Assembly (NCBI GenBank): GCA_021234155.1
Contig: JAJEKV010000041.1
Location: 4,330,829-4,394,828, forward strand
Reading direction: 5' to 3'
From: Isoetes taiwanensis
Taxonomy: Eukaryota > Streptophyta > Lycopodiopsida > Isoetales > Isoetaceae
DNA: 64,000 bases
Position numbers and translations under genes: made by a program. The notes under the pieces are model-generated. The model searched no databases. It had not been told where the DNA came from and saw nothing but the letters and a program-made list of their open reading frames with translations. Shown here one piece after another: positions 1-64,000 of the stretch (position 1 is the stretch's first letter; every line of letters begins with the position of its first letter).

Positions 1-222
1 AGTTTAAATCTGTGCCTCATTTTTAGGCCTGGAGTCACAAGTGGTGTTGTATATTGTATATGACAGTCATATTTTGTGACTAGTGTGGAAAAGGGACATG
101 AATCGTCGGCATCGACTAATTAGCCTATGGGATCCAAACAGGAAATATAGCAAATGTATTATTCTTAGGAATAGAAAACCCTCGCCTTGAACGGAACAAG
201 GACTACAAAAAAAATATTACTC
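1..222. other. unassigned non-coding DNA at the left edge
   Basis: No coding signal, RNA gene or repeat boundary is recognised. It may be the 3' end of the LINE relic that starts at 223. Two imperfect copies of a stretch reading roughly AGGA.TA.AAAACC.TCGCC lie at about 167-187 and 223-243. Confidence 0.3.
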
Positions 223-1143
223 CTAGGAGTAAAAAACCTCGCCCTGAAGGGTTTTCGAGGGAAAAACCTTGGCAGTAGTAGGTATGCTAAAAGGTTGTAC
301 AATGATAGATTTTAAACTCAATTCTATATTTTTAGGACATAACTGAATGCGTGCATCTATGATGTCTTGGAAAAAAGATCCTATCAAATCCACTGAAAGT
401 TGCGTCCACCAGCAGCGCATGAAGCGACTGGTTAGGCAAAATCAACTCAACATTGCGGGCTCGGATATGACTGAATGTTAGGACAATATTGAGTATGTGG
501 CATTCGTCTTCAATGGTGCCCTGCTGGTAACACTTACAGAGTCTATCCTTATGCGTCTCTCGAGCTCATCTGTCTATCTCAATTCAGAGGGAATGTGCAT
601 CTGTACAAACTGAAACTATCAATCTGCGCTTTTTCAGTGACAATGTGTACGGAGATAGCGTTGTGAACCCCATATAAGCATGGGATTGACCTGGAGCTGA
701 TAGTATTATATCTTAGAGCACTAGTATCCCAAATCTTACCAAGGAAGCAAGTAGCAAGATATTGTCGTAAATGATCGTGATCCTTTTCGATTTCCACCTA
801 TATACACATGTGTTGTTGCACATTCCATCGGAAGAACCACTGAGCTCATCTCCCCTTCCATCAGGCCTTGAAGCACTGCGGACCCATGGCCACTATATAA
901 GCCACGTTGAGGAGGCGGTCATTGCCCATACCAACTACCTTCTGAAAGTAGATAATCTGGCGGACGAGTGGGGCCCGTTGTAAAGGTAGGAAACATGGTT
1001 CCTGCAGAACAATCTGGTAGGGGACTATGGGTTTTATGCCAAGTGCTCGAGGTAGAAAGCCTTTTCTTACATGTTTCAATTCTTTCCAGGTGGCCAGACT
1101 TCGATCCCGTACAAAAGAACGGGGTACCACAAAAACTCTAAAC

Positions 1144-1963
1144 CAGGGAAAAAATTAAGCATATTATATATTTTTTCATAAAAAATGGTTTGGCTATTTT
1201 TCAAAATTTTACAGTATTTTATGATATTAATTTGGCTAAAGTTATTATTTTTATTACATTTATATATATTTGGACTTGGCGAAACTTTTAAATTATTACT
1301 ATAAACTTTCACTTGGCTATTTTTTTAATTGGAAAAAGAAAAAAAATGTAAATTAAATTCTGTAGCTTTAGATATATTGTACTACAATTACAAATAATAA
1401 TTAACAATCAAGGAACATACAATAATATTGAAGAACTTTTAACAGAAGCTCACAACATAGCTTATAACATCCATAGTCTGAACTACATTCAATGCAACGA
1501 CATCTTATAGATATGGTGATCAAATTGCACTTATCTCTAACCCTTGAAGGAAGATGCATACCAACTCGGGCATCTAGAGGGATATTGGCCATTTCTTACA
1601 GTTCCTTTTTGAAGATGCATATGTCGTATATATAATAGAAATTCATAGTTTAAAAAACTACTATCATTGATGATGGTAGGTGGGGATGTGTAAAATTCTA
1701 TAATAAGAATTCATTTTTATTTGGCTATTAGTGATTTAATATATAAATATTATAATATAAAGAAAGGCTAATTCCCTTTTCTTTAAGGATAAGAAATAAA
1801 ATAGTTTGGCTAATACTAAAAAAATAATGGAGTACTTGTTTTAACTATGGCTATTTTTTATTTTTTAAAAGAAAATCTCTCTTCATAAAATTCGCCGCAA
1901 AAATTGCCTAGACCCCTTAAAAAATCGCCATTTGGCTATATATAGCCACTAATTTTTTCCATG
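1144..1963 (-). mobile_element. non-autonomous hAT-like element, copy 1
   Basis: An 820-bp element inserted in the LINE relic. Ends are CAGGGAAAAAATTA at 1,144 and, read on the minus strand, CATGGAAAAAATTA at 1,963. It is flanked by CTCTAAAC (1,136-1,143) and CCTAAAC (1,964-1,970), a degraded 8-bp target duplication. CAGGG-type termini plus an 8-bp duplication is the hAT signature. A second copy in inverted orientation lies at 30,162-30,975. It is AT-rich and has no transposase. The one conserved ORF (1,401-1,592, minus, 63 aa) is listed separately. Confidence 0.85.
1401..1592 (-). CDS. 63-aa Cys-rich ORF carried by the hAT-like element
   Basis: Small ORF starting MANIPLDARVGMHLPSRVR and containing a Cys-rich C-terminal half (CRCIECSS..GCYKLCCELL). 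The same ORF is present in the second element copy at 30,529-30,720 with a single Ile/Thr difference, although the surrounding element has accumulated changes. I do not recognise the protein. It could be a captured exon or a chance ORF; conservation between two copies is the only support for coding. Confidence 0.35.
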   Translation of the reverse strand: MANIPLDARVGMHLPSRVRDKCNLITISIRCRCIECSSDYGCYKLCCELLLKVLQYYCMFLDC

Positions 1964-1989
1964 CCTAAACAAGTGTGATGATGGGCCCA

Positions 1990-1994
1990 GTCAT
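1990..1994. repeat. target-site duplication of the Ty3 element, left copy (GTCAT)
   Basis: GTCAT immediately outside the left LTR; the same five bases follow the right LTR at 54,112-54,116. Removing the element and one copy rejoins the LINE reading frame, which confirms the boundary. Confidence 0.9.
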
Positions 1995-4496
1995 TGTTGA
2001 AGGTATTCCTGGCAAACCTTCAACCTCAATGGTTGAGAACCTCCAGGTTGCTTAAGGCAACCAATCTGTGGCTAAATCCCTGCACAAATCAGCCCAAACT
2101 AGCTTGTGAACAAGTTGTCCCTAAACAAGAAAAAACTGTCTGCCAAACTCTGATTGCCAAATGAAATGGGATGATTGTTTTTTGATGGGAGCAATTGCAT
2201 TTGGTCCTCAGGAGACTCTAGAAGACTCTTGCAAAAGTCAGAGGCAAATGGTTGACCAGAACTAGGTGAAAAATCGTCTCCTGGGCAGAGAGCTCAAACT
2301 TGCAGATGGGAAAATGTGAGGAATTATTTTGAGTTTCTTTCTTTAACACCTTCTGCCTAACCTATAGAACACGTGCATCATGTTGAAACAACAGAAAGTT
2401 TGCAGTAGTGTGCACAAATGCCATTTTCTGTAGATTTTTTGTGTCAGTCTGAAGCAGAGCTAAAAACAAGCTTTGAGTTGTGGTTTAACGTGACCCTTTG
2501 ACTTTTATGTAAAGGAATTGGCTTCCTAGAGATGAGTACAGGCTCTAGATGAACAAAATCTAATGCAGGATGCTACTTGACTAAACTTTTTTGATTTTTT
2601 GAAGAATTATCACTAACTTGACAATGCAGTATTGAATATGCACTTTAGATTGAGATTTAAGCTAAGACAACTTATACAAACCGTAGTTACTTTTGTTGTT
2701 GAGACTCAAGCACTGCTACAGCATAGGTGGAGCCACCAACATTTGAACTTCAGATCAATACAAGACACATTCTTCACCAACTTCAAATTTTCATTCAAAG
2801 GAGCTTTCAAGGATTACAATGAGTGAATTCCCCAGTGATTTAACACAGAAAAATTCATGAAATCCGTGAATCAAAGGTAATACATGACTTCAAAGGATGA
2901 TATAAGACTTTATTGCATCAGATCTTCAGGAAATCTGACACAAGGAGGCAGTACAGGGCAGATAGAGGTCATTCATCAGTAAGATGCTGGATTTGATCAC
3001 TCAAGACGCTGTGGTGCTCGAAAAATTCCTGAAGCCTCATTAATCCCTTAAACCCGACAATTTCTGGTCGGTTCTTGATGAAACGGATCGGATTTGGCCT
3101 CTTCTGCTTGTCAGATTCTTTCTTGACCTGTAAAGTAGTCGGCTGAGGTGTTGTAACCATGATTTCTCTTTCAAATTGATGTCCCCTTTTTCGAATAAAC
3201 CCCTCTAACGTGGCCTTGCTCTTGTCTGACAACAATAAATGAGGTTTTAACCGTTCTTAGTGAGATTCTTGGCATCAAAAATGCTAAATCGGGCCGGTTT
3301 GGTCATGATTTGCCTGTTAGTTAGGCTGCATTCTCGGATCTTGCCATGATTTTAGGGTTCTTCACGAAAAACAGAAATACCCCACAGGCGTTCAGCGAAA
3401 AATGGGCTCGGCGGATTTCCACGCGGCTAAACATGGTTGGCCAGAAAATGACATGGATTTTGGGGGGTAACCAAGCTAATTGTTTGCGAAAATGAGGTAT
3501 GGCGCGCATCCCAAGAACAACTAAACCAAGGGCTAGATGTGGTCAAAATGAGAAGTTATGACCACCACTTTGCATGATTTTTCACGAGCTTTCAGGTGGA
3601 AAAAACAAATTTTGAAAATAAGCAACTTCATTTTTTGGCCCGTTTTCCATGGTGTACAAGGTCATGTGGCATATGGGTGGTGACTTGGCAAATGGTGATG
3701 ATGTGGCATGGTGAAGTGGAAGGCAAGGTGTCAAAGAAAATTTCCCTAGGTAAAATCTTGATGGTGTATCAAAGTGTGAATGACACGTGTTGGGTGACTT
3801 GGTGATGATGTGGATGAGGTGTGCATGATTTTGATGGTGAGGTGGCACTAAATAGTGATTTTTCGACTTTGACCTAGCCCTTTTTGGGGTAGTCAACTTA
3901 GGCTTTTTGAGACTTGATCTTTGACCAATACTTTGGTCTTGAACTAATGATGTGATGGATTTGTAGACCTTCTCTCCTCTTTCTTTTTCTTTTTTAGAGA
4001 GAGAGTGACTTTTTTTTTTCAAACTTGTCATGTGCATGGTAATGGATTATGAAGTGTGTGTGTGATGTACATGGTGCATGAGTATGAAAATATGTGGTGT
4101 GTGAGATTTTGCCCTAGGGAAAAAGACTTTGAGCTGATAAAGGAAGGGTATGAGGAGTGAGTATGGATGTGAGCAATGCCTTCTTGAGCCAAGAACTCTA
4201 AGATAGTGTAAAAATCTCAAAAGGTGTCAAGACAACATACTCTTTGGGGGGTCTTCCAATCTTTGACTAGGGGTCTTCTCTCTTTGACTTCTTTTTCAAC
4301 ATTTGACTCAAGTCTTGCTTCCTTTTGCTAACTTGAATGCTCCTTTGAATGTTCTCCATTGGCCTTCAACTTAGTGTCAAGATTTGTCTTCATACCTAAA
4401 CAATGAGCTCCAAATAGAAATGTCTTGCACATGTGTCTTGATCTTCTTGTGATTTCTTGTGAAGTTGCTCTTACATGCTGCCACAACATGGCAGCA
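1995..4496 (-). repeat. 3' LTR of the Ty3 element
   Basis: 2,502 bp, TGTTGAAGGTATTCCT at the left and GGCAGCA at the right. It aligns over its whole length with 51,775-54,111, with small indels in each copy (for example about 80 bases near 2,940-3,030 absent from the other copy). No gene is seen in it; short ORFs (such as 3,582-4,037) are chance frames in LTR sequence, although some are conserved between LTRs as expected from common origin. Confidence 0.92.
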
Positions 4497-5017
4497 TCAT
4501 GCTAAACAAACAAAGGGAGTATGAAATGGAGATAGTGTTCTTCAAATGAGCTTGCCAATGTGGGAAAATGGTTGGCAATGCTTAGGGAGAAGGCAGGTGT
4601 GTATGGGAACAAGGGTGATGGAAGAAAGGCTGTTTGAGTGGTCAGATGAATATGAATGAATCAAGTGATGAACCTCCATGACAAAATGATGATCTTGTTA
4701 GGAATGTGACTGCCATGTGGAGGTATGGTGGCAGTTTTGACTTGGTTTTGAAGGAAATGGAGATGGGGAAAGGGCTTGTGATGGATTTTGGCCAACTCTG
4801 AGCAGATTAGGTGTTTGTGAGTGTTTTGAAGGGTGAACCTGCATGGTAATGTGTGTGATATGCTATTAGTCTGAGCATGTTTGAAGCTCTTCTTGATGTT
4901 TTCCTAATAAGTACACATGACTAGGAAGTAAGGAAAGTGTTGTTTGCATAAGAAAGTAAACCTAGGCCTAGCTAAGTCTGATCTAACCTACAACTACCTA
5001 ATTTTCTGTAAATAGGA
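4497..5017 (-). other. 3' untranslated internal region of the Ty3 element
   Basis: Lies between the 3' LTR and the integrase stop. No coding signal on either strand. No obvious polypurine tract is seen next to the LTR at 4,497, which is unusual and may reflect decay. Confidence 0.55.
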
Positions 5018-5979
5018 CTATTCAAATAGACTTAAGGCAACATGTTGTTGCCAGTACCTCTTTAAGTGAAGGACATTGAAAGGATTTGGCAATTCTTGGC
5101 CATCTGTGAGATCCTTGAGCCAATAAGACTCCCTGCCAGCCTCACCAATGACCTCATAGGGCCCCTCCCATAAATTCTCAAACTTTCTTGCAACCTTTTC
5201 TCTGGCCTTGTTCCATTTTAGCACAAGTTCTCCTGCTTTTATGGTACCTTGTAATATGTGAGCAGCTTTGAATGCTGCCATATCCTTGGTTTTTTCAATA
5301 AGACTGCATTTTCAGCATCATACCTGTGCTCTTCAAGTTGCATCAACCTGATGAACCTGTCTTGCAAAGCATCTTCCATTTTGAGGTTAATAATATGCGC
5401 CATTCTTAAAGAAGGCAACTCTAGCTCTATAGGTAGAACAGCTTCAATGCCATAAACCAAACTAAAAGGGGTATGCTTAGTAGCATGCTTTATGGTGGTT
5501 CTGTAGGCCCATAATGCATCAGTTAGCTTCAAATGCCAATCTTTTTTGGATATGCTTACTGTTTTTTGTAGAATTGACTTAAGTAGCTTGTTTGTTGACT
5601 CTGCCTGGCCATTTCCTTGAGGATAATATGCTGAGCTTTTTGTGTGTTTGATCTTGAGGGTGCAGAGTAGGTTGTCAATCACTTCATTGACAAATTGTGA
5701 TCCTCTGTCTGATATTAGCTTCAGGGGGATGCCAAATCTGGCACAGATATTTTCATGAAGGAATCTGGCTATTGTCAGGGCATTGGCTTGTCTCAATGGC
5801 ACTGCTTCTGCCCATTTTGTGAAATAATCAGTAGCTACCAGTATAGACTCATGATGAGCAGAAGAAGGAGGATCTATAGGCCCTATAAAGTCCAATCTCC
5901 AGATTTGGAAGGGTCCTGGAGATATTATGACTGTCAGAGGAGCAGGCTGAAGGATTCTTTTTCCAAAGATTTGGCATTT
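5018..5979 (-). pseudogene. Ty3 integrase, split by the TIR transposon
   Basis: Integrase of the Ty3 element: inserts the cDNA into host DNA. On the minus strand the start (about 5,975) is the second half of the zinc finger (KCQIFGK). Then come WRLDFIGPI with the first catalytic Asp, LISDRGSQF with the second Asp, and YYPQGNGQAESTNKLL with the catalytic Glu. The C-terminal part (5,018-5,281: GPYEVIGEAG.ESYWLKDL.G..LPNPFNVLHLKRYW) is in another frame, so there is a frameshift near 5,285. The first zinc-finger half is at 14,506-14,520, beyond the inserted transposon. All three DDE residues are present, so damage is recent. Confidence 0.88.
5976..5979. repeat. target-site duplication of the TIR transposon, left (ATTT)
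   Basis: ATTT here and at 14,502-14,505. Deleting the transposon with one copy restores the integrase frame exactly at the zinc-finger CxxC, so the 4-bp duplication and both ends are base-accurate. Confidence 0.9.
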
Positions 5980-6036
5980 AACACGATTGCAAATTAAACG
6001 GGAGTGTTGCATCACTCCCGTTTCAAAGATTCCCTT
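5980..6036 (+). repeat. left terminal inverted repeat with a perfect hairpin
   Basis: First 25 bases match the right end at about 22 positions. It contains AAACGGGAGTG, the 6-base loop TTGCAT and CACTCCCGTTT, a perfect 11-bp stem (about 5,995-6,022). The right end has only a degenerate version of this inner part (CGGGAG...GAAACGAGAG). The hairpin may be a transposase-binding structure. Confidence 0.8.
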
Positions 6037-6333
6037 TAAAAAAACACCAAGTTTCTAAAATAAGCCTTTTTTGATAGTTGTTAAGAATTTCTAGAGGTTT
6101 GCATTTTTTTTCATGCCATTTTGGCCCATTATTAGACGAAAACTTTGTACTTATGAAACACAAATCATAAAAATAGCAAAATTTAGGCATAGACTTGAAG
6201 AGACTGAAAGCATTACAAAAAACAAGCACCAGAATAGAAAGGAAAAAAAAGTACTATGTTTTTAATAAATTGTTGTACATCAATATTGAAGATTCATTGT
6301 AATAAATAATGATAATTTTAATATCACGATGAG
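6037..6333. other. subterminal non-coding region of the TIR transposon
   Basis: AT-rich, no coding signal. It holds the AAAGATTCCCTTT block shared with the other end and probably the 3' untranslated region and polyadenylation region of the methyltransferase gene. Confidence 0.5.
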
Positions 6334-9300
6334 TCAAAGATCTACATCATAGTCCTCCTCATTCTTTTTGCTGCTCTCTGCCATCTCGTCCTTCTGTTCT
6401 ATCTGCTCCTTTACTGGGGACTTGAGTTTTGTATCCTCTTTGTTCTCTGGAATGGTAGCTAAAGCTACTTCTTTAAGCTCTGCAAAGGTTGCCTCATCGT
6501 CTAGTGAGCTGGAGAATGGAGGTTGTATCTCTGAGGACGTTAGTTTAGCATAATCAGATGAAGACTTGGCCCCTAACTCCTGATTTTCATCTGGTAAAGT
6601 AGGTAAGGCAGCCGATCTCATCTTCACAAAATGCACGACCTCCTTATCAATATCCACGGCTACACACGCTTCTGCGGCCCTTCTTAAGTGCACATGCGAT
6701 AGTAGTACGAAACCGGAGAAAGCATCAAGTACCCAATCTCACCGGCGCGAGAACATGTCCGGGGAGATGGTTGATGAGCTTTTGTGGTTTCTCGTAGTGA
6801 TTCACAATCCCGCCTTGTGCACTTGGGTCCCGCAATTTACTGTAAGAGGCTCATTTGGAAACTCTAGGACGTTTGAAAAGTTTTGACAAAGCGGCAAGTT
6901 AAAGTGATCCATGGTCCTCTTCCCATCAAAACTCCAATAAGCTACATGAAGGTACTCTACCTTCTTTGAGCAACCTTGGTCCTCCACCATGGTAGTTGAT
7001 GTTCGTTTTGTACCTAGTGAAGCATATAAAGTGATATTAGCAAAAACAAGAAAACACTTCGAAAACCAGAAACAGGAAATACTATTCCGGAATACACACT
7101 ACGTTATTAAAGAGAAAAGTAATTGTATTCTGGAATAAGACTTACCGCACAAAGGTTTTCATATCACACTGGAACCGGAGAACCAAAGTGATTTTTGAAA
7201 GCTGATTCCACCAAGCCAGACTGCATGCTCGAATGGAACGTAACTAAACGCCAATGTTTGGCCGTTGAGATCTGCTTAATTCCTTCAATAAAAGCATTAA
7301 ACTCTGAAAATTTGAAGGGCTGGTCGTCGTATCTGCTGTCTTTAAGCTTAAACCCATAGGGAAGATCAGCAATAACCAAAGTAAAGTCCTGTGGCTTAAC
7401 CGTTCCGACAAGGTTCGTGCAATCACCATGAATGATTGAATATAAATTGTTTTGATCAAACATGCAGAATCTCTCGTAGTCGGATGGTTCTGGCTCAACA
7501 GTTCTTCTTTCAGCTAACGACCTCTCTTCCCGTGCTGTTCTAACCAAATTCATAAAGCCCTCGGGTAGGTCTTTATTTTTCTTTTTGTTCTAAGAAAAAC
7601 AAAACAACAACTGTCAAGAGATCGTTTGTGCGGAGAGAAGGAATTCTAAGTGTAATTACCCAGCCCTCAAAATTTGGTGAATATTGGACAATGCGCTCGT
7701 CGGATGTGGCAATTGGGTAGAGTTCCTTGCACCTTTCCCATGTGTCGACGTTTAGCTGCTCCATCAAACATGTTTGACATGTTATGACGTTTTTTTGGCT
7801 GCAAGACGTTAAGGAAACAATGAGTTTAAACAAAAGAATGAAGGCAACGTAAAAGAAAAACAAATACAAGTCAAGCTAATTGTATTCTGGAATACAAACC
7901 GGTTAACTTGTGATGCTACCTCGAAACAATATGCAGAAAATAGTTCTACTACAGGACAAACACATTGCTTCTCTAAAGGAACGCATGCGTATTCCAGAAT
8001 ACACAGGCCAACATTCAGAGGAGCAATGTGTATTCCGGAATACACATGCCTTCCTTCACACGGGCAATGTGTATTCCGGAATACACAATGCCTTTCTAGA
8101 GACAAGCAATGTGTATTCCGGAATACACAATGCCTTTCTAGAGACAAGCAATGTGTATTCCGGAATACACATTGCCCGTGTAAAGAAAGGCATGTGTATT
8201 CTGGAATACACTAGCCACGCCGATGTTTTTGGGAATCTAACATGCAATAACTAATGTTTGTGTCAGAAAACTTACTTGTGTAATTCCTTTGACATTTCTT
8301 CTAGGCTAAACTCCTTATCAACAACTTTTTGGAGAAGCTGCTCGAGAAGCTCGCGTGTCGGGAGAAGCCACCGCATTTCCGACGGTAATGGTCATTTCTT
8401 TTTTGGTATGCGTCGAGCTTTTTTTTCTTAGTTGTCTCCTTTCCCTTGCTCTTTAACTCCCTCGCTTTCGAACATTGTAAATATCTCGGTCCCGAGTTCC
8501 CAAATCTGTTCAAGAAGATTCACGTTAAATAGTTGATTTGCTATTACGAATACATTTTGTGCTTACCTTGCCATCTCTAAAAGCTAATCGGAACCGGTTA
8601 TGTCGTGGTGTCGAGACCGCCTTTTGTTGGCCTCGTCATATTTCAGCAAAGATTCAATAGCACACGCCTCCTTAAGCTCCAAGGAAAATGCTGGCTTCTT
8701 CTTGTCCTCACCGTACTTTTCCTTGAATATTACGTTACTCCCACGCGCATGAACCGGATCTTGTCGTGAAGCTCATCTTTAGTTTATATTAGTTGTCGAC
8801 ATTGTGGGTGTTGGCAACGATTTTCGCTTCTTCATCGGTAAGACCACGATGCGCTTGGCCTTGAGGGGCGGAGAGGTACCTCGGGTTCTTCTTCTCTTTA
8901 TAAAGTTGCCTTCTTGCCTTAAAGCTGTGATTGCCTCCCAAGACGTAGTGAGTGTAGATCTCTGCGTTTTCTCATCATAGTCCCTGGGGGTTTTGCACTC
9001 TTCCCCTCATCAACAAGGACAACTATTGGGGCCACATGAGCATTTGGATTGCTCCTTATTCTGTCTTTCAGGTTCCTTAAGTGATCGGCATAAATTTTGC
9101 GAACCTGAAGTGGCCTTTCACCAGCTTCATTTTTCGGTGGAAGCTTCATTGAAGTGACTGGCAAATAAATTACACCTTGCACAAACTTGTGCAGGTTAAT
9201 CTCTTCCATCTTTTCAGCTGTCTTGTCAACTTTTTTTTCCTTTATAGCAACACCAGGTGCTTTACCCTTCCCCTTCTTCTTCTTAGGTTCCTCGGAAATA

Positions 9301-9870
9301 TCCTCTGCTGCAATTAAGGCCGTCTGCTTTTTTTTAGGCTCTTTAGCAGCAATTGTGTCCCTTGGCCGCTTCTTTGGTGGTGGTGACGGTGGCCTTTCGC
9401 CGGACTGTGATGGACTCCCAGATTGTGATGAGGAACTGCTCGGGCTCGGTTGCTCATCCTCTTCCTCGGGCTCGGACTCGGACTCGCTGTAGGGGAAGTC
9501 TTCGCTCGTTGTGCTTCGAACATAGTTGATGATGGCACTGAGCGACCTCTTGCTGATGTAGTGAGCAACATACTTGTACAGAGGACGAGGATTTACTTTC
9601 GCCACTCTAAAATAGGATTCATCAACATGAATAAAGCCTTGGGATGTCTGAAAAGACAGTCTCCCTCGCTGGCCGGACTCCCCAGCTACTTCACTCACGG
9701 ACTGGATGGTGCCCATGCAAACAAATTCCCTCTCATCGTACCTTTTTTGCTCCAAAGACTCAGAAGCAGGACATGTAGGAAAGTAAGTGTCTTTGTACTT
9801 TCCGTATACCCCTTGTAAAAAACCATTGAGTTTGAAAGTTTTTAGAGATGGATGGCGGTATGAGATGACT
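6334..9870 (-). CDS. ParB-like domain fused to a beta-class DNA methyltransferase (five exons, frame breaks)
   Basis: Predicted to methylate an amino group of adenine or cytosine in DNA. Exons (minus): about 9,870-8,567, 8,505-8,276, 7,798-7,660, 7,589-7,146, 7,013-6,334. Introns are GT-AG, and the first three junctions keep phase. Exon 1: unknown N-terminus, an acidic/Ser/Pro/Lys linker (9,230-9,490), then a ParB-like domain (IYLPVTSMKL near 9,180; IVVLVDEG near 9,030; GGNHSFKA near 8,930; LTDEEAKIVANTHN near 8,830). Exon 4 has the catalytic motif IV as ADLPYGF (7,350-7,370; DLPY instead of DPPY). Exon 5 has NHYEKPQKLI (motif X, near 6,780), VLDAFSG (motif I, near 6,725) and CVAVDID (near 6,650). 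The order IV-X-I is that of the beta class. The tail is acidic. Single-base frame breaks lie near 8,990, 8,620, 8,440, 8,380, 7,165, 6,795 and 6,745. ParB-methyltransferase fusions are known from phages and bacteria; the introns show this one is eukaryotic. Confidence 0.78.
7082..7140. repeat. two palindrome-type sites in the last intron of the methyltransferase gene
   Basis: ATTCCGGAATACAC at about 7,083 and TGTATTCTGGAATA at about 7,125, both variants of the 18-bp palindrome, inside the 132-bp intron 7,014-7,145. Confidence 0.7.
7980..8215. repeat. intronic array of six 18-bp palindromes
   Basis: Six copies of GTGTATTCCGGAATACAC or close variants at about 7,987, 8,028, 8,068, 8,109, 8,149 and 8,191, spaced about 40-41 bp, within the 477-bp intron 7,799-8,275. 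Spacers are related: two are identical (ATGCCTTTCTAGAGACAAGCAA) apart from trimming, and the outer ones are their near reverse complements (CACACGGGCA / TGCCCGTGTA), so the array is itself an inverted repeat. Short ORFs here (both strands) are by-products of the repeat. It is not a CRISPR array: no cas genes and the spacers are not unique. Confidence 0.85.
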
Positions 9871-10189
9871 CCTCAACCCTTCTCTCTGTGGGTGCGGTTT
9901 CGTTGGGATTTTAACGGTTCTCTTGTGTTTGTTTCTTCTTTGCCTTCTTATGCATGCAAATTGTGTGTAAACACGATCTTGTTAGAGAAAGCAGTGGCAA
10001 AAAACTATTCCAGAATACAAAATGTCTTGCGAAAAGGAAAAAACAAGGGCAAAAAGAGGACCAAAATGCCAAAACAACACTGCAATCTTGACAAAAAAAC
10101 AGGTCTAAACAAGTTTTAAAAGCAGAAAAAACACCTAAAGTCACTACAAAAATCACGGAAAAACTACCTTACAAAACAAAAGAACACGA
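9871..10189. other. intergenic spacer between the divergent transposon genes, left part
   Basis: No supported gene. It lies upstream of both divergent genes, so promoters are expected here or in the array to the right. A degenerate palindrome half-site (ATTCCAGAATACA) occurs near 10,007. Confidence 0.5.
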
Positions 10190-10515
10190 ATGTGTATTCC
10201 GGAATACACTTTCGCCTTTGAGGAAAGCGCGAGCGTGTATTCCGAATACACTTTCCTTTTCCTCAAAGGCGAAGTGTATTCCGAATACACTTTCGCCTTT
10301 CCTCAAGCGAAGTGTATTCGGAATACACTTACGCCTTCTCGAAAAGCGAAAGTGTATTCCGGAATACGCTACGCCTTCCCTCGGCGAAAGTGTATTCCGG
10401 AATACACATTAAATCTTTCCCTCGAAGCGTATTCAGGAATACACTTTAAGCGAGGGAAAAGCGAATGTGTATTCGGAATACACTTTCGCCTTCATCGTAA
10501 ATGTATTCGGAATAA
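10190..10515. promoter_or_regulatory. intergenic array of nine palindromes between the divergent genes
   Basis: Nine copies of GTGTATTCCGGAATACAC or variants at about 10,192, 10,234, 10,273, 10,311, 10,351, 10,390, 10,427, 10,466 and 10,501, spaced about 39 bp. Several copies lack one central C or G (TTCCGAA, TTCGGAA). The spacers are also inverted repeats (TTTCGCCTT ... AAAGCGAA). More variants occur at about 10,590, 10,610, 10,750 and 10,830. Position between two outward-reading genes suggests a regulatory or replication/transposition control region; this is inference. Confidence 0.75.
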
Positions 10516-10880
10516 AGCAGGACACACAAATGATTGTACCTTGTACTTTCTTACTCACCTCTCCATGTTTTCTCTATGAGTATCGGAATACTGACTCTGA
10601 ATATTATATTCGAAATACCGGGCGACTTCAGCTCGAATTTGGAATCAATACCCCAAGGCGCCAAAATTTCCTTTTAAAGGTGTCCATTCCCTCTTGCTCG
10701 TTTTTCTATGTGAAGTGGAATACGTTTGGCCTTCTTGTTACGCTCTAGTGTATTCGGGAATAGCTTTTAGTTTGCCTTTAAACTTAATTGTTGCGGGAAG
10801 TTCTACTTTTAGTAGGCGGGCTTGTATTACGGAATAAGAAAAGCTCTGCGATGAGAAACATTATCTAAACTCTACAATCG
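10516..10880. other. intergenic spacer, right part
   Basis: Scattered degenerate ATTC-GAAT palindromes, no coding signal; presumed 5' region of the transposase gene. Confidence 0.45.
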
Positions 10881-10894
10881 TTTTGCGCCTTAAG

Positions 10895-13800
10895 ATGACA
10901 AACCGCCGTCAACAAACTTCCACCACCTTTCGTTGTCTCAAGCTCGCTGCAGTTACGAGGACACGCTTGGGACCAACGTCGTTTTCTTCCAACACCGAAT
11001 TCTCCAGACTCCTACCTCTGCTTCATCGTTCTTGCTTCTCGAAGACACACCGAGTCCAGCACGTAACAGACTTCCACCACCCTTCCAACCGTCACCAAGT
11101 CCTGTAGACAGCACACTGGCATCTCCTTCCAAAGAATCACCACTAGTTCGGAGCGGGCTGCCACCACCCTTTGCTCCATCCCCGGGACCTGCAGAAGCTC
11201 CACAACAAAGGGTGCTCAAGAACAAGCTACCCCCCCCTTTTGTAGTTTCGCCTCCTTCGTGCAAACATACAAGGAACACAGAAAACACAGAAGACTGTGA
11301 GATTCACTACAATTTCTCTCACCAGGACTTCACTACAAATGAGGACGAAGCTCCAGCATGCACTCCTCTTCACACAACAAGGGTTGTGACACATGGATTT
11401 GCAGAATTCCAGTCCGCTCTAAAGGAGATGTTTGCAAGAACTCCTTTTCAAGATGGTACAAGAACAGCTGATGCCACAACCTCTTATGGGCCATCACCAC
11501 CCTTTAACACTGTACCCCCGCCTATTCCGGGAACAACTTCACGTGGTCTGTTTTCCTCTACAAGCACACCACTCAGGACAGAGGAAGTCACCCCCAGAGT
11601 AGAAGTTTCATCAGAAGATGAAGACACCAACGAGGAACAAAGAGATTACATGTTCTCAAGCCAATCTTCAAAGAAATTCAAGGTGGATTTTGGTTTGAGG
11701 GCTTGCTCCTCTGCAAGAAGAAGAAAAATCTTATGGATGAAACAGAAAATGAGGAGACTTTTGAGAACTAAATGCTGCTCATTGGGTTGCATCAACAGAG
11801 ACTTAACATGGCTAAATTACGAAAGCGGTTAGAGACAACTACTGAGTTCCATGACATTGGCGGACCCGAATGCCTACTTAGCTTATCATGTAAGACCAGA
11901 CCGCAAACACCTTCTTGCACTACATTAACCGCCAAGAAGTTTGCGAAATGTTTTATGGTTGTCCACCGTTTAGGGTCCACAAGAATGTCTAGAATACACA
12001 AAAAGATGGACAAAAATCCAAAGAATCGATGATCATTGTGGACCAAGAAGAGTTGTAACCATGCATGCCCTTCTTCTTTGTCCCTGGATGGAGAAATATT
12101 TTAGAGAAACATGTGAGAAGCTACCCTAACGACAACATGTATCATTTAACCGATAACATCACCAAAAAGATGTTTTTAATGAGTACAAAGAGACTTGCAC
12201 TTTCAGCTTCAAAGACATCTCTTACTCACACTTCACCGGTGTGGAAAAGTGAATTCGGTCTTGTGAAAATTCCTAGAAAACATAGAATGTCCGTTTGCTC
12301 GAGGTGTGCGAAATTAAAGAGTCAACGAAAACCGCAAAGACAGAGGTCGAAAAGAAGTAAGTTCATGTTCTCCAATCTCTCACTTGTTTTAGAGAAAATG
12401 CTTTGACCTGATTTCTTCTACGTGATATTGTGCAACGTGAAACCTTGCCGGACATCGTGAACAACAAGCGCGAGAGAGAGAAGAAAGCTTGCCAAGCATA
12501 GAAAAAAAAAAAAACTCTTGAACGTCCAACGCAATACATGTGTCTTGTGATTGATGGAATGGACCAAAAAAAACAACTCTACCACATTTCTTGAACATTC
12601 CTAAAGATGTGCCAGAGGAATGTTTTGTTAAGGTCCACCTTGTAGGAGCTATGGTCTTCAAAGGAAGTCTAAGGTGCAAAGTTTTTTTGACGTATCCAAA
12701 CTTGCATGGTGACCCCAACCTCACAATTACAATTCTTAACAAGGTCTTGTGCGAGCAAGAGCAATTACCACCAGTGCTTTATCTGCAACTTGACAATACT
12801 ACAAGGGAGAACAAGAATCAAACACTCTTTGCGTACTGTGCCATGTTAGTGGAGCTAGGGATCTTTAGAAAAGTGAAGCTCGGTTTCTTACTTGTAGGCC
12901 ACACTCATGATCAGATTGACCAAATGTTCAGCAGATTTTCTGTGCGCCTTAGAAGGAAGAAGGCTTTCTGTCTTCCTTCTTTAGTTCGAATTATTGAAGA
13001 TTCTTACACTCCTACTCCAAAGGTCGATCTTCTTAAAGAGATCGCTGATTTCGAGAGTTTGTTTTCTCTCAACGTTCAAACAGAGAACAAGCTTTGGAAC
13101 AAGTTGAATGATCTCACCTTTCAACATCATATCAAGTTCTACTTGAAGGATGGCCAAAGCTTCTTCTGAGGGAAGAAGTATACCACAACTAAGGACCGAG
13201 TCCGCCGAGGGATTACGCTTCCTTAAATATATTCCGCACACTTCCTTCATAGAACGTCTTTGAGCAACTTCCTCTCAAAAATCCTAAGGAGTCCAAGCGG
13301 AAGAAAAGTACCCCGAGTCATCCTTAAAAGCCATTGAAAATGGAATTTCCTCGAGCTTTAAGTACTTCTTAGAAGAAGATCGGATGTGGTGGAGTAATTT
13401 CTTTCTCGAGCAGTAAAATTGTTGTACAAAACATAGCTCTAAGACAGTTGCAAGAACCATTTCAATGGCCTAACACCTTCCATCAACCCCAGCACCAAGC
13501 AGGTCCAAGCAGTGCTACATTTGCACCTGAAGTAGAAGACGAGGAGGACCGAGTCATGTACCTCGGACCAAGACGCAGGAATGAGCCCCAAGGTAATATC
13601 ACAGAAATTACCAAAGGTATGCTAATTGCTCTTCCGACCCGAGGAGGATGACAAAGGTCGACCGCTTACGGATAGCAAAAGTGCTTGACATACCAAGGAG
13701 GAAGGCTTAGTCACTAAACTCAAGATTCATTGGCTTGCAACACGCCGAGAAAATGCTTTTGAAGGTAGATATGAGTTAGAAATGAGAAGCCAAGGAAAAG

Positions 13801-14125
13801 GGAGAAAGTCCAAGAAGGTGGGTTGTAGGGACGAAATTTGAACCTTAATGACGTGACTATATTGTGCTATGATTTTAAATTGAAATCTGACAATCGTCTA
13901 CGCCAGAAGACTATCAATTTGCTTAAAAAAGCTTGTAATTATGAAGAAGATGATGAAGAAGGTGGTGACAATGCTTCACCGTCTGTTGATAGTGATGAGG
14001 AAGATAACTCAAGCACTTCCTCGAGTGACAGTGAAAGAAGTGAAGGTGATGACGATGGCATAAATGAACATGAGGACGTCCTGGATCCCTCTCTCATCAC
14101 TCCTCACACTTTTGCACATAACTGA
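10895..14125 (+). CDS. DUF7869-type protein, probable RNase H-fold transposase (frame-broken)
   Basis: Candidate transposase of the TIR element. N-terminal part (10,895-11,290) carries about four copies of a Pro-rich repeat, (N/S)(K/R/G)LPPPF followed by V/Q/A and Ser/Pro. Then an acidic stretch and a Cys cluster (KCCSLGC, near 11,775). Then NDNMYHLTDNITKK, and FTGVWKSEFGLVKIP..HRMSVCSRCAKLK (12,235-12,330), a CxxC zinc site. Core: VIDGMD (12,547-12,564), YLQLDNTTRENKNQ (Asp at 12,792) and LLVGHTHDQIDQMFSRFS (last Asp at 12,918). The three acidic positions match a DDD/E triad. The C-terminal part runs via PFQWPNTFHQP (13,460) and GMLIALP (13,620) to an acidic Ser-rich tail ending at 14,125. 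Frame breaks near 10,940, 11,830, 12,170, 12,565, 13,200 and 13,650; the A8 run at 12,566 is one. Introns are not excluded. Confidence 0.72.
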
Positions 14126-14449
14126 GTCTTAGAAAAAGACTGTAAATTTTGATGTGAATATGAAGATTCTATCTTCAAATTTTGAGAATACTACAGTTTC
14201 AATTACAGACTTACTTCAATTTTTTGTTAAATATTTTATCCTCTGAAATTAGAGTTTCTCTCTTAAAACATACTTTAAGAACATTCTTTTTGCTAAGAAA
14301 AGTGACACTTTAAAAAAGTCAATTCCTTCGTTGCAAAAAAAATTTAGTCATTTCGGGGGGGGTCAAAATAGAATTTCATGCATCTTTTTTTTTTTTAACC
14401 TCATTTTACCCCCTTTTTCGTAAAAAAAAAGGGAATCTTTGCGGAATAT
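14126..14449. other. subterminal region right of the transposase gene
   Basis: AT-rich, with homopolymer runs (T about 14,386-14,396; A about 14,423-14,431). No gene seen. Presumed 3' untranslated and subterminal DNA. Confidence 0.5.
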
Positions 14450-14501
14450 TCCTTTTGCTCTCGTTTCAATGATTTGCTCCCGTTTAATACGCAATCTTGT
14501 T
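14450..14501 (-). repeat. right terminal inverted repeat of the TIR transposon
   Basis: Read on the minus strand it starts AACAAGATTGCGTATTAAAC and continues GGGAGCAAATC, matching the left end. ATTT follows at 14,502-14,505. Confidence 0.88.
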
Positions 14502-14505
14502 ATTT

Positions 14506-16318
14506 GTGGCAACTTCTAATGTTCTCAAAGCAGTCTTTGAAGATTGAAGGCCAGTAGTAACCTGATCTAAGTATATTTTTGGCATTTGTGTCTGCAGCAA
14601 AGTGACCTCCACATACACCATCATGGCAGGCTTTTAACACCAATTCTGCTTCAAACTTGTCCACACATCTTAGCAAGACACCTTCTTTGTTCACCCTGCC
14701 CAAAACATCACCAATTAGCCTAAACTTCTTGACCTTGTCTTTGAATCTCTTGTGTTGGCTCGGGCTCTGATTCTTTGGCAGTTCTCCCCTTTCAAGAAAG
14801 TTTCTAATGGCTTGTTGCCAGTCTTCCTCCTCAAGTAGGTTAATTGTAGCCTCTACGTGAGTGCTGCCTAGATCCTCCAAGTCTTCATACTTAAACAAAA
14901 CATCAGTAAGATAAGAGCTAGGATCCTTAGATTTTTTAGTTACCTGAATGTCTATATCATAGTCTTGCACTTTGCAAGCCCACCTGCATAGTTTGGCTTT
15001 CTGTGGTTTCTTTGCAAAGAGCAGGGGCAGTGGATTTTGCTTCATGAACACTTGAGTCTTGCTGTTCTGGATCAGGTGTCCCTGTTTGTCAAACAAATAC
15101 ATCAAAGCTGCTGCACTCTTCTCTAGCCTAGCATATCTCATTTCAATATTAGACCACATTTTGCTGGAAAAGGTCACAATATTGTTTCCTTGCATCAGAG
15201 CAAGGCCTACAGCTTTTTTGGTCACACTCAGGTAGGCTTGGAAGGGCTCAGATGTGTCTGGTGGCTTACGCAAGGTTGATTTGCATATGGCTTCAATGAT
15301 TGCCTCAAAGGAAGCTTGGCATGCCTCTGTCCACTCTACAGATATGAATTTGCTTCCTTTTTTTGAGAACTTCCTTCCTTTGGTCAAGTTTGTAATAGGA
15401 TGGACTGTATGAGAGAAGTGTGGCACATACATCCTTAAGAAGCTTGTCATGCCCAGAAAGCTCTTGACTTGCTTGATAGTCTTGGGTGGTGCTAAGTTCA
15501 TGAGGGCTTGGATCTTGCTTTCTGCCACCTGGATTCCTTGATCTGAGACCTCATGCCCAAGTAGATCCTCTTTTGAGCAAAAGAAAATGCATTTCCTTGG
15601 GTTTAAGCTCACTCCTCCTTTCCTGCACAAAGAATAGAGTCGTGTGAGGTATGTCATGTGATCCTTTAGCTTAGTATTGACACACAGATCATCTAAATAA
15701 ACTCTGAACAAACTAAGAGCCATATCCTTGAAAATGGTGTCCATTGCTCTTTGAAATGTGGCAGATGCATTCATAAGTCCAAAGGGCATTTTTTTCATGG
15801 CAAAAGTCCCCCAAGGTGTGACAAAAGATGTCTTGGCTTGATCCTCTTCTTTGATACTGATCTGGTTAAAACCTGAGAAGCCATCTAAGAATGAATAGAC
15901 CTCCTTTGCCTGCAACACTTCCTCAAGAAAAGGCAGAGGATAGATTGTTGTCTTGTTCAAATCCCTGTAATCAATGCATATCCTAATGGTTTTGTTCCTT
16001 TTTTCAACAGGCACAATGCAAGACAACCAATCAGGATTAATTATTTCCTTTATGACTTCAGCATCTTTCATTTTGAAGAGTTCTTCCCTAATGAGATCTA
16101 ACAAAGAACTATTAATTCTTCTAAGTTTTTGCACAACTGGTTTTGATTTTTCTTTTATCTTAATTTCAAACTCACAAACACTCTTATCTACTCCTAAAAT
16201 TCCTTATAATCCCAAGCAAAAACATCATTCCAAGTATTAAAAAAACTTACAAATGCTTCCCTCTCTTCTTCTTTGAACATGTCTCCCACATACAAGACCC
16301 TATCTTCATTGTTTTTTC
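14506..16318 (-). pseudogene. Ty3 reverse transcriptase and RNase H, with the start of integrase
   Basis: Copies the element RNA into DNA. The open frame is 16,134-14,500; upstream (16,318-16,135) a broken frame still reads VLYVGDMFKEEE...FAWDYKEF, the usual lead into the Ty3 RT. RT motifs: IRICIDYRDLNKTTIYPLP, FLDGFSGFNQI, FGLMNASATFQRAMD and FRVYLDDL with the YLDD active site. Next are the RT-linked RNase H (KKAVGLALMQGN...FSSKMWS, RYARLEKSAAALMYL) and the integrase H/C zinc-finger start (GGHFAADTNAKNILRSGYYWP), cut at 14,506 by the TIR transposon. Catalytic RT residues are intact. Confidence 0.92.
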
Positions 16319-17180
16319 TCACCTTGCATTGATTAACAAGATTGGATAGAGTTGCTGAAGCTCCTCATCCTCCAGATCTTCCTCCTTGATGGCTCCCTTA
16401 GCTAGATGCTCCAAGAGCACATCTCTGCATAGGGAGTCTGCTTCAGAATTAAGCTCTCTAGGTATGTGCTGCAATTCCCAGGTTGTGAACTTTGCTAGTG
16501 CCTCCAATGCTTGATCCTTGAGTTTTATCATTTCTTCATGTTTTGCCTGATAGTATCCTTCAATTTGCCTGCATATGAGTTAAAAATCTCCAAAGATAAC
16601 AAGGTTAGTCACACCCAAATGGTTAGCTTCTTGAAGACCTGCAATTAGTGCCTTATATTCTGCCATATTTGAAGTTAGATTCTAATAGATTCTCCCTACC
16701 CAAGGGGGATTCACTCATGTATAAGGGGGATATGCCATCTGCGTGCATGGGGTGGCAAAAAACCCCCCTGTATACGGATTTTTAAAAGCAAATTTTGACC
16801 CCTTCCGAATAAAAATTACCTAGGATAGTGCAAAAAATACCAGAAAAAGGACCCCCTGCCGACCGTATATGTACGAAAATGGGTCCAAAAAACCCCCTCC
16901 CCGTGCATGCACATGGTTTATACGCCCAAAACTGTGAACTCCCCTTGTCCCTACCTTGGTTAGCAATCTGTTGTCTTTATCTTTTATGATTGCAGTATAT
17001 GAAGCTATGCTTAGCCTTTTTAACACACCCCCATCAAACCACATGTAAGCACTCATTTCCTTTTGCATACCTTTGTGCACCTCCAAGGGCAGATTTTCTT
17101 TCACAAGATTTCTTTGTGAGCTACAAGGTGCATTTCCTCCTCTAGTCTCGATAAAGTATTCTCCAATTTGCCTGGGAATC
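16319..17180 (-). pseudogene. additional RNase H domain located upstream of RT, interrupted by a MITE
   Basis: On the minus strand: AYMWFDGG (about 17,050), ASYTAIIKDKDNRLLTKVG, then the 247-bp MITE, then MAEYKALIAGLQEANHLGVTNLVIFGDF (16,660-16,590) and IPRELNSEADSLCRDVL (about 16,470-16,430). These are the catalytic blocks of an archaeal-type RNase H (D near DGG, E in AEYKAL, D in GDF, D in EAD). There is one in-frame stop after GDF. It lies between protease and RT, whereas in the Tat elements I know of the second RNase H follows the RT-RNase H. So the element has two RNase H domains in an unusual order. Confidence 0.8.
16701..16947. mobile_element. 247-bp hAT-like MITE
   Basis: Ends CAAGGGGGATTCAC (left) and, on the minus strand, CAAGGGGAGTTCAC (right). 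It is flanked by TCCCTACC at 16,693-16,700 and 16,948-16,955, a perfect 8-bp duplication. Internal sequence is rich in C and G runs and has GTGCATG near each end. Removing it rejoins the extra RNase H frame. No coding capacity. Confidence 0.85.
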
Positions 17181-17565
17181 AACATCTCCTTTTGAATAGA
17201 GTGGTAAGACTCAACTCACCTAGTTTGTTGAAAAGTGTAACAGTTCTTCTCCCATCCGAGATGGTACATTCTCCTTTTGACCAAACTGGCCTTGCATCCA
17301 CAGTTGATAGCCATCTTCTCCCTAATAATAAGTCATAAATTTCTGACTTTTCATTAGCTCCCTCAAATGCCACCACAACAAAATTAGCAGCTACCTTGAT
17401 TCCTTCAATATCAATTGCCACATCACTCACCATGCCTACAGGATTGATTCTTGAGTTGGAGAAGGATTTTAGGATCATAGGGGCCTTTTTGTCCACCTCC
17501 AACCCACTGAGTTTTATAATATGATGTGGCATGACATTCAAAGGTGATCCCCCATCTAATCTACT
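17179..17565 (-). pseudogene. Ty3 aspartic protease
   Basis: Cleaves the polyprotein. At about 17,548-17,530 the minus frame reads RLDGGSPLNVMPHHII, the protease active-site region, with DGG in place of the usual D(T/S)G. Further on come KVAANFVVVAF, SEIYDLLLGRRWLSTVDARPVWSKGECTI, typical of plant Ty3 proteases. The N-terminal flank is cut off by the composite insertion at about 17,566; the matching upstream part ends at about 50,216. The frame overlaps the next reading frame near 17,180, so protease and extra RNase H are joined by a frameshift or a mutation. Confidence 0.8.
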
Positions 17566-18140
17566 TATTTAAAATGTTTTTGGGGTGGGTGTCTCCCTTT
17601 TTTCGGCCGCCGGTAACGCTGGTAACACTCCATTTTCCGGCCAAAAGCGTGATTTTGGCACCGGAAAATCCAAAAAAAAAAAAACAATCGTTGCTTTTTT
17701 TTTTTCCTTTAGGCGGTGGACGTTTTTGGTGGGGGGAAGTAGATAACGGGAAGAAGACCGCCATTACGAAGAGAGAACAGAGAGGAGAGAATATGGCGGT
17801 CTTCAATCGAATCACATACAGAACAATAGCAGCAGGTTGAACTCCGCTGCGTAACCTTCAAGGAATAAGCTTGGCTTGCTCGAACCGCCTCAACTATCCG
17901 GCAGCAGCTTCAGGCGCACACCAGGTTTAGAGTTTAGGGTTGTCAAGTTCTTCAATATCAGAGTTTGTGTCCAGTCAATATCATCAGGCGATTACGAACT
18001 GCTGGCCGCTGGAAGGAATAAAAAAGTAAACTGTTTTATGGAGCATTTGGGTTTTTCAGACTTCTTATATTTCTTGCTGTTTTGCAGAAATCCAACTCTG
18101 TTTTGCAGAAATTCAACTCTATTTTGAATGCACGTAAGTT
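17566..18140 (+). pseudogene. possible captured 5' exon of a host gene
   Basis: GC-rich block reading like a 5' untranslated region (GAGAGAACAGAGAGGAGAG) followed by an ATG at about 17,793 that opens MAVFNRITYRTIAAG then stop, then further mixed coding-like sequence. I do not recognise a product. Location left of a Helitron tail fits gene capture. Poly-A (17,672) and poly-T (17,695) runs flank part of it. Confidence 0.35.
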
Positions 18141-20930
18141 TTTTTTACCATAGATTACAGGCCCTTGATTCTTCTACTCTTTCCTTACATCTTCTGATTG
18201 AGAATGTGCTGCTTTTCTGTCTTTGATCTTTGCATTAGAACAGGGGTTTGGACGTTTTGGCCATCCACATATTATTCCAGGTTGCAACATATAAAGGTGT
18301 ACAGATGGTTAGGAATATTTTCTCATTTGTTATAAATATGTAAAAGATTAATTATTTTATAAGTAATTGCCTATTTAAGTCACACACTCATTGAATAAAG
18401 TCTGACAATAGACTGAGCATTATAAATAGCATGAAGCTGCTCGTATTAGCCTATTCTTGAAGCCTTTTCATCCCACTGTCAAATTTCAGAACCACACATT
18501 TTTCTTTCTTTGCATGAGCATTCCATAAAACTCCATAGAAAATTCAAATTTGTTTTGTTCTGTGCATTGCATGTCATTCTCATACTCAGTTTTTGCAAAG
18601 TTCATTCTAACAACAATGATTTCTAGACTTATGCATTTCGTTTTTGTATAAACAAAATCTTTTTGAGCATTTGAGGATATGTTGAAGATATGATCGATTT
18701 TTGCAGGGGTTTTCTCTAGCATAAATGATCGATTTTATGATGTAGCCTCAGCACAGACAGCATCAACAATAGTCTCAGCTGGTATGCCCATGGCATTCCT
18801 ACCAATGTGTAAGATTAGATTTGCTTTTCTAATTACTGACATCATGCTATGTTCAGCCAGCGATGCAGTCAACGATGCAAGCTATAACTCTGAACGCCAT
18901 ATTTGGAATGCATCTGTTCCACTATGATGGGACTAATGGGGACTATGTCAGGTTCCTCTGGATGGACACCTCCTCGCAGTGGTAGACTCAAACATCCCAA
19001 TCGGCGTGCTTTCTCTATCATCATCTCCAGAGCAACAAAGAACGGTGAGCCTTTGTGCCTTCAATACAGTAGTTGTTGTATTTGAAATGCATTTCTAATG
19101 GCTTAGTTATTTTCAAATGCTGGGAGAGCAACTATATACCTTGGTGGATCAACTGGAGCATGACCATGCTGGCAAAGTCACTGATATGCTTTTAGAGATG
19201 GTCACTGTTAATAAATTTCTAGACTCTGGGATTTGTCCAGTGGGATTTGTCCAGTATACAAGTATACAGAAGGTTGTTTCAAACGAGTATTAAAGTTAAG
19301 GTAGCATGGATCTTCTAGAAGGCAACACATCTCGATATTAAGAGAAAACTATTGTATGAGAAGAAATTTATGTTACCTTGATGTGACATGGCTCAGAGCG
19401 AGAGTTTGCTTTGTAGCAGACATTGAGACAGGCGTCTTGCTCTGTTTGTTTTATAGTCATTCATAATTTCCTTTGGCTCCTGACCATTATTATTGGTAGT
19501 ATAACTATTTGCAGCAACAAATGTGCTTGAACTGTCTGGTTTCGTGAAGTACCTAGGAGGCATGCTGATCTGGATTTTGTCGTCTAGCTCAGCTTGAAGA
19601 CTTTTGTATCCACCATTTTAGTATTTCCAAATTCTACTTTAAGGTCACCTTCTCTCTTCTCATCATATCTTACAGTTATGTTTATTATATTTTGCGGATC
19701 TTAGGATACCCAAGGAAGAGAATATTCTGATACCCCATAGGTTGAGTTGATAATGGCATGGAGCTGTGAGAACATGTAGTTTGTCCAGTTTGCCTGTTTT
19801 GTGTAAATTGCTTTGCAGAGGCCAGCTACAATGAATGTAAGACATGCTGTATTGACAAGTGCTGGGAGACTGCAACAAGTCATGTTCGTCTACATATTTT
19901 AGAACTTTTATCTCCAATTTCCTGCTGGACAATAGTGCAAGATGATAAGCGGAGTTGCATTATTTTCACACTTCATTTATCCAATTTGATTTTCCTTTTT
20001 AAAGCAATTGCATGTTGATTTGTTTACTGTTTTGTGCAAATATGAGAGGACTGAGACAAAATAAACAACTATCATGATGTAAGGCAACAAATAAATCAAA
20101 TATAAAAAACAATGCCTTATCCACGTACTAAAGGATATATCAATTAAGTTCACTATTTCCAATGTACTAAAGGATATATCAATTAAGTTCACTATTTCCA
20201 CTAATACATTCTTCGATAAATCATACTAGCAACGAAAACAAATTTGGTTTAAGGCAATGAGTTGATCATTTTCCTTTTTGTAATTCCATAAAAGTTGTGA
20301 CAAGTTTGCTGGCAATTGCATGTTTGTTCAGAGGTACCGCTATTGCAAGTTGACCTTCTTGACCATGGTGAGGCAAATAATTCTTCTTACATTGTATTAA
20401 TAATTTCTCAAGGGTTGCATTACAATTGAGACATTCCCAGGGACATTGCTCTATTGGATGTTGGTTGATCTCAATGCATTATTATTCTTGAGTCAATCAA
20501 ATATCACTTCAAAGCGATCATAGTCAATCACGTTGAATACAAGAACTATTATTACCCCTCTTCCAATGTTATTTTCACAATGCCAATGCTAATATTTTAT
20601 AATAAGCCGATAACATTGTTATTCTTGAATCAATCGAATATCACTACACGTTGAAGCACTATTAATGCCCCTCCTCCACTATTAATGCCCCTCTTCCAAT
20701 GTTATTTTCACAATGCCAATGCCAATGCTAAGATTTTATAATAAGCCGATGGGTTAAGCATCTGGGGTTAAAACGTGGTGTTGCGTATAATAATAAGCTT
20801 TAAGGGTGATGACATAATAAGGACACATTACATGGAGACATATCCAAAACTACCTTGACATGATCTTATATGACATACCTCTTCAAAAGATCATGAACAC
20901 ACATGCCCCTACTTATGGAATGCATTTTAG
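18141..20930. other. intron-like and unassigned DNA, possible captured gene body
   Basis: No long ORF. Around 18,880-18,985 a plus frame reads NAIFGMHLFHYDGTNGDYVR and on to FLWMDTSS, which looks like an exon of an unknown protein, with an ATG upstream. The rest has intron-like T-rich DNA. A perfect 40-bp tandem duplication (ACTAAAGGATATATCAATTA and following) lies at about 20,126-20,205, and repeated phrases (TTCCAATGTTATTTTCACAA) occur at about 20,560 and 20,695. Confidence 0.35.
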
Positions 20931-21134
20931 GGTCTACAAATCATTGCAGCCAGAGGTGGTATTTGATTCCATTATACGAACCTACCTTCGGGATGAGTTG
21001 TCTCACGTGTTTGATACTCGTGATCTTTAATATCAACATGGGCTGCTGTCGAAAGTTGCACATATAGACATTAAGGTCGAGTAAAAATACAAGTCGGGAC
21101 ATTAGCCCGGCAACGCCGGGCACACGTTTACTAG
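20930..21134 (+). mobile_element. Helitron 3' terminus (plus strand)
   Basis: Ends with the hairpin CCCGGCAACGCCGGG (21,106-21,120), then CACACGTTTACTAG (to 21,134) followed by T: the CTRR-T end of Helitrons. The last 200 bases are related to the 3' end of the minus-strand Helitron ending at 22,576 (shared GATGAGTTGTCTCACGTG and GAGTAAAAA). The 5' end is not identified; the captured exons at 17,566-20,900 may belong to it. Confidence 0.85.
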
Positions 21135-21239
21135 TAATACCTTGTTTAGGATCTGATTACCAACTCTTGCAGTGCAGGTGAAAGCATCAGGGTCATGCTC
21201 TTCTTGTCTTAGCATTTGCTCAGCTATATGATTGGTAAA

Positions 21240-22575
21240 AACAACTTGCTTGCGTTATGTGTTTTAGACGCATATGTGTTATTTAGATGCATATGTGTTT
21301 TAGACATATGTGTTATAATAAATATGTGTTATATAGTAGACATATGCCGCATATGTGTTATTTAGACGCATATGTGTTATTTACTAAAACACATATGTCT
21401 ACTCTCAGACGTTTTCGACGGACAAATTTCTTTGTGTTAGAACAGAAGCACACTGATCAACCAGAATAAACCCAAAGAAAAATCTGATTTATAGATAAGA
21501 AACCCACAGATTCAACCTAAAAATCAGAAAAAACCAGGATCCCACGGATTGAACCCATTGTAACAAAAAAAAAGTGTATGAATCAACCAAAAAGAAACCC
21601 AAGCACCGTAAAATCCACCTACTTCTGTGTGTTTTATCCACAAATAACTTTGTATCTTACACTCCTTGCACTTTCTAGAATCGGAACGAACTGTTTTGCC
21701 ACCCTCACCCCAATCGCCATTCGCCTTTGCTCAATGTCTGTTTGAGTTAGCGTCTTGTTCAAGAAATTTTCCCAAGCTGGTGCCGCCATGTCTGAACATA
21801 AATAAATGTTAGAAACTGTCATCCAGCATTTAGCATTTGTTATGAAATGTTGTCTACTAAATAACACATATGCGTTATGTGTTTTAGACGCATATGTGTT
21901 ATTTAGACGCATATGTGTTTTAGACATATGTGTTATAATAAATATGTGTTATATAGTAGACATATGCCGCATATGTGTTATTTAGATGTATATGTGTTAT
22001 TTACTAAAACACATATGAGAGTAGACATATGTGTTACTAAAACACATATGTCTACTCTCAGACGTTTTCGACGGACAAATTTCTTTGTGTTAGAACAGAA
22101 GCACACTGATCAACCAGAATAAACCCAAAGAAAAATCTGATTTATAGATAAGAAACCCACAGATTCAACCTAAAAATCAGAAAAAACCAGGATCCCACGG
22201 ATTGAACCCATTGTAACTAAAAAAAGAGTATGAATCAACTAAAAGGAAATCCAAGCACCCTAAAATCCACCTACTTCTGTGTGTTTTATCCAACTTTGTA
22301 TCTTGCACTCCTCGCACTTTCTAGAATCGGAAAGAACTGTTTTGCCACCCTCACCCTAATCGACATTCGCCTTTGCTCAATGTCTGCTTGAGTTAGCGTC
22401 TTGTTCAAGAAATTTTCCCAAACTGGTGCCGCCATGTCTGAACACAAATAAATGTTAGAAACTGTCATCCAGCATTTAGCATTTGTTATGAAATGTTGTC
22501 TACTAAATAACACATATGCGTTATGTATTTTAGACGCATATGTGTTATTTAGACGCATATGTGTTATAATAAATA
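21240..22575. repeat. tandem CATATG-rich units 1 and 2
   Basis: Two copies of a unit of about 640 bp (about 21,240-21,880 and 21,880-22,575). Each has a block of roughly ten CATATGTGTT motifs in both orientations, a perfect 19-bp-arm hairpin GAGAGTAGACATATGTGTT (full in unit 2, 22,017-22,059; missing in unit 1), a conserved spacer (GACGTTTTCGACGGACAAAT...) and a minus-strand coding remnant (AAPAWENFLNKTLTQTDIEQRR). Further units are at 27,903-29,000 and 48,461-49,400. Confidence 0.8.
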
Positions 22576-25500
22576 CTAGTAAACGTGTGCCCGGCATTGC
22601 CGGGGTAATGTCCTAGGCATGTGTTTTTACTCGGCTTTTAACGTCCATACACACGTTGATATAGGCAAGATCAGACAATATTTGTTTTTGTAATTTTTTT
22701 GTTATTGAAATTTGTCTAATGACAGTCTCATCAATCTATTAACTTTGCGTTTATCAATTTCAACAGAGAAAAGAATGCTTTGTAACAAATGTGTTAAATC
22801 TACCTCTAAAAACAAAATTTTGGAAAGCTGGATCCAGAACTTATGCTCAAAATGTCACCCTTAGAAGTAGTTAAGTACACGAACAAAAAATAGGTACAAA
22901 AATACAAAACACAAAATTTTGTCCTAGCTCATTGACGTATTTTAGTTCATGATGGAACTCTAAATATACATCTCCACATGGCGCACATCACCAAGGGCCT
23001 AATATTGTACTTTGTTGGATAACATATTAGCCGGGGTAAAAGTGAAATGCACTTCTCCGACAGATAACATCTTAGCCGGGGTAAAAGTGAAATGCACGGG
23101 CGAGTCATTGATTCGAACTGCCCACGACGTCTCACGACTATCAAGCACGTGAGACAACTCATCCCGAAAGTAGACTCCTATGATGGAATCAGATACCGCC
23201 TCAGGAAGGAATGATTTGTAAACCCTAAAATGGGTTCCATTACATATTCCAACACATGTGAGTTCCTTTGCTACTAAGACACCAATTCACCAGTGCATGG
23301 TATCGTTTCTCATCTGAAAAAGAAGACAAATAATTGCACGTTTAGTCAAAGCACTACATTACCCAAAAGATAGATACATGCACTTTATCCTCCACCTACC
23401 TCTCTCAAAGCACATCCGCTTAAACACCGTTCACTTGGATAGGCTTGATCAAATAGGAAGTCATCAATTAGTTGGATGAACTGCTCCAACTTGACAACCT
23501 CGTCAGTGCAAAATATATCCTTGAGCTTTCCAATAAGCTCCTCAATTTCCACGCTTGCTACTCCATGCATATGAGCATGGTATTTTCGTTCCCAATCATA
23601 CCATGACCCAAGAGCACGTACGACAAAAATAACACTGGTAACGTGATAACTCCTGTCACCTTTTAGGCATTTGGCGACGTGGTGACCAAAGACATACCAA
23701 GGGACCAAAATACGCACCATCTACATGGATAAATAAGTAAGTAAGTACATAAGAAAAAAAGAAATAAAATAAAAGAAATCAATGAAAAAAAGAGAAATCG
23801 AAAGTAGAGACATTTAAGTATTAGGCTCACAATTAGAGGAGTTCTTTGTATACAATATTTGTTGTATATCTTGATCGGCCGACCTCTGCGGAAGCATCTC
23901 CATCCTTCGATAGAATGAGTACCTTTATGCCTTGGATTCCTTGAGCTCTCGAGAGTGCCACATAGAGTTGTCCGTGACTAAATACTGGGTTTGGCAAATA
24001 CAAACCAACCATTTTCATCGTTTGGCCCCAGGACTTGTTGATTGTCATGCCAAAAGTCAAGTGAGCGAAATTGTATCGCTCAAACCGAAATGGAAGTTCT
24101 CGCATTATTTGGCACCAAAGGAATTCAAATATGAACACTCTGCTCCCAATATTTTTTTCGGTGACAATCTCGATCTCTATAGCACATCTTCCCAATGAAC
24201 GTATGATGAGGCGAGTTCCATTGTAGAGTCCTTTCCGTAGAAACCGACCTCAACAACATGACAATCATGCCAACCTTCAATGTCAATTGATGTGGAGGCA
24301 TCCCACTCGAGTTTGGCGATTCAAAAATTCAACAGGATAGACCCCTGCATCATTCTCATCCACAAACGATCGGCACTGTAATAATCAACAGGCGTAGCAG
24401 GCAACCACCCTGTCATCCTCTTGTTTACTTCATCTACATCGTCATTTAGTGGCGTAAGGATTGCCCTTTGCACCCAATAGGGCACACTTTCATAATTCGT
24501 GGAAACATCCCGAAATGCCACGGCTAGCAAATCATTCAAGTCCTGTGATTTGACACAAATCTCTTCCGGAAGACATATTACGTCCGACCCAATGTCGGGA
24601 AATGTGGTTTCGAGCCCATCTCCAACCCGTAGAAGATAGTCAGCAAATGCCCTTTGCTCTTCCAGATCGTTCCCCACATTGTTCATTACCCGCATGTTTG
24701 TATTGAGCTTATGTTCCTCGACATGATCCCATATGTAAGAGTACTTCAAGGAAGCTTGCACAATTTGGTCGTGGTACCACAGGTGGAACCTGGCGAAAAT
24801 CTCCTCCTAAAACAACAATGAGTCCTCCAAATAATTTGTCACATGACATCACATCATGGAGCGTTCTATCCAGTGCTTCATAAACATGTTTATGCATCAT
24901 TGGGGCCTCATCCCATATAATCATACGTGTCGCTCTTATCAATTTTGCCATGTCGGACTGCTTTGGAATATTGCACGTTGATGTCTCATCTATATTTATC
25001 GGTATCTTGAACCTTGAATGTGCAGTGCGCCCGCCCTTCAATAAAGTGGATGCAATTCCAGAGGAAGCAACTGCAAGTGCAATGAAACCTCTGGCACGAA
25101 CATAAGACAACATGGTGTTAAAAAAAAACTCTTTCCTGATCCACCTGCACCATGAACAAAGAACACCCGTCCTTTTTCCAACATCACGTGCTCATGGATC
25201 ACACAGTCAAAGATAATACGTTGGTTGTGATATAGGCGGTCCACAGCTTCTTGCACCTCTGCCATGTCTTCTTGAAACACCTCATCCCGAAATATCATAT
25301 ATGGATCTATTGCACGCTCGGGAAGAATGAATTCAAACTCTCTCAAAGATCGTCCGCCAGAATTCACACACTTGCACACTTTGATCCTCCGCAACCCTTC
25401 GTGCCTCATGCAAGAAGTCATCGACCATAGAAAGCTTGACTTCTTCCCACGATTCTGTGGATTCGGTGGGTTCGCAATTTAAAAGTATCATGGCGAACAT

Positions 25501-27902
25501 ATGTCGCAAATTGTGGTGGCATGTCCCATCTTTGCGCTTCTGAAGAGACTCGAGCCATTCTGTGTCGTCCCGAAGCAACCCACGACGAATGCAAGCTTCT
25601 TTATATGTTGCACACAACTCCCCGTCAAAGGAGCGTAAATCTTCAAAACTAATTGCACCTGTCACGCGGGTCAACAGGAGTCGTAAATAGTATCGCTCTC
25701 CTTCTGAAGGATTAACAAAGTACATGCGTCCAATAGTGGGAAACTTCAAGGTATTCTCTCGACCTTCCATTTTCGACGGGTTGATCGTGGGTAAACTTTT
25801 TAGGAAAATCATGATAGAGCAATTGAGTAGCCTCTCTAGCCTCTCTACCCCCAGATGCATTCATCTCGAAAAATGCTGTCAATGTTGTTCCATTATTCTT
25901 GCTTCTTATACTGTCCATGCTCATACCTTCTCGATAGTATACATCTTGTTGCATTGGGAGATGCACAGCCAATCTAGTGACATGGGGAAACTGTTGTTGT
26001 ATTTCATATGAGAGGATTCTCCATGATGCCTCGTGGTCGGTGAAAATAGCGTGCATTCAAGTATTGCTCAACCTCATCATGGTTTATGGTGGGTCTGGTG
26101 CTAGTAGATGCACCATCACTCGCTGCTTTTAAGTTCACATTGATCATATCCGACCCTTTGTATACATATTTATATAGATATTTAATGGCCTTGACGGCAG
26201 CACATACCTCAACATTGATATGGCACTTGAAGTACGATGTCAGCCACGGATTGTATGGCACGACCCATCTGTTGTCTAAATGTATATCCCCTTTTTTCAC
26301 CTTTCGACCATCATCCCTTCTTCGGTACAATGGATATCCGTCAACAACTGTCGTCTCATCTGAAAATGCACGTGGATAATGTTTTGTACATTTACCATCC
26401 TGCATACACGGACTATTCGGATATCCAATACCACATGGCCCGTGCATCATATTACGGGTGACAACCTCATATAATTCGGGATATGCATCCTTATCCGGTA
26501 TTTCAAAGACAAAATGATTTGATCAATCTCTTCTACCGTGAAGGGCTTGTCGGCTGATCCAATATAGTCAACAAATGTACATGTGGCAAGCATCTCTTTT
26601 GGAACTCAATAACATAGACTTTTATGCGATTATGCGGTAGAATATACCATGATTAGTTATCGATCTACCGGCTCCTTTACTTTCATATGGAATACTCGGC
26701 TACTAACTCGGGTCGATCATTTGGCGGTGGGCCATATAATAATTCCTCCTAATCTCTTTCCAATTCGCATTGGCGGTCATGGTTATAAAGAGGTCCTACC
26801 GCCATGTTCGCGAACAATAGACATGGCATCCCGATACCGTTGGATCATGTATCTCTGACCTCCTACATGTGAGGATGGTAACACAACTTTTCTACCAATA
26901 GCACTTGCATCATCTCCTTCAAAGTCCATAACGCCTGCAACATGTCTTTTTCGAATGGTGTGTTGATTCAACACAATGAATTGTAGCCTTTCTTGTTCCA
27001 TCTTCGCAAAACATATCACAAATGTATTCTTGAAACAACCGGCCCGACCATGTGAAGGGTGGATGCATGTCCACGTCGCGTGAACAGATGATACCTGTAG
27101 TATTCCATAATAGTTACTTCCTTTGCACCACTCCGTCCATGAGGTATTTTAAAATGCCATCCATCTGTACCGTAGGGAAGAAGCAACACAAAGTGCAATG
27201 GGTCATATCTTTGAAAGTGATATGCATCTATAAGTTTCAAGCCACCATCCTTAGAGTGTATAATAATATCTCTCTGACCATCCTCGGGCTTATCATCAAT
27301 AGGCATTAAGACAGCCACCTCATTTGCAGTTGGAGCATTATATTGCCTCCTCACAGGATTTTGCACGTTGCAAGAAGGTATACGCAAACGATATCCATGG
27401 TTGGATGATTACGCATAATTTGTGCCGCATTCAAAAATATGCTAACAAATGGATTGTGCTCTGTCATAAGGGCCCCAGAATCGCACAACTATTTCTTGTT
27501 TCAGTCCATCAAAAATAGACATCCTACGTTCAACTTGCATGTCATCACCATCCATGATGTATATTTGTGCGAATTTTGCATGCTCTTGATGGCCTTGCTG
27601 TGGCAATAGCGTTCCCATCTTATGGCACATGCGGCCATTGACCCTAAAGGTATAGGCCCCACCAATAGCATTTGCCACCGCCTCATCAATTTTCACGCCC
27701 ACTGAGGCAAATGAGAATATATTATTGTACTTCCTGATGTTCGTGCGAAAGTGATCACCTACACTATCTGTTCTCGTATATAGGTCAAATAATGCCTGTG
27801 GTGGTTCAGGAATCAATGGTAGTTGAACCTTTCTATTTTCACATGCCCGACATTTCTTTTTAACTAAGAGCTCTTCTATCCATTGCATAGCCCCACAATG
27901 CA
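22576..27902 (-). mobile_element. Helitron with Rep-helicase (minus strand)
   Basis: The minus-strand 3' end is at 22,576: hairpin CCCGGCAATGCCGGG (22,590-22,605 on plus) followed by CACACGTTTACTAG and T. Coding pieces of a Rep-helicase fill 23,833-27,903. The 5' end looks truncated at about 27,903, where tandem-unit sequence starts directly upstream of the protein N-terminal domain. Helitrons insert between A and T without target duplication, consistent with the lack of one here. Confidence 0.85.
22947..23830 (-). other. Helitron 3' region with an unrecognised ORF remnant
   Basis: Minus-strand frame 23,720-23,385 (about 111 aa: YVFGHHVAKCLKGDRSYHVTS, then WYDWERKYHAHMHGVA and VEIEELIGKLKDIF) reads as coding but I do not recognise it. 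22,947-23,162 is a further short frame. Together they may be exons of a captured or accessory gene downstream of the helicase. Confidence 0.35.
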
Positions 27903-27903
27903 A
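23833..27903 (-). pseudogene. Helitron Rep-helicase (HUH Rep plus PIF1-like helicase), frame-broken
   Basis: Drives rolling-circle transposition. Minus-strand order: Helitron-like N-terminal domain (27,903-27,016: AGENRKV-type Cys region, RQYNAPTANEVAVLM, YDPLHFVLLLPYGTDGWH); Rep start (27,019-26,700: RYRDAMSIVREHGG, ITMTANANWKEI); the HUH motif as CLPHVHLLTI (about 26,590); second Rep half (26,450-26,004: MMHGPCG, with AIKYLYKYVYKG holding the catalytic tyrosines). Helicase: Walker A GAGGSGKS (about 25,150), Walker B IIWDEAPMMHK (about 24,910), and INKSWGQT ... SHGQLYVALSRAQG (24,030-23,930). There are at least seven frame changes and several stops around 26,650-26,780, so this copy is dead unless the breaks are consensus errors. 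Confidence 0.9.
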
Positions 27904-29150
27904 TGTTAGAAACTGTCATCCAGCATTTAGCATTTGTTATGAAATGTTGTCTACTAAATAACACATATGCGTTATGTGTTTTAGACGCATATGTGTTATT
28001 TAGACGCATATGTGTTTTAGACATATGTATTATAATAAATATGTGTTATATAGTAGACATATGCCGCATATGTGTTATTTAGACGCATATGTGTTATTTA
28101 CTAAAACACATATGAGAGTAGACATATGTGTTACTAAAACACATATGTCTACTCTCAGACGTTTTCGACGGACAAATTTCTTTGTGTTAGAACAGAAGCA
28201 CACTGATCAACCAGAATAAACCCAAAGAAAAATCTGATTTATAGATAAGAAACCCACAGATTCAACCTAAAAATCAGAAAAAACCAGGATCCCACGGATT
28301 GAACCCATTGTAACTAAAAAAAGAGTATGAATCAACTAAAAGGAAATCCAAGCACCCTAAAATCCACCTACTTCTGTGTGTTTTATCCAACTTTGTATCT
28401 TGCACTCCTCGCACTTTCTAGAATCGGAAAGAACTGTTTTGCCACCCTCACCCTAATTGACATTCGCCTTTGCTCAATGTCTGCTTGAGTTAGCGTCTTG
28501 TTCAAGAAATTTTCCCAAACTGGTGCCGCCATGTCTGAACACAAATAAATGTTAGAAACTGTCATCCAGCATTTAGCATTTGTTATGAAATGTTGTCTAC
28601 TAAATAACACATATGCGTTATGTATTTTAGACGCATATGTGTTATTTAGACGCATATGTGTTATAATAAATATGTGTTATATAGTAGACATATGCCGCAT
28701 ATGTGTTATTTAGACGCATATGTGTTATTTACTAAAACACATATGAGAGTAGACATATGTGTTACTAAAACACATATGTCTACTCAGACGTTTTCGACGG
28801 ACAAATTTCTTTGTGTTAGAACAGAAGCACACTGATCAACCAGAATAAACCCAAAGAAAAATATGATTTATAGATAAGAAACCCACAGATTCAACCCAAA
28901 AATCAGCAGGATCCCACGGATTGAACCCATTGTAACTAAAAAAAAGGGTATGAATCAACCAAAAGAAACCCAAGCACCCTAAAATCCACCTGCTTTCTAA
29001 CGGTACTTTCTAACGGTTCTTTCTAACGGTACTTTTACCTTCAAACTATATATACCAATACGTAAGTATTGAGAAATAGCTTGGAGGAGAAGATGGTGCG
29101 CACTCGCAAGCAGAGAGAGTTTTGTGAATCCAGTCTCAGCAACATGCACA
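27903..29150. repeat. tandem CATATG-rich units 3 and 4
   Basis: Two more units of the repeat seen at 21,240-22,575 (about 27,903-28,545 and 28,546-29,000), with full hairpins at about 28,112-28,158 and 28,745-28,785. The minus coding remnant is at 28,383-28,655. The tail to 29,150 (TTTCTAACGGTACTTTTACC through to CAACATGCACACTC) is nearly identical to 49,390-49,552. Confidence 0.8.
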
Positions 29151-29469
29151 CTCTTAGACCTATGAACAAGGTTATAATGAAATATAGAGAAGGGGAGGAA
29201 ACGTACGTATGTCAGTGAAGCAGATAGGGGACAGGTGGCGGATATACGCACACGAAAAATCCGAAGGACAGGATAAGACAAGACCAGCATTTAAGACAGA
29301 CGGGCGTAATAAAGGAGCGAGAATTTAGATAGATTTCGTAACCCTAAAGGTTATAGCACAGTGATAACAAGGAGAAGACGAAAGCTCCGCCTTCAGAATT
29401 TCTCGATCTCTTGAGCTCAGGTTTAGTAGGGAAGCGCCAGCCTATTCCGGCTCAGGTCGGGAGCAGAAA
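29151..29469 (+). other. start of an 8.2-kb block absent from the duplicate copy
   Basis: Compared with 49,390-49,580, everything from 29,151 to about 37,355 is extra. The stretch is purine-rich on plus (GGACAGGATAAGACAAGACC) like the LINE leader at 31,560-32,500. It may therefore be LINE 5' sequence, or 5' DNA of the Cys-rich ORF that follows. Confidence 0.4.
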
Positions 29470-29832
29470 ATGGATAAGGGTAAGAAAGCTGCTCCCGACA
29501 GCGATGGGGAGAAGCAGAATGTCAAGAAGCGTTCAAGATCGGGGGTTCCGGGCAACCTCACAATGCCTTATAACCCTGATCTCGAAGATCTCAATCCTTG
29601 GTGTATTTGTGAGCCAGACTGTTTGTGTTTAGGCCGAGGTCTGTCATCATGCATAAGTTGCGGACGAGTACACTGCCTTTTCTGTGATCGTATACATCAT
29701 GCACAATCAATGCGGGATCATGGCTATAATCTTGGGCTGCTAGGTGTGCTTGGTGTTCTAGGAGACAAGAATGATTCAGTCCGGCGCCAGGATACATGCA
29801 GCAATACAGAGATCATCGAGTTATCAGCATAA
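29470..29832 (+). CDS. Cys-rich putative zinc-binding protein, about 120 aa
   Basis: ORF starting MDKGKKAAPDSDGEKQNVKK (Lys-rich, nuclear-signal-like), then NPDLEDLNPWCICEPDCLCL, then CISCGRVHCLFCDRIHHAQ and GYNLG. The Cys/His spacing resembles the C2HC5 zinc finger of TRIP4/ASC-1-type proteins, but the match is from memory and weak. A GC-rich leader (29,380-29,469) looks like a real 5' untranslated region. A second plus frame (29,771-29,980) overlaps the end and may be a spliced or frameshifted extension (CGKVCIYCCEKNPVDFMCRAY is not in the same frame). It is a captured gene or a retrotransposon ORF. Confidence 0.45.
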   Translation: MDKGKKAAPDSDGEKQNVKKRSRSGVPGNLTMPYNPDLEDLNPWCICEPDCLCLGRGLSSCISCGRVHCLFCDRIHHAQSMRDHGYNLGLLGVLGVLGDKNDSVRRQDTCSNTEIIELSA

Positions 29833-30161
29833 TCTTATGATATGTGATTTTGGCAAAGTCTGTATATATTGCTGTGAAAAAAATCCAGTCGATTTTATGT
29901 GCCGCGCCTACATGGGGAGGAATTTGGAGAAGATCAAGAAGATAGGCGAGCCGTCTACAGAAAAAAAGCAAAAGAAGTAGATCGTCGGGAGTAAGGAACA
30001 AGGAAGGGATGGGATGAAGGACAAGAACGGAGGGGTTTGAAGGGGTTTTGTTCTCTTCTGTTTTTCTGTTTTTATGTTCGTCTTTTATAGCAACCTTTTT
30101 AGCTTCAGCTTCACCAGTGATTTTCTGGCAACTGCCAAACATAAGTAATCAGTGTCAGCTC
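29833..30161 (+). other. 3' region of the Cys-rich gene
   Basis: No clear ORF beyond the overlap with 29,771-29,980; T-rich part at 30,040-30,110. Ends in GTCAGCTC (30,154-30,161), the target duplication of the following hAT-like element. Confidence 0.4.
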
Positions 30162-30975
30162 CATGGAAAAAATTAGTGGCTATATATAGCCAAATGGCGA
30201 TTTTTTAAGGGGTCTAGGCAATTTTTGCGACGAATTTTATGAAGAGAGATTTTCTTTTAAAAAATAAAAAATAGCCATAGTTAAAACAAGTACTCCATTA
30301 TTAGTATTAGCCAAACTATTTTATTTCTTTTCCTTAAAGAAAAGGGAATTAGCCTTTCTTTATATTATAATATTTATATATTAAATCACTAATAGCCAAA
30401 TAAAAATGAAATTCTTATCATAGAATTTTACACATCCCCACCTACCATCATCAATGATAGTAGTTTTTTAAACTATGAATTTCTATTATATATACGACAT
30501 ATGCATCTTCAAAAAGGAACTGTAAGAAATGGCCAATATCCCTCTAGATGCCCGAGTTGGTATGCATCTTCCTTCAAGGGTTAGAGATAAGTGCAATTTG
30601 ATCACCATATCTACAAGATGTCGTTGCATTGAATGTAGTTCAGACTATGGATGTTATAAGCTATGTTGTGAGCTTCTGTTAAAAGTTCTTCAATATTATT
30701 GTATGTTCCTTGATTGTTAATTATTATTTGTAATTGTAGTACAATATATCTAAAGCTACAGAATTTAATTTACATTTTTTGCTTTTTGCAATTAAAAAAA
30801 TAGCCAAGTGAAAGTTTATAGTAATAATTTAAAAGTTTCGCCAAGTCCAAATATATATAAATCTAATAAAAATAATAACTTTAGCCAAATTAATATCATA
30901 AATACTGTAAAATTTTGAAAAATAGCCAAATCATTTTTTATGAAAAAATATATAATATGCTTAATTTTTTCCCTG
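30162..30975 (+). mobile_element. non-autonomous hAT-like element, copy 2
   Basis: 814 bp, ends CATGGAAAAAATTA and (minus) CAGGGAAAAAATTA, flanked by the perfect 8-bp duplication GTCAGCTC at 30,154-30,161 and 30,976-30,983. It is the inverted-orientation sibling of 1,144-1,963 with few differences. Confidence 0.92.
30529..30720 (+). CDS. 63-aa Cys-rich ORF of hAT-like copy 2
   Basis: Same ORF as 1,401-1,592 with one substitution (Ile to Thr at residue 28). Starts MANIPLDARVGMHLPSRVR. Unknown function; conservation between element copies hints at selection or recent spread. Confidence 0.35.
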   Translation: MANIPLDARVGMHLPSRVRDKCNLITISTRCRCIECSSDYGCYKLCCELLLKVLQYYCMFLDC

Positions 30976-31500
30976 GTCAGCTCATGGCTGAGTACGAAAT
31001 GTTTGGGTGATGCGGGTAAGTTCATGCAGAAAAGAGACAAAATATTTTTTTGAGAAATAGAAGTGTTTTAAGGATGGGCGAATACGCCAAAAATATGTGC
31101 TTGTGGAAAGCGTCTTTTTTGAATACAAAAGTTAGAATGATGAATGAAATACAGCTCTTCCGTGTATCGCAAATCGGTTGTCTTTGTGTGAATTACTTTA
31201 CCTTTAAAGTAAAGTGTTATATTCATTATCCGCATGTTCTCTATAGGATTTAGTAGACGAAATAGGGCCATGGAATAGATGGTGCTCTAAGGACTTGCAT
31301 TCTGCTGATGACCTGCACGCAGTTTACGACATAATACTAATTCGACCACGCAGCTCTGTAACTTGTTAACACACCCACATTTTCTGTTAAGATTCTGCAA
31401 TAGGAATAGTTATCTTCCTCCATGCACTACCCTCTCCTCAAATGTATTTTCCATAAACTGTATAAACTAGGTGACTAACAATTATCACAAAGGAAAATTT
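30976..31500. other. unassigned DNA between hAT copy 2 and the LINE
   Basis: No supported gene. Short frames on both strands at 31,050-31,270 are not convincing. A short repeat ACACAGTACACAGTACACAGT lies near 31,523. Confidence 0.4.
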
Positions 31501-32129
31501 CTCGTCGATCATCGGCCAGTTACACAGTACACAGTACACAGTATCAGCCACGACAGACACGACAGCAAAGGTACTAGCTAACAGATAGAAACTAAAGAAC
31601 ACATGAACGGATATACAAGAACAAGGAAGACTACTGTATACATAAGTAGGAGGAAGTAGAGAACGCAGATATTGAAAATGGCAGGCTTAGTAGTGGTAAA
31701 AAGGATACATAAACAGACGGAAATAGGAGGATAGCGAAAAGCATGAATTGAAGATAGCAGTATTAGTCGTAAAGATAAATAAACAGGTATAGAACACAGG
31801 ATACCAAGACAGTGAAAGGCAAAGAGGAAAGGACAAAGTGCGACAGACGCAAGGAAACAAAAAGCAATTGAATCGATCATATACTGTAACACGGTGGAAA
31901 TCAACGTGGAGCAAAAGATGGCGAAGGTGGTGGACTTGGGATGTACTCACAAAGAAAGGGAGACAGGTAAACAGATGGACGCCAGAAACGATGACGGGTC
32001 AGAACGAAATACGGATGGAAATGTAGATGGAAAGCAACAGACATAGGGACAACGATAATAGTGAAAGACAGTTAAGGCACGTGGGGGAAAAGCAAATCAT
32101 AGAAACAAGAGTGGACATAATAAGTGCGG

Positions 32130-32520
32130 AACAGAGAGTTCCAAACTCCGCTGCACGCCAGTATAACGAGGGCTAGACCCACCAACTGGTAAACTGAACC
32201 ACTCCGAATCTAGAAAAGGCAGCTAGACAAGGTCGCAGGACCATAAGAGTAAAAGGTGGACAGAATAAGATACGGGACAGAGAGGCTCAGCCTCCGCCGT
32301 ACACCAGGATAGCGAGGGATAGACCCACCAACTGGTAAATCTGGACCACTATAAACTCAAAAATGTCGCAAAAATGCACAAAGTGCGAAATGCGAATACA
32401 CAAGAGTAAAAAGCGGATGGTATAAGTTACGGGACTGAGAGGCTCAGCCTCCGCCGTACACCAGGATAGCGATGGGCTAGATCCACCAACTGGTAGCCGT
32501 ACCACTATAAACTCAAATTC
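32130..32520 (+). promoter_or_regulatory. three tandem leader monomers of the LINE
   Basis: Three imperfect direct repeats of about 145-157 bp. Anchor phrase GGGCTAGACCCACCAACTGG at about 32,170, 32,315 and 32,473; other shared phrases are CTCCGCCGTACACCAGGATAGCGA, ACCACTATAAACTCAAA and AAGAGTAAAA. The layout is like the promoter monomers of mouse L1 leaders. A promoter role is inferred. Confidence 0.7.
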
Positions 32521-32596
32521 ATACAGGTACAGGGTACGACCCCGATGTAGATCGCGGACCTATCGAAAATGGAGAAATACATAAATACTGTGTAGA

Positions 32597-33757
32597 ATGA
32601 ATATGACAGTATCGCATTGTACAGTCTGTAGTGATCAACTGGACGAAGAGCACAGCGGCACGATATACCTCGAAGCAATGGCGGAAAGCACCAGCCTTAG
32701 TCAACTGAAGAGAGCAGATGCGGCAAAAGCACCACCAAGTCAGCAGGACCTCAGAGATTTTCTAGCACAGATAAACAAGCAGCTGGAGACTAGGATACCC
32801 AGCATGGATGCACTCAACACGCTGACAGAATCAGTCAACCGTAATAAAGCAGCCATCGCCAGCATGGATGGGAGGATAGAGGGAGTGGAAAAGACGAGCG
32901 AGGAAGTGCAGCGCAGAATGAACGAGCTGGAGGAGGAGAGAGCCAAGATTCTGAATAGGTTAGTTGAATTAGAAAAAGGAAATGTTCAATTGAATGCATG
33001 GGAATCGTTTGATAAAATAAAGCCTCACATCATAGAGTATGAGGAACAGAATAGAATTAGGCATGACGTTAGGTTGATAGGGGTAGCAGAGAAACCTAAC
33101 GAGGATACGTACCGAGTGACTGCAGAAGTGATAGAGGTGGTCTTCAAAGAGCACCGGAGCATCATTGTCAAAGCCGTACGGTCGGGCCAATGGAGGGGGA
33201 GGGCGAGGCACATAAATTTGACGCTCAGGGACCGGTCAGCCAAGGAAAGATTGCTGCGCACGGGATCCAGGCTGAGGAACGGGATCAAGGTACAGGAAGC
33301 CCTAACAGTCATGCAACGGCAAGGGCTACACAGGGAGCTGGCCAAGGCCAGAAAACTGAACCAGGCAGGGGTACAGGCAGGGGTCAAGAATGGCAAGGTA
33401 TATCTGCACAAAAGAGTACGAGAATTGACAGGAACGGCGCAGGAGCGAAGTTGGGGAATACTGGAAATAGGGAGATCGACAGATGCAGAGAAGGAGAATA
33501 TAAACCCAATGGGGGTCCTGACACAGGGACACGAGAGCATGGCAATGGGGAGGGCAATAGCAGCACTAGCCCCCGACATGAACCAGTACAGAAGGGAAGA
33601 AAGAGGCGGAAAAGAGGACGGCATAGACCGAACAACGCAAGCCGGGAACATAGATCCAACCCCAACCATGAAGACAAGGGGGAGGCCGAGAAGAATGGGA
33701 AATGGAGCAGAACACACGGAGACCCCAAGAGAGCAATCTCGGGGGAAGAAACGCTGA
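32597..33757 (+). CDS. LINE ORF1 protein (L1 ORF1-like)
   Basis: 386 aa. It should bind the LINE RNA as a chaperone. Residues about 35-140 form a long heptad-rich coiled coil (ESVNRNKAAIASMDGRIEGV, RRMNELEEERAKILNRLVEL). Residues about 150-280 resemble the RRM-like and C-terminal domains of L1 ORF1p (IRHDVRLIGVAEKPNED, then RARHINLTLRDRSAKERLL, and later VKNGKVYLHKRVREL). The C-terminal tail is basic and Gly-rich. It overlaps the frame that opens into ORF2, so ORF2 is likely reached by reinitiation or frameshift. The ORF is uninterrupted, so this copy is fairly young. Confidence 0.75.
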   Translation: MNMTVSHCTVCSDQLDEEHSGTIYLEAMAESTSLSQLKRADAAKAPPSQQDLRDFLAQINKQLETRIPSMDALNTLTESVNRNKAAIASMDGRIEGVEKTSEEVQRRMNELEEERAKILNRLVELEKGNVQLNAWESFDKIKPHIIEYEEQNRIRHDVRLIGVAEKPNEDTYRVTAEVIEVVFKEHRSIIVKAVRSGQWRGRARHINLTLRDRSAKERLLRTGSRLRNGIKVQEALTVMQRQGLHRELAKARKLNQAGVQAGVKNGKVYLHKRVRELTGTAQERSWGILEIGRSTDAEKENINPMGVLTQGHESMAMGRAIAALAPDMNQYRREERGGKEDGIDRTTQAGNIDPTPTMKTRGRPRRMGNGAEHTETPREQSRGKKR

Positions 33758-36700
33758 AGATATGGTATTGGAACTGTACTGGGTACCCCTGGGATGACGG
33801 GGAGAGGTTGGAAGGAGCACACAGTTGTGATATAATATGCCTGGTGGAGACATGGGAACACAACATAAAACGGCTGCCAGAAGAGGAAGGGTTCCAGCTA
33901 TTCACATGCTGGAAGGACAAGGAGTTCAAGAGTGGGAGAGGGAGTGCAGGATTAGCCTGCTATGTAAAAGAAAATGTAGTAAACAATGCATGTATTTTGC
34001 AATCAGATGTCAATAAGAGATACATGATTTTGAATATACAGCTACAAAACAAAATGGAGCTAATTCTGATTTTAGCATACTACCCACCAAGCAGTGATAA
34101 GCTAGAGCTGTTAGAATTGGGGGAGACTATGATGAAATGGAAGGAACAAGGATCAATGATATTAATGGGTGATCTAAACGCCAGAACGGGGCAGGAACAG
34201 GCACAAATCGTGAGCATGGGAAGTACAAACGGGCAATGGACGAGCACGACAAGATCAGAGGAATGGAACAGACATACAGAAGACAGAGCAGAAGTCAATG
34301 CCAGAGGAGAGCTACTACTCGAGATATGCTCGACCACAGGGGGCATTATAGCTAATGGAGTACAGAGGTGGGAAGGGTCAGGAAAGTACACAAGTCAAAA
34401 TGCACACGGGAGAAGTATAGTGGATTATGTGATAATGAATGACACAGCAGCAGAGATAATATCAGAATTCAAACTATTAGAATGGCCGATCGGGAAAAGG
34501 GAGAGCCACAGACCTATACAGCTGACACTTACAGGGAATGAACACACCTCGAGTGACAGACATCAAGAGACAGAGGAGGTCAACGGGAAACTGAAAATAC
34601 AGTTTCAAGAGAAGCGGGTGGATATATTTGTACAGTATAACAAAGAAGAGATGGGAAAATGGAACTGGGGGGCACATAGGGCAGACGAAAATGGGGACAG
34701 GCTTAACGATATAACAGTGAAGGTAGCAACGGAGGTGTTCAGAAAGAGAAGAAGAAAAAGAGGGAAGGACGCATTCAAGGCCTCGAATTGGTACGACGAT
34801 GAGTCTAGAGAACAAAAAAGGAAGGTCAGAGAGCATAGAGGGAGAGAGACATATCAATCCGAAAGAATGGTGTATTTGAAGATGCTGAAGGCGAAGAGAA
34901 ACAAAAACTTGGTACAGCACCAATGGGGACTGGTTCTGAAGAAGAAACCCCGGAATTTCTGGAAAGGATTTAAAGGGAAAGGGAAAGGGAATCAGAAGAA
35001 GGATAGCACGCAAGACGATATTGGGGCAGACGGGTGGGAGAGATACCTGGAAAAACTGTATAAGACCGGAGCATCTCCAGCACCAATACCAGAGCTGCAA
35101 GAGATGGACAAACCGTGTTTTAGCACACAGGAAGTGATGATAGCACTAAACAAAATGGCCAATAACAAAGCCCCAGACCTATATGGATTAACGGTGGAGT
35201 TGTTAAAATGTCCAGACACAACGTTAGGAAAACAGGTGACAGATATATTCAACGGCATCATACACACAGGACTTCCATCCAGATGGGCGTATAACAGGGT
35301 GATACCCCTACACAAGGGAGGGAGTAGACAGGAACCTGGAAATTATAGAACCATAATGGTGAGTTCTATTTTTGTAAAATGGTTTGAAAAAGTTTTAGAC
35401 AATAAGCTGAAGCAGTGGGCAGAGGTAGGGAATCGGAGAGCACAGGGGCAGGCAGGGTTCAGGCCGGAACACTCAACTATGGATCACCTAGTGACCCTCA
35501 GGATACTGGTAGAACAAAATAGAAACCAGGGAAAGAAAGTAATATGCTGCTTTATGGACTTTAAGAAAGCTTTTGACACAGTACCGAGGGAAAAACTAAT
35601 ACAAAAGCTTATAGATATGCAAGCACCAAAAGATATGGTAGGGGCAATTGCAAGATTGTATTATAATGTATATGCAAAAAATGGAAGAAGAAGGGAAAGC
35701 AATAGATTGCGACACAGGGGTCAAGCAGGGATGCCCACTATCCGCCACGCTGTTCGAGATATACATAGATGCATTACAAGATTTCATAACAGAACAGCAA
35801 GGGGACAGAGACACTCCCACACTAGGGGACACCAAAGTACCTATTATGTTATATGCAGATGACCTGAGCATGATGGCCACAAAGAACAAGGGAATGCACA
35901 AAGTTATTCTTTGCTCACTGGAAAGCTTCTCGCGAACGCATTGTGGTTGACAGTTAATCTCGCGAAAACCAAAATCGTCTTCTTCGGTCACAATACTAGA
36001 CATAAACCGTTCAGATATTTGGGAACAGAGTTAGAAGAATCAATAGAATACAGATATCTGGGATACGACACACATGGCAAAGGGAAATGGGCTAAAGGGG
36101 CAGATACAAGATTCCAAACAGCCATTGGGAGTTACTACAATATGAAAAATTTCTGCAATAAAAGCAGAATAATAAACTGGGAGATCAAATGCTATCTGTT
36201 CAGCGCAGTGGTCGCAACCACGCAGCTATATGGGGTAGAGGCATGGGGACCGGGGCTAACAGAAAGAAAATGGGAGAAACAGAAGGGAATATTCAGGCAA
36301 TGGCACAAACAGGAATTCAAATTGAGAACGAACACACCGCAAACAACCATAGTGTATGAGACAGGGCAGAAACCAATGGAGGTAAGAGCGTGAGAAAAGA
36401 CCATCAGATATCTCATAAGAAACAATGCAGGCGGGAAACCGAGTAAGTTAACGAATATTGCGATCAGTGAATCAGCGAAAACCCATATAACCGAGGGCAA
36501 CGGATGGTTTAGGGATGTGGCAATGTGGACAAGAAAAATGGGGATGAATCTGAGCGATCTGATAAGTGAAGGGGAATGGAATGATGAATGGACAAACAAA
36601 GCTACGCAAGCTTGGCTGCAGAAACACACAGGACCCAAGACAATTTGGCTTCTAACTGTATTTAACCCAGAACAACAGATAGGACAGCAGATATATCAGG

Positions 36701-37035
36701 GTAATCTGCTAGGGAAGACCAGGAGGGATATCCTGGCAAGATTTAGAATGGGAAGCCACGACCTAAGAATTGAAAAGGACAGATGGCGGAGAATTGAGAA
36801 AGATGACCGGATATGCAGAATCTGTGACAGAGGGGAAGTGGAAGATGAAAATCATATGCTAAATGAATGCCCAATATATGAAGGCATTAGGAACAAGTAC
36901 AGAAACATAAGATGGGGCCAACCCGTACACACCATGATGGCAAGGACGGAAACAATGAGGGAACTGGCAGACGCAATACGGGAAATGACGGCAAAGCACT
37001 GGGAAGTACATAAAGAAAAAGGGCTTCTGTTATGA
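33750..37035 (+). pseudogene. LINE ORF2: endonuclease, reverse transcriptase, zinc knuckle
   Basis: Nicks target DNA and reverse-transcribes from the nick. The open frame runs to 35,862; the upstream extension (from 33,190) overlaps ORF1 in another frame and is probably not translated. APE endonuclease: KIWYWNCTGYPWDD, CLVETWEHN, MILMGDLNARTG, GRSIVDYVIMN. RT: NNKAPDLYGLTVELL, FVKWFEKVL, GQAGFRPEHSTMDHL, CCFMDFKKAFDTV, then in the next frame GVKQGCPLSATLFEIY and MLYADDLSMMA (active-site YADD, about 35,848). The C-terminal part has CRICDRGEVEDENHMLNEC, a CCHC-type knuckle (36,800-36,870). Frame changes near 35,680 and 35,930 and a TGA at 36,391. Confidence 0.9.
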
Positions 37036-37180
37036 ACCGCCTGAGAGGCGCGCCATACATGCCCAGAAATGCTCAGCTCAAAGCTGATTGATAACGACGC
37101 AGAGATGTGCTAGTAGTGCCCACCAGGGAGCTCGCCCATGCTACACAAGTCCACGGGCCTCAGGGCACAAGGGACAATAA
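37036..37180 (+). other. LINE 3' untranslated region
   Basis: Contains GGGAGCTCGCCCATGCTACA and CCTCAGGGCACAAGGGACAATAA just before the tail. The same phrases occur on the minus strand at about 63,360-63,430, next to a different tail. Confidence 0.8.
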
Positions 37181-37181
37181 T

Positions 37182-37347
<166 letters not shown>

Positions 37348-37352
37348 GTTCG

Positions 37353-37908
37353 ATTCCACTTGAACAATATTCAATATGATGTGGGGTTACAGTTCTCTGA
37401 GGAGAATCGCCTCCATCCATTCACAAGTAAGCATTCTTTTGTTTTCCCTTGGATCTTTGTTCTTTGTCATGTATGATTCTAGCTACAAGGTCAATGCAGA
37501 GACTGTGGAGAAGGAGGGGTTCAAACATACCGTCAGGCCTCTGAATCGGGATGCTAATAGGCCAACCCACGGTTCCATGCTAGCTGACCTAAAGAGGTGC
37601 ATGATCTAGGCCAAGTCATTGAAGAGGTTGTTGGCAATGGACTTGTGGGAGGGCAACAACCTGCACAGCTGTTTTGAGGAATTTATCTTTGTAGACGTTC
37701 CGATCAAAAGGGCTTGATTACTAAGCTGTTAGAGGAGTTCTCGCCATACTTATGCGAGAACCTTGATCATCTGCTATGGACACAACCAACTTCAGTCCCA
37801 GATTTCACAGTCGAGAGCATCAAAGCAGAAGGCATGTCCACATTCATTGAAATAGATGCAGATGCCTTTGCAAATAATTTTAGAATCGTGGCTTCATCCT
37901 TTTTGTAA
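37353..37908 (+). pseudogene. fragment of an unknown gene, damaged copy
   Basis: Nearly identical to 49,561-50,073 but with a stop in place of Leu (ATCTAGGCC for ATCCTGGCC at 37,606) and a frameshift near 37,680. It encodes pieces such as GFKHTVRPLNRDANRPTHGS and LLEEFSPYLCENLDHLLW. Product not recognised. Confidence 0.55.
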
Positions 37909-38154
37909 CCAACATTGGCCTTTTAGAAATGGTCGAAGAAAACTAATTTTAATTATTCCAAGAGTGATGCCACCAACTTTCTTTATCTTTGCTCCCCCTT
38001 CCACCCTACCCAAACCTTTGCCCCAAGCCTACCCTTCTCTAGTCCCCCCCGCCGTTTTTGCTGTATTAAAATTCTTTAAAGTGCCAAGCATTGATTTATA
38101 AGAGCACTCAATATAATAATCCAATATAATAATCCAAGACATATTATGTCCATA
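37909..38154. other. unassigned DNA left of a Helitron
   Basis: After CTTTGCAAATAATTTTAG this differs from the copy at 50,074 on. C-rich stretch at 37,990-38,050. No gene seen. Confidence 0.35.
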
Positions 38155-38210
38155 TCCTATATTATAAAACCGTGGGTCTGTGCGCCTGATCGACGGCCGA
38201 GATCGCGCTA

Positions 38211-38800
38211 ATGTCCCTGCCCCCTATCGACGTCCCAGATTTGTTCGTTTGTTCCTCCGTCACTATGGAGGATCCAGATTTGGCCACGTGGCAAAGAGAA
38301 AGGAGGCGTCGTTTCATGATTTTAACGTGGCATAGTTTGGGGTTTGCAAATTTAACTCGGGCCCATGCTTCCGTTCCTCTATTTTGTTACAGGGAGGAGA
38401 CAGAGCAGCAGAGAAGCCACGTCTTTTAGCCGCCTTACAAGGGTCCGGCCAATGGATCCACCTTGACTCCTCGGATTAGTCGTTAGATATTATAGCGAAA
38501 TGTTGGCTTCAGATCCAAATTTTCTGTTGTCTTCGGCTCCCCTATCCTCATTTTCTATTAGTTTTTCAGGTTTCCTCACCAAACAATCCTCCAATTTGAT
38601 GTGATGCCACAGCATTGGCTGAGATCCACGACAGGTATTCATCTGTTTTGGAGATGGAAAAATCTGAGGAATGGCTAAAGGCGTTAAAAAAAAAGCTGAG
38701 TTTTAGCCCAGAAAATCAAAATAGCGTTGAAGAATCGAGCAACCCATTTCAAGATTGGAAGCAATATTTAGACATGCCATCTGGACATGGATGTTGAAAA
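38211..38800 (+). other. possible captured gene pieces in the Helitron
   Basis: Weak plus frames (38,211-38,429; 38,615-38,797, the latter with WLKALKKKLSFSPENQNSVEESS) read as coding-like but match nothing I recognise. Typical of Helitron cargo; could be non-coding. Confidence 0.3.
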
Positions 38801-38854
38801 TATGTCTGAAGTTGCATGGTTTAGCACAATCGCAAGTAAAGCATATGACCTAAA

Positions 38855-38859
38855 GTTAT
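38855..38859. repeat. target-site duplication of the copia element (GTTAT)
   Basis: GTTAT before the 5' LTR; same five bases at 43,275-43,279 after the 3' LTR. Confidence 0.92.
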
Positions 38860-39212
38860 TGTTGAATACACTTGGCACAAAATAAAATGTTCAGCCTGTA
38901 CACACGTGGCAGTGAAGGGCAATGACAAGTGAAGGTCTGGATGTGCAGATCGAGATGGGCTAATTGCAGAAAAAGGAAAGGTCGAAAAGGTTTTAAGGCG
39001 CGGGGAGAAACAAACGGGGAAGAAGCGTGGCAGAGCGTACGGATTGATCCGGAAGGTGCATCGCTGGTCTCGGCAGGAGAGCGGTGAGGTCGTGGTTCCC
39101 GGAAGAAGATTTGGCAGCGTTTTACCGGATAAGCTTGGGCTGTCGGGGTTGGGTTACCGCAGTAGACTCATCGAGGTACCGCAATCTTAATATTTGTATT
39201 CTATTTCCATCG
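38860..39212 (+). repeat. copia 5' LTR
   Basis: Starts TGTTGAATACACTTGGCAC and ends CTATTTCCATCG (the 3' LTR ends CCATCA). About 353 bp. Differs from the 3' LTR mainly by one- or two-base indels next to C/G. Confidence 0.93.
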
Positions 39213-39213
39213 C

Positions 39214-39225
39214 TGGTATCGAGCC
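39214..39225 (+). other. copia primer-binding site
   Basis: TGGTATCGAGCC just after the LTR, which matches the common initiator-tRNA-Met site TGGTATCAGAGC with one A missing. Confidence 0.75.
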
Positions 39226-39839
39226 ACAATCGATCCCCGGCCTCTGTAAGTCGGTTTTGAAAGCACTTATGCAAGGGAAAGAACCGTCTCGATGCGAATT
39301 GGCCGAGGTCGGAATTGCTCGATGAGTTAATCAGAGTCTGCGGTCTGGCAGGGAGGATTTATCATCTAGCATCCGCCGCATGATTCGCACGCATTTAAGA
39401 TTTGCTCTGAGTTTTGCACAGGGGAAGAATATCTGCCGTGAACCGCAGAGCCGGAGTTTGTTGTGTGCATTCTAGGAGGTGGCTTATAGACACAAAGGTA
39501 ACAAGCGCTTTTCATCATGGCAAGCGCACAAGGTATATTGTTGCAAAGGTCGAGGGAAAATAGGTGGAGACGGATCGTGAAGGTCGATGTTTGAATACAA
39601 GAAAAGGGAGATAGCACTTGAAAGCGAAATTAACAACCGTGGAGCAGCTTGGTCTTACACAAAGGAGTAAGAATGTATTGACCCTAGATTGTGGAGCCGA
39701 GGTTATCAAGTGAATTCATGCGAGATGTTACGGGGTTTTCGTAAAGGTGAGAGGCCCGAGTAGTTCAAATGGGGAATGGAATACTTGAGGAAGTCTCCGA
39801 CGAGGAAATCTTGAATTATTAAGGGAAGGTAAGCCCGTT
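39226..39839 (+). pseudogene. copia gag region, heavily frame-broken
   Basis: No open frame survives, but position between the primer site and the protease/pre-integrase region marks it as gag. Around 39,670-39,720 the frame pieces resemble the protease active-site area (DCGA). No zinc knuckle can be read with confidence. Confidence 0.5.
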
Positions 39840-42800
39840 GTCAATGTGCCAAATGCATTGTATGTACCAGGTATGTTCTTTAATTTATTATCAGTAGCAA
39901 ATCTAGTAGACGATGGTTTTGAGTTGAGATTTCACAAGACTGGTTGCAGATTTATAAAAGAGGGTGTGAAAACATTTGAGGCTCAAAGAAACGGAAATTT
40001 ATTTGAGTTGAACGTAAATGCTATTAACAAAGTTTCAGTAGTAGACGATATACATACTTGGCATTTGAGAATGGCGCATGTAAATTATAACAAAGATTAA
40101 AATTGCAAGAAAGCATAACTTGTTAGATGGATTGACATTTGGTAAAGAAGAGCATGGAATATGTGAATCTTGCATGCTAGGCAAGCAGGCTAGACTTCCC
40201 TTCAAAAATAAAGGACGGCGAGCATCTAAGCTGCTTGAGTTGGTGCATTCTGATGTATGTGGACCTATGCAAGTACAGAGTCTTGGAGGCAAGTTTTATT
40301 TTGCTACATTTATAGATGATTTCAGTAGACGCACAAAGTGTTATTATCTGCTCGAAAGATCAAGTATTCAATGCTTTCCAGCCTTTATGTCGCAGAGGTG
40401 GAACGTGAGACATCTTCACGTGTAAAATCATTGAGGTCGGATCTTGGTGGCGAATACAGAATGGGCGTGAATTTATAAGATTTTGTCGATCGCGTGGAAT
40501 TAAGAGGCAGTATACATGTCGTTATACACCTCAACAGAATGGTGTTTCAGAGCGTAAAAATCGCACCATTATGGATGCAGCCAGATGTATGTTGAAGCAT
40601 GCTGGATTACCCAATTACCTGTGGGGAGAAGCAAGAGCGATCGCCGCTATATACGTAAACGAGTTGCCAACAAATGCTTTGAAGGGAGGTGTTCCCGAGG
40701 AAATATGGTCCGAAAAAGACACCGCTTGAACGATTGAAGATGTATGGGTGTCCGCCTATATGTTAGTTCCTAAGAGTCGCGTGGGAAGCCGGATGACGTA
40801 AGTATTCCGACCTTCTTAGTAGGGTATGATGAGGAAACTAATGGCTATAGGCTTTATGACCCAAGAATACACACAAAATACACGCGAAGCGTAGACGCTT
40901 GTATTTGATGAAACAATATTGTATAAGGATAGGAAGTGCCTAACGAAGCAAGAAGCAGCAGAATGGGTGCCGATAGAATTCTTTGAAGAGGATACAGAAA
41001 AGGAAAAGGAAAAGGAGGAAGTAGCGGAGCAGCCAAATCTGGCGATGGATGACTCAGATGTTGAACCGGATGAGGTGCATGAGATCGTAGAGGTCGATAG
41101 TGCACCGCATACACCGGAGATGGAGCACGAGGAGGTGCATGAGGCCTTTGAGGCCGATAGTGCACCGAGGAGCGTGCAAGGTGAGGTGCGTCAGGAGACG
41201 CAGGAAGAGGAAGGAAGAGGAGTAAGGGGGAGGTACACACGTCGTAAAGAGGTCGAGCGCCTCAGAGCAGAACTCCCCTTTGATACAGAACTATATGGCA
41301 GAACAAAGAGAGAGCCAAAGCCAAAGCTGATGTCGTGTGTTGTAGAGCCAAAAACAGTTGAGCAGGCGGTAACAGGGTCTGACGCAGCAAGATGGAAGGA
41401 AGCAATGGAAGGTGAATTGGACTCTTTTAAGCAAACAGGAACATATGAATTGGTGACTAGACCAAAAGACAAGAATGTAGTAGGAAGCAAATGGTTGTTT
41501 AAGATCAAAAGAAATGCTGATGGGTCGGTGGAAAGGTACAAGGCTCGGCTAGTTGCAAAGGGTTACACACAGGAAGCTGGTATCGATTACAAAGACACCT
41601 TTTCACCTATTGTGAAGCTCACAAGTGTAAGGATGCTGCTGGCACTTGCAGTTCAGAGAAACATGGACATAGAACACATGGACGTCAAGACTGCATTCCT
41701 AAATGGCGACTTGGAAGAGGAAATATACATGGAGCAGCCAGAAGGGTATGAAAAAGGCACTAATATGGTTTGCAGGCTAAAAAAGGCCATTTATGGATTA
41801 AGGCAAAAGTAAAGAAGGCAAAGGGTACTTGTGTATGAACAAGTTCTTGATATCGCTTGGCTTTATAAAGTCAAGACCAAGGCAATCTATACATGTGGAA
41901 AGAAGGAGACAAATGCCCGATTATGGCATTGTATGTAGATGATCGCGTCATTGCAAGCAATGACAGAGAGTGGATGGCCGATGCAAAATGCTATTAAAGA
42001 AACGCCCAAATGACGGATGCCTGAGAACTAAAAAGCCGCTAGGGATGGAAGTCCGAAGGAGTCGGGCTTAAGGGGAGGAGTCAGACTGACACGTGAGCAA
42101 AGATATCGTAAAGATGTTAAATAAATTTAGGATGCAAGATTGCAATCCCGCTAAAACCCCATTGGCGCCGTGTACAAGGATCAAAAGAGTGAGATGAGCC
42201 CCAAGACTGCATTAGAGATGAAAGAAATGAAGAAAAGGCCTTATCGCGAGCTAATCGGAAGCTCGCTTTATGCCGCAAATTGCACTAGGCCTGATATTGC
42301 ATATGCAAATAACTTGCCGAAAGCGGATATAATAATAATCCGTATACAACATTGGATAGCCGCCAAACGAAGTTTTGAGGTATTTGAAGGGGACGATCAT
42401 CATGGCATCCATTTTACACAAAGTGATGGACATGAACTAACAAAGTTATGCAGATGCTGATTGGGGAGGAGACATAGACGACGTAAAAATCCACATCGTG
42501 GCACGCGGTGCAAAATCGAAACACAAAGAATATCATGGGCATGTAAAAGCGTGAAATGCGTGGCCAAATCAAGTCTTTGAAGAGAATATGTGGCGCCTCT
42601 CCTTAGCGCTTCCGTAAATTGTATGGCTAAGAAGAATGCTCAAATAAATAGGTCATACGAAAAAGGAGCCAACCGTGCTTTTATGTGGACAATAAAAGTG
42701 GAGTGGCGATGTGCAAGAATCCCACATGCCATTCTAGAACCAAACATATTCGGATACATCATCATTTCATAAGGGATGAAGTAGAAAAAGGGGAAATAGA

Positions 42801-42880
42801 AGTAAGGCATATCTCGACACATGAGCAAAGAAAGCGCACATGCTCACAAAGGCATTGACGGAGACAAAGTTGAAATTAGC
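39840..42880 (+). pseudogene. copia pol: integrase, reverse transcriptase, RNase H
   Basis: GAG-pre-integrase: MPNALYVPGMFFNLLSVANL ... TWHLRMAHVN (39,846-40,100). Integrase: GICESCMLGKQARLPF, HSDVCGPMQV, FATFIDDFSRR (40,140-40,340), SLRSDLGGEYR, YTPQQNGVSERKNRT, then GLPNYLWGEA. Clean frame 40,919-41,812: acidic linker, then RT (WKEAMEGELDSFKQTGTYEL, GSKWLFKIKRNADGSVERYK, DIEHMDVKTAFLNGDLEEEI, CRLKKAIYGLRQ). Beyond, broken frames keep LYVDD (about 41,930), RPDIAYA (42,290) and ADWGGDIDD (42,455, RNase H). At least ten single-base frame changes. Not functional as read. Confidence 0.92.
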
Positions 42881-42911
42881 AAAGGAGCAAGTTGGCATTC
42901 GAATGTACAGC

Positions 42912-42921
42912 CGAGGGGAGA
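42912..42921 (+). other. copia polypurine tract
   Basis: GAGGGGAGA ends directly at the 3' LTR; primer for plus-strand synthesis. Confidence 0.75.
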
Positions 42922-43274
42922 TGTTGAATACACTTGGCACAAAATAAAATGTTCACCCGCATTACACGCGGCGAAGAAGGGCAATGACAAGTGAAGGTCC
43001 GATGTGCGATCGAGATGGGCTAATTGCGTAAAAAGGAAAGGTCGAAAAGGTTTTAAGGCGCAAGGTGAGAAACAAACGGGAAGAAGCGTGGACGTGAGCG
43101 ACGGATTGATCCGAAGGTGCATCGCCGGTCCGGCAGGAGAGCAGGAGGTCGTGGTTCCCGGAAGAAGATTTGGCAGCGGTTTTACCGGATAAGCTTGGGT
43201 CGTTTGGGGGTTGGGTTACTGCAGCCGACTCATCGAGGTACTGCAATCTTAATATTTGTATTCTATTTCCATCA
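42922..43274 (+). repeat. copia 3' LTR
   Basis: Starts TGTTGAATACACTTGGCAC, ends CTATTTCCATCA, followed by GTTAT. Confidence 0.95.
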
Positions 43275-43279
43275 GTTAT

Positions 43280-46200
43280 GATCCTCCTATTTCAAGACTG
43301 CATAAGGAGCAGCCCGAGCATGCATATCCCTGTCATACTTCATTTCTTCAAAGTGCATCTTTGCAAAGAAATATTCATGAAGGTTGTTATTAAATGTACT
43401 GCTACTATTATCCATGCGCAGGGCGCTTTGATTTTCTAGATTGTCGTGTTTCCAACTCTTCTTTCAAACTGTTGCAATATGGTGTAAAACCATACATGCA
43501 TTATTAATCCTAGATTGCACGAAACGCTGACAGTGCTTGATTCTGCATGCAGATTGCAGGGCAGAAGGAATTGTAGATTGCAAGACAGAAGGAATTGTAA
43601 ATTGCAGGGTAGAAGGAACTGTGTGATCAACAACTTCATCATCCAACAGACGAAATTGATGGGCCTAATTGAAGAGTCTGCAAAACCACGATGTTATTTG
43701 GAATGGTCAAACTGAGGAGCTTGGTCCAAGACTGCAACTTGCCACTATCTTCCAGGTATTACCATATATTTCTACTGCAGTCTTTGACGTTTGCTTATCA
43801 CAGTTCACAACCTCTCGATGATTGTAATCTTTGTAGCAAATGCACAAAAGAATAGGCAAATATAAGAATTGGGGATCTAGAATCGCTTTGTTTCAAGTAC
43901 AGAACATGTAACATTGCAAATTGCATTTACATTTATATTAATAATAGAATAACCTTATCTTATTCGAGCAATTGTTTTGCTGTGGGAAGACAAGACAGTT
44001 GAGTCTTGGGTACTGTTGTTGCATACAGACCATGATACAAGAGTACGGCATGAACTGCAAAGGCATTATACCAATAAAATGTTTTAACTTGCATACGTTA
44101 ATGCAGCCTTTGATTATATTAAAATGCCAAACACTCTTTGACAAGCTATACAGACCTGTGTCTAGAAAAGTGTTGGACGAAAGTGAACTCAGAACTCGAC
44201 TCTAGGCGGGGTTTTAGAACTACAATCTTTATTAACTTTAGTAGGCTTTATAGTCCCATAGTTGATGTTTTCAAAATAGTTTTGAGAATGCATATGTTTC
44301 GTAAGTCCATCACACCTGATGACCCAAAAGGATTATGGAATTGCAAGATGTTGTTGTATTTGTAACTTCTACAGCTGGTACTTCATTTTTCTAAGGTTCT
44401 TCATAGGTTACTTAAATTTGCTAATGTTTGAACATTTACATATAGCAAACAGGTATGCATTTTCTATGGATAAATTAGGAATCCATGAATTTCCAAACCG
44501 CCGGAAATATTTTGAGGAATGGATGGCACGAGATAATCGTGTTCCATTTAGAGTGGAATCTACAAGGAAGAAATACTCATTGCATGTGCATAAATAATCC
44601 AATCCTACTGCTGCTTAAAATTATCTGAATATGCAGACATGCCTGTTGGACCAATAACATGAATGATGATTCCCAGTAAAGACAAAATAAGAATGAGGTT
44701 TATGTGACATTTATTTTCAAATGGATCTCAGAGATCATAAAATGTAATCCAAAATCCAAATAGGTCCAAAGCGAGATGTTACACTACTTGCACAACACAA
44801 ATTAAATTAAAACTACATGTTTAGATGTTGCGCAGGATAAGTTAATTCTGTTTCCATTGTTGTGTTTGCAGTTGTACACAAATAGGAGAGCTGCAACTAT
44901 TTACAAGACTACAAAGGCCCTGTATGTATTTACATTGCTGGTCAGATTTTGCATAGTGCCTTTCAAATCTTCTATTCCATGTCAATGTCAAAGCTATTGA
45001 GAGTATTGAAAGAGCGAAATATTTGCATCCGTTATTTAGCTTTCAAAAGATGTGTTAACATTATTAGAGCGATTCAAATGCGCACCACGCTCTTCTTATT
45101 TCTAGAATAAGTCAGATGTTCACGAAGGCCCCGCATGTATGTTACATTGCTGGTCAAGGTGAGTAATTCTCCAAATGTAATGAAATTTATATTGTCATAT
45201 TAACGCTCCTATTTATGGGCAAACCAATTTTGCATAGAGCCTTTCAAATCTTCTATTCCATGTCAATGTCAAAGCTATTGAGAGTATTGAAAAGCTTTCT
45301 AGAGCGAAATATTTGCATCCGTATTTAGTTTTGCAGGCTAATCACTTTCTAGAGTTCCCCTAAATGCATTTGCAAGAAATGGATATAAATGAAGCTTCTA
45401 AAAGCTTAAATGACTATTTTAACAAGTTTATAAGTGACGGATTCTGGTATAGCCCCATCGAGTAGATGAAGCTACACATTTGTGCATTGTTTAGAAGATG
45501 TAGATCTAGATCCGGATCTAATATGTATTTGCATGAAGGCTGGTGGATGTCATAAGGGCTAGAGTTTCTTAGGGTTTACATTGAACTTTTCTCCAAGGTT
45601 GCGTAACACATGAACCCTACACTTTTCTCAAACTCCAAAGATAAACTTCAAATGATGGTTTTGCACTCTCAAAATTTCCTACCTATGCATCTCAATAAGA
45701 CTACCTATGCATCTCAATAAGACTATCTCATTATAAAACTATGTGTGTTCTAACACCCTTAGACTAATGCAATCCCAATAATGTTATTTCACTACAAGGA
45801 CTTTTCCATTAACGTTCTTTAACACCCTTCTATGAGAAACTATTGCTATCAGCCTTTACACAAAGGGACAAGATAGGTTATATAGTAGGCAGTTCGGCCT
45901 ACTTATTACTCTGCCCATCTGCTTCAAGATTCTCGATTTTGGTTGGCCTCTGTTTCTCAAGCTAACAGAACTGTTGTCCACACAATTTCGTCTCTTTTTG
46001 AGATCAAGTTAGGGCATAGCAAGTTGTTTGTTTGATGTTTTATGCAAGATGATCAGTTGACACACAATTTCGTATGTCATGCCGATATTCTCTTTTTGAG
46101 ATCAAGTTAGGGCATAGCAAGATGTTTGTTTGGTGTTTTATGCAAGATGCCCGGTTGACCAGATTACAGAATTCTTAAAGTAGCGTCAAGGACAACATAG

Positions 46201-47740
46201 AACCCCAGATAACTATAGAAAGTAAAACAATATTTGGCACTGCGAGTGCGTCAGTTCAAATGTCTGTTGCAACACAGCCAGGCAACTAAGCCCACAACTG
46301 CACAAGGACATGAAAATTTCCAAGCGCGAAAGGATCCTTGAGGTTTGAGCTTGCTAGCTAATTGATACGGTTCTTGAAATAATTGCCATAATCCTTATGT
46401 TCTTCTTCCTCATAGAACATCTTATATTTTTTCGGCTTCTTGAAATGGTTGCCATAATCCTCATTGTCTGCTTCCTCACTATCATCATTTTTATTAAATG
46501 CATTAATGATGCATTTTCCATGTCTTGGTTTAGCATCTTATCACTAATTTAATTCTGATTTGGATTTTAAGGAAATATAATAGTTGGCATGGTTGTGTTG
46601 CTTTATTGGCGGTACATAAACAACACCTCTCCAAACAATCCCAATGTCCAATTACATCGTGATAGTGCAGTGACTATTGAAATATATTATGATGTTCTTT
46701 TCTTTTTACTTTACCCTTGCTGCGTGTCTATTAGCAATGCTTTTTCGCCTCATAACTGCTAGATGGTCTCTATTCTTCCAGTAGCATGACCCCAGATAAC
46801 TATAGAAAGTAAAACAAGCATCAAGTTTAGATTTTCAAATTATAGGGTTTGCCAACTCCAGAAGTTATATTGGACCCCTTGTGAAGTAATATTCAGACCA
46901 GATATTCAGATTCAGTTGATCATGTTGATAAGTGCAGACAGTGATTTTCAGATGGTAGATTGTCAAGATAACACATACAGATAATGTAAAACCTGCTCTG
47001 CTTTCTGGGTAGATAAAGCGTACATTGTTGTAGGAACCAGGTATGTTGCTACTCCATCAATTATCTGGGAACGCTTTGGGGACATAGCAAGCAAGACAAG
47101 TAGCCGTGAAGCTTAGTTTTAGACTTCATCTTTTCCTGTATTCTTACAGTAAGACAAGTAGACATATAGATTGGTTTTAAATTTCGGCTGCTTCTCATGA
47201 CATTCTTGCAAGTCTAGAAAGGTAATGTAGAGATGCTAATATTTTGTTTGTAGTCATAAACACAGATACTGTTCAAAATGACCTCAAAGCTCTTTGCATC
47301 AGTTCAAATGTCTGCTGCAAGACAGCCAGGCAGACTGAGCCCACAACTATACAAGAACATAAAAATTTCCAAGCGGGGAAGGGTCCTTGAGGTTTTGAGT
47401 TTAACTTATCATTTGAGCTGTCCTTTGCTAGCTAGTTGATACGGTTCTTGAAATAATTGCCATAATCCTTATGCTCTTCTTCATCATAGAACATCTTATA
47501 TTTTTTCGACATTTCTTGAAATGCTTGCCATAATTATTCTCTTCTTCCTCACTATCATCATTGTTATTAAATGTGGTTTTAACACGTTAAAGACCCAGAT
47601 ATACCCATGGTTTAAAAGTGATGGCATCTGATTTTTACGGAGCTCCTCAAACTACTGGTAACACATCACTACCCCATTGTTTGTGAACAATCACATGTGA
47701 ACAATCACATGTAAAGCCCACCAACGGTGGGCAATTTACT
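43280..47740 (+). other. Helitron body right of the copia element; gene-capture-like DNA
   Basis: No long ORF. A three-fold tandem of about 18-20 bp (TTGCAGGGCAGAAGGAA type) lies at 43,554-43,620. A short plus frame at 44,319-44,597 (HEFPNRRKYFEEWMARDNRV) looks exon-like but is unknown. Two internal duplications: 44,935-45,060 with 45,120-45,320 (TAGTGCCTTTCAAATCTTCT), and 46,250-46,520 with 47,300-47,580 (GTTCTTGAAATAATTGCCAT). Otherwise intron-like T/A-rich sequence. Confidence 0.45.
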
Positions 47741-47744
47741 AGTT

Positions 47745-48460
47745 AAAGGCACTAAAAAAATTCACAGGTTTGAAGGAAACCATCACCATAACACTTAAAT
47801 CTATGATATAAAAGCACGTGTAAAGAACTTATGGTGGTTTTTCTAAAAAGAGAGGGTATAGAATATAGAGATTATTCACGGGACTAATTATAGAACTTGT
47901 GTTAGTTGGAATGATAAAAAACCGATTGTACACTAAAAGTATGGTTTTTTCATCTAGTTGGCCCATGGCCCAATAGACTTAGAGAACCTTTGGAATGTCA
48001 AGGGACATGTGAGCACTGCTACAAAATGTGATCAATGCTATCAAATTACTATGCCCTTTTATTTCTGATCCATAGTGTATTTTAGTATCGGAGTTTTTCC
48101 TTGGTGCCAATTTTCTTAATGGGAGCCAATATCAATATAAACAAACTTTCACATTTTTATTTCTCATCAATGTTATAGCCAACCATTCATGTAATATTAC
48201 CATAAATAGCAAAACATGCATACATTATATTATATTTGATGAAAGCAAACTGAACAGAGATTGACCAGTGCTACTCTATAACGAAATTCAACTAGGCGCC
48301 TTTAGTTATATATCTATAGGTTTTGTATTTCAGCTATCACTACTCTTTGATTGATAAGAAACTCGCAGCTTGCGGGACGACTTACACACCTCGCTGCAAC
48401 CCATAGCTTAGCAAAAAGCACAGATATATTTTTGCCATACAACAGTGAGGTAGCTGCCTC
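47745..48460. other. unassigned DNA right of the Helitron
   Basis: No supported gene or repeat boundary. It resumes the host of the Helitron and leads into the 3' part of the B3-like ORF on the minus strand. Confidence 0.4.
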
Positions 48461-48964
48461 TTATTCTTGAGCAGGATGTGCAGGGGGCGGAGGAGGGATA
48501 TAGGAGCTTATAGCATATTGGCAGCTATCTTTCTTCTTGTACAGACTCACTACAACCCCCACCACAAGACCTTTATTTTCGACATAGTCTGACCATCCGA
48601 CGCTTATCGATGGCATTTGATTATCGCAAAAAAACAACTGGTATTGCATAGGCCACACTTGCCCTTCCACATCCAGGTCTGTAAAAAGAAACATCCTCTG
48701 CCTCAATCTCATTTCTTCATCGCTTGTGCACTCCCCACAAATAACTTTGTATCTTGCACTCCTCACACTTTCTAGAATCGGAAAGAATTGTTTTGCCACC
48801 CTCACCCCAATCGCCATTCGCCTTTGCTCAATGTTTGTTTGAGTTAGCGTCTTGTTCAAGAAATTTTCCCAAGCTGGTGCCGCCATGTCTGAACATAAAT
48901 AAATGTTAGAAACTGTCATCAAGCATTTAGCATTTGTTATGAAATGTTGTCTACTAAATAACAC
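48461..48964 (-). CDS. B3-like DNA-binding domain protein, 167 aa (probable fragment)
   Basis: The most complete version of the coding remnant found in all CATATG-rich units. N-terminal helix-rich part (AAPAWENFLNKTLTQTNIEQRR, ...RVAKQFFPILESVRSARYKVICGECTS), then MFLFTDLDVEGQVWPMQYQLFF and SISVGWSDYVENKGLVVGVVVSLYK, then a Pro-rich end. The pattern 'D..G..W...Y......GW..YV....L..G....' resembles the plant B3 fold. The start lies in the CATATG repeat (minus 48,964), so the true N-terminus is missing or chimeric. In units 1-4 the frame is truncated after RYKV. B3 assignment is tentative. Confidence 0.45.
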   Translation of the reverse strand: MLFSRQHFITNAKCLMTVSNIYLCSDMAAPAWENFLNKTLTQTNIEQRRMAIGVRVAKQFFPILESVRSARYKVICGECTSDEEMRLRQRMFLFTDLDVEGQVWPMQYQLFFCDNQMPSISVGWSDYVENKGLVVGVVVSLYKKKDSCQYAISSYIPPPPPAHPAQE

Positions 48965-49556
48965 ATATGCGTTATGTGTTTTAGACGCATATGTGTTTTA
49001 GACGCATATGTGTTATTTAGAGGCATATGTGTTTTAGACATATGTGTTATAATAAATATGTGTTATATAGTAGACATATGCCGCATATATGTTATTTAGA
49101 CGCATATGTGTTATTTACTAAAACACATATGAGAGTAGACATATGTGTTACTAAAACACATATGTCTACTCGCAGACGTTTTCGACGGACAAATTTCTTT
49201 GTGTTAGAACAGAAGCACACTGATCAACCAGAATAAACCTAAAGAAAAATCTGATTTATAGATAAGAAACCCACAGATTCAATCCAAAAATCAGAAAAAA
49301 CCAGGATCCCATGGATTGAACCCATTGTAACTAAAAAAAGGGTATGAATCAACCAAAAGGAAACCCAAGCACCCTAAAATCCACCTACTTTCTAACGATA
49401 CTTTCTAACGGTTCTTTCTAACGGTACTTTTACCTTCAAACTATATATACCAATACATAAGTATTGAGAAATAGCTTGGAGGAGAAGATGGTGCGCACTC
49501 GCAAGCAGAGAGAGTTTTGTGAATCCAGTCTCAGCAACATGCACACTCGATGATGT
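48965..49556. repeat. CATATG-rich unit 5 and shared flank
   Basis: CATATGTGTT motifs at 48,960-49,170, hairpin with 19-bp arms at about 49,131-49,173 (one change), spacer to 49,385, then a flank (49,390-49,552) nearly identical to 28,990-29,150. Confidence 0.8.
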
Positions 49557-49560
49557 TCTA

Positions 49561-50073
49561 TTCCACTTGAACAATATTCAATATGATGTGGGGTTATAGT
49601 TCTCTGAGGAGAATCGCCTCCATCCATTCACAAGTAAGCATTCTTTTGTTTTCCCTTGGATCTTTGTTCTTTGTCATGTATGATTCTAGCTACAAGGTCA
49701 ATGCAGAGACTGTGGAGAAGGAGGGGTTCAAACATACCGTCAGGCCTCTGAATCAGGATGCTAATAGGCCAACCCACGGTTCCATGCTAGCTGACCTAAA
49801 GAGGTGCATGATCCTGGCCAAGTCATTGAAGAGGTTGTTGGCAATGGACTTGTGGGAGGGCAACAGCCTGCACAGCTGTTTTGAGGGAATTTATCTTTCT
49901 AGACGTTCCGATCAAAAGGGCTTGATTACTAAGCTGTTAGAGGAGTTCTCACCATACTTATGCGAGAACCTTGATCATCTGCTATGGACACAACCAACTT
50001 CAGTCCCAGATTTCACAGTCGAGAGCATCAAAGCAGAAGGCATGTCCACATTCATTGAAATAGATGCAGATTA
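49561..50073 (+). CDS. fragment of an unknown gene, intact copy
   Basis: Open frame of about 163 aa from [17 protein letters not shown] (49,583), with a hydrophobic stretch (ILLFSLGSLFFVMYDS, possible signal anchor), then GFKHTVRPLNQDANRPTHGS, MILAKSLKRLLAMDLWEG, LITKLLEEFSPYLCENLDHLLW and ending in TFIEIDAD. I do not recognise it. The damaged sibling is at 37,353-37,908; beyond the common part the two copies differ, so this is a captured fragment. Confidence 0.45.
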
Positions 50074-50079
50074 ATGGAC

Positions 50080-50215
50080 AAGGATTGTTTTGGAATTGTA
50101 GTAGTCTTGAAATTGGCATAAACGATTGTTTTGGAATTGGAGTATTGGATTAGTTTAAAATTGGCATAAACCATTGTTTTGGAATTAGTGTATTGAAGTA
50201 GCTTTGAAATTCAAA
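50080..50215. repeat. three imperfect 60-bp repeats at the right end of the composite insertion
   Basis: Units start near 50,088, 50,129 and 50,172, each with TTGTTTTGGAATT and most with TTGGCATAAAC. Beyond them the Ty3 frame resumes. Confidence 0.6.
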
Positions 50216-50512
50216 TACAACGTTGTTTCGATCTTCTTTGGTGAGGTTTACCTGCTCTTCTTTAGACATGTCCACAACTTTATCTCTATAAGAAGGAGCA
50301 ATTTTTAGCAAGGTCAACAGATCTACACTAACTTTGGCATTCTTGAGCAGATATTCAAATTCATCACTATCCTTTTTTAGAAATTTCTGGTGGGGAGGGG
50401 GAGGTACAACCTGATTATCAACTTGCTTTTGCTTCTGTATTTCTGGTCCATGAGACTCAAACTCTACTTCCTTGCCTTTGGCATTGAGGGCTCCTCTTGT
50501 GTGCACAGCCAT
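50216..50512 (-). pseudogene. start of the Ty3 pol reading frame upstream of protease
   Basis: Minus frame from MAVHTRGALNAKGKEVEFES to DRNNVVFEF, with DEFEYLLKNAKVSVDLLTLL and APSYRDKVV, the region that in Tat-like elements links gag to protease. It is cut by the composite insertion; its continuation is at 17,565. Confidence 0.75.
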
Positions 50513-50536
50513 GATTTCTTCTTCTCTTTGAAAGCT

Positions 50537-51738
50537 TTAAGCTTCATGGTGCAGTGAGTTGCTTTCTTCTTGCAAGTATCTGATGGAGGCACAAGGCTCA
50601 GGTCTTGGAAAACACCTTTCTTCCTTCAAAAACTTAACAGATGCACTTGGCTCACTGGCCTTAGCTTTTTCTTGCCTAGCAAAATATTCGTTGACTCTAC
50701 ATTTATCTTCATAGTGTCCTATAGCTTTGCAGAAAGTACAAAGAGGGCATTCTTTACCATAGTGCCCCTTCTTACCACATTTTAGGCATGTCCTATACCA
50801 GCAATAATCTGAAGAATGGGTATTTCTGGTGCAGTGAGCACAGGCTGGGTAAACTCTCCTTTCTGGTTGACTGGCCTTCATTTCCATGAGTTGTTTGGTG
50901 ACCTCAGCCAAGGCCTCAGTGACTTTGTTGAGATCTGCTCTCATGTCTGACTCAGAACAGTTTGTATCATCAGTTTTAGGTTTCTTTTTTTCCTTTTGAA
51001 TGGCATAGACAGGTACAGGGCAGATCCTATGTACTCTTGATCATAATCAGGAAAAAAAGGGTCATTTAAAGCTTGTAAGTCATCAGGGAGGTAGGCTAAC
51101 ATTTCAGAGGCTTCAATGGATCTTGTAAAAGCTTTGTGTATGGTGTCAAAACCTTCCTGTCTCTGCAGCTTCAGCATTTTTCTGTAGACTCGAGGTCTGC
51201 TGCTTAATCCCCTGATAAAAGAGGCAACCAAATGTAACGTGTGGTTAGGTATCTTGTGCACTTGGCACTTGATAAGATAGCAATTAAACTTCTCAACATA
51301 TTGGTGAATTGTTTCACCATTTTTTATATGAAAGTTCTGCAGCTCAAAGACCAAATCTTGTGGTTCAAGAAGTTTACCAAACCTGGCTAAGAATTTCTTG
51401 ACAATTTCCTCCCAAGTGTTAGCACCATCACTAATCACATACTCTAACCAAGCTCTAACTTCCTCATTCTTAAAGCATTTATTAAATTCAGCAAACTTAC
51501 TTCCTTTCTTGTAGCCACATTCTTGATAATATTCTTCAAAGGTTTTCAGAAAGTTATTGGCATTGATGCTTGGGTAAAAAGTAGGAACAGGAGTAGGAAT
51601 ATTTAGCTCAAAATATGTGCAAGACATGCCTGAACCATTTGGTAGTGTAACATATGGTATTGAGGATGATTCAGGATTTTCTGGTGACTCAATATGTTCA
51701 GCAGCATCAACAATTCTCCTAGGAGCCATGAGTTCCAA
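50537..51738 (-). pseudogene. Ty3 gag (capsid and nucleocapsid)
   Basis: Structural protein. Minus frame from MELMAPRRIVDAAEHIESPE; capsid core with FLKTFEEYYQECGY, WLEYVISDGANTWEEIVKKF, FELQNFHIKNGETIHQYVEKF. The nucleocapsid (50,944-50,537) has up to three zinc sites: CAHCTRNTHSSDYC, CLKCGKKGHYGKEC (CCHC) and CTFCKAIGHYEDKC (CCHC). The two halves are in different frames; the shift is at the A-run near 50,990. A stop at 50,537 separates gag from the pol frame. Confidence 0.88.
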
Positions 51739-51754
51739 GATCCAGGTGATGTGA

Positions 51755-51772
51755 TCTCGGTAGAACCTCCAA
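51755..51772 (-). other. Ty3 primer-binding site
   Basis: On the minus strand, two or three bases after the 5' LTR, TGGAGGTTCTACCGAGAT. Its complement ends in AACCTCCA, as a tRNA 3' end with CCA would. The tRNA species is not assigned. Confidence 0.65.
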
Positions 51773-51774
51773 GA

Positions 51775-54111
51775 TGTTGAAGGTATTCCTCAATGGTTGA
51801 GAACCTCCAGGTTGCTTAAGGCAACCAATCTGTGGCTAAATCCCTGCACAAATCAGCTCAAACTAGCTTGTGAACAAGCTATCCCTAAACAAGAAAAAAC
51901 TGCCTGCCAAACTCTGATTGCTAAATGAAATGGGATGATTGTTTTTTGATGGGAGCAATTGCAATTGGTTCTCAGGAGATTCTAGAAGACTCTTGCAAAC
52001 GTCAGAAGCAAATGGTTGACCAGAACTAGGTGAAAAATCGTCTCCTGACAGGGTCAATTTTTGGTCAATAGCCCTCGCAGAGAGCTCAAACTTGCAGATG
52101 AGAAAATGTGAGGAATTATTTTGAGTTTCTTTCCTTGACACCTTCTGCCTAACCTATAGAACACGTGCATCATGTTGAAACAACAGAAAGTTTGCAGTAG
52201 TGTGCACAAATGCCATTTTTTGTAGATATTTTGTGACAGTCTAAAGCAGAGCTAAAAAACAAGCTTTAAGTTGTGGTTTAACGTGACGTTTTGACTTTTA
52301 TGTAAAGGAATTGGCTTCCTAGAGATGAGTACAGGCTCTAGATGAACAAAATCTAATGCAGGATGCTATTTGACTAAATTTTTTTGATTTTTTGAAGAAT
52401 TTATCACTAACTTGACAATGCAGTATTGAATATGCACTTTAGATTGAGATTTAAGCTAAGACAACTTATACAAACCGTAGTTACTTTTGTTGTTGAGACT
52501 TAAGCACTGTTACAGCATAGGTGGAGCCACCAACATTCGAACTTCAGATCAATACAAGACACATTCTTCACCAACTTCAAATTTTCATTCAAAGGAGCTT
52601 TCAAGGATTACAATGATTGAATTCCCCAGTGATTTAACACAGAAAAATTCATGAAATACGTGAAAAACCGACAATTTCTGGTCGGTTCTTGATGAAACGG
52701 ATCGGATTTGGGCTCTTCTGCCTGTCAGATTCTTCCTTGACCTGTAAAGTAGTCGGTTGAGGTGTTGTAACCATGATTTCTCTTTCAAATTGATGTCCCA
52801 TTTTTCGAATAAACCCCTCTAATGTAGCCTTGCTCTTGTCTGACAACAATAAATGAGGTTTTAACTGTTCTTAGCGAGATTCTTGGCATCAAAAAGGCTA
52901 AATCGGGCCAGTTTGGTCATGATTTGCCTGTTAATTAGGCTGCATTCTCGGATCTTGCCATGATTTTAGGGTTCTTCACGAAAAACAGAAATATCCCACA
53001 GGCGTTCAGCGAAAAATGGGCTCGGCGGATTTCCACGCGGCTAAACATGGTTGGCCAGAAAATGACATGGATTTTGGGGGGTAACCAAGCTAATTGTTTG
53101 CGAAAATGAGGTATGGCGCGCATCCCAAGAACAACTAAACCAAGGGCTAGATGTGGTCAAAATGAGAAGTTATGACCACCACTTTGCATGATTTTTCACG
53201 AGCTTTCAGATGGAAAAAACAAATTTTAAAAATAAGCAACTTCATTTTTTGGCCCTTTTTCCATGGTGTACAAGGTCATGTGGCATATGGGTGGTGACTT
53301 GGCAAATGGTGATGATGTGGCATGGTGAAGTGGAAGGCAAGGTGTCAAAGAAAATTTCCCTAGGTAAAATCTGGATGAAGTGTATCAAAGTGTGAATGAC
53401 ACGTGTTGGGTAACTTGGTGATGATGTGGATGAGGTGTGCATGATTTTGATGGTGAGGTGGCACTAAATAATGATTTTTCGACTTTGACCTAGCCCTTTT
53501 TGGGGTAGTCAACTTAGGCTTTTTGAGACTTGATCTTTGACCAATACTTTGGTCTTGAACTAATGATGTGATGGATTTGTAGACCTTCTCTCCTCTTTCT
53601 TTTTCTTTTTAGAGAGAGAGAGTGACTTTTTTTTTCAAACTTGTCATGTGCATGGTAATGGATTATGAAGTGTGTGTGTGATGTACATGGTGCATGAGTA
53701 TGAAATATGTGGTGTGTGAGATTTTGCCCTAGGGAAAAAGACTTTGAGCTATGGAAATATGATGAATGAGGTAAAGGAAGGGTATGAGGAGTGAGTATGG
53801 ATGTGAGCAATGCCTTCTTGAGCCAAGAACTCTAAGATAGTGTAAAAATCTCAAAAGGTGTCAAGACAACATACTCTTTGGGGGGTCTTCCAATCTTTGA
53901 CTAGGGGTCTTCTCTCTTTGACTCAAGTCTTGCTTCCTTTTGCTAACTTGAATGCTCCTTTGAATGTTCTCCATTGGCCTTCAACTTAGTGTCAAGATTT
54001 GTCTTCATACCTAAACAATGAGCTCCAAATAGAAATGTCTTGCACATGTGTCTTGATCTTCTTGTGATTTCTTGTGAAGTTGCTCTTACATGCTGCCACA
54101 ACGTGGCAGCA
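51775..54111 (-). repeat. 5' LTR of the Ty3 element
   Basis: 2,337 bp, TGTTGAAGGTATTCCT to GTGGCAGCA. Followed by GTCAT (54,112-54,116). Shorter than the 3' LTR through several deletions. The promoter and polyadenylation signals must lie here but I cannot place them. Confidence 0.92.
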
Positions 54112-54116
54112 GTCAT

Positions 54117-54255
54117 ATAGCCCTGTCTTGTAGCTGTTGTTCTTCATTGCATCCAACCCACTGTTACCCGTGAGGACAACCCTAGACAACAAGGAGCACC
54201 CTAATTTCAACACCTTATAAAACTTTAACTTGAGGATAGCTCTAGGCAGCAAGAA
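54117..54255 (-). pseudogene. LINE relic, upstream part
   Basis: Minus frame GNSGLDAMKNNSYKTGLYD continues, across the empty Ty3 site, into W...FLWYPVLLYGIEVW at 1,989-1,080. It is the thumb region after the RT domain. Confidence 0.7.
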
Positions 54256-54591
54256 GCATCAATACTACTCGATACAACTGTGATGGAAGGCAAAGTCATT
54301 GATGTTGATAGTGAATGAAGGTGTGGGGTTGGAAATGATAGCTGGGTTGTTGATTATGGGTAAAAGCACGCTGTGTTGTATCAAAAACGCGCATTTTGAC
54401 GCCACATTTTTATACCTTCTTTGTGGTAGAATCGGGTGGTGCATAGAGAAGTGGAGATTGCGGGAGTGTGAAATAATGAGCGTCAGTTATTTTGAATTTT
54501 ATGCCATGTCATTGTCCCTCTTCTCGAATTAGGAGGAAAATAATCACCTCTTCTTTTGTTTTTTTGCTGCTTCTTGCCGATTGAACCCTAA
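54256..54591. other. unassigned DNA upstream of the RING-like gene
   Basis: No clear gene. A plus frame at 54,299-54,532 is not convincing. It may hold the promoter of the next gene. Confidence 0.35.
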
Positions 54592-56629
54592 TGGAGTCAG
54601 AATTGAATGCCAATGATTACACGATGAAATCTCTCCTCAAACAAGAGATTGTATCCTATGAAGATCTAAAGAAGCTTTGGGGTGACAGGGTTCCAAATAA
54701 ATCTGGCTATGGGTATTTCCCCCCAAATGTTTGTTTAAAACTGAAAACTTAAGGCATATATTTTCTTGTACAGGTTGAAGAATCTAAGCAATGAACAATA
54801 TAAGAAGTTCATGCAAATTTACAAAAGAATTACAGGGAAGCCACATACATGGGGTGAATGGCTCCTGGAACCTGGGCAATGGCTTATTATCTGCATATAA
54901 AGGGGGAGGCTATTAATTGGAAGAGCTTCTTGGATTATTGTAAAACTCCCGATGAGAAAGCAAAGACTAGTTCTTCTAGACCAAAGAGAAAGCATAGGTA
55001 AATCCAACCTGAGCAGGAAGAAAATAGTAAAAATGACAGGGATGATGAAGATGATAGGAAAAAACCAAGTCAGGTTCCTCTAGACCACACATTCAATCTG
55101 AACTCACAATCAAAACAGAAAAGCAGAGCAATGTTCTGAGACCAAAATATGCCATTGCAGGTATGCTCAATTATTAGTTCTATTACATTAGAAAAGAATC
55201 TCAAGCTTGACCTAGATTGTTTCTGTCAACACAGAAAAATGTAACCTCAAATCCAGTTCAAGAATCAAGTATGTCTACTACCATTTTGCAGTGTAGTTTA
55301 GGTTCGTTTCTCATGTTGGCTGTATTGTCATAGTTGTTGGCATATTGTTTGTGTTCTAGTGATGAGAATGATGCTAGCATTTGTGGTGTGGTGTGTCTCC
55401 ATCGTGGTGGAGTGGGGTGTTGTGCTACCAATGGTGGTAATAGTATTGTGGTGCAGCATATGTGGGGTGACAGTAGTAGCAAGTGAAGTGTGGTGTACCA
55501 GTGTGGTGTGGTGTAGGTTATTGTGCCGCCAATAGTGGTGATAGTGCAATCTATATTGTGTGATATATGCATCATGTTGTATGGTGTGTATTGTGTTGTG
55601 TTGTGTGTACTGTGTTGTGTGGTGTAGGTTATTGTGCCGCCAATAGTTGTGATAGTGCAACCTATGTTTGTGTGGTGTATGCAATGTGTTGTGTGGTGTG
55701 ATATATTGGGCTGCTTTTTAGTGTTGCTACTTTGAGCTGTATGATATGGTATAGCGTGTTGTACTGCCAATTATGGTGACAATGGTATCATGTGGTGTGT
55801 GATATGTACCATTGTGGTGTGGTGTAGGGTGTTGTGCTACCGATTGCAAAACCACTTTGTATGTGGTAAAGTGGTATAGGATGTTGTCCTGCCAATAGTG
55901 GTGACAATGGTGGCATGTGTGTGGTGCATCTTATACTACTGTGGTGTGATGGAGGGTGTTGTATTGCCACTATGTGCTGGGAGTACCTTGTGTTGTGTGG
56001 TGTGTGATTGTGGTCTTCCATCAGTACGTAGCTTATTATATTAGGAGGTTGACATATATGGAGTGTTTTGTTTTGCAGACTATGACAGACTTGTGAAGGA
56101 ATGGTTGGCTGCAACATCAGCTAGGTTTGATAGATGCAAGCAATGATTGCAAGCAAACGAGGATAGAAAAAGTGATATCAATAGAAACATTGAGTTGATG
56201 GAGCATAAAGCATCAAAAACTAGAGCTGATTTGCGCAAATGGCAGTCAATCATGACGACAAATCTGAAAGTAGCAGAGGGTGCACGGGTTGTAAGCGAAC
56301 TGAAGGATAAAGAGTTAAATGGTACAGTGTTGCCTGGGCTGAGTCAATTGGACAAGGAACTAGCAAAAACTGAAATTGAGCTAAGGGCATGTGAAGCCTT
56401 ACTGCTTGAGCTACAACCTTGAATGCAAAGATTTGAGATTTTTTCTGAACGTACTGGCCATGACACTCCTTTAGATCCCGTGCTTCCAATGCTTCCTGAG
56501 GCAGAAGAAGAGGGTGATGAAGATTGCTCATCTTGTAGACTGTGCCTGGAGGGTAAATCATTACCAGTTGTGATAGCAGAATGCAATCACCAGTATCACA
56601 TTCCATGTTTATCATACCATTTGAGGTAA
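54592..56629 (+). pseudogene. coiled-coil and RING-like gene, broken
   Basis: Exon 1 from ATG at about 54,592: MESELNANDYTMKSLLKQEI, then EDLKKLWGDRVPNKSGYG. Donor GTATTT near 54,712, acceptor TTGTACAG near 54,775; the next exon reads in phase LKNLSNEQYKKFMQIYKRIT, then (after a one-base shift near 54,865) AMAYYLHIKGEAINWKSFLD and a Lys/Arg-rich end. A last exon (56,080-56,629) reads YDRLVKEWLAATSARFDRCK, a coiled coil (56,150-56,420) and SCRLCLEGKSLPVVIAECNHQYHIPCL, the first half of a RING-type finger, ending at a GTAAAC donor. Two in-frame TGA codons (56,144; 56,420). Function unknown; a ubiquitin-ligase-like role would be a guess. Confidence 0.55.
55375..56040. repeat. TG-rich minisatellite in the presumed intron
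   Basis: Degenerate repeats of GTGGTGTG, TTGTGCTGCCAATAGTGGTGA and GGTGTAGG, with a longer unit of about 110 bp visible (GTGTAGGTTATTGTGCCGCC at 55,511 and 55,622). Minus-strand frames rich in His/Thr here are repeat artefacts. Confidence 0.75.
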
Positions 56630-58760
56630 ACATTATCATATGTAACCTCGTTCGCCTAATGTTTTGATAGAATATCGAGCCTCTATACAACTTCGCCTAA
56701 GCATTTAGAATATGAAATACAAGAGTGCGAACATCTACCAAAATAACTCAATATCCTAATAAGACTATCTTGACTGATATAACCAGTGAGACAATGTGAT
56801 TACTCCGTCGAGATATTGTACATGGAATTCCTAGATATACCAGGTGGATGTATGAATTGCAACTTTTACATCATAGCCCATTGGCGACATCCCATAAGAC
56901 ATATGACATATAGTGCCTCTGTCTAACTGTTCTTGTAGACTTGAAAAGATCAGAGAGATAATGGAGGAATGAGGGAGGGAGGGAAACACCAACACTCTCT
57001 CATTCACTTCCTCCGCGCTAATTGCCATCACCCTCCTTTTCTACAAGAGGAGTAAATACAAGAGAAATATTACACTACTGAAAGGTCGAAAAGAAGAAGA
57101 AGCTAATGATGTTATGTTCAATATATATAAATTTTGACTTCATATGCACCTTGCATATACTTTATGACTAATGGCTAAACATCTAACATCTTGTTTAAAA
57201 TTTTAAGCAGAAACCAGTTTTGGCATTTAAGGCCTATCCGCATGTTAGATACATGCCAGATCCTCCTTCCGATCGTGCCTCCCCATATATTTTCTCCTCT
57301 TGTTCTCATATATCTTTCAACCTCTTTTCTTCGCATTCAAACTACTTGTCCCAAGCCTGTACTACTGCTAGTTAAGAAAAGGTGTTATATTAATCATAGC
57401 TTAAAATCTACAAAGGTTAGACATTAAGCCCACATAGCAAAAACCAGAGATTGATTCTGTTAGCCATATAGCAAATGGCAGTTATAAAAACCACATTAAC
57501 CATATTATCCAGATGATTACATAACCAAAATTGAGCATGATAGTCTGATCGAATCAGGCGAAATCCACATTCACCCACTAAGTTACATTAACCGCATTAT
57601 CCAGAGGATCATATAATAGAAACTGAGCCTGATAATCTGATCGAATCAGGTCAAATTTACATTCACCTACTTTCAGCACCAGCATGCTAGAAGAGAATCA
57701 AAATTGCTAAAGTCGGCAAAGCATAGCTAAAAGGAGGAAGCAATCACAGTAAAGAATCCGGGACTGGAGGAACATCTAGGAAGGAGCGGATGACATTGGG
57801 ACCAATTTTGTGGGTAGGCAGAGTGCACCAGTTGATCTCAGTCCAGGAAGGAGCCAATGGAGGTAACTCATTGGGAACTCATTAAGGAGGACTTGCAGGA
57901 TATTAAGCGAGATCCCAAGACAAGCCTTACATTTAGCCTTGTGGTAGTAATACATGGATTGAAAGTAGGAAAACCAATGCTTAGTAAACATGCGGTTATG
58001 AGCAACAATATACTTATGGAGAATAACGACATTATAGATCTCTCTGGCCCGCGATCACTATTACAAGGACATTCGTGCATCTGCCCTTGGAACACTGCGT
58101 ACATGAATTAGAGATCTTGGAGCATGTGATGACATTAGTACTAGAACGTCCCCCAAAACAAAAAAAAAAAAAATCAATCTGCTTGCAGATGCCATGGTAC
58201 AGACTGAAACACAAGAACCACACTAGATGTAGATTTTGATGTTCAAATGCAAGAGGGAGCTCAGGATTATACACAGGAGCTAGAGATGAGGACATCAAAT
58301 AGCACGTAGAGTACATGTTTAGATCAGCCCGAGCAGGACTGGCACTTCAACTTACAAATCATGGGGTTTTAAGAAATAGGCTCTTGTTCGGATGATACCG
58401 GGACAATTGCATATCTTTTCACAAATACAATGCACATCTGAAGCCCAGGAATTTTTATAGCATGAAGAGTGGGTGCTCAATGGCCAGACCGACGACGTCA
58501 TCTTCTGGTGCATTTCTCGTCATCGCAGGATAAGCTATATATTCTACAACAAGGGTATACCTCAAGGGCACTCATTTTTTGCTGCAAAAGGATCTCTCCC
58601 CAGTTTAGCTTACTCGACGACATGAGGAGCTGTGTAAGGCTTGAGAGGTAAGGCTTCAAAGAAAATGGGCAGTATACCGGGGAGACATCACTCATTTTTT
58701 ACCAGTGGCCTCAAAATTCTTGGTTGGGTAACTTCTAGCTGCTCCCCCAGGGGTTCTTTA
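56630..58760. other. unassigned DNA, intron-like
   Basis: No gene supported on either strand. A direct repeat of about 80 bp occurs at 57,493-57,565 and 57,583-57,670 (CATTAACC.CATTATCCAGA; CTGATCGAATCAGG). If the RING-like gene continues, its later exons would be here, but I could not find the second half of the finger. Confidence 0.4.
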
Positions 58761-58937
58761 CCTTGTTTAGTTTTCTTATTACCGTTTGTCGTGTTCTACG
58801 ATGGGGCTTAGTCCCCAAATCTCATTTGGGCTTAAATGCCCGTTGTTATGTAACCGTGCCATGGCCCGTTGGGGCCCCCGTGGATGTAAAAAATTATCCT
58901 ATCCTATCCTATCCTATCCTATCCTATCCTATCCTAT
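58761..58937 (+). mobile_element. 3' end of a non-LTR element with (TATCC)n tail
   Basis: A block reading CCGTGCCATGGCCCGTTGGG to GTGGATGTAAAAAAT is followed by about nine TATCC pentamers (58,891-58,937). The position of the pentamer tail after a GC-rich end is like the LINE tails at 37,182 and 63,309, but the 3' sequence differs. A LINE or SINE remnant. Confidence 0.5.
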
Positions 58938-59890
58938 TCTATCTAAGCAAAAGCTTCAATTTGAATGTAGCCAAGACAGCCTGGTTGGGGTACCCGAATG
59001 CTCATGAAGTTTCATTGGATTTCTAATTTTCCTAGCCTTAGAATTCAAAAATAAGGCATTTAAGGGATAAGATGATGCCACATCATTTATATCATGATGT
59101 GGCAGCGACATGAGGATAGGCTACAATTGTAGGAAATGTTGTTGTTTTTTTTTTTTTTTTTTTTTTGGGGAGGGGGGCAAGCCTACTAATGAACTTTGTT
59201 GAAGATTAGTTATTACAAAAACTAGGAAAATGTTAGTTATTTTTGTTATTTCATCTCATCCTGAAGTTTACTGGGTGCAATCAATCCAGGACACCTAGTT
59301 GCGGCAGCCCCTGACATAAGCCAGGTAGCCTATTTGGCTGCTCCAAGCTTCTCAGGTCAATTCGTGACCTGTAGGGAGCACCTGGCAGGCATCGCCCAAC
59401 CCAGCTGGGTCTGCTGTTGATGGCTTCAAGGAAAAGCTCTTTGGCTTTTCCTTTGGTAAATCCTAAGGCGCTACATCACCATATTAATGGTTTTCATTCC
59501 ATATCTAATGAATTGATTGGTCTTGCCCCCAGGCTTATAACATACCTTCCCCCTTCAGATTCTTGGTCTCCAAGGATGATAGAGATTAGTTTGAAACTCA
59601 CTCCCTGAATCACCCTGTGATCATGGTTTCAACTTCTAGTCCTTCAGAAACCCGTTCCCTGCGTCACCTTGTAACCATAGTTTCATAGCTCATGTTTGAG
59701 CGGACGTCCTACTTGCCATCCCCGATGCAAGTTAAAATTCTTTCTTACTTTGTAGGTAACTAACCCCCTTCAAGGTTTCCATCAACCCCTCCGCGGTCTC
59801 CATAGGTTTTGATTTAAATGAGGGTTTTACTGCACATACTCTTCACTCTCCCATGTGGCCTCGGAGAGTGGATGACCTTGCCACAAGATC
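58938..59890. other. unassigned DNA left of the second Ty3 element
   Basis: Poly-T run of about 22 at 59,145-59,166 followed by G-rich sequence. The segment 59,270-59,800 may be the 3' untranslated region or LTR of the second Ty3 element, since it repeats the phrase CACCCTGTGATCATGGTTTC / CACCTTGTAACCATAGTTTC (59,610; 59,664). No second LTR copy was found. Confidence 0.4.
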
Positions 59891-59916
59891 AAGTACTCTG
59901 CTCTGTTGCGCAGCTT

Positions 59917-61448
59917 TCAAATGCGAGTGTCTGGAATCACCTCAGGAGTTACCTCAGAGCTCAGGGGTATTGTCGCCGGATCTATAATGTTGTCCATGGA
60001 CAATATTTCCTTTTTGAGTTGGCTTACATGGAATATTGGGTGCATATCAATTCCACGTGGAAGCTCTAACTCATATGATGTCTCATTGGCATGTCTTAAC
60101 ACTTTGAAAGGTCCAGCATATCGGGGGTTAATTTGGGTATCTTACCCTTGACTAATGGCTACAAGGTCCCCACCTTGAGTGCCGAAGGGTAAACAACTCA
60201 TAAGAATGCATACTCACCTTCCTTGAAGGTTATCTCTCTACGATGTTTGTTGGCATTTACCCTGGCTTGATCTTGAGCCTTCTTTAAATTAGCCCCGCAC
60301 TGATATACTATGGCTTGCATATCCTCCAACATATGGATAGCCGAATCAGTCTTTAAGGCTTCATTAGTCTCGACATAAGATCTCGGGTTCCTACCCATCA
60401 TTGCCATAAAAGGGCTCATTCTGGTACCTATATGATACCCGTTGTTATAAGTGAACTCAACACAAGTAGTCCTCCCATTTAGACTGTTTCTCAAATATAA
60501 AACTTCTTAACATGTCCTCTAGGATCATGTTAATGCGCTTCGTTTATCAATCTGTTTGGGGGTGGTTTCCACTGCTCATAGTGAGACTTACTCCCAACCC
60601 TTTCATAAAATCCTTCCAAAAAATGCTCTGTGAATTTGGAGTCTCGGTCGCTCATAATCTTTCGTGGCAAAACAAAAGTATTAGGTACTCCTTTGCCACA
60701 TCTTCTCCCATAGCATCACCCCGTAATGCTAAGAACTTTGCATACTTCATTAGGCAGTCTACTAGCTCCAATATCTGGGTGTGCTGTCAGCTGGTTCGTC
60801 GAAAAGCAACTATAAAATCTATATTTATACATTTCCACCTTTCCAAAGATATGGGCAATGGTTGTAACAAGCCTGATACCCTGCCATGGTCTATTTTTAC
60901 TGCTTGACATACTTGGCACTGGGCTATATAAGACTTTACGTCTTGCTTCAAAGCAGGCCAAAAGAATTGTCTCCTAATCAATTCATATGTCTTCTATACT
61001 CCCCCATGCCCTACTTGCGGGGTATTATGAAATTCGTACAGAATTTCCTTGCGAAGGTTCTCCCCTAAGGGTACGTATTTCCGCCCCTTATAGAACCAAA
61101 ATCCATCACCTTGTGCCCATAAAGCACCCCCTCTTTGGGTTGGATCCTGATCCTTGTCATATAAATCCTTGGGTTTATTCAGGGCTCTATAGTCAATGCA
61201 TATGCGCATAGTGCCATCCTTTTTCTTTACAAGAATTACAGGCGCACCAAATTGCGATTTACTAGGCCTGATAAACTCTTTTTGGAGTAGGTCTTGAATT
61301 TGTTTCTTGACCTCTTCCTACTCCAAAGGACATGCGCCCTGGCCATTGGTTTAGTCCCGGGTTCCAATTCTATCTCATAATAGATTTCGCATAATGGCAC
61401 TCCTTTTGGGAAGTCATTCGGGAACACATCGTTATATTTTTCTAACAA
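59917..61448 (-). pseudogene. pol of the second Ty3 element: RT start joined to integrase
   Basis: RT start: MLEKYNDVFPNDFPKGVP, EIELEPGTKPMARA, then TMRICIDYRALNK (61,209-61,170). Directly after it the frame reads KGRKYVPLGENLRKEILYEFHN and GHGG, the integrase zinc region. So the RT palm with its active site and the RNase H are missing. Then FFWPALKQDVKSYIAQCQVCQ (zinc finger), WKCINIDFIVAF (first Asp), later FTYNNGYHIGTRMSPFMAMMGRNP and a C-terminal YELELPRGIDMHPIFHVSQLKK. Stops and frame changes are frequent. Confidence 0.85.
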
Positions 61449-61474
61449 ACTCTACCGCATTTATCATGGAAGAA

Positions 61475-61930
61475 TCAAAGACATAGGCAAGTACCTTTCA
61501 TTGACATTGGAACAGAAGCAACCTTGTCTCGCATAGCCATAATTAATTTAGGAGAGACCACATAAGGAGTTCCCTGAAGGGTGATCTCCTTTACTCCTCT
61601 TGAAATGACTATCAAATGCTTCCTCCAATTAATAGGAGGATTCACCATCTGTAGCCACTTGATACCTAGTATCACATCAAATCTCGTAAGCTTTGCTAAA
61701 TCAAAATTCATGGTCTCCGTATAATCCCCAATGGTTAAGTGCACCCCTGCCACCCCGTGGCACCAATGCTGAACCTGCCGCCCAGCTTCAGTTTCTATTT
61801 TATAGGGTGTGATAGGAACCATTTCCAATGCTAACTTGCGTTAAGTGTGTTGAAATGAAATTGTCAGTACTCCCGGAGTCAACTAGAACAATAACATTTC
61901 TATCATTTAATTTTCAAGCAAACGGATAAC
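61475..61930 (-). pseudogene. protease of the second Ty3 element
   Basis: VIVLVDSGSTDNFISTHL at about 61,910-61,860 holds the D-S-G active site. After a frame change: HWCHGVAGVHLTIGDYTETM, FDVILGIKWLQMVNPPINW. Typical retropepsin followed by the linker to RT. Confidence 0.8.
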
Positions 61931-62089
61931 TTGTCCAGCAAAGTTACCTTCCTTACTTACCGCATTGGTTCTCCCTGGAGCTATGGTAGAAAGTTTCTTG
62001 GTTCCCCCTTCTGCTTGCTTCGTGGCGGAGGCCAATGCCTTCTTCTCCTTGCGAGGCTTTGAACAATCCCGCGCCAGATGTCCTTGGGC

Positions 62090-63110
62090 CCCACAATTAT
62101 AACACGAAAATGTTTTAGACGGCTTCTTCCTAGAAGAAGCCTAACCTTTTCCCTTCTCATTAGCAGGGGAATTACCTGAACCATTTTGAGCAGTACAGGG
62201 TCGTTTGTTTGATCCTCCATATCTACTTTCCATCTTCCTTTGCTTCCATTCTTGGAACCGACGAAAGTTTGGCTGGGACTTTTTATTTTCCTCGTCCCCT
62301 TTATCCTTAGTCAAACTGGCCAATGTTGGAACCAAGAATACTGCGGATTCAAAGTTCGCTGGACACACTTGTATAATATGCACCTTAAGGATGCGGTCCT
62401 TAAGTCCATCCTCAAAATAACTTATTTGTATCCGGGCGGCATGTCCTTAATCCTTGCAAATATACCCCTCAAGGTGTTAATATATTGTTGCAAGGTCCTA
62501 GTCTGCTTAATGCTCTTGAGCTGAATCAAAGCATGGTGTTCATCATAGTGTGGAGCATACTCTTGTTTGAAAATTTTACAAAATTTCGCCCAATATTTTA
62601 TCTCCACATCCCTTCCCATAAGCAGACTCCACCAAGAGGCAACATACTCCCTAAGTTGCAATGCTGGATGCAATACTCTTGTAGCATCTCCTTTATTGGT
62701 GGTCCGGAAATATGTTTCCAACTATTAAGCCAACGAATAGCTTGTTCTGCAGTCTCATATCCTGCAAATTCAGGATGATCCCTCTTCTCCAATCCTTTAA
62801 CTTCATCCATTAATAGAGTTCCTGCAAATCTAGTTTTTGGATGCAGATAAGGAGAAGACGGACGTGCACTTATAGCTTCCCGAGCTTGGCTAGTTTGGCC
62901 AATAATCTGGACTCCCTGAGTCTGATTATCATGCTTTCCCTGCACATTAGCGCCCCCTAGGCTTCGGTCTAATAACCGTTTAATTGTATCAACCAATTTT
63001 ACCTCTCTCCCAGCAGCCTCTTTGGCTTGCTTAGTCATTTGAAGTTGCAATTCCTTGAGCAATTTAGTAGTATGCACTTGCTCAATCTTAGTTTCTGCAA
63101 CTTGCCCCAT
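62090..63110 (-). pseudogene. gag of the second Ty3 element
   Basis: Capsid region METYFRTTNKGDATRVLHPA, LREYVASWWSLLMGRDVEIKYW, IKQTRTLQQYINTLRGIFA (62,721-62,422), preceded by an N-terminal coiled region (TKLLKELQLQMTKQAKEAAG) from 63,110. Zinc knuckle CYNCGAQGHLARDC at about 62,105-62,064. At least three frame changes. Confidence 0.82.
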
Positions 63111-63308
63111 TAATTATCTAATCATTCCTTTGGAATAATCTAACTCCCCATGGAAGTTAAATGGATCAGAATCAACAAGTTTTTCAGAGGAACAGGAAGC
63201 TTGTGAGAATTTCTCAGCTTCCTTGCCTTTTTCTTCAGGAAAATTTATTTCCTTCTCCCTTACACCATCATGAGAATCTCCCAGATCCCCATCGATGTGT
63301 TCTTGCTA
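63111..63308. other. short interval between gag and the LINE tail
   Basis: No gene seen; leader of the second Ty3 element or what is left of its 5' end where the LINE inserted. Confidence 0.4.
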
Positions 63309-63352
63309 GAGTTTAGAATAGAATAGAATAGAATAGAAAAGAATAGAATAGA
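63309..63352 (-). repeat. (GAATA)n tail of the right-edge LINE
   Basis: About eight GAATA pentamers on plus (TTCTA/TATTC on the LINE strand) with one GAAAA variant. Confidence 0.92.
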
Positions 63353-64000
63353 ATTATTGTCCCTAGTGCCCTGAGGCCCCCAGACTGATGTAGCATGGGC
63401 GAGCTCCCAATGGGTGCTACTAGCGCAACACGCTGATACATTGTAGCCCTTTTGGAGGGTTTCTCTTATTTTCTATTGATATCGGCATCCCCTTATAATC
63501 AGCATCATGGCCGCGCGGTGGTGCGTCGTTATCATTAGCTTTTAGCTGAGCTTTTTGCGGGCTCCAATGTCCCACCTTTCCGATGGTTCATATTACAAGC
63601 CTTCTTTCTTTGTGCACCTCCCGATGTATAATTATCATCTTCCTGATTGCATCTACCAGGTCCTTAACTGTATCTACCCTTGCCATTAGGATATGTGCTG
63701 GTTGTCCCTAGCTTATACTCCTGTATTTATTTCTGATGTCTTCATATGTTGTATAATTGTTGAGCATGTGGTTCTCCTCCTCTACTCTCCCTGTGTTACA
63801 GATTTTGCAAATCCGGTTTTCCCTTTCTACTTTCCTCCACCTGTCTTTTTTCGATTCATAGATCGTGGCTCCCCATCCTAAATCTTGCCAAGGTATCTCT
63901 TCTTGTCTTCCCTAATAGATTGTCTCTGTACATCTGTTGTCCTATCTGTTGATCCGGGTTGAAGACTTCTATCAACCAGAGTGTTTTGGTACCGCTATGT
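63309..64000 (-). mobile_element. second copy of the L1-like LINE, 3' part, cut by window edge
   Basis: Reverse complement of 63,353-64,000 follows the 3' end of the LINE at 36,640-37,180: FNPDQQIGQQMYRDNLLGKT, RDTLARFRMGSHDL, KDRWRKVERENRICKICNTG, EEENHMLN, HREVHKERRLVI then stop, followed by the shared 3' region (GGGAGCTCGCCCATGCTACA, CCTCAGGGCACTAGGGACAATAA). In-frame stops after HDL and after RSIS, and the last Cys of the zinc knuckle is replaced (NEC to NNY), so this copy is dead. Older than the copy at 31,500-37,355. Confidence 0.9.

Follow-up and report, generated by a model that had tools for sequence, protein, structure and literature searches.

A transposon with its own ParB-like DNA methyltransferase has been described in the brown alga Ectocarpus, where the element Sola1-1_Ec32 carries an opposite-strand accessory gene encoding a ParB-like domain and an N4C/N6A DNA methyltransferase, and where self-binding and self-modification are proposed in the available text of the source (PMC12477816). 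According to that text, transposon-borne ParB-methyltransferases were described for green algae by Iyer et al. (2011) and for red algae by Petroll et al. (2025). Our literature searches found no ParB-methyltransferase transposon of a land plant. A preliminary description of the present locus knew of no described plant element with this gene pair, which agrees with these searches for land plants, but the pairing itself is known from the algal transposons.

The element and its two genes

Within the window, the 64-kb stretch of Isoetes taiwanensis DNA analysed here, the element (Table 1) interrupts a Ty3-type pol frame. Its terminal inverted repeats are 25 bp long and identical at 22/25 positions, and the end pattern matches only twice in the window (0 expected), at the two termini. 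Excision of the element together with one ATTT yields a single 812-codon Ty3 pol frame running from reverse transcriptase to integrase, compared with at most 609 codons for control joins offset by one or two bases. The length, inverted repeats, ATTT duplications and base-accurate boundaries first reported are thus borne out, and the element is a cut-and-paste DNA transposon.

Table 1. Features of the element and its insertion site, in window coordinates
Feature	Position	Strand	Remarks
Whole element	5980..14501	.	8,522 bp, within Ty3-type pol frame; basis: inverted repeats, target-site duplication and frame restoration
Target-site duplication, left copy	5976..5979	+	ATTT
Left terminal inverted repeat	5980..6004	+	Starts AACACGATTGC; first 11 bases are those of fern element L018
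Predicted ParB-like/beta-class DNA methyltransferase gene	6334..9872	-	Spliced, many frame changes; exon bounds by eye
Exon 5	6334..7013	-	Motif X (VNHYEKPQKLI), then motif I, then acidic tail
Palindrome pair	7082..7139	.	Last intron; two sites, 43 bp apart
Exon 4	7146..7589	-	Catalytic motif IV (ADLPYG)
Exon 3	7660..7798	-	Flanking introns on both sides at L018 positions
Palindrome array A	7880..8211	.	Within a methyltransferase intron; 7 GTGTATTCCGGAATACAC-type sites, six from 7989 on 41-42 bp apart
Exon 2	8276..8505	-	Post-ParB region; preceding intron 8506-8566 not in fern copies
Exon 1	8567..9872	-	N-terminal and ParB-like region; GGNHSFKARRQL near 8910-8940; more frame changes within
Palindrome array B	10005..10763	.	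Between the divergent genes; 11 sites, of which 5 have a centre shorter by one base
DUF7869 (predicted transposase) gene	10894..14125	+	Ends inferred; aligned to relatives P0038/P0001
DUF7869 domain PF25273	12555..13169	+	E 4.8e-52; contains LQLDNTTRENKN and GHTHDQID
BAH-like region	13543..13915	+	Matches BAH-like C-terminal domain of relative P0007; approximate, by eye
Right terminal inverted repeat	14477..14501	-	
Target-site duplication, right copy	14502..14505	+	ATTT

The DUF7869-type gene of the preliminary description was confirmed by the match of PF25273 to its open reading frame (176.8 bits, gathering cut-off 26), and one short, uncertain intron lies near 12357-12392. DUF7869 as a term was not found in the literature searched. 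The predicted structure of a relative has an RNase H-like DDE fold resembling DDE transposases and retroviral integrases, and the DUF7869 protein is predicted to fold likewise. Target-site duplications of 4 bp are a trait of the Sola superfamily, and they flank two of the four elements in which both ends are visible, the window element (ATTT) and the fern element L018 (AACA), each with frame restoration.

For the divergent gene, the window protein is a read-through composite across introns and frame changes. It matches PF01555 (E 1.2e-9, 38.8 bits, cut-off 26.7) and the phage methyltransferase phrog_67 (E 7e-10), and CcrM weakly (E 9.8e-5). Motifs IV, X and I lie at residues 631, 775 and 800 of this composite and at 679, 813 and 838 of the L018 protein, and the order IV-X-I is the rule for the beta class. 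Judged by its sequence, the minus-strand gene encodes a beta-class N6/N4 amino DNA methyltransferase, in which the DPPY-like motif ADLPYG/ADIPYG presumably favours adenine. The domain and motif order of the spliced gene first proposed therefore hold, but introns alone do not suffice to read it and single-base frame changes are needed as well. A search with the full composite scored 7996 candidates and returned no homologue, perhaps because low-complexity words swamped it; a trimmed query found two proteins, both resembling bacterial methylases. Phage tblastn matches, among the best 20 of 277 records, have 21-24% identity in the methylase part only, and viral contigs scanned with both queries held no relative of either. 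Pfam matches below the cut-off included NAM-associated, CAF20 and Pox_Ag35, among others.

The N-terminal half of the proposed fusion is less readily placed. The ParB/Srx N-terminal domain PF02195 matched neither the window piece (Pfam, E<=10) nor the intact L018 protein (E<=1), for which reason the region is named ParB-like only, and NCBIfam, Pfam and PHROGs did not recognise it. Alignment by hhalign to phage ParB-N domains scored 23.4, above the maximum of 19.5 in shuffles (n=100), at a probability of only 10.8%; an HMM built from these domains found nothing that counts as a real match, and a profile-profile comparison gave P 0.032 at a probability of 1.6%. The piece had no match at E<=10 among the sequences of solved structures. 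A low-confidence fold model bears a weak likeness to the parS-binding part of ParB/Noc, and Foldseek returned nothing at E<=0.001 for this model, 7/36 weak matches being ParB/Noc chains. The ParB-like blocks noted at the outset thus fail as PF02195 in Pfam, and the support from hhalign, profile comparison and fold model is weak.

Frameshifts in the window copy and an intact fern relative

The window copy as assembled is not intact. Aligned with P0038 and P0001 (identity 71% and 78.5%), the DUF7869 gene contains 29 frameshifts and one in-frame stop. It is quite possible, though somewhat less likely than not, that this copy is dead, decayed and mobilised in trans, in which case the frameshifts would be real and the window uninformative on function. 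Consistent with this, the surrounding host pol frame is open, and a LINE frame (33100-35862) with as many CG dinucleotides (72) is open over 920 codons. Against it, neutral decay would be expected to produce about 10 stops for this number of frameshifts (Poisson P 0.0005, given an assumed indel-to-substitution ratio), and the proximity of the frameshifts to CG fits sequencing error at a modified C: with one frameshift at the alignment edge dropped, 16/28 have a CG in a 13-base window (7.9 expected, p 0.0025), and GA is likewise enriched (p 0.005), among 16 dinucleotides tested. Flanking pol has 5 CG in 2.4 kb, too few to serve as a control, and a Helitron region rich in CG is broken up over several frames. 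That the element's own methylation caused the frameshifts is one possibility, in keeping with the CG link, but ordinary 5mC would account for that link just as well, as would real decay.

Relatives came from a single scan in which a DUF7869 alignment was run against species genomes of bacteria and archaea; it returned 17 loci, eight of them in a single MAG named uncultured Trichormus. In the taxonomy, the name Trichormus azollae covers 'Nostoc azollae', which lives as a cyanobiont in the fern Azolla (PMC6786969). Given that the genes contain introns and that L018 lies inside a Ty3 element, the eight contigs (L013-L020) are most likely Azolla host DNA. All were chosen by DUF7869, the frame of which is open at 7/8 loci. 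The methyltransferase lies upstream on the opposite strand in five contigs (L015, L016, L017, L018 and L020); the other three end 519-598 bp ahead of the DUF7869 frame and, with a gene gap of approximately 940 bp in L018, stop too early to show it. Every fern contig that reaches far enough carries the gene. The nine distant loci of other MAGs (L021-L029) have no such methyltransferase by tblastn or by a methyltransferase profile on their frames.

The L018 element spans 391-8114 of its contig, with ends AACACGATTGCG.../AACACGTTCGC..., and excision rejoins a Ty3 frame of 360 aa. Its spliced methyltransferase is a stop-free 960 aa (PF01555, E 2.3e-16, 60.8 bits), collinear with the window composite at 29% identity over 855 columns (E 1.7e-97). 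The two genes have three introns in matching positions, and one further intron is private to each. One fern copy therefore has both genes intact within the same kind of ends, and a full copy in a related genome, with intact frames and a 4-bp duplication, is the finding by which the preliminary description proposed to check the element. L017 and L020 have related inverted repeats with no clear target-site duplication, L020 being internally deleted. Only the L018 methyltransferase can be read fully, as those of L015 and L016 run off the contig and those of L017 and L020 meet early stops.

Palindrome arrays, selection and proposed function

The window element contains 20 GTGTATTCCGGAATACAC-type sites, divided between introns and the stretch from which the two genes diverge, and the remainder of the 64 kb contains none; a 16-mer scan gave 17 matches (0.21 expected), 16 of them inside the element. 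The fern palindromes differ from those of the window, reading TCGATGC-N3-GCATCGA, and number 3, 3, 10, 15, 2, 5, 4 and 1 across contigs L013 to L020, against shuffle means of 0 to 0.075; the lone site of L020 does not exceed chance. All lie upstream of DUF7869. Fern spacings are 31, 41-43, 50-54, 62-63 and 72 bp. Among periods from 6 to 20 bp they are best described by 10.3 bp, such that the sites would share one helix face, and window array A, at 41-42 bp, agrees with this period. The fern arrays with window array A and the last-intron pair gave p 0.0017, array B being left out and the five spacing classes chosen post hoc; for 18 fern spacings, unique per copy, the score was reached in 0/5000 uniform draws, tandem duplicates not being independent. 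Array B has helically irregular inner spacings (34-42.5 bp) and alone shows no fit; its addition leaves the best period at 10.3 bp and lowers the score from 0.78 to 0.58. The indels of this copy may, but need not, account for the misfit.

On balance it seems probable that the ParB-like methyltransferase of this DUF7869 transposon binds the element's own palindromes and methylates the element's control region. The ParB-like part would bind the palindromes as a dimer, array-fashion, GTCGATGCNNNGCATCGAC representing the candidate target arrays for an L018-type protein, and the methyltransferase would place N6-methyladenine or N4-methylcytosine on the control region. Its likeliest use may be the setting of element expression or the prevention of host silencing and, as a second choice, the marking of ends for the transposase. 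Protein and palindrome arms are alike within the fern set (L013 slightly different) and both differ between window and fern, a co-divergence that a self-encoded binding protein would predict; but the transposase co-varies too.

An unlikely reading, though one of some weight, has the DUF7869 transposase or some other protein binding the palindromes and the methyltransferase acting elsewhere, for example on element ends or host DNA. Plant transposases bind repeated motifs (TnpA of Spm/En, Ac), and the arrays are also present in the three fern contigs that end before the methyltransferase start, all contigs having been chosen by DUF7869. Two distant DUF7869 contigs without a detectable methyltransferase have repeated palindromes as well (L021, 7 versus 0-4 in shuffles; L025, 12 versus 1-4), but a third, L022, is not above chance (4 versus 0-4). 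Against a transposase site, the palindromes sit well inside the element, within introns and the promoter region that the genes share, and not subterminally, and the ParB-like region is weakly predicted to resemble the parS-binding part of ParB/Noc.

A broader form of the self-binding proposal, which we hold to be rather improbable, assumes ParB/parS-like addressing in a eukaryote: a ParB-HTH-like protein, dimeric and fused to an N6A/N4C methyltransferase, would load on the element's arrays in the bidirectional promoter and write a non-host mark, and a transposase with a BAH-like domain would read the chromatin state, giving a self-encoded and self-addressed epigenetic switch in ferns in which protein and site have co-diverged between lineages.

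Substitution rates in the fern copies bear on whether the enzyme matters at all. For the ParB-like part (306 codons; 277 with L020) dN is 0.063-0.124; a single pair gives a computable dS, 2.43 (dN/dS 0.026), the remaining 9/10 being saturated. The motif IV exon (L018, L020 and L016, 117-153 codons; L017 dropped because of stops in the exon) has dN 0.118-0.158, with one pair at dS 2.30 (ratio 0.07) and two saturated pairs. For the motif X exon (L018, L017 and L020, 96 codons) dN is 0.030-0.086, again with two saturated pairs, and the third has dS 1.70 (ratio 0.02). Across the three computable comparisons dN/dS is 0.02-0.07, and the fern methyltransferase gene is under strong purifying selection. 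That the methyltransferase is a functionless passenger, captured once, is very improbable: the frameshifts of the window copy and the early stops of L017 and L020 would suit it, but the selection result largely refutes it, dN being low where dS is very high or saturated, in the ParB-like part as well as in two catalytic exons, and L018 is intact, with three introns kept in place despite the divergence of the protein. Given that the gene pair is conserved and selected in the fern copies, it is not a chance capture.

Comparison with described elements

Retroelement-borne methyltransferases exist, of other chemistry and family. The TET/JBP-carrying fungal transposons also bring their own DNA-modification enzyme and likewise differ in chemistry and family, as described in the available text (PMC12730594). 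Among phage ParB-N proteins (12 loci), some have ParB-N before a DNA methylase by annotation, their profile similarity to the plant ParB-like region is weak and their genes are intronless. Azolla is rich in SOLA elements (PMC6786969), which the window element and L018 resemble in the 4-bp duplication; the main text of that source, in the part available, has no mention of ParB or methylase, and this abundance is only suggestive of Sola membership.

The closest likeness is to the algae. The green and red algal transposons have the same domain pair, by the citation in PMC12477816, and Sola1-1_Ec32 resembles the window element in its accessory ParB-like and methyltransferase gene opposite the transposase. 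It differs in its size of 21.5 kb and its assignment to Sola-1 by its authors, the proteins being compared by description only, and palindrome arrays, a BAH domain and a selection test are not mentioned for it in the available text (PMC12477816). New here are the palindrome arrays, the BAH-like region of the transposase and the evidence of selection. The present element and its relatives extend the range of ParB-like methyltransferases carried by transposons beyond algae, to land plants, and bear on whether transposons of eukaryotes mark their own DNA and on whether true 6mA/4mC occurs in plants. The intact fern copy and its selection signal indicate that the enzyme matters to the element, and the palindromes offer a concrete candidate binding site, the missing half of the published self-modification proposal.

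Conserved region ahead of the ParB-like part

The methyltransferase of the window element and the 960-aa methyltransferase of L018, an intact whole element on a contig probably of the fern Azolla, align over a conserved N-terminal region that precedes the ParB-like part.

Features located in the window and in related loci
Feature	Position	Strand	Detail
Conserved N-terminal region	window exon 1; L018 methyltransferase from about residue 106		window-L018 alignment
Ty3 pol either side of insertion	5239-5979 + 14506-16203		
Frames with near-identical peptide NTYASK.HNAYVLFSRQHFITNAKC	21634-21948, 22286-22612, 48461-48997	-	n=3
Helitron-like coding region	23833-27915	-	PIF1 helicase domain PF05970, E 6.7e-52
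LINE	32585-37035	+	390-aa first frame + 920-aa endonuclease/reverse transcriptase frame
Retrotransposon gag region	50150-51789	-	PF03732
L021 imperfect palindromes	4989-5145		7 vs 0-4 in shuffles
L025 imperfect palindromes	25-163 + 3898-6928		12 vs 1-4 in shuffles

Distant DUF7869 contigs

Imperfect palindromes exceed those of shuffled sequence in two of the more distant DUF7869 contigs, L021 and L025, and part of them occur repeatedly; a methyltransferase was looked for in both contigs and none was found. A cyanobacterial MAG that serves as a species genome includes eight evidently plant contigs (L013-L020); L021 and L025 belong to a set of eukaryote-like contigs with DUF7869 (L021-L029) lying in other bacterial MAGs.

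Other mobile elements and the retrotransposon setting

The three frames that share a near-identical peptide belong to a repeated element. Coding in the Helitron-like region is broken across several overlapping frames, and in the LINE in-frame stops come after the longer frame. The Ty3 pol flanking the transposon keeps 812 open codons despite a near absence of CG (5 CG in 2.4 kb, observed/expected 0.03-0.06), and CG is likewise extremely scarce in the gag region (observed/expected 0.09). The predicted protein P0030 of Adiantum nelumboides has an integrase domain (PF00665) and DUF7869 joined in a single chain, apparently a further DUF7869 element that has inserted into a retrotransposon.
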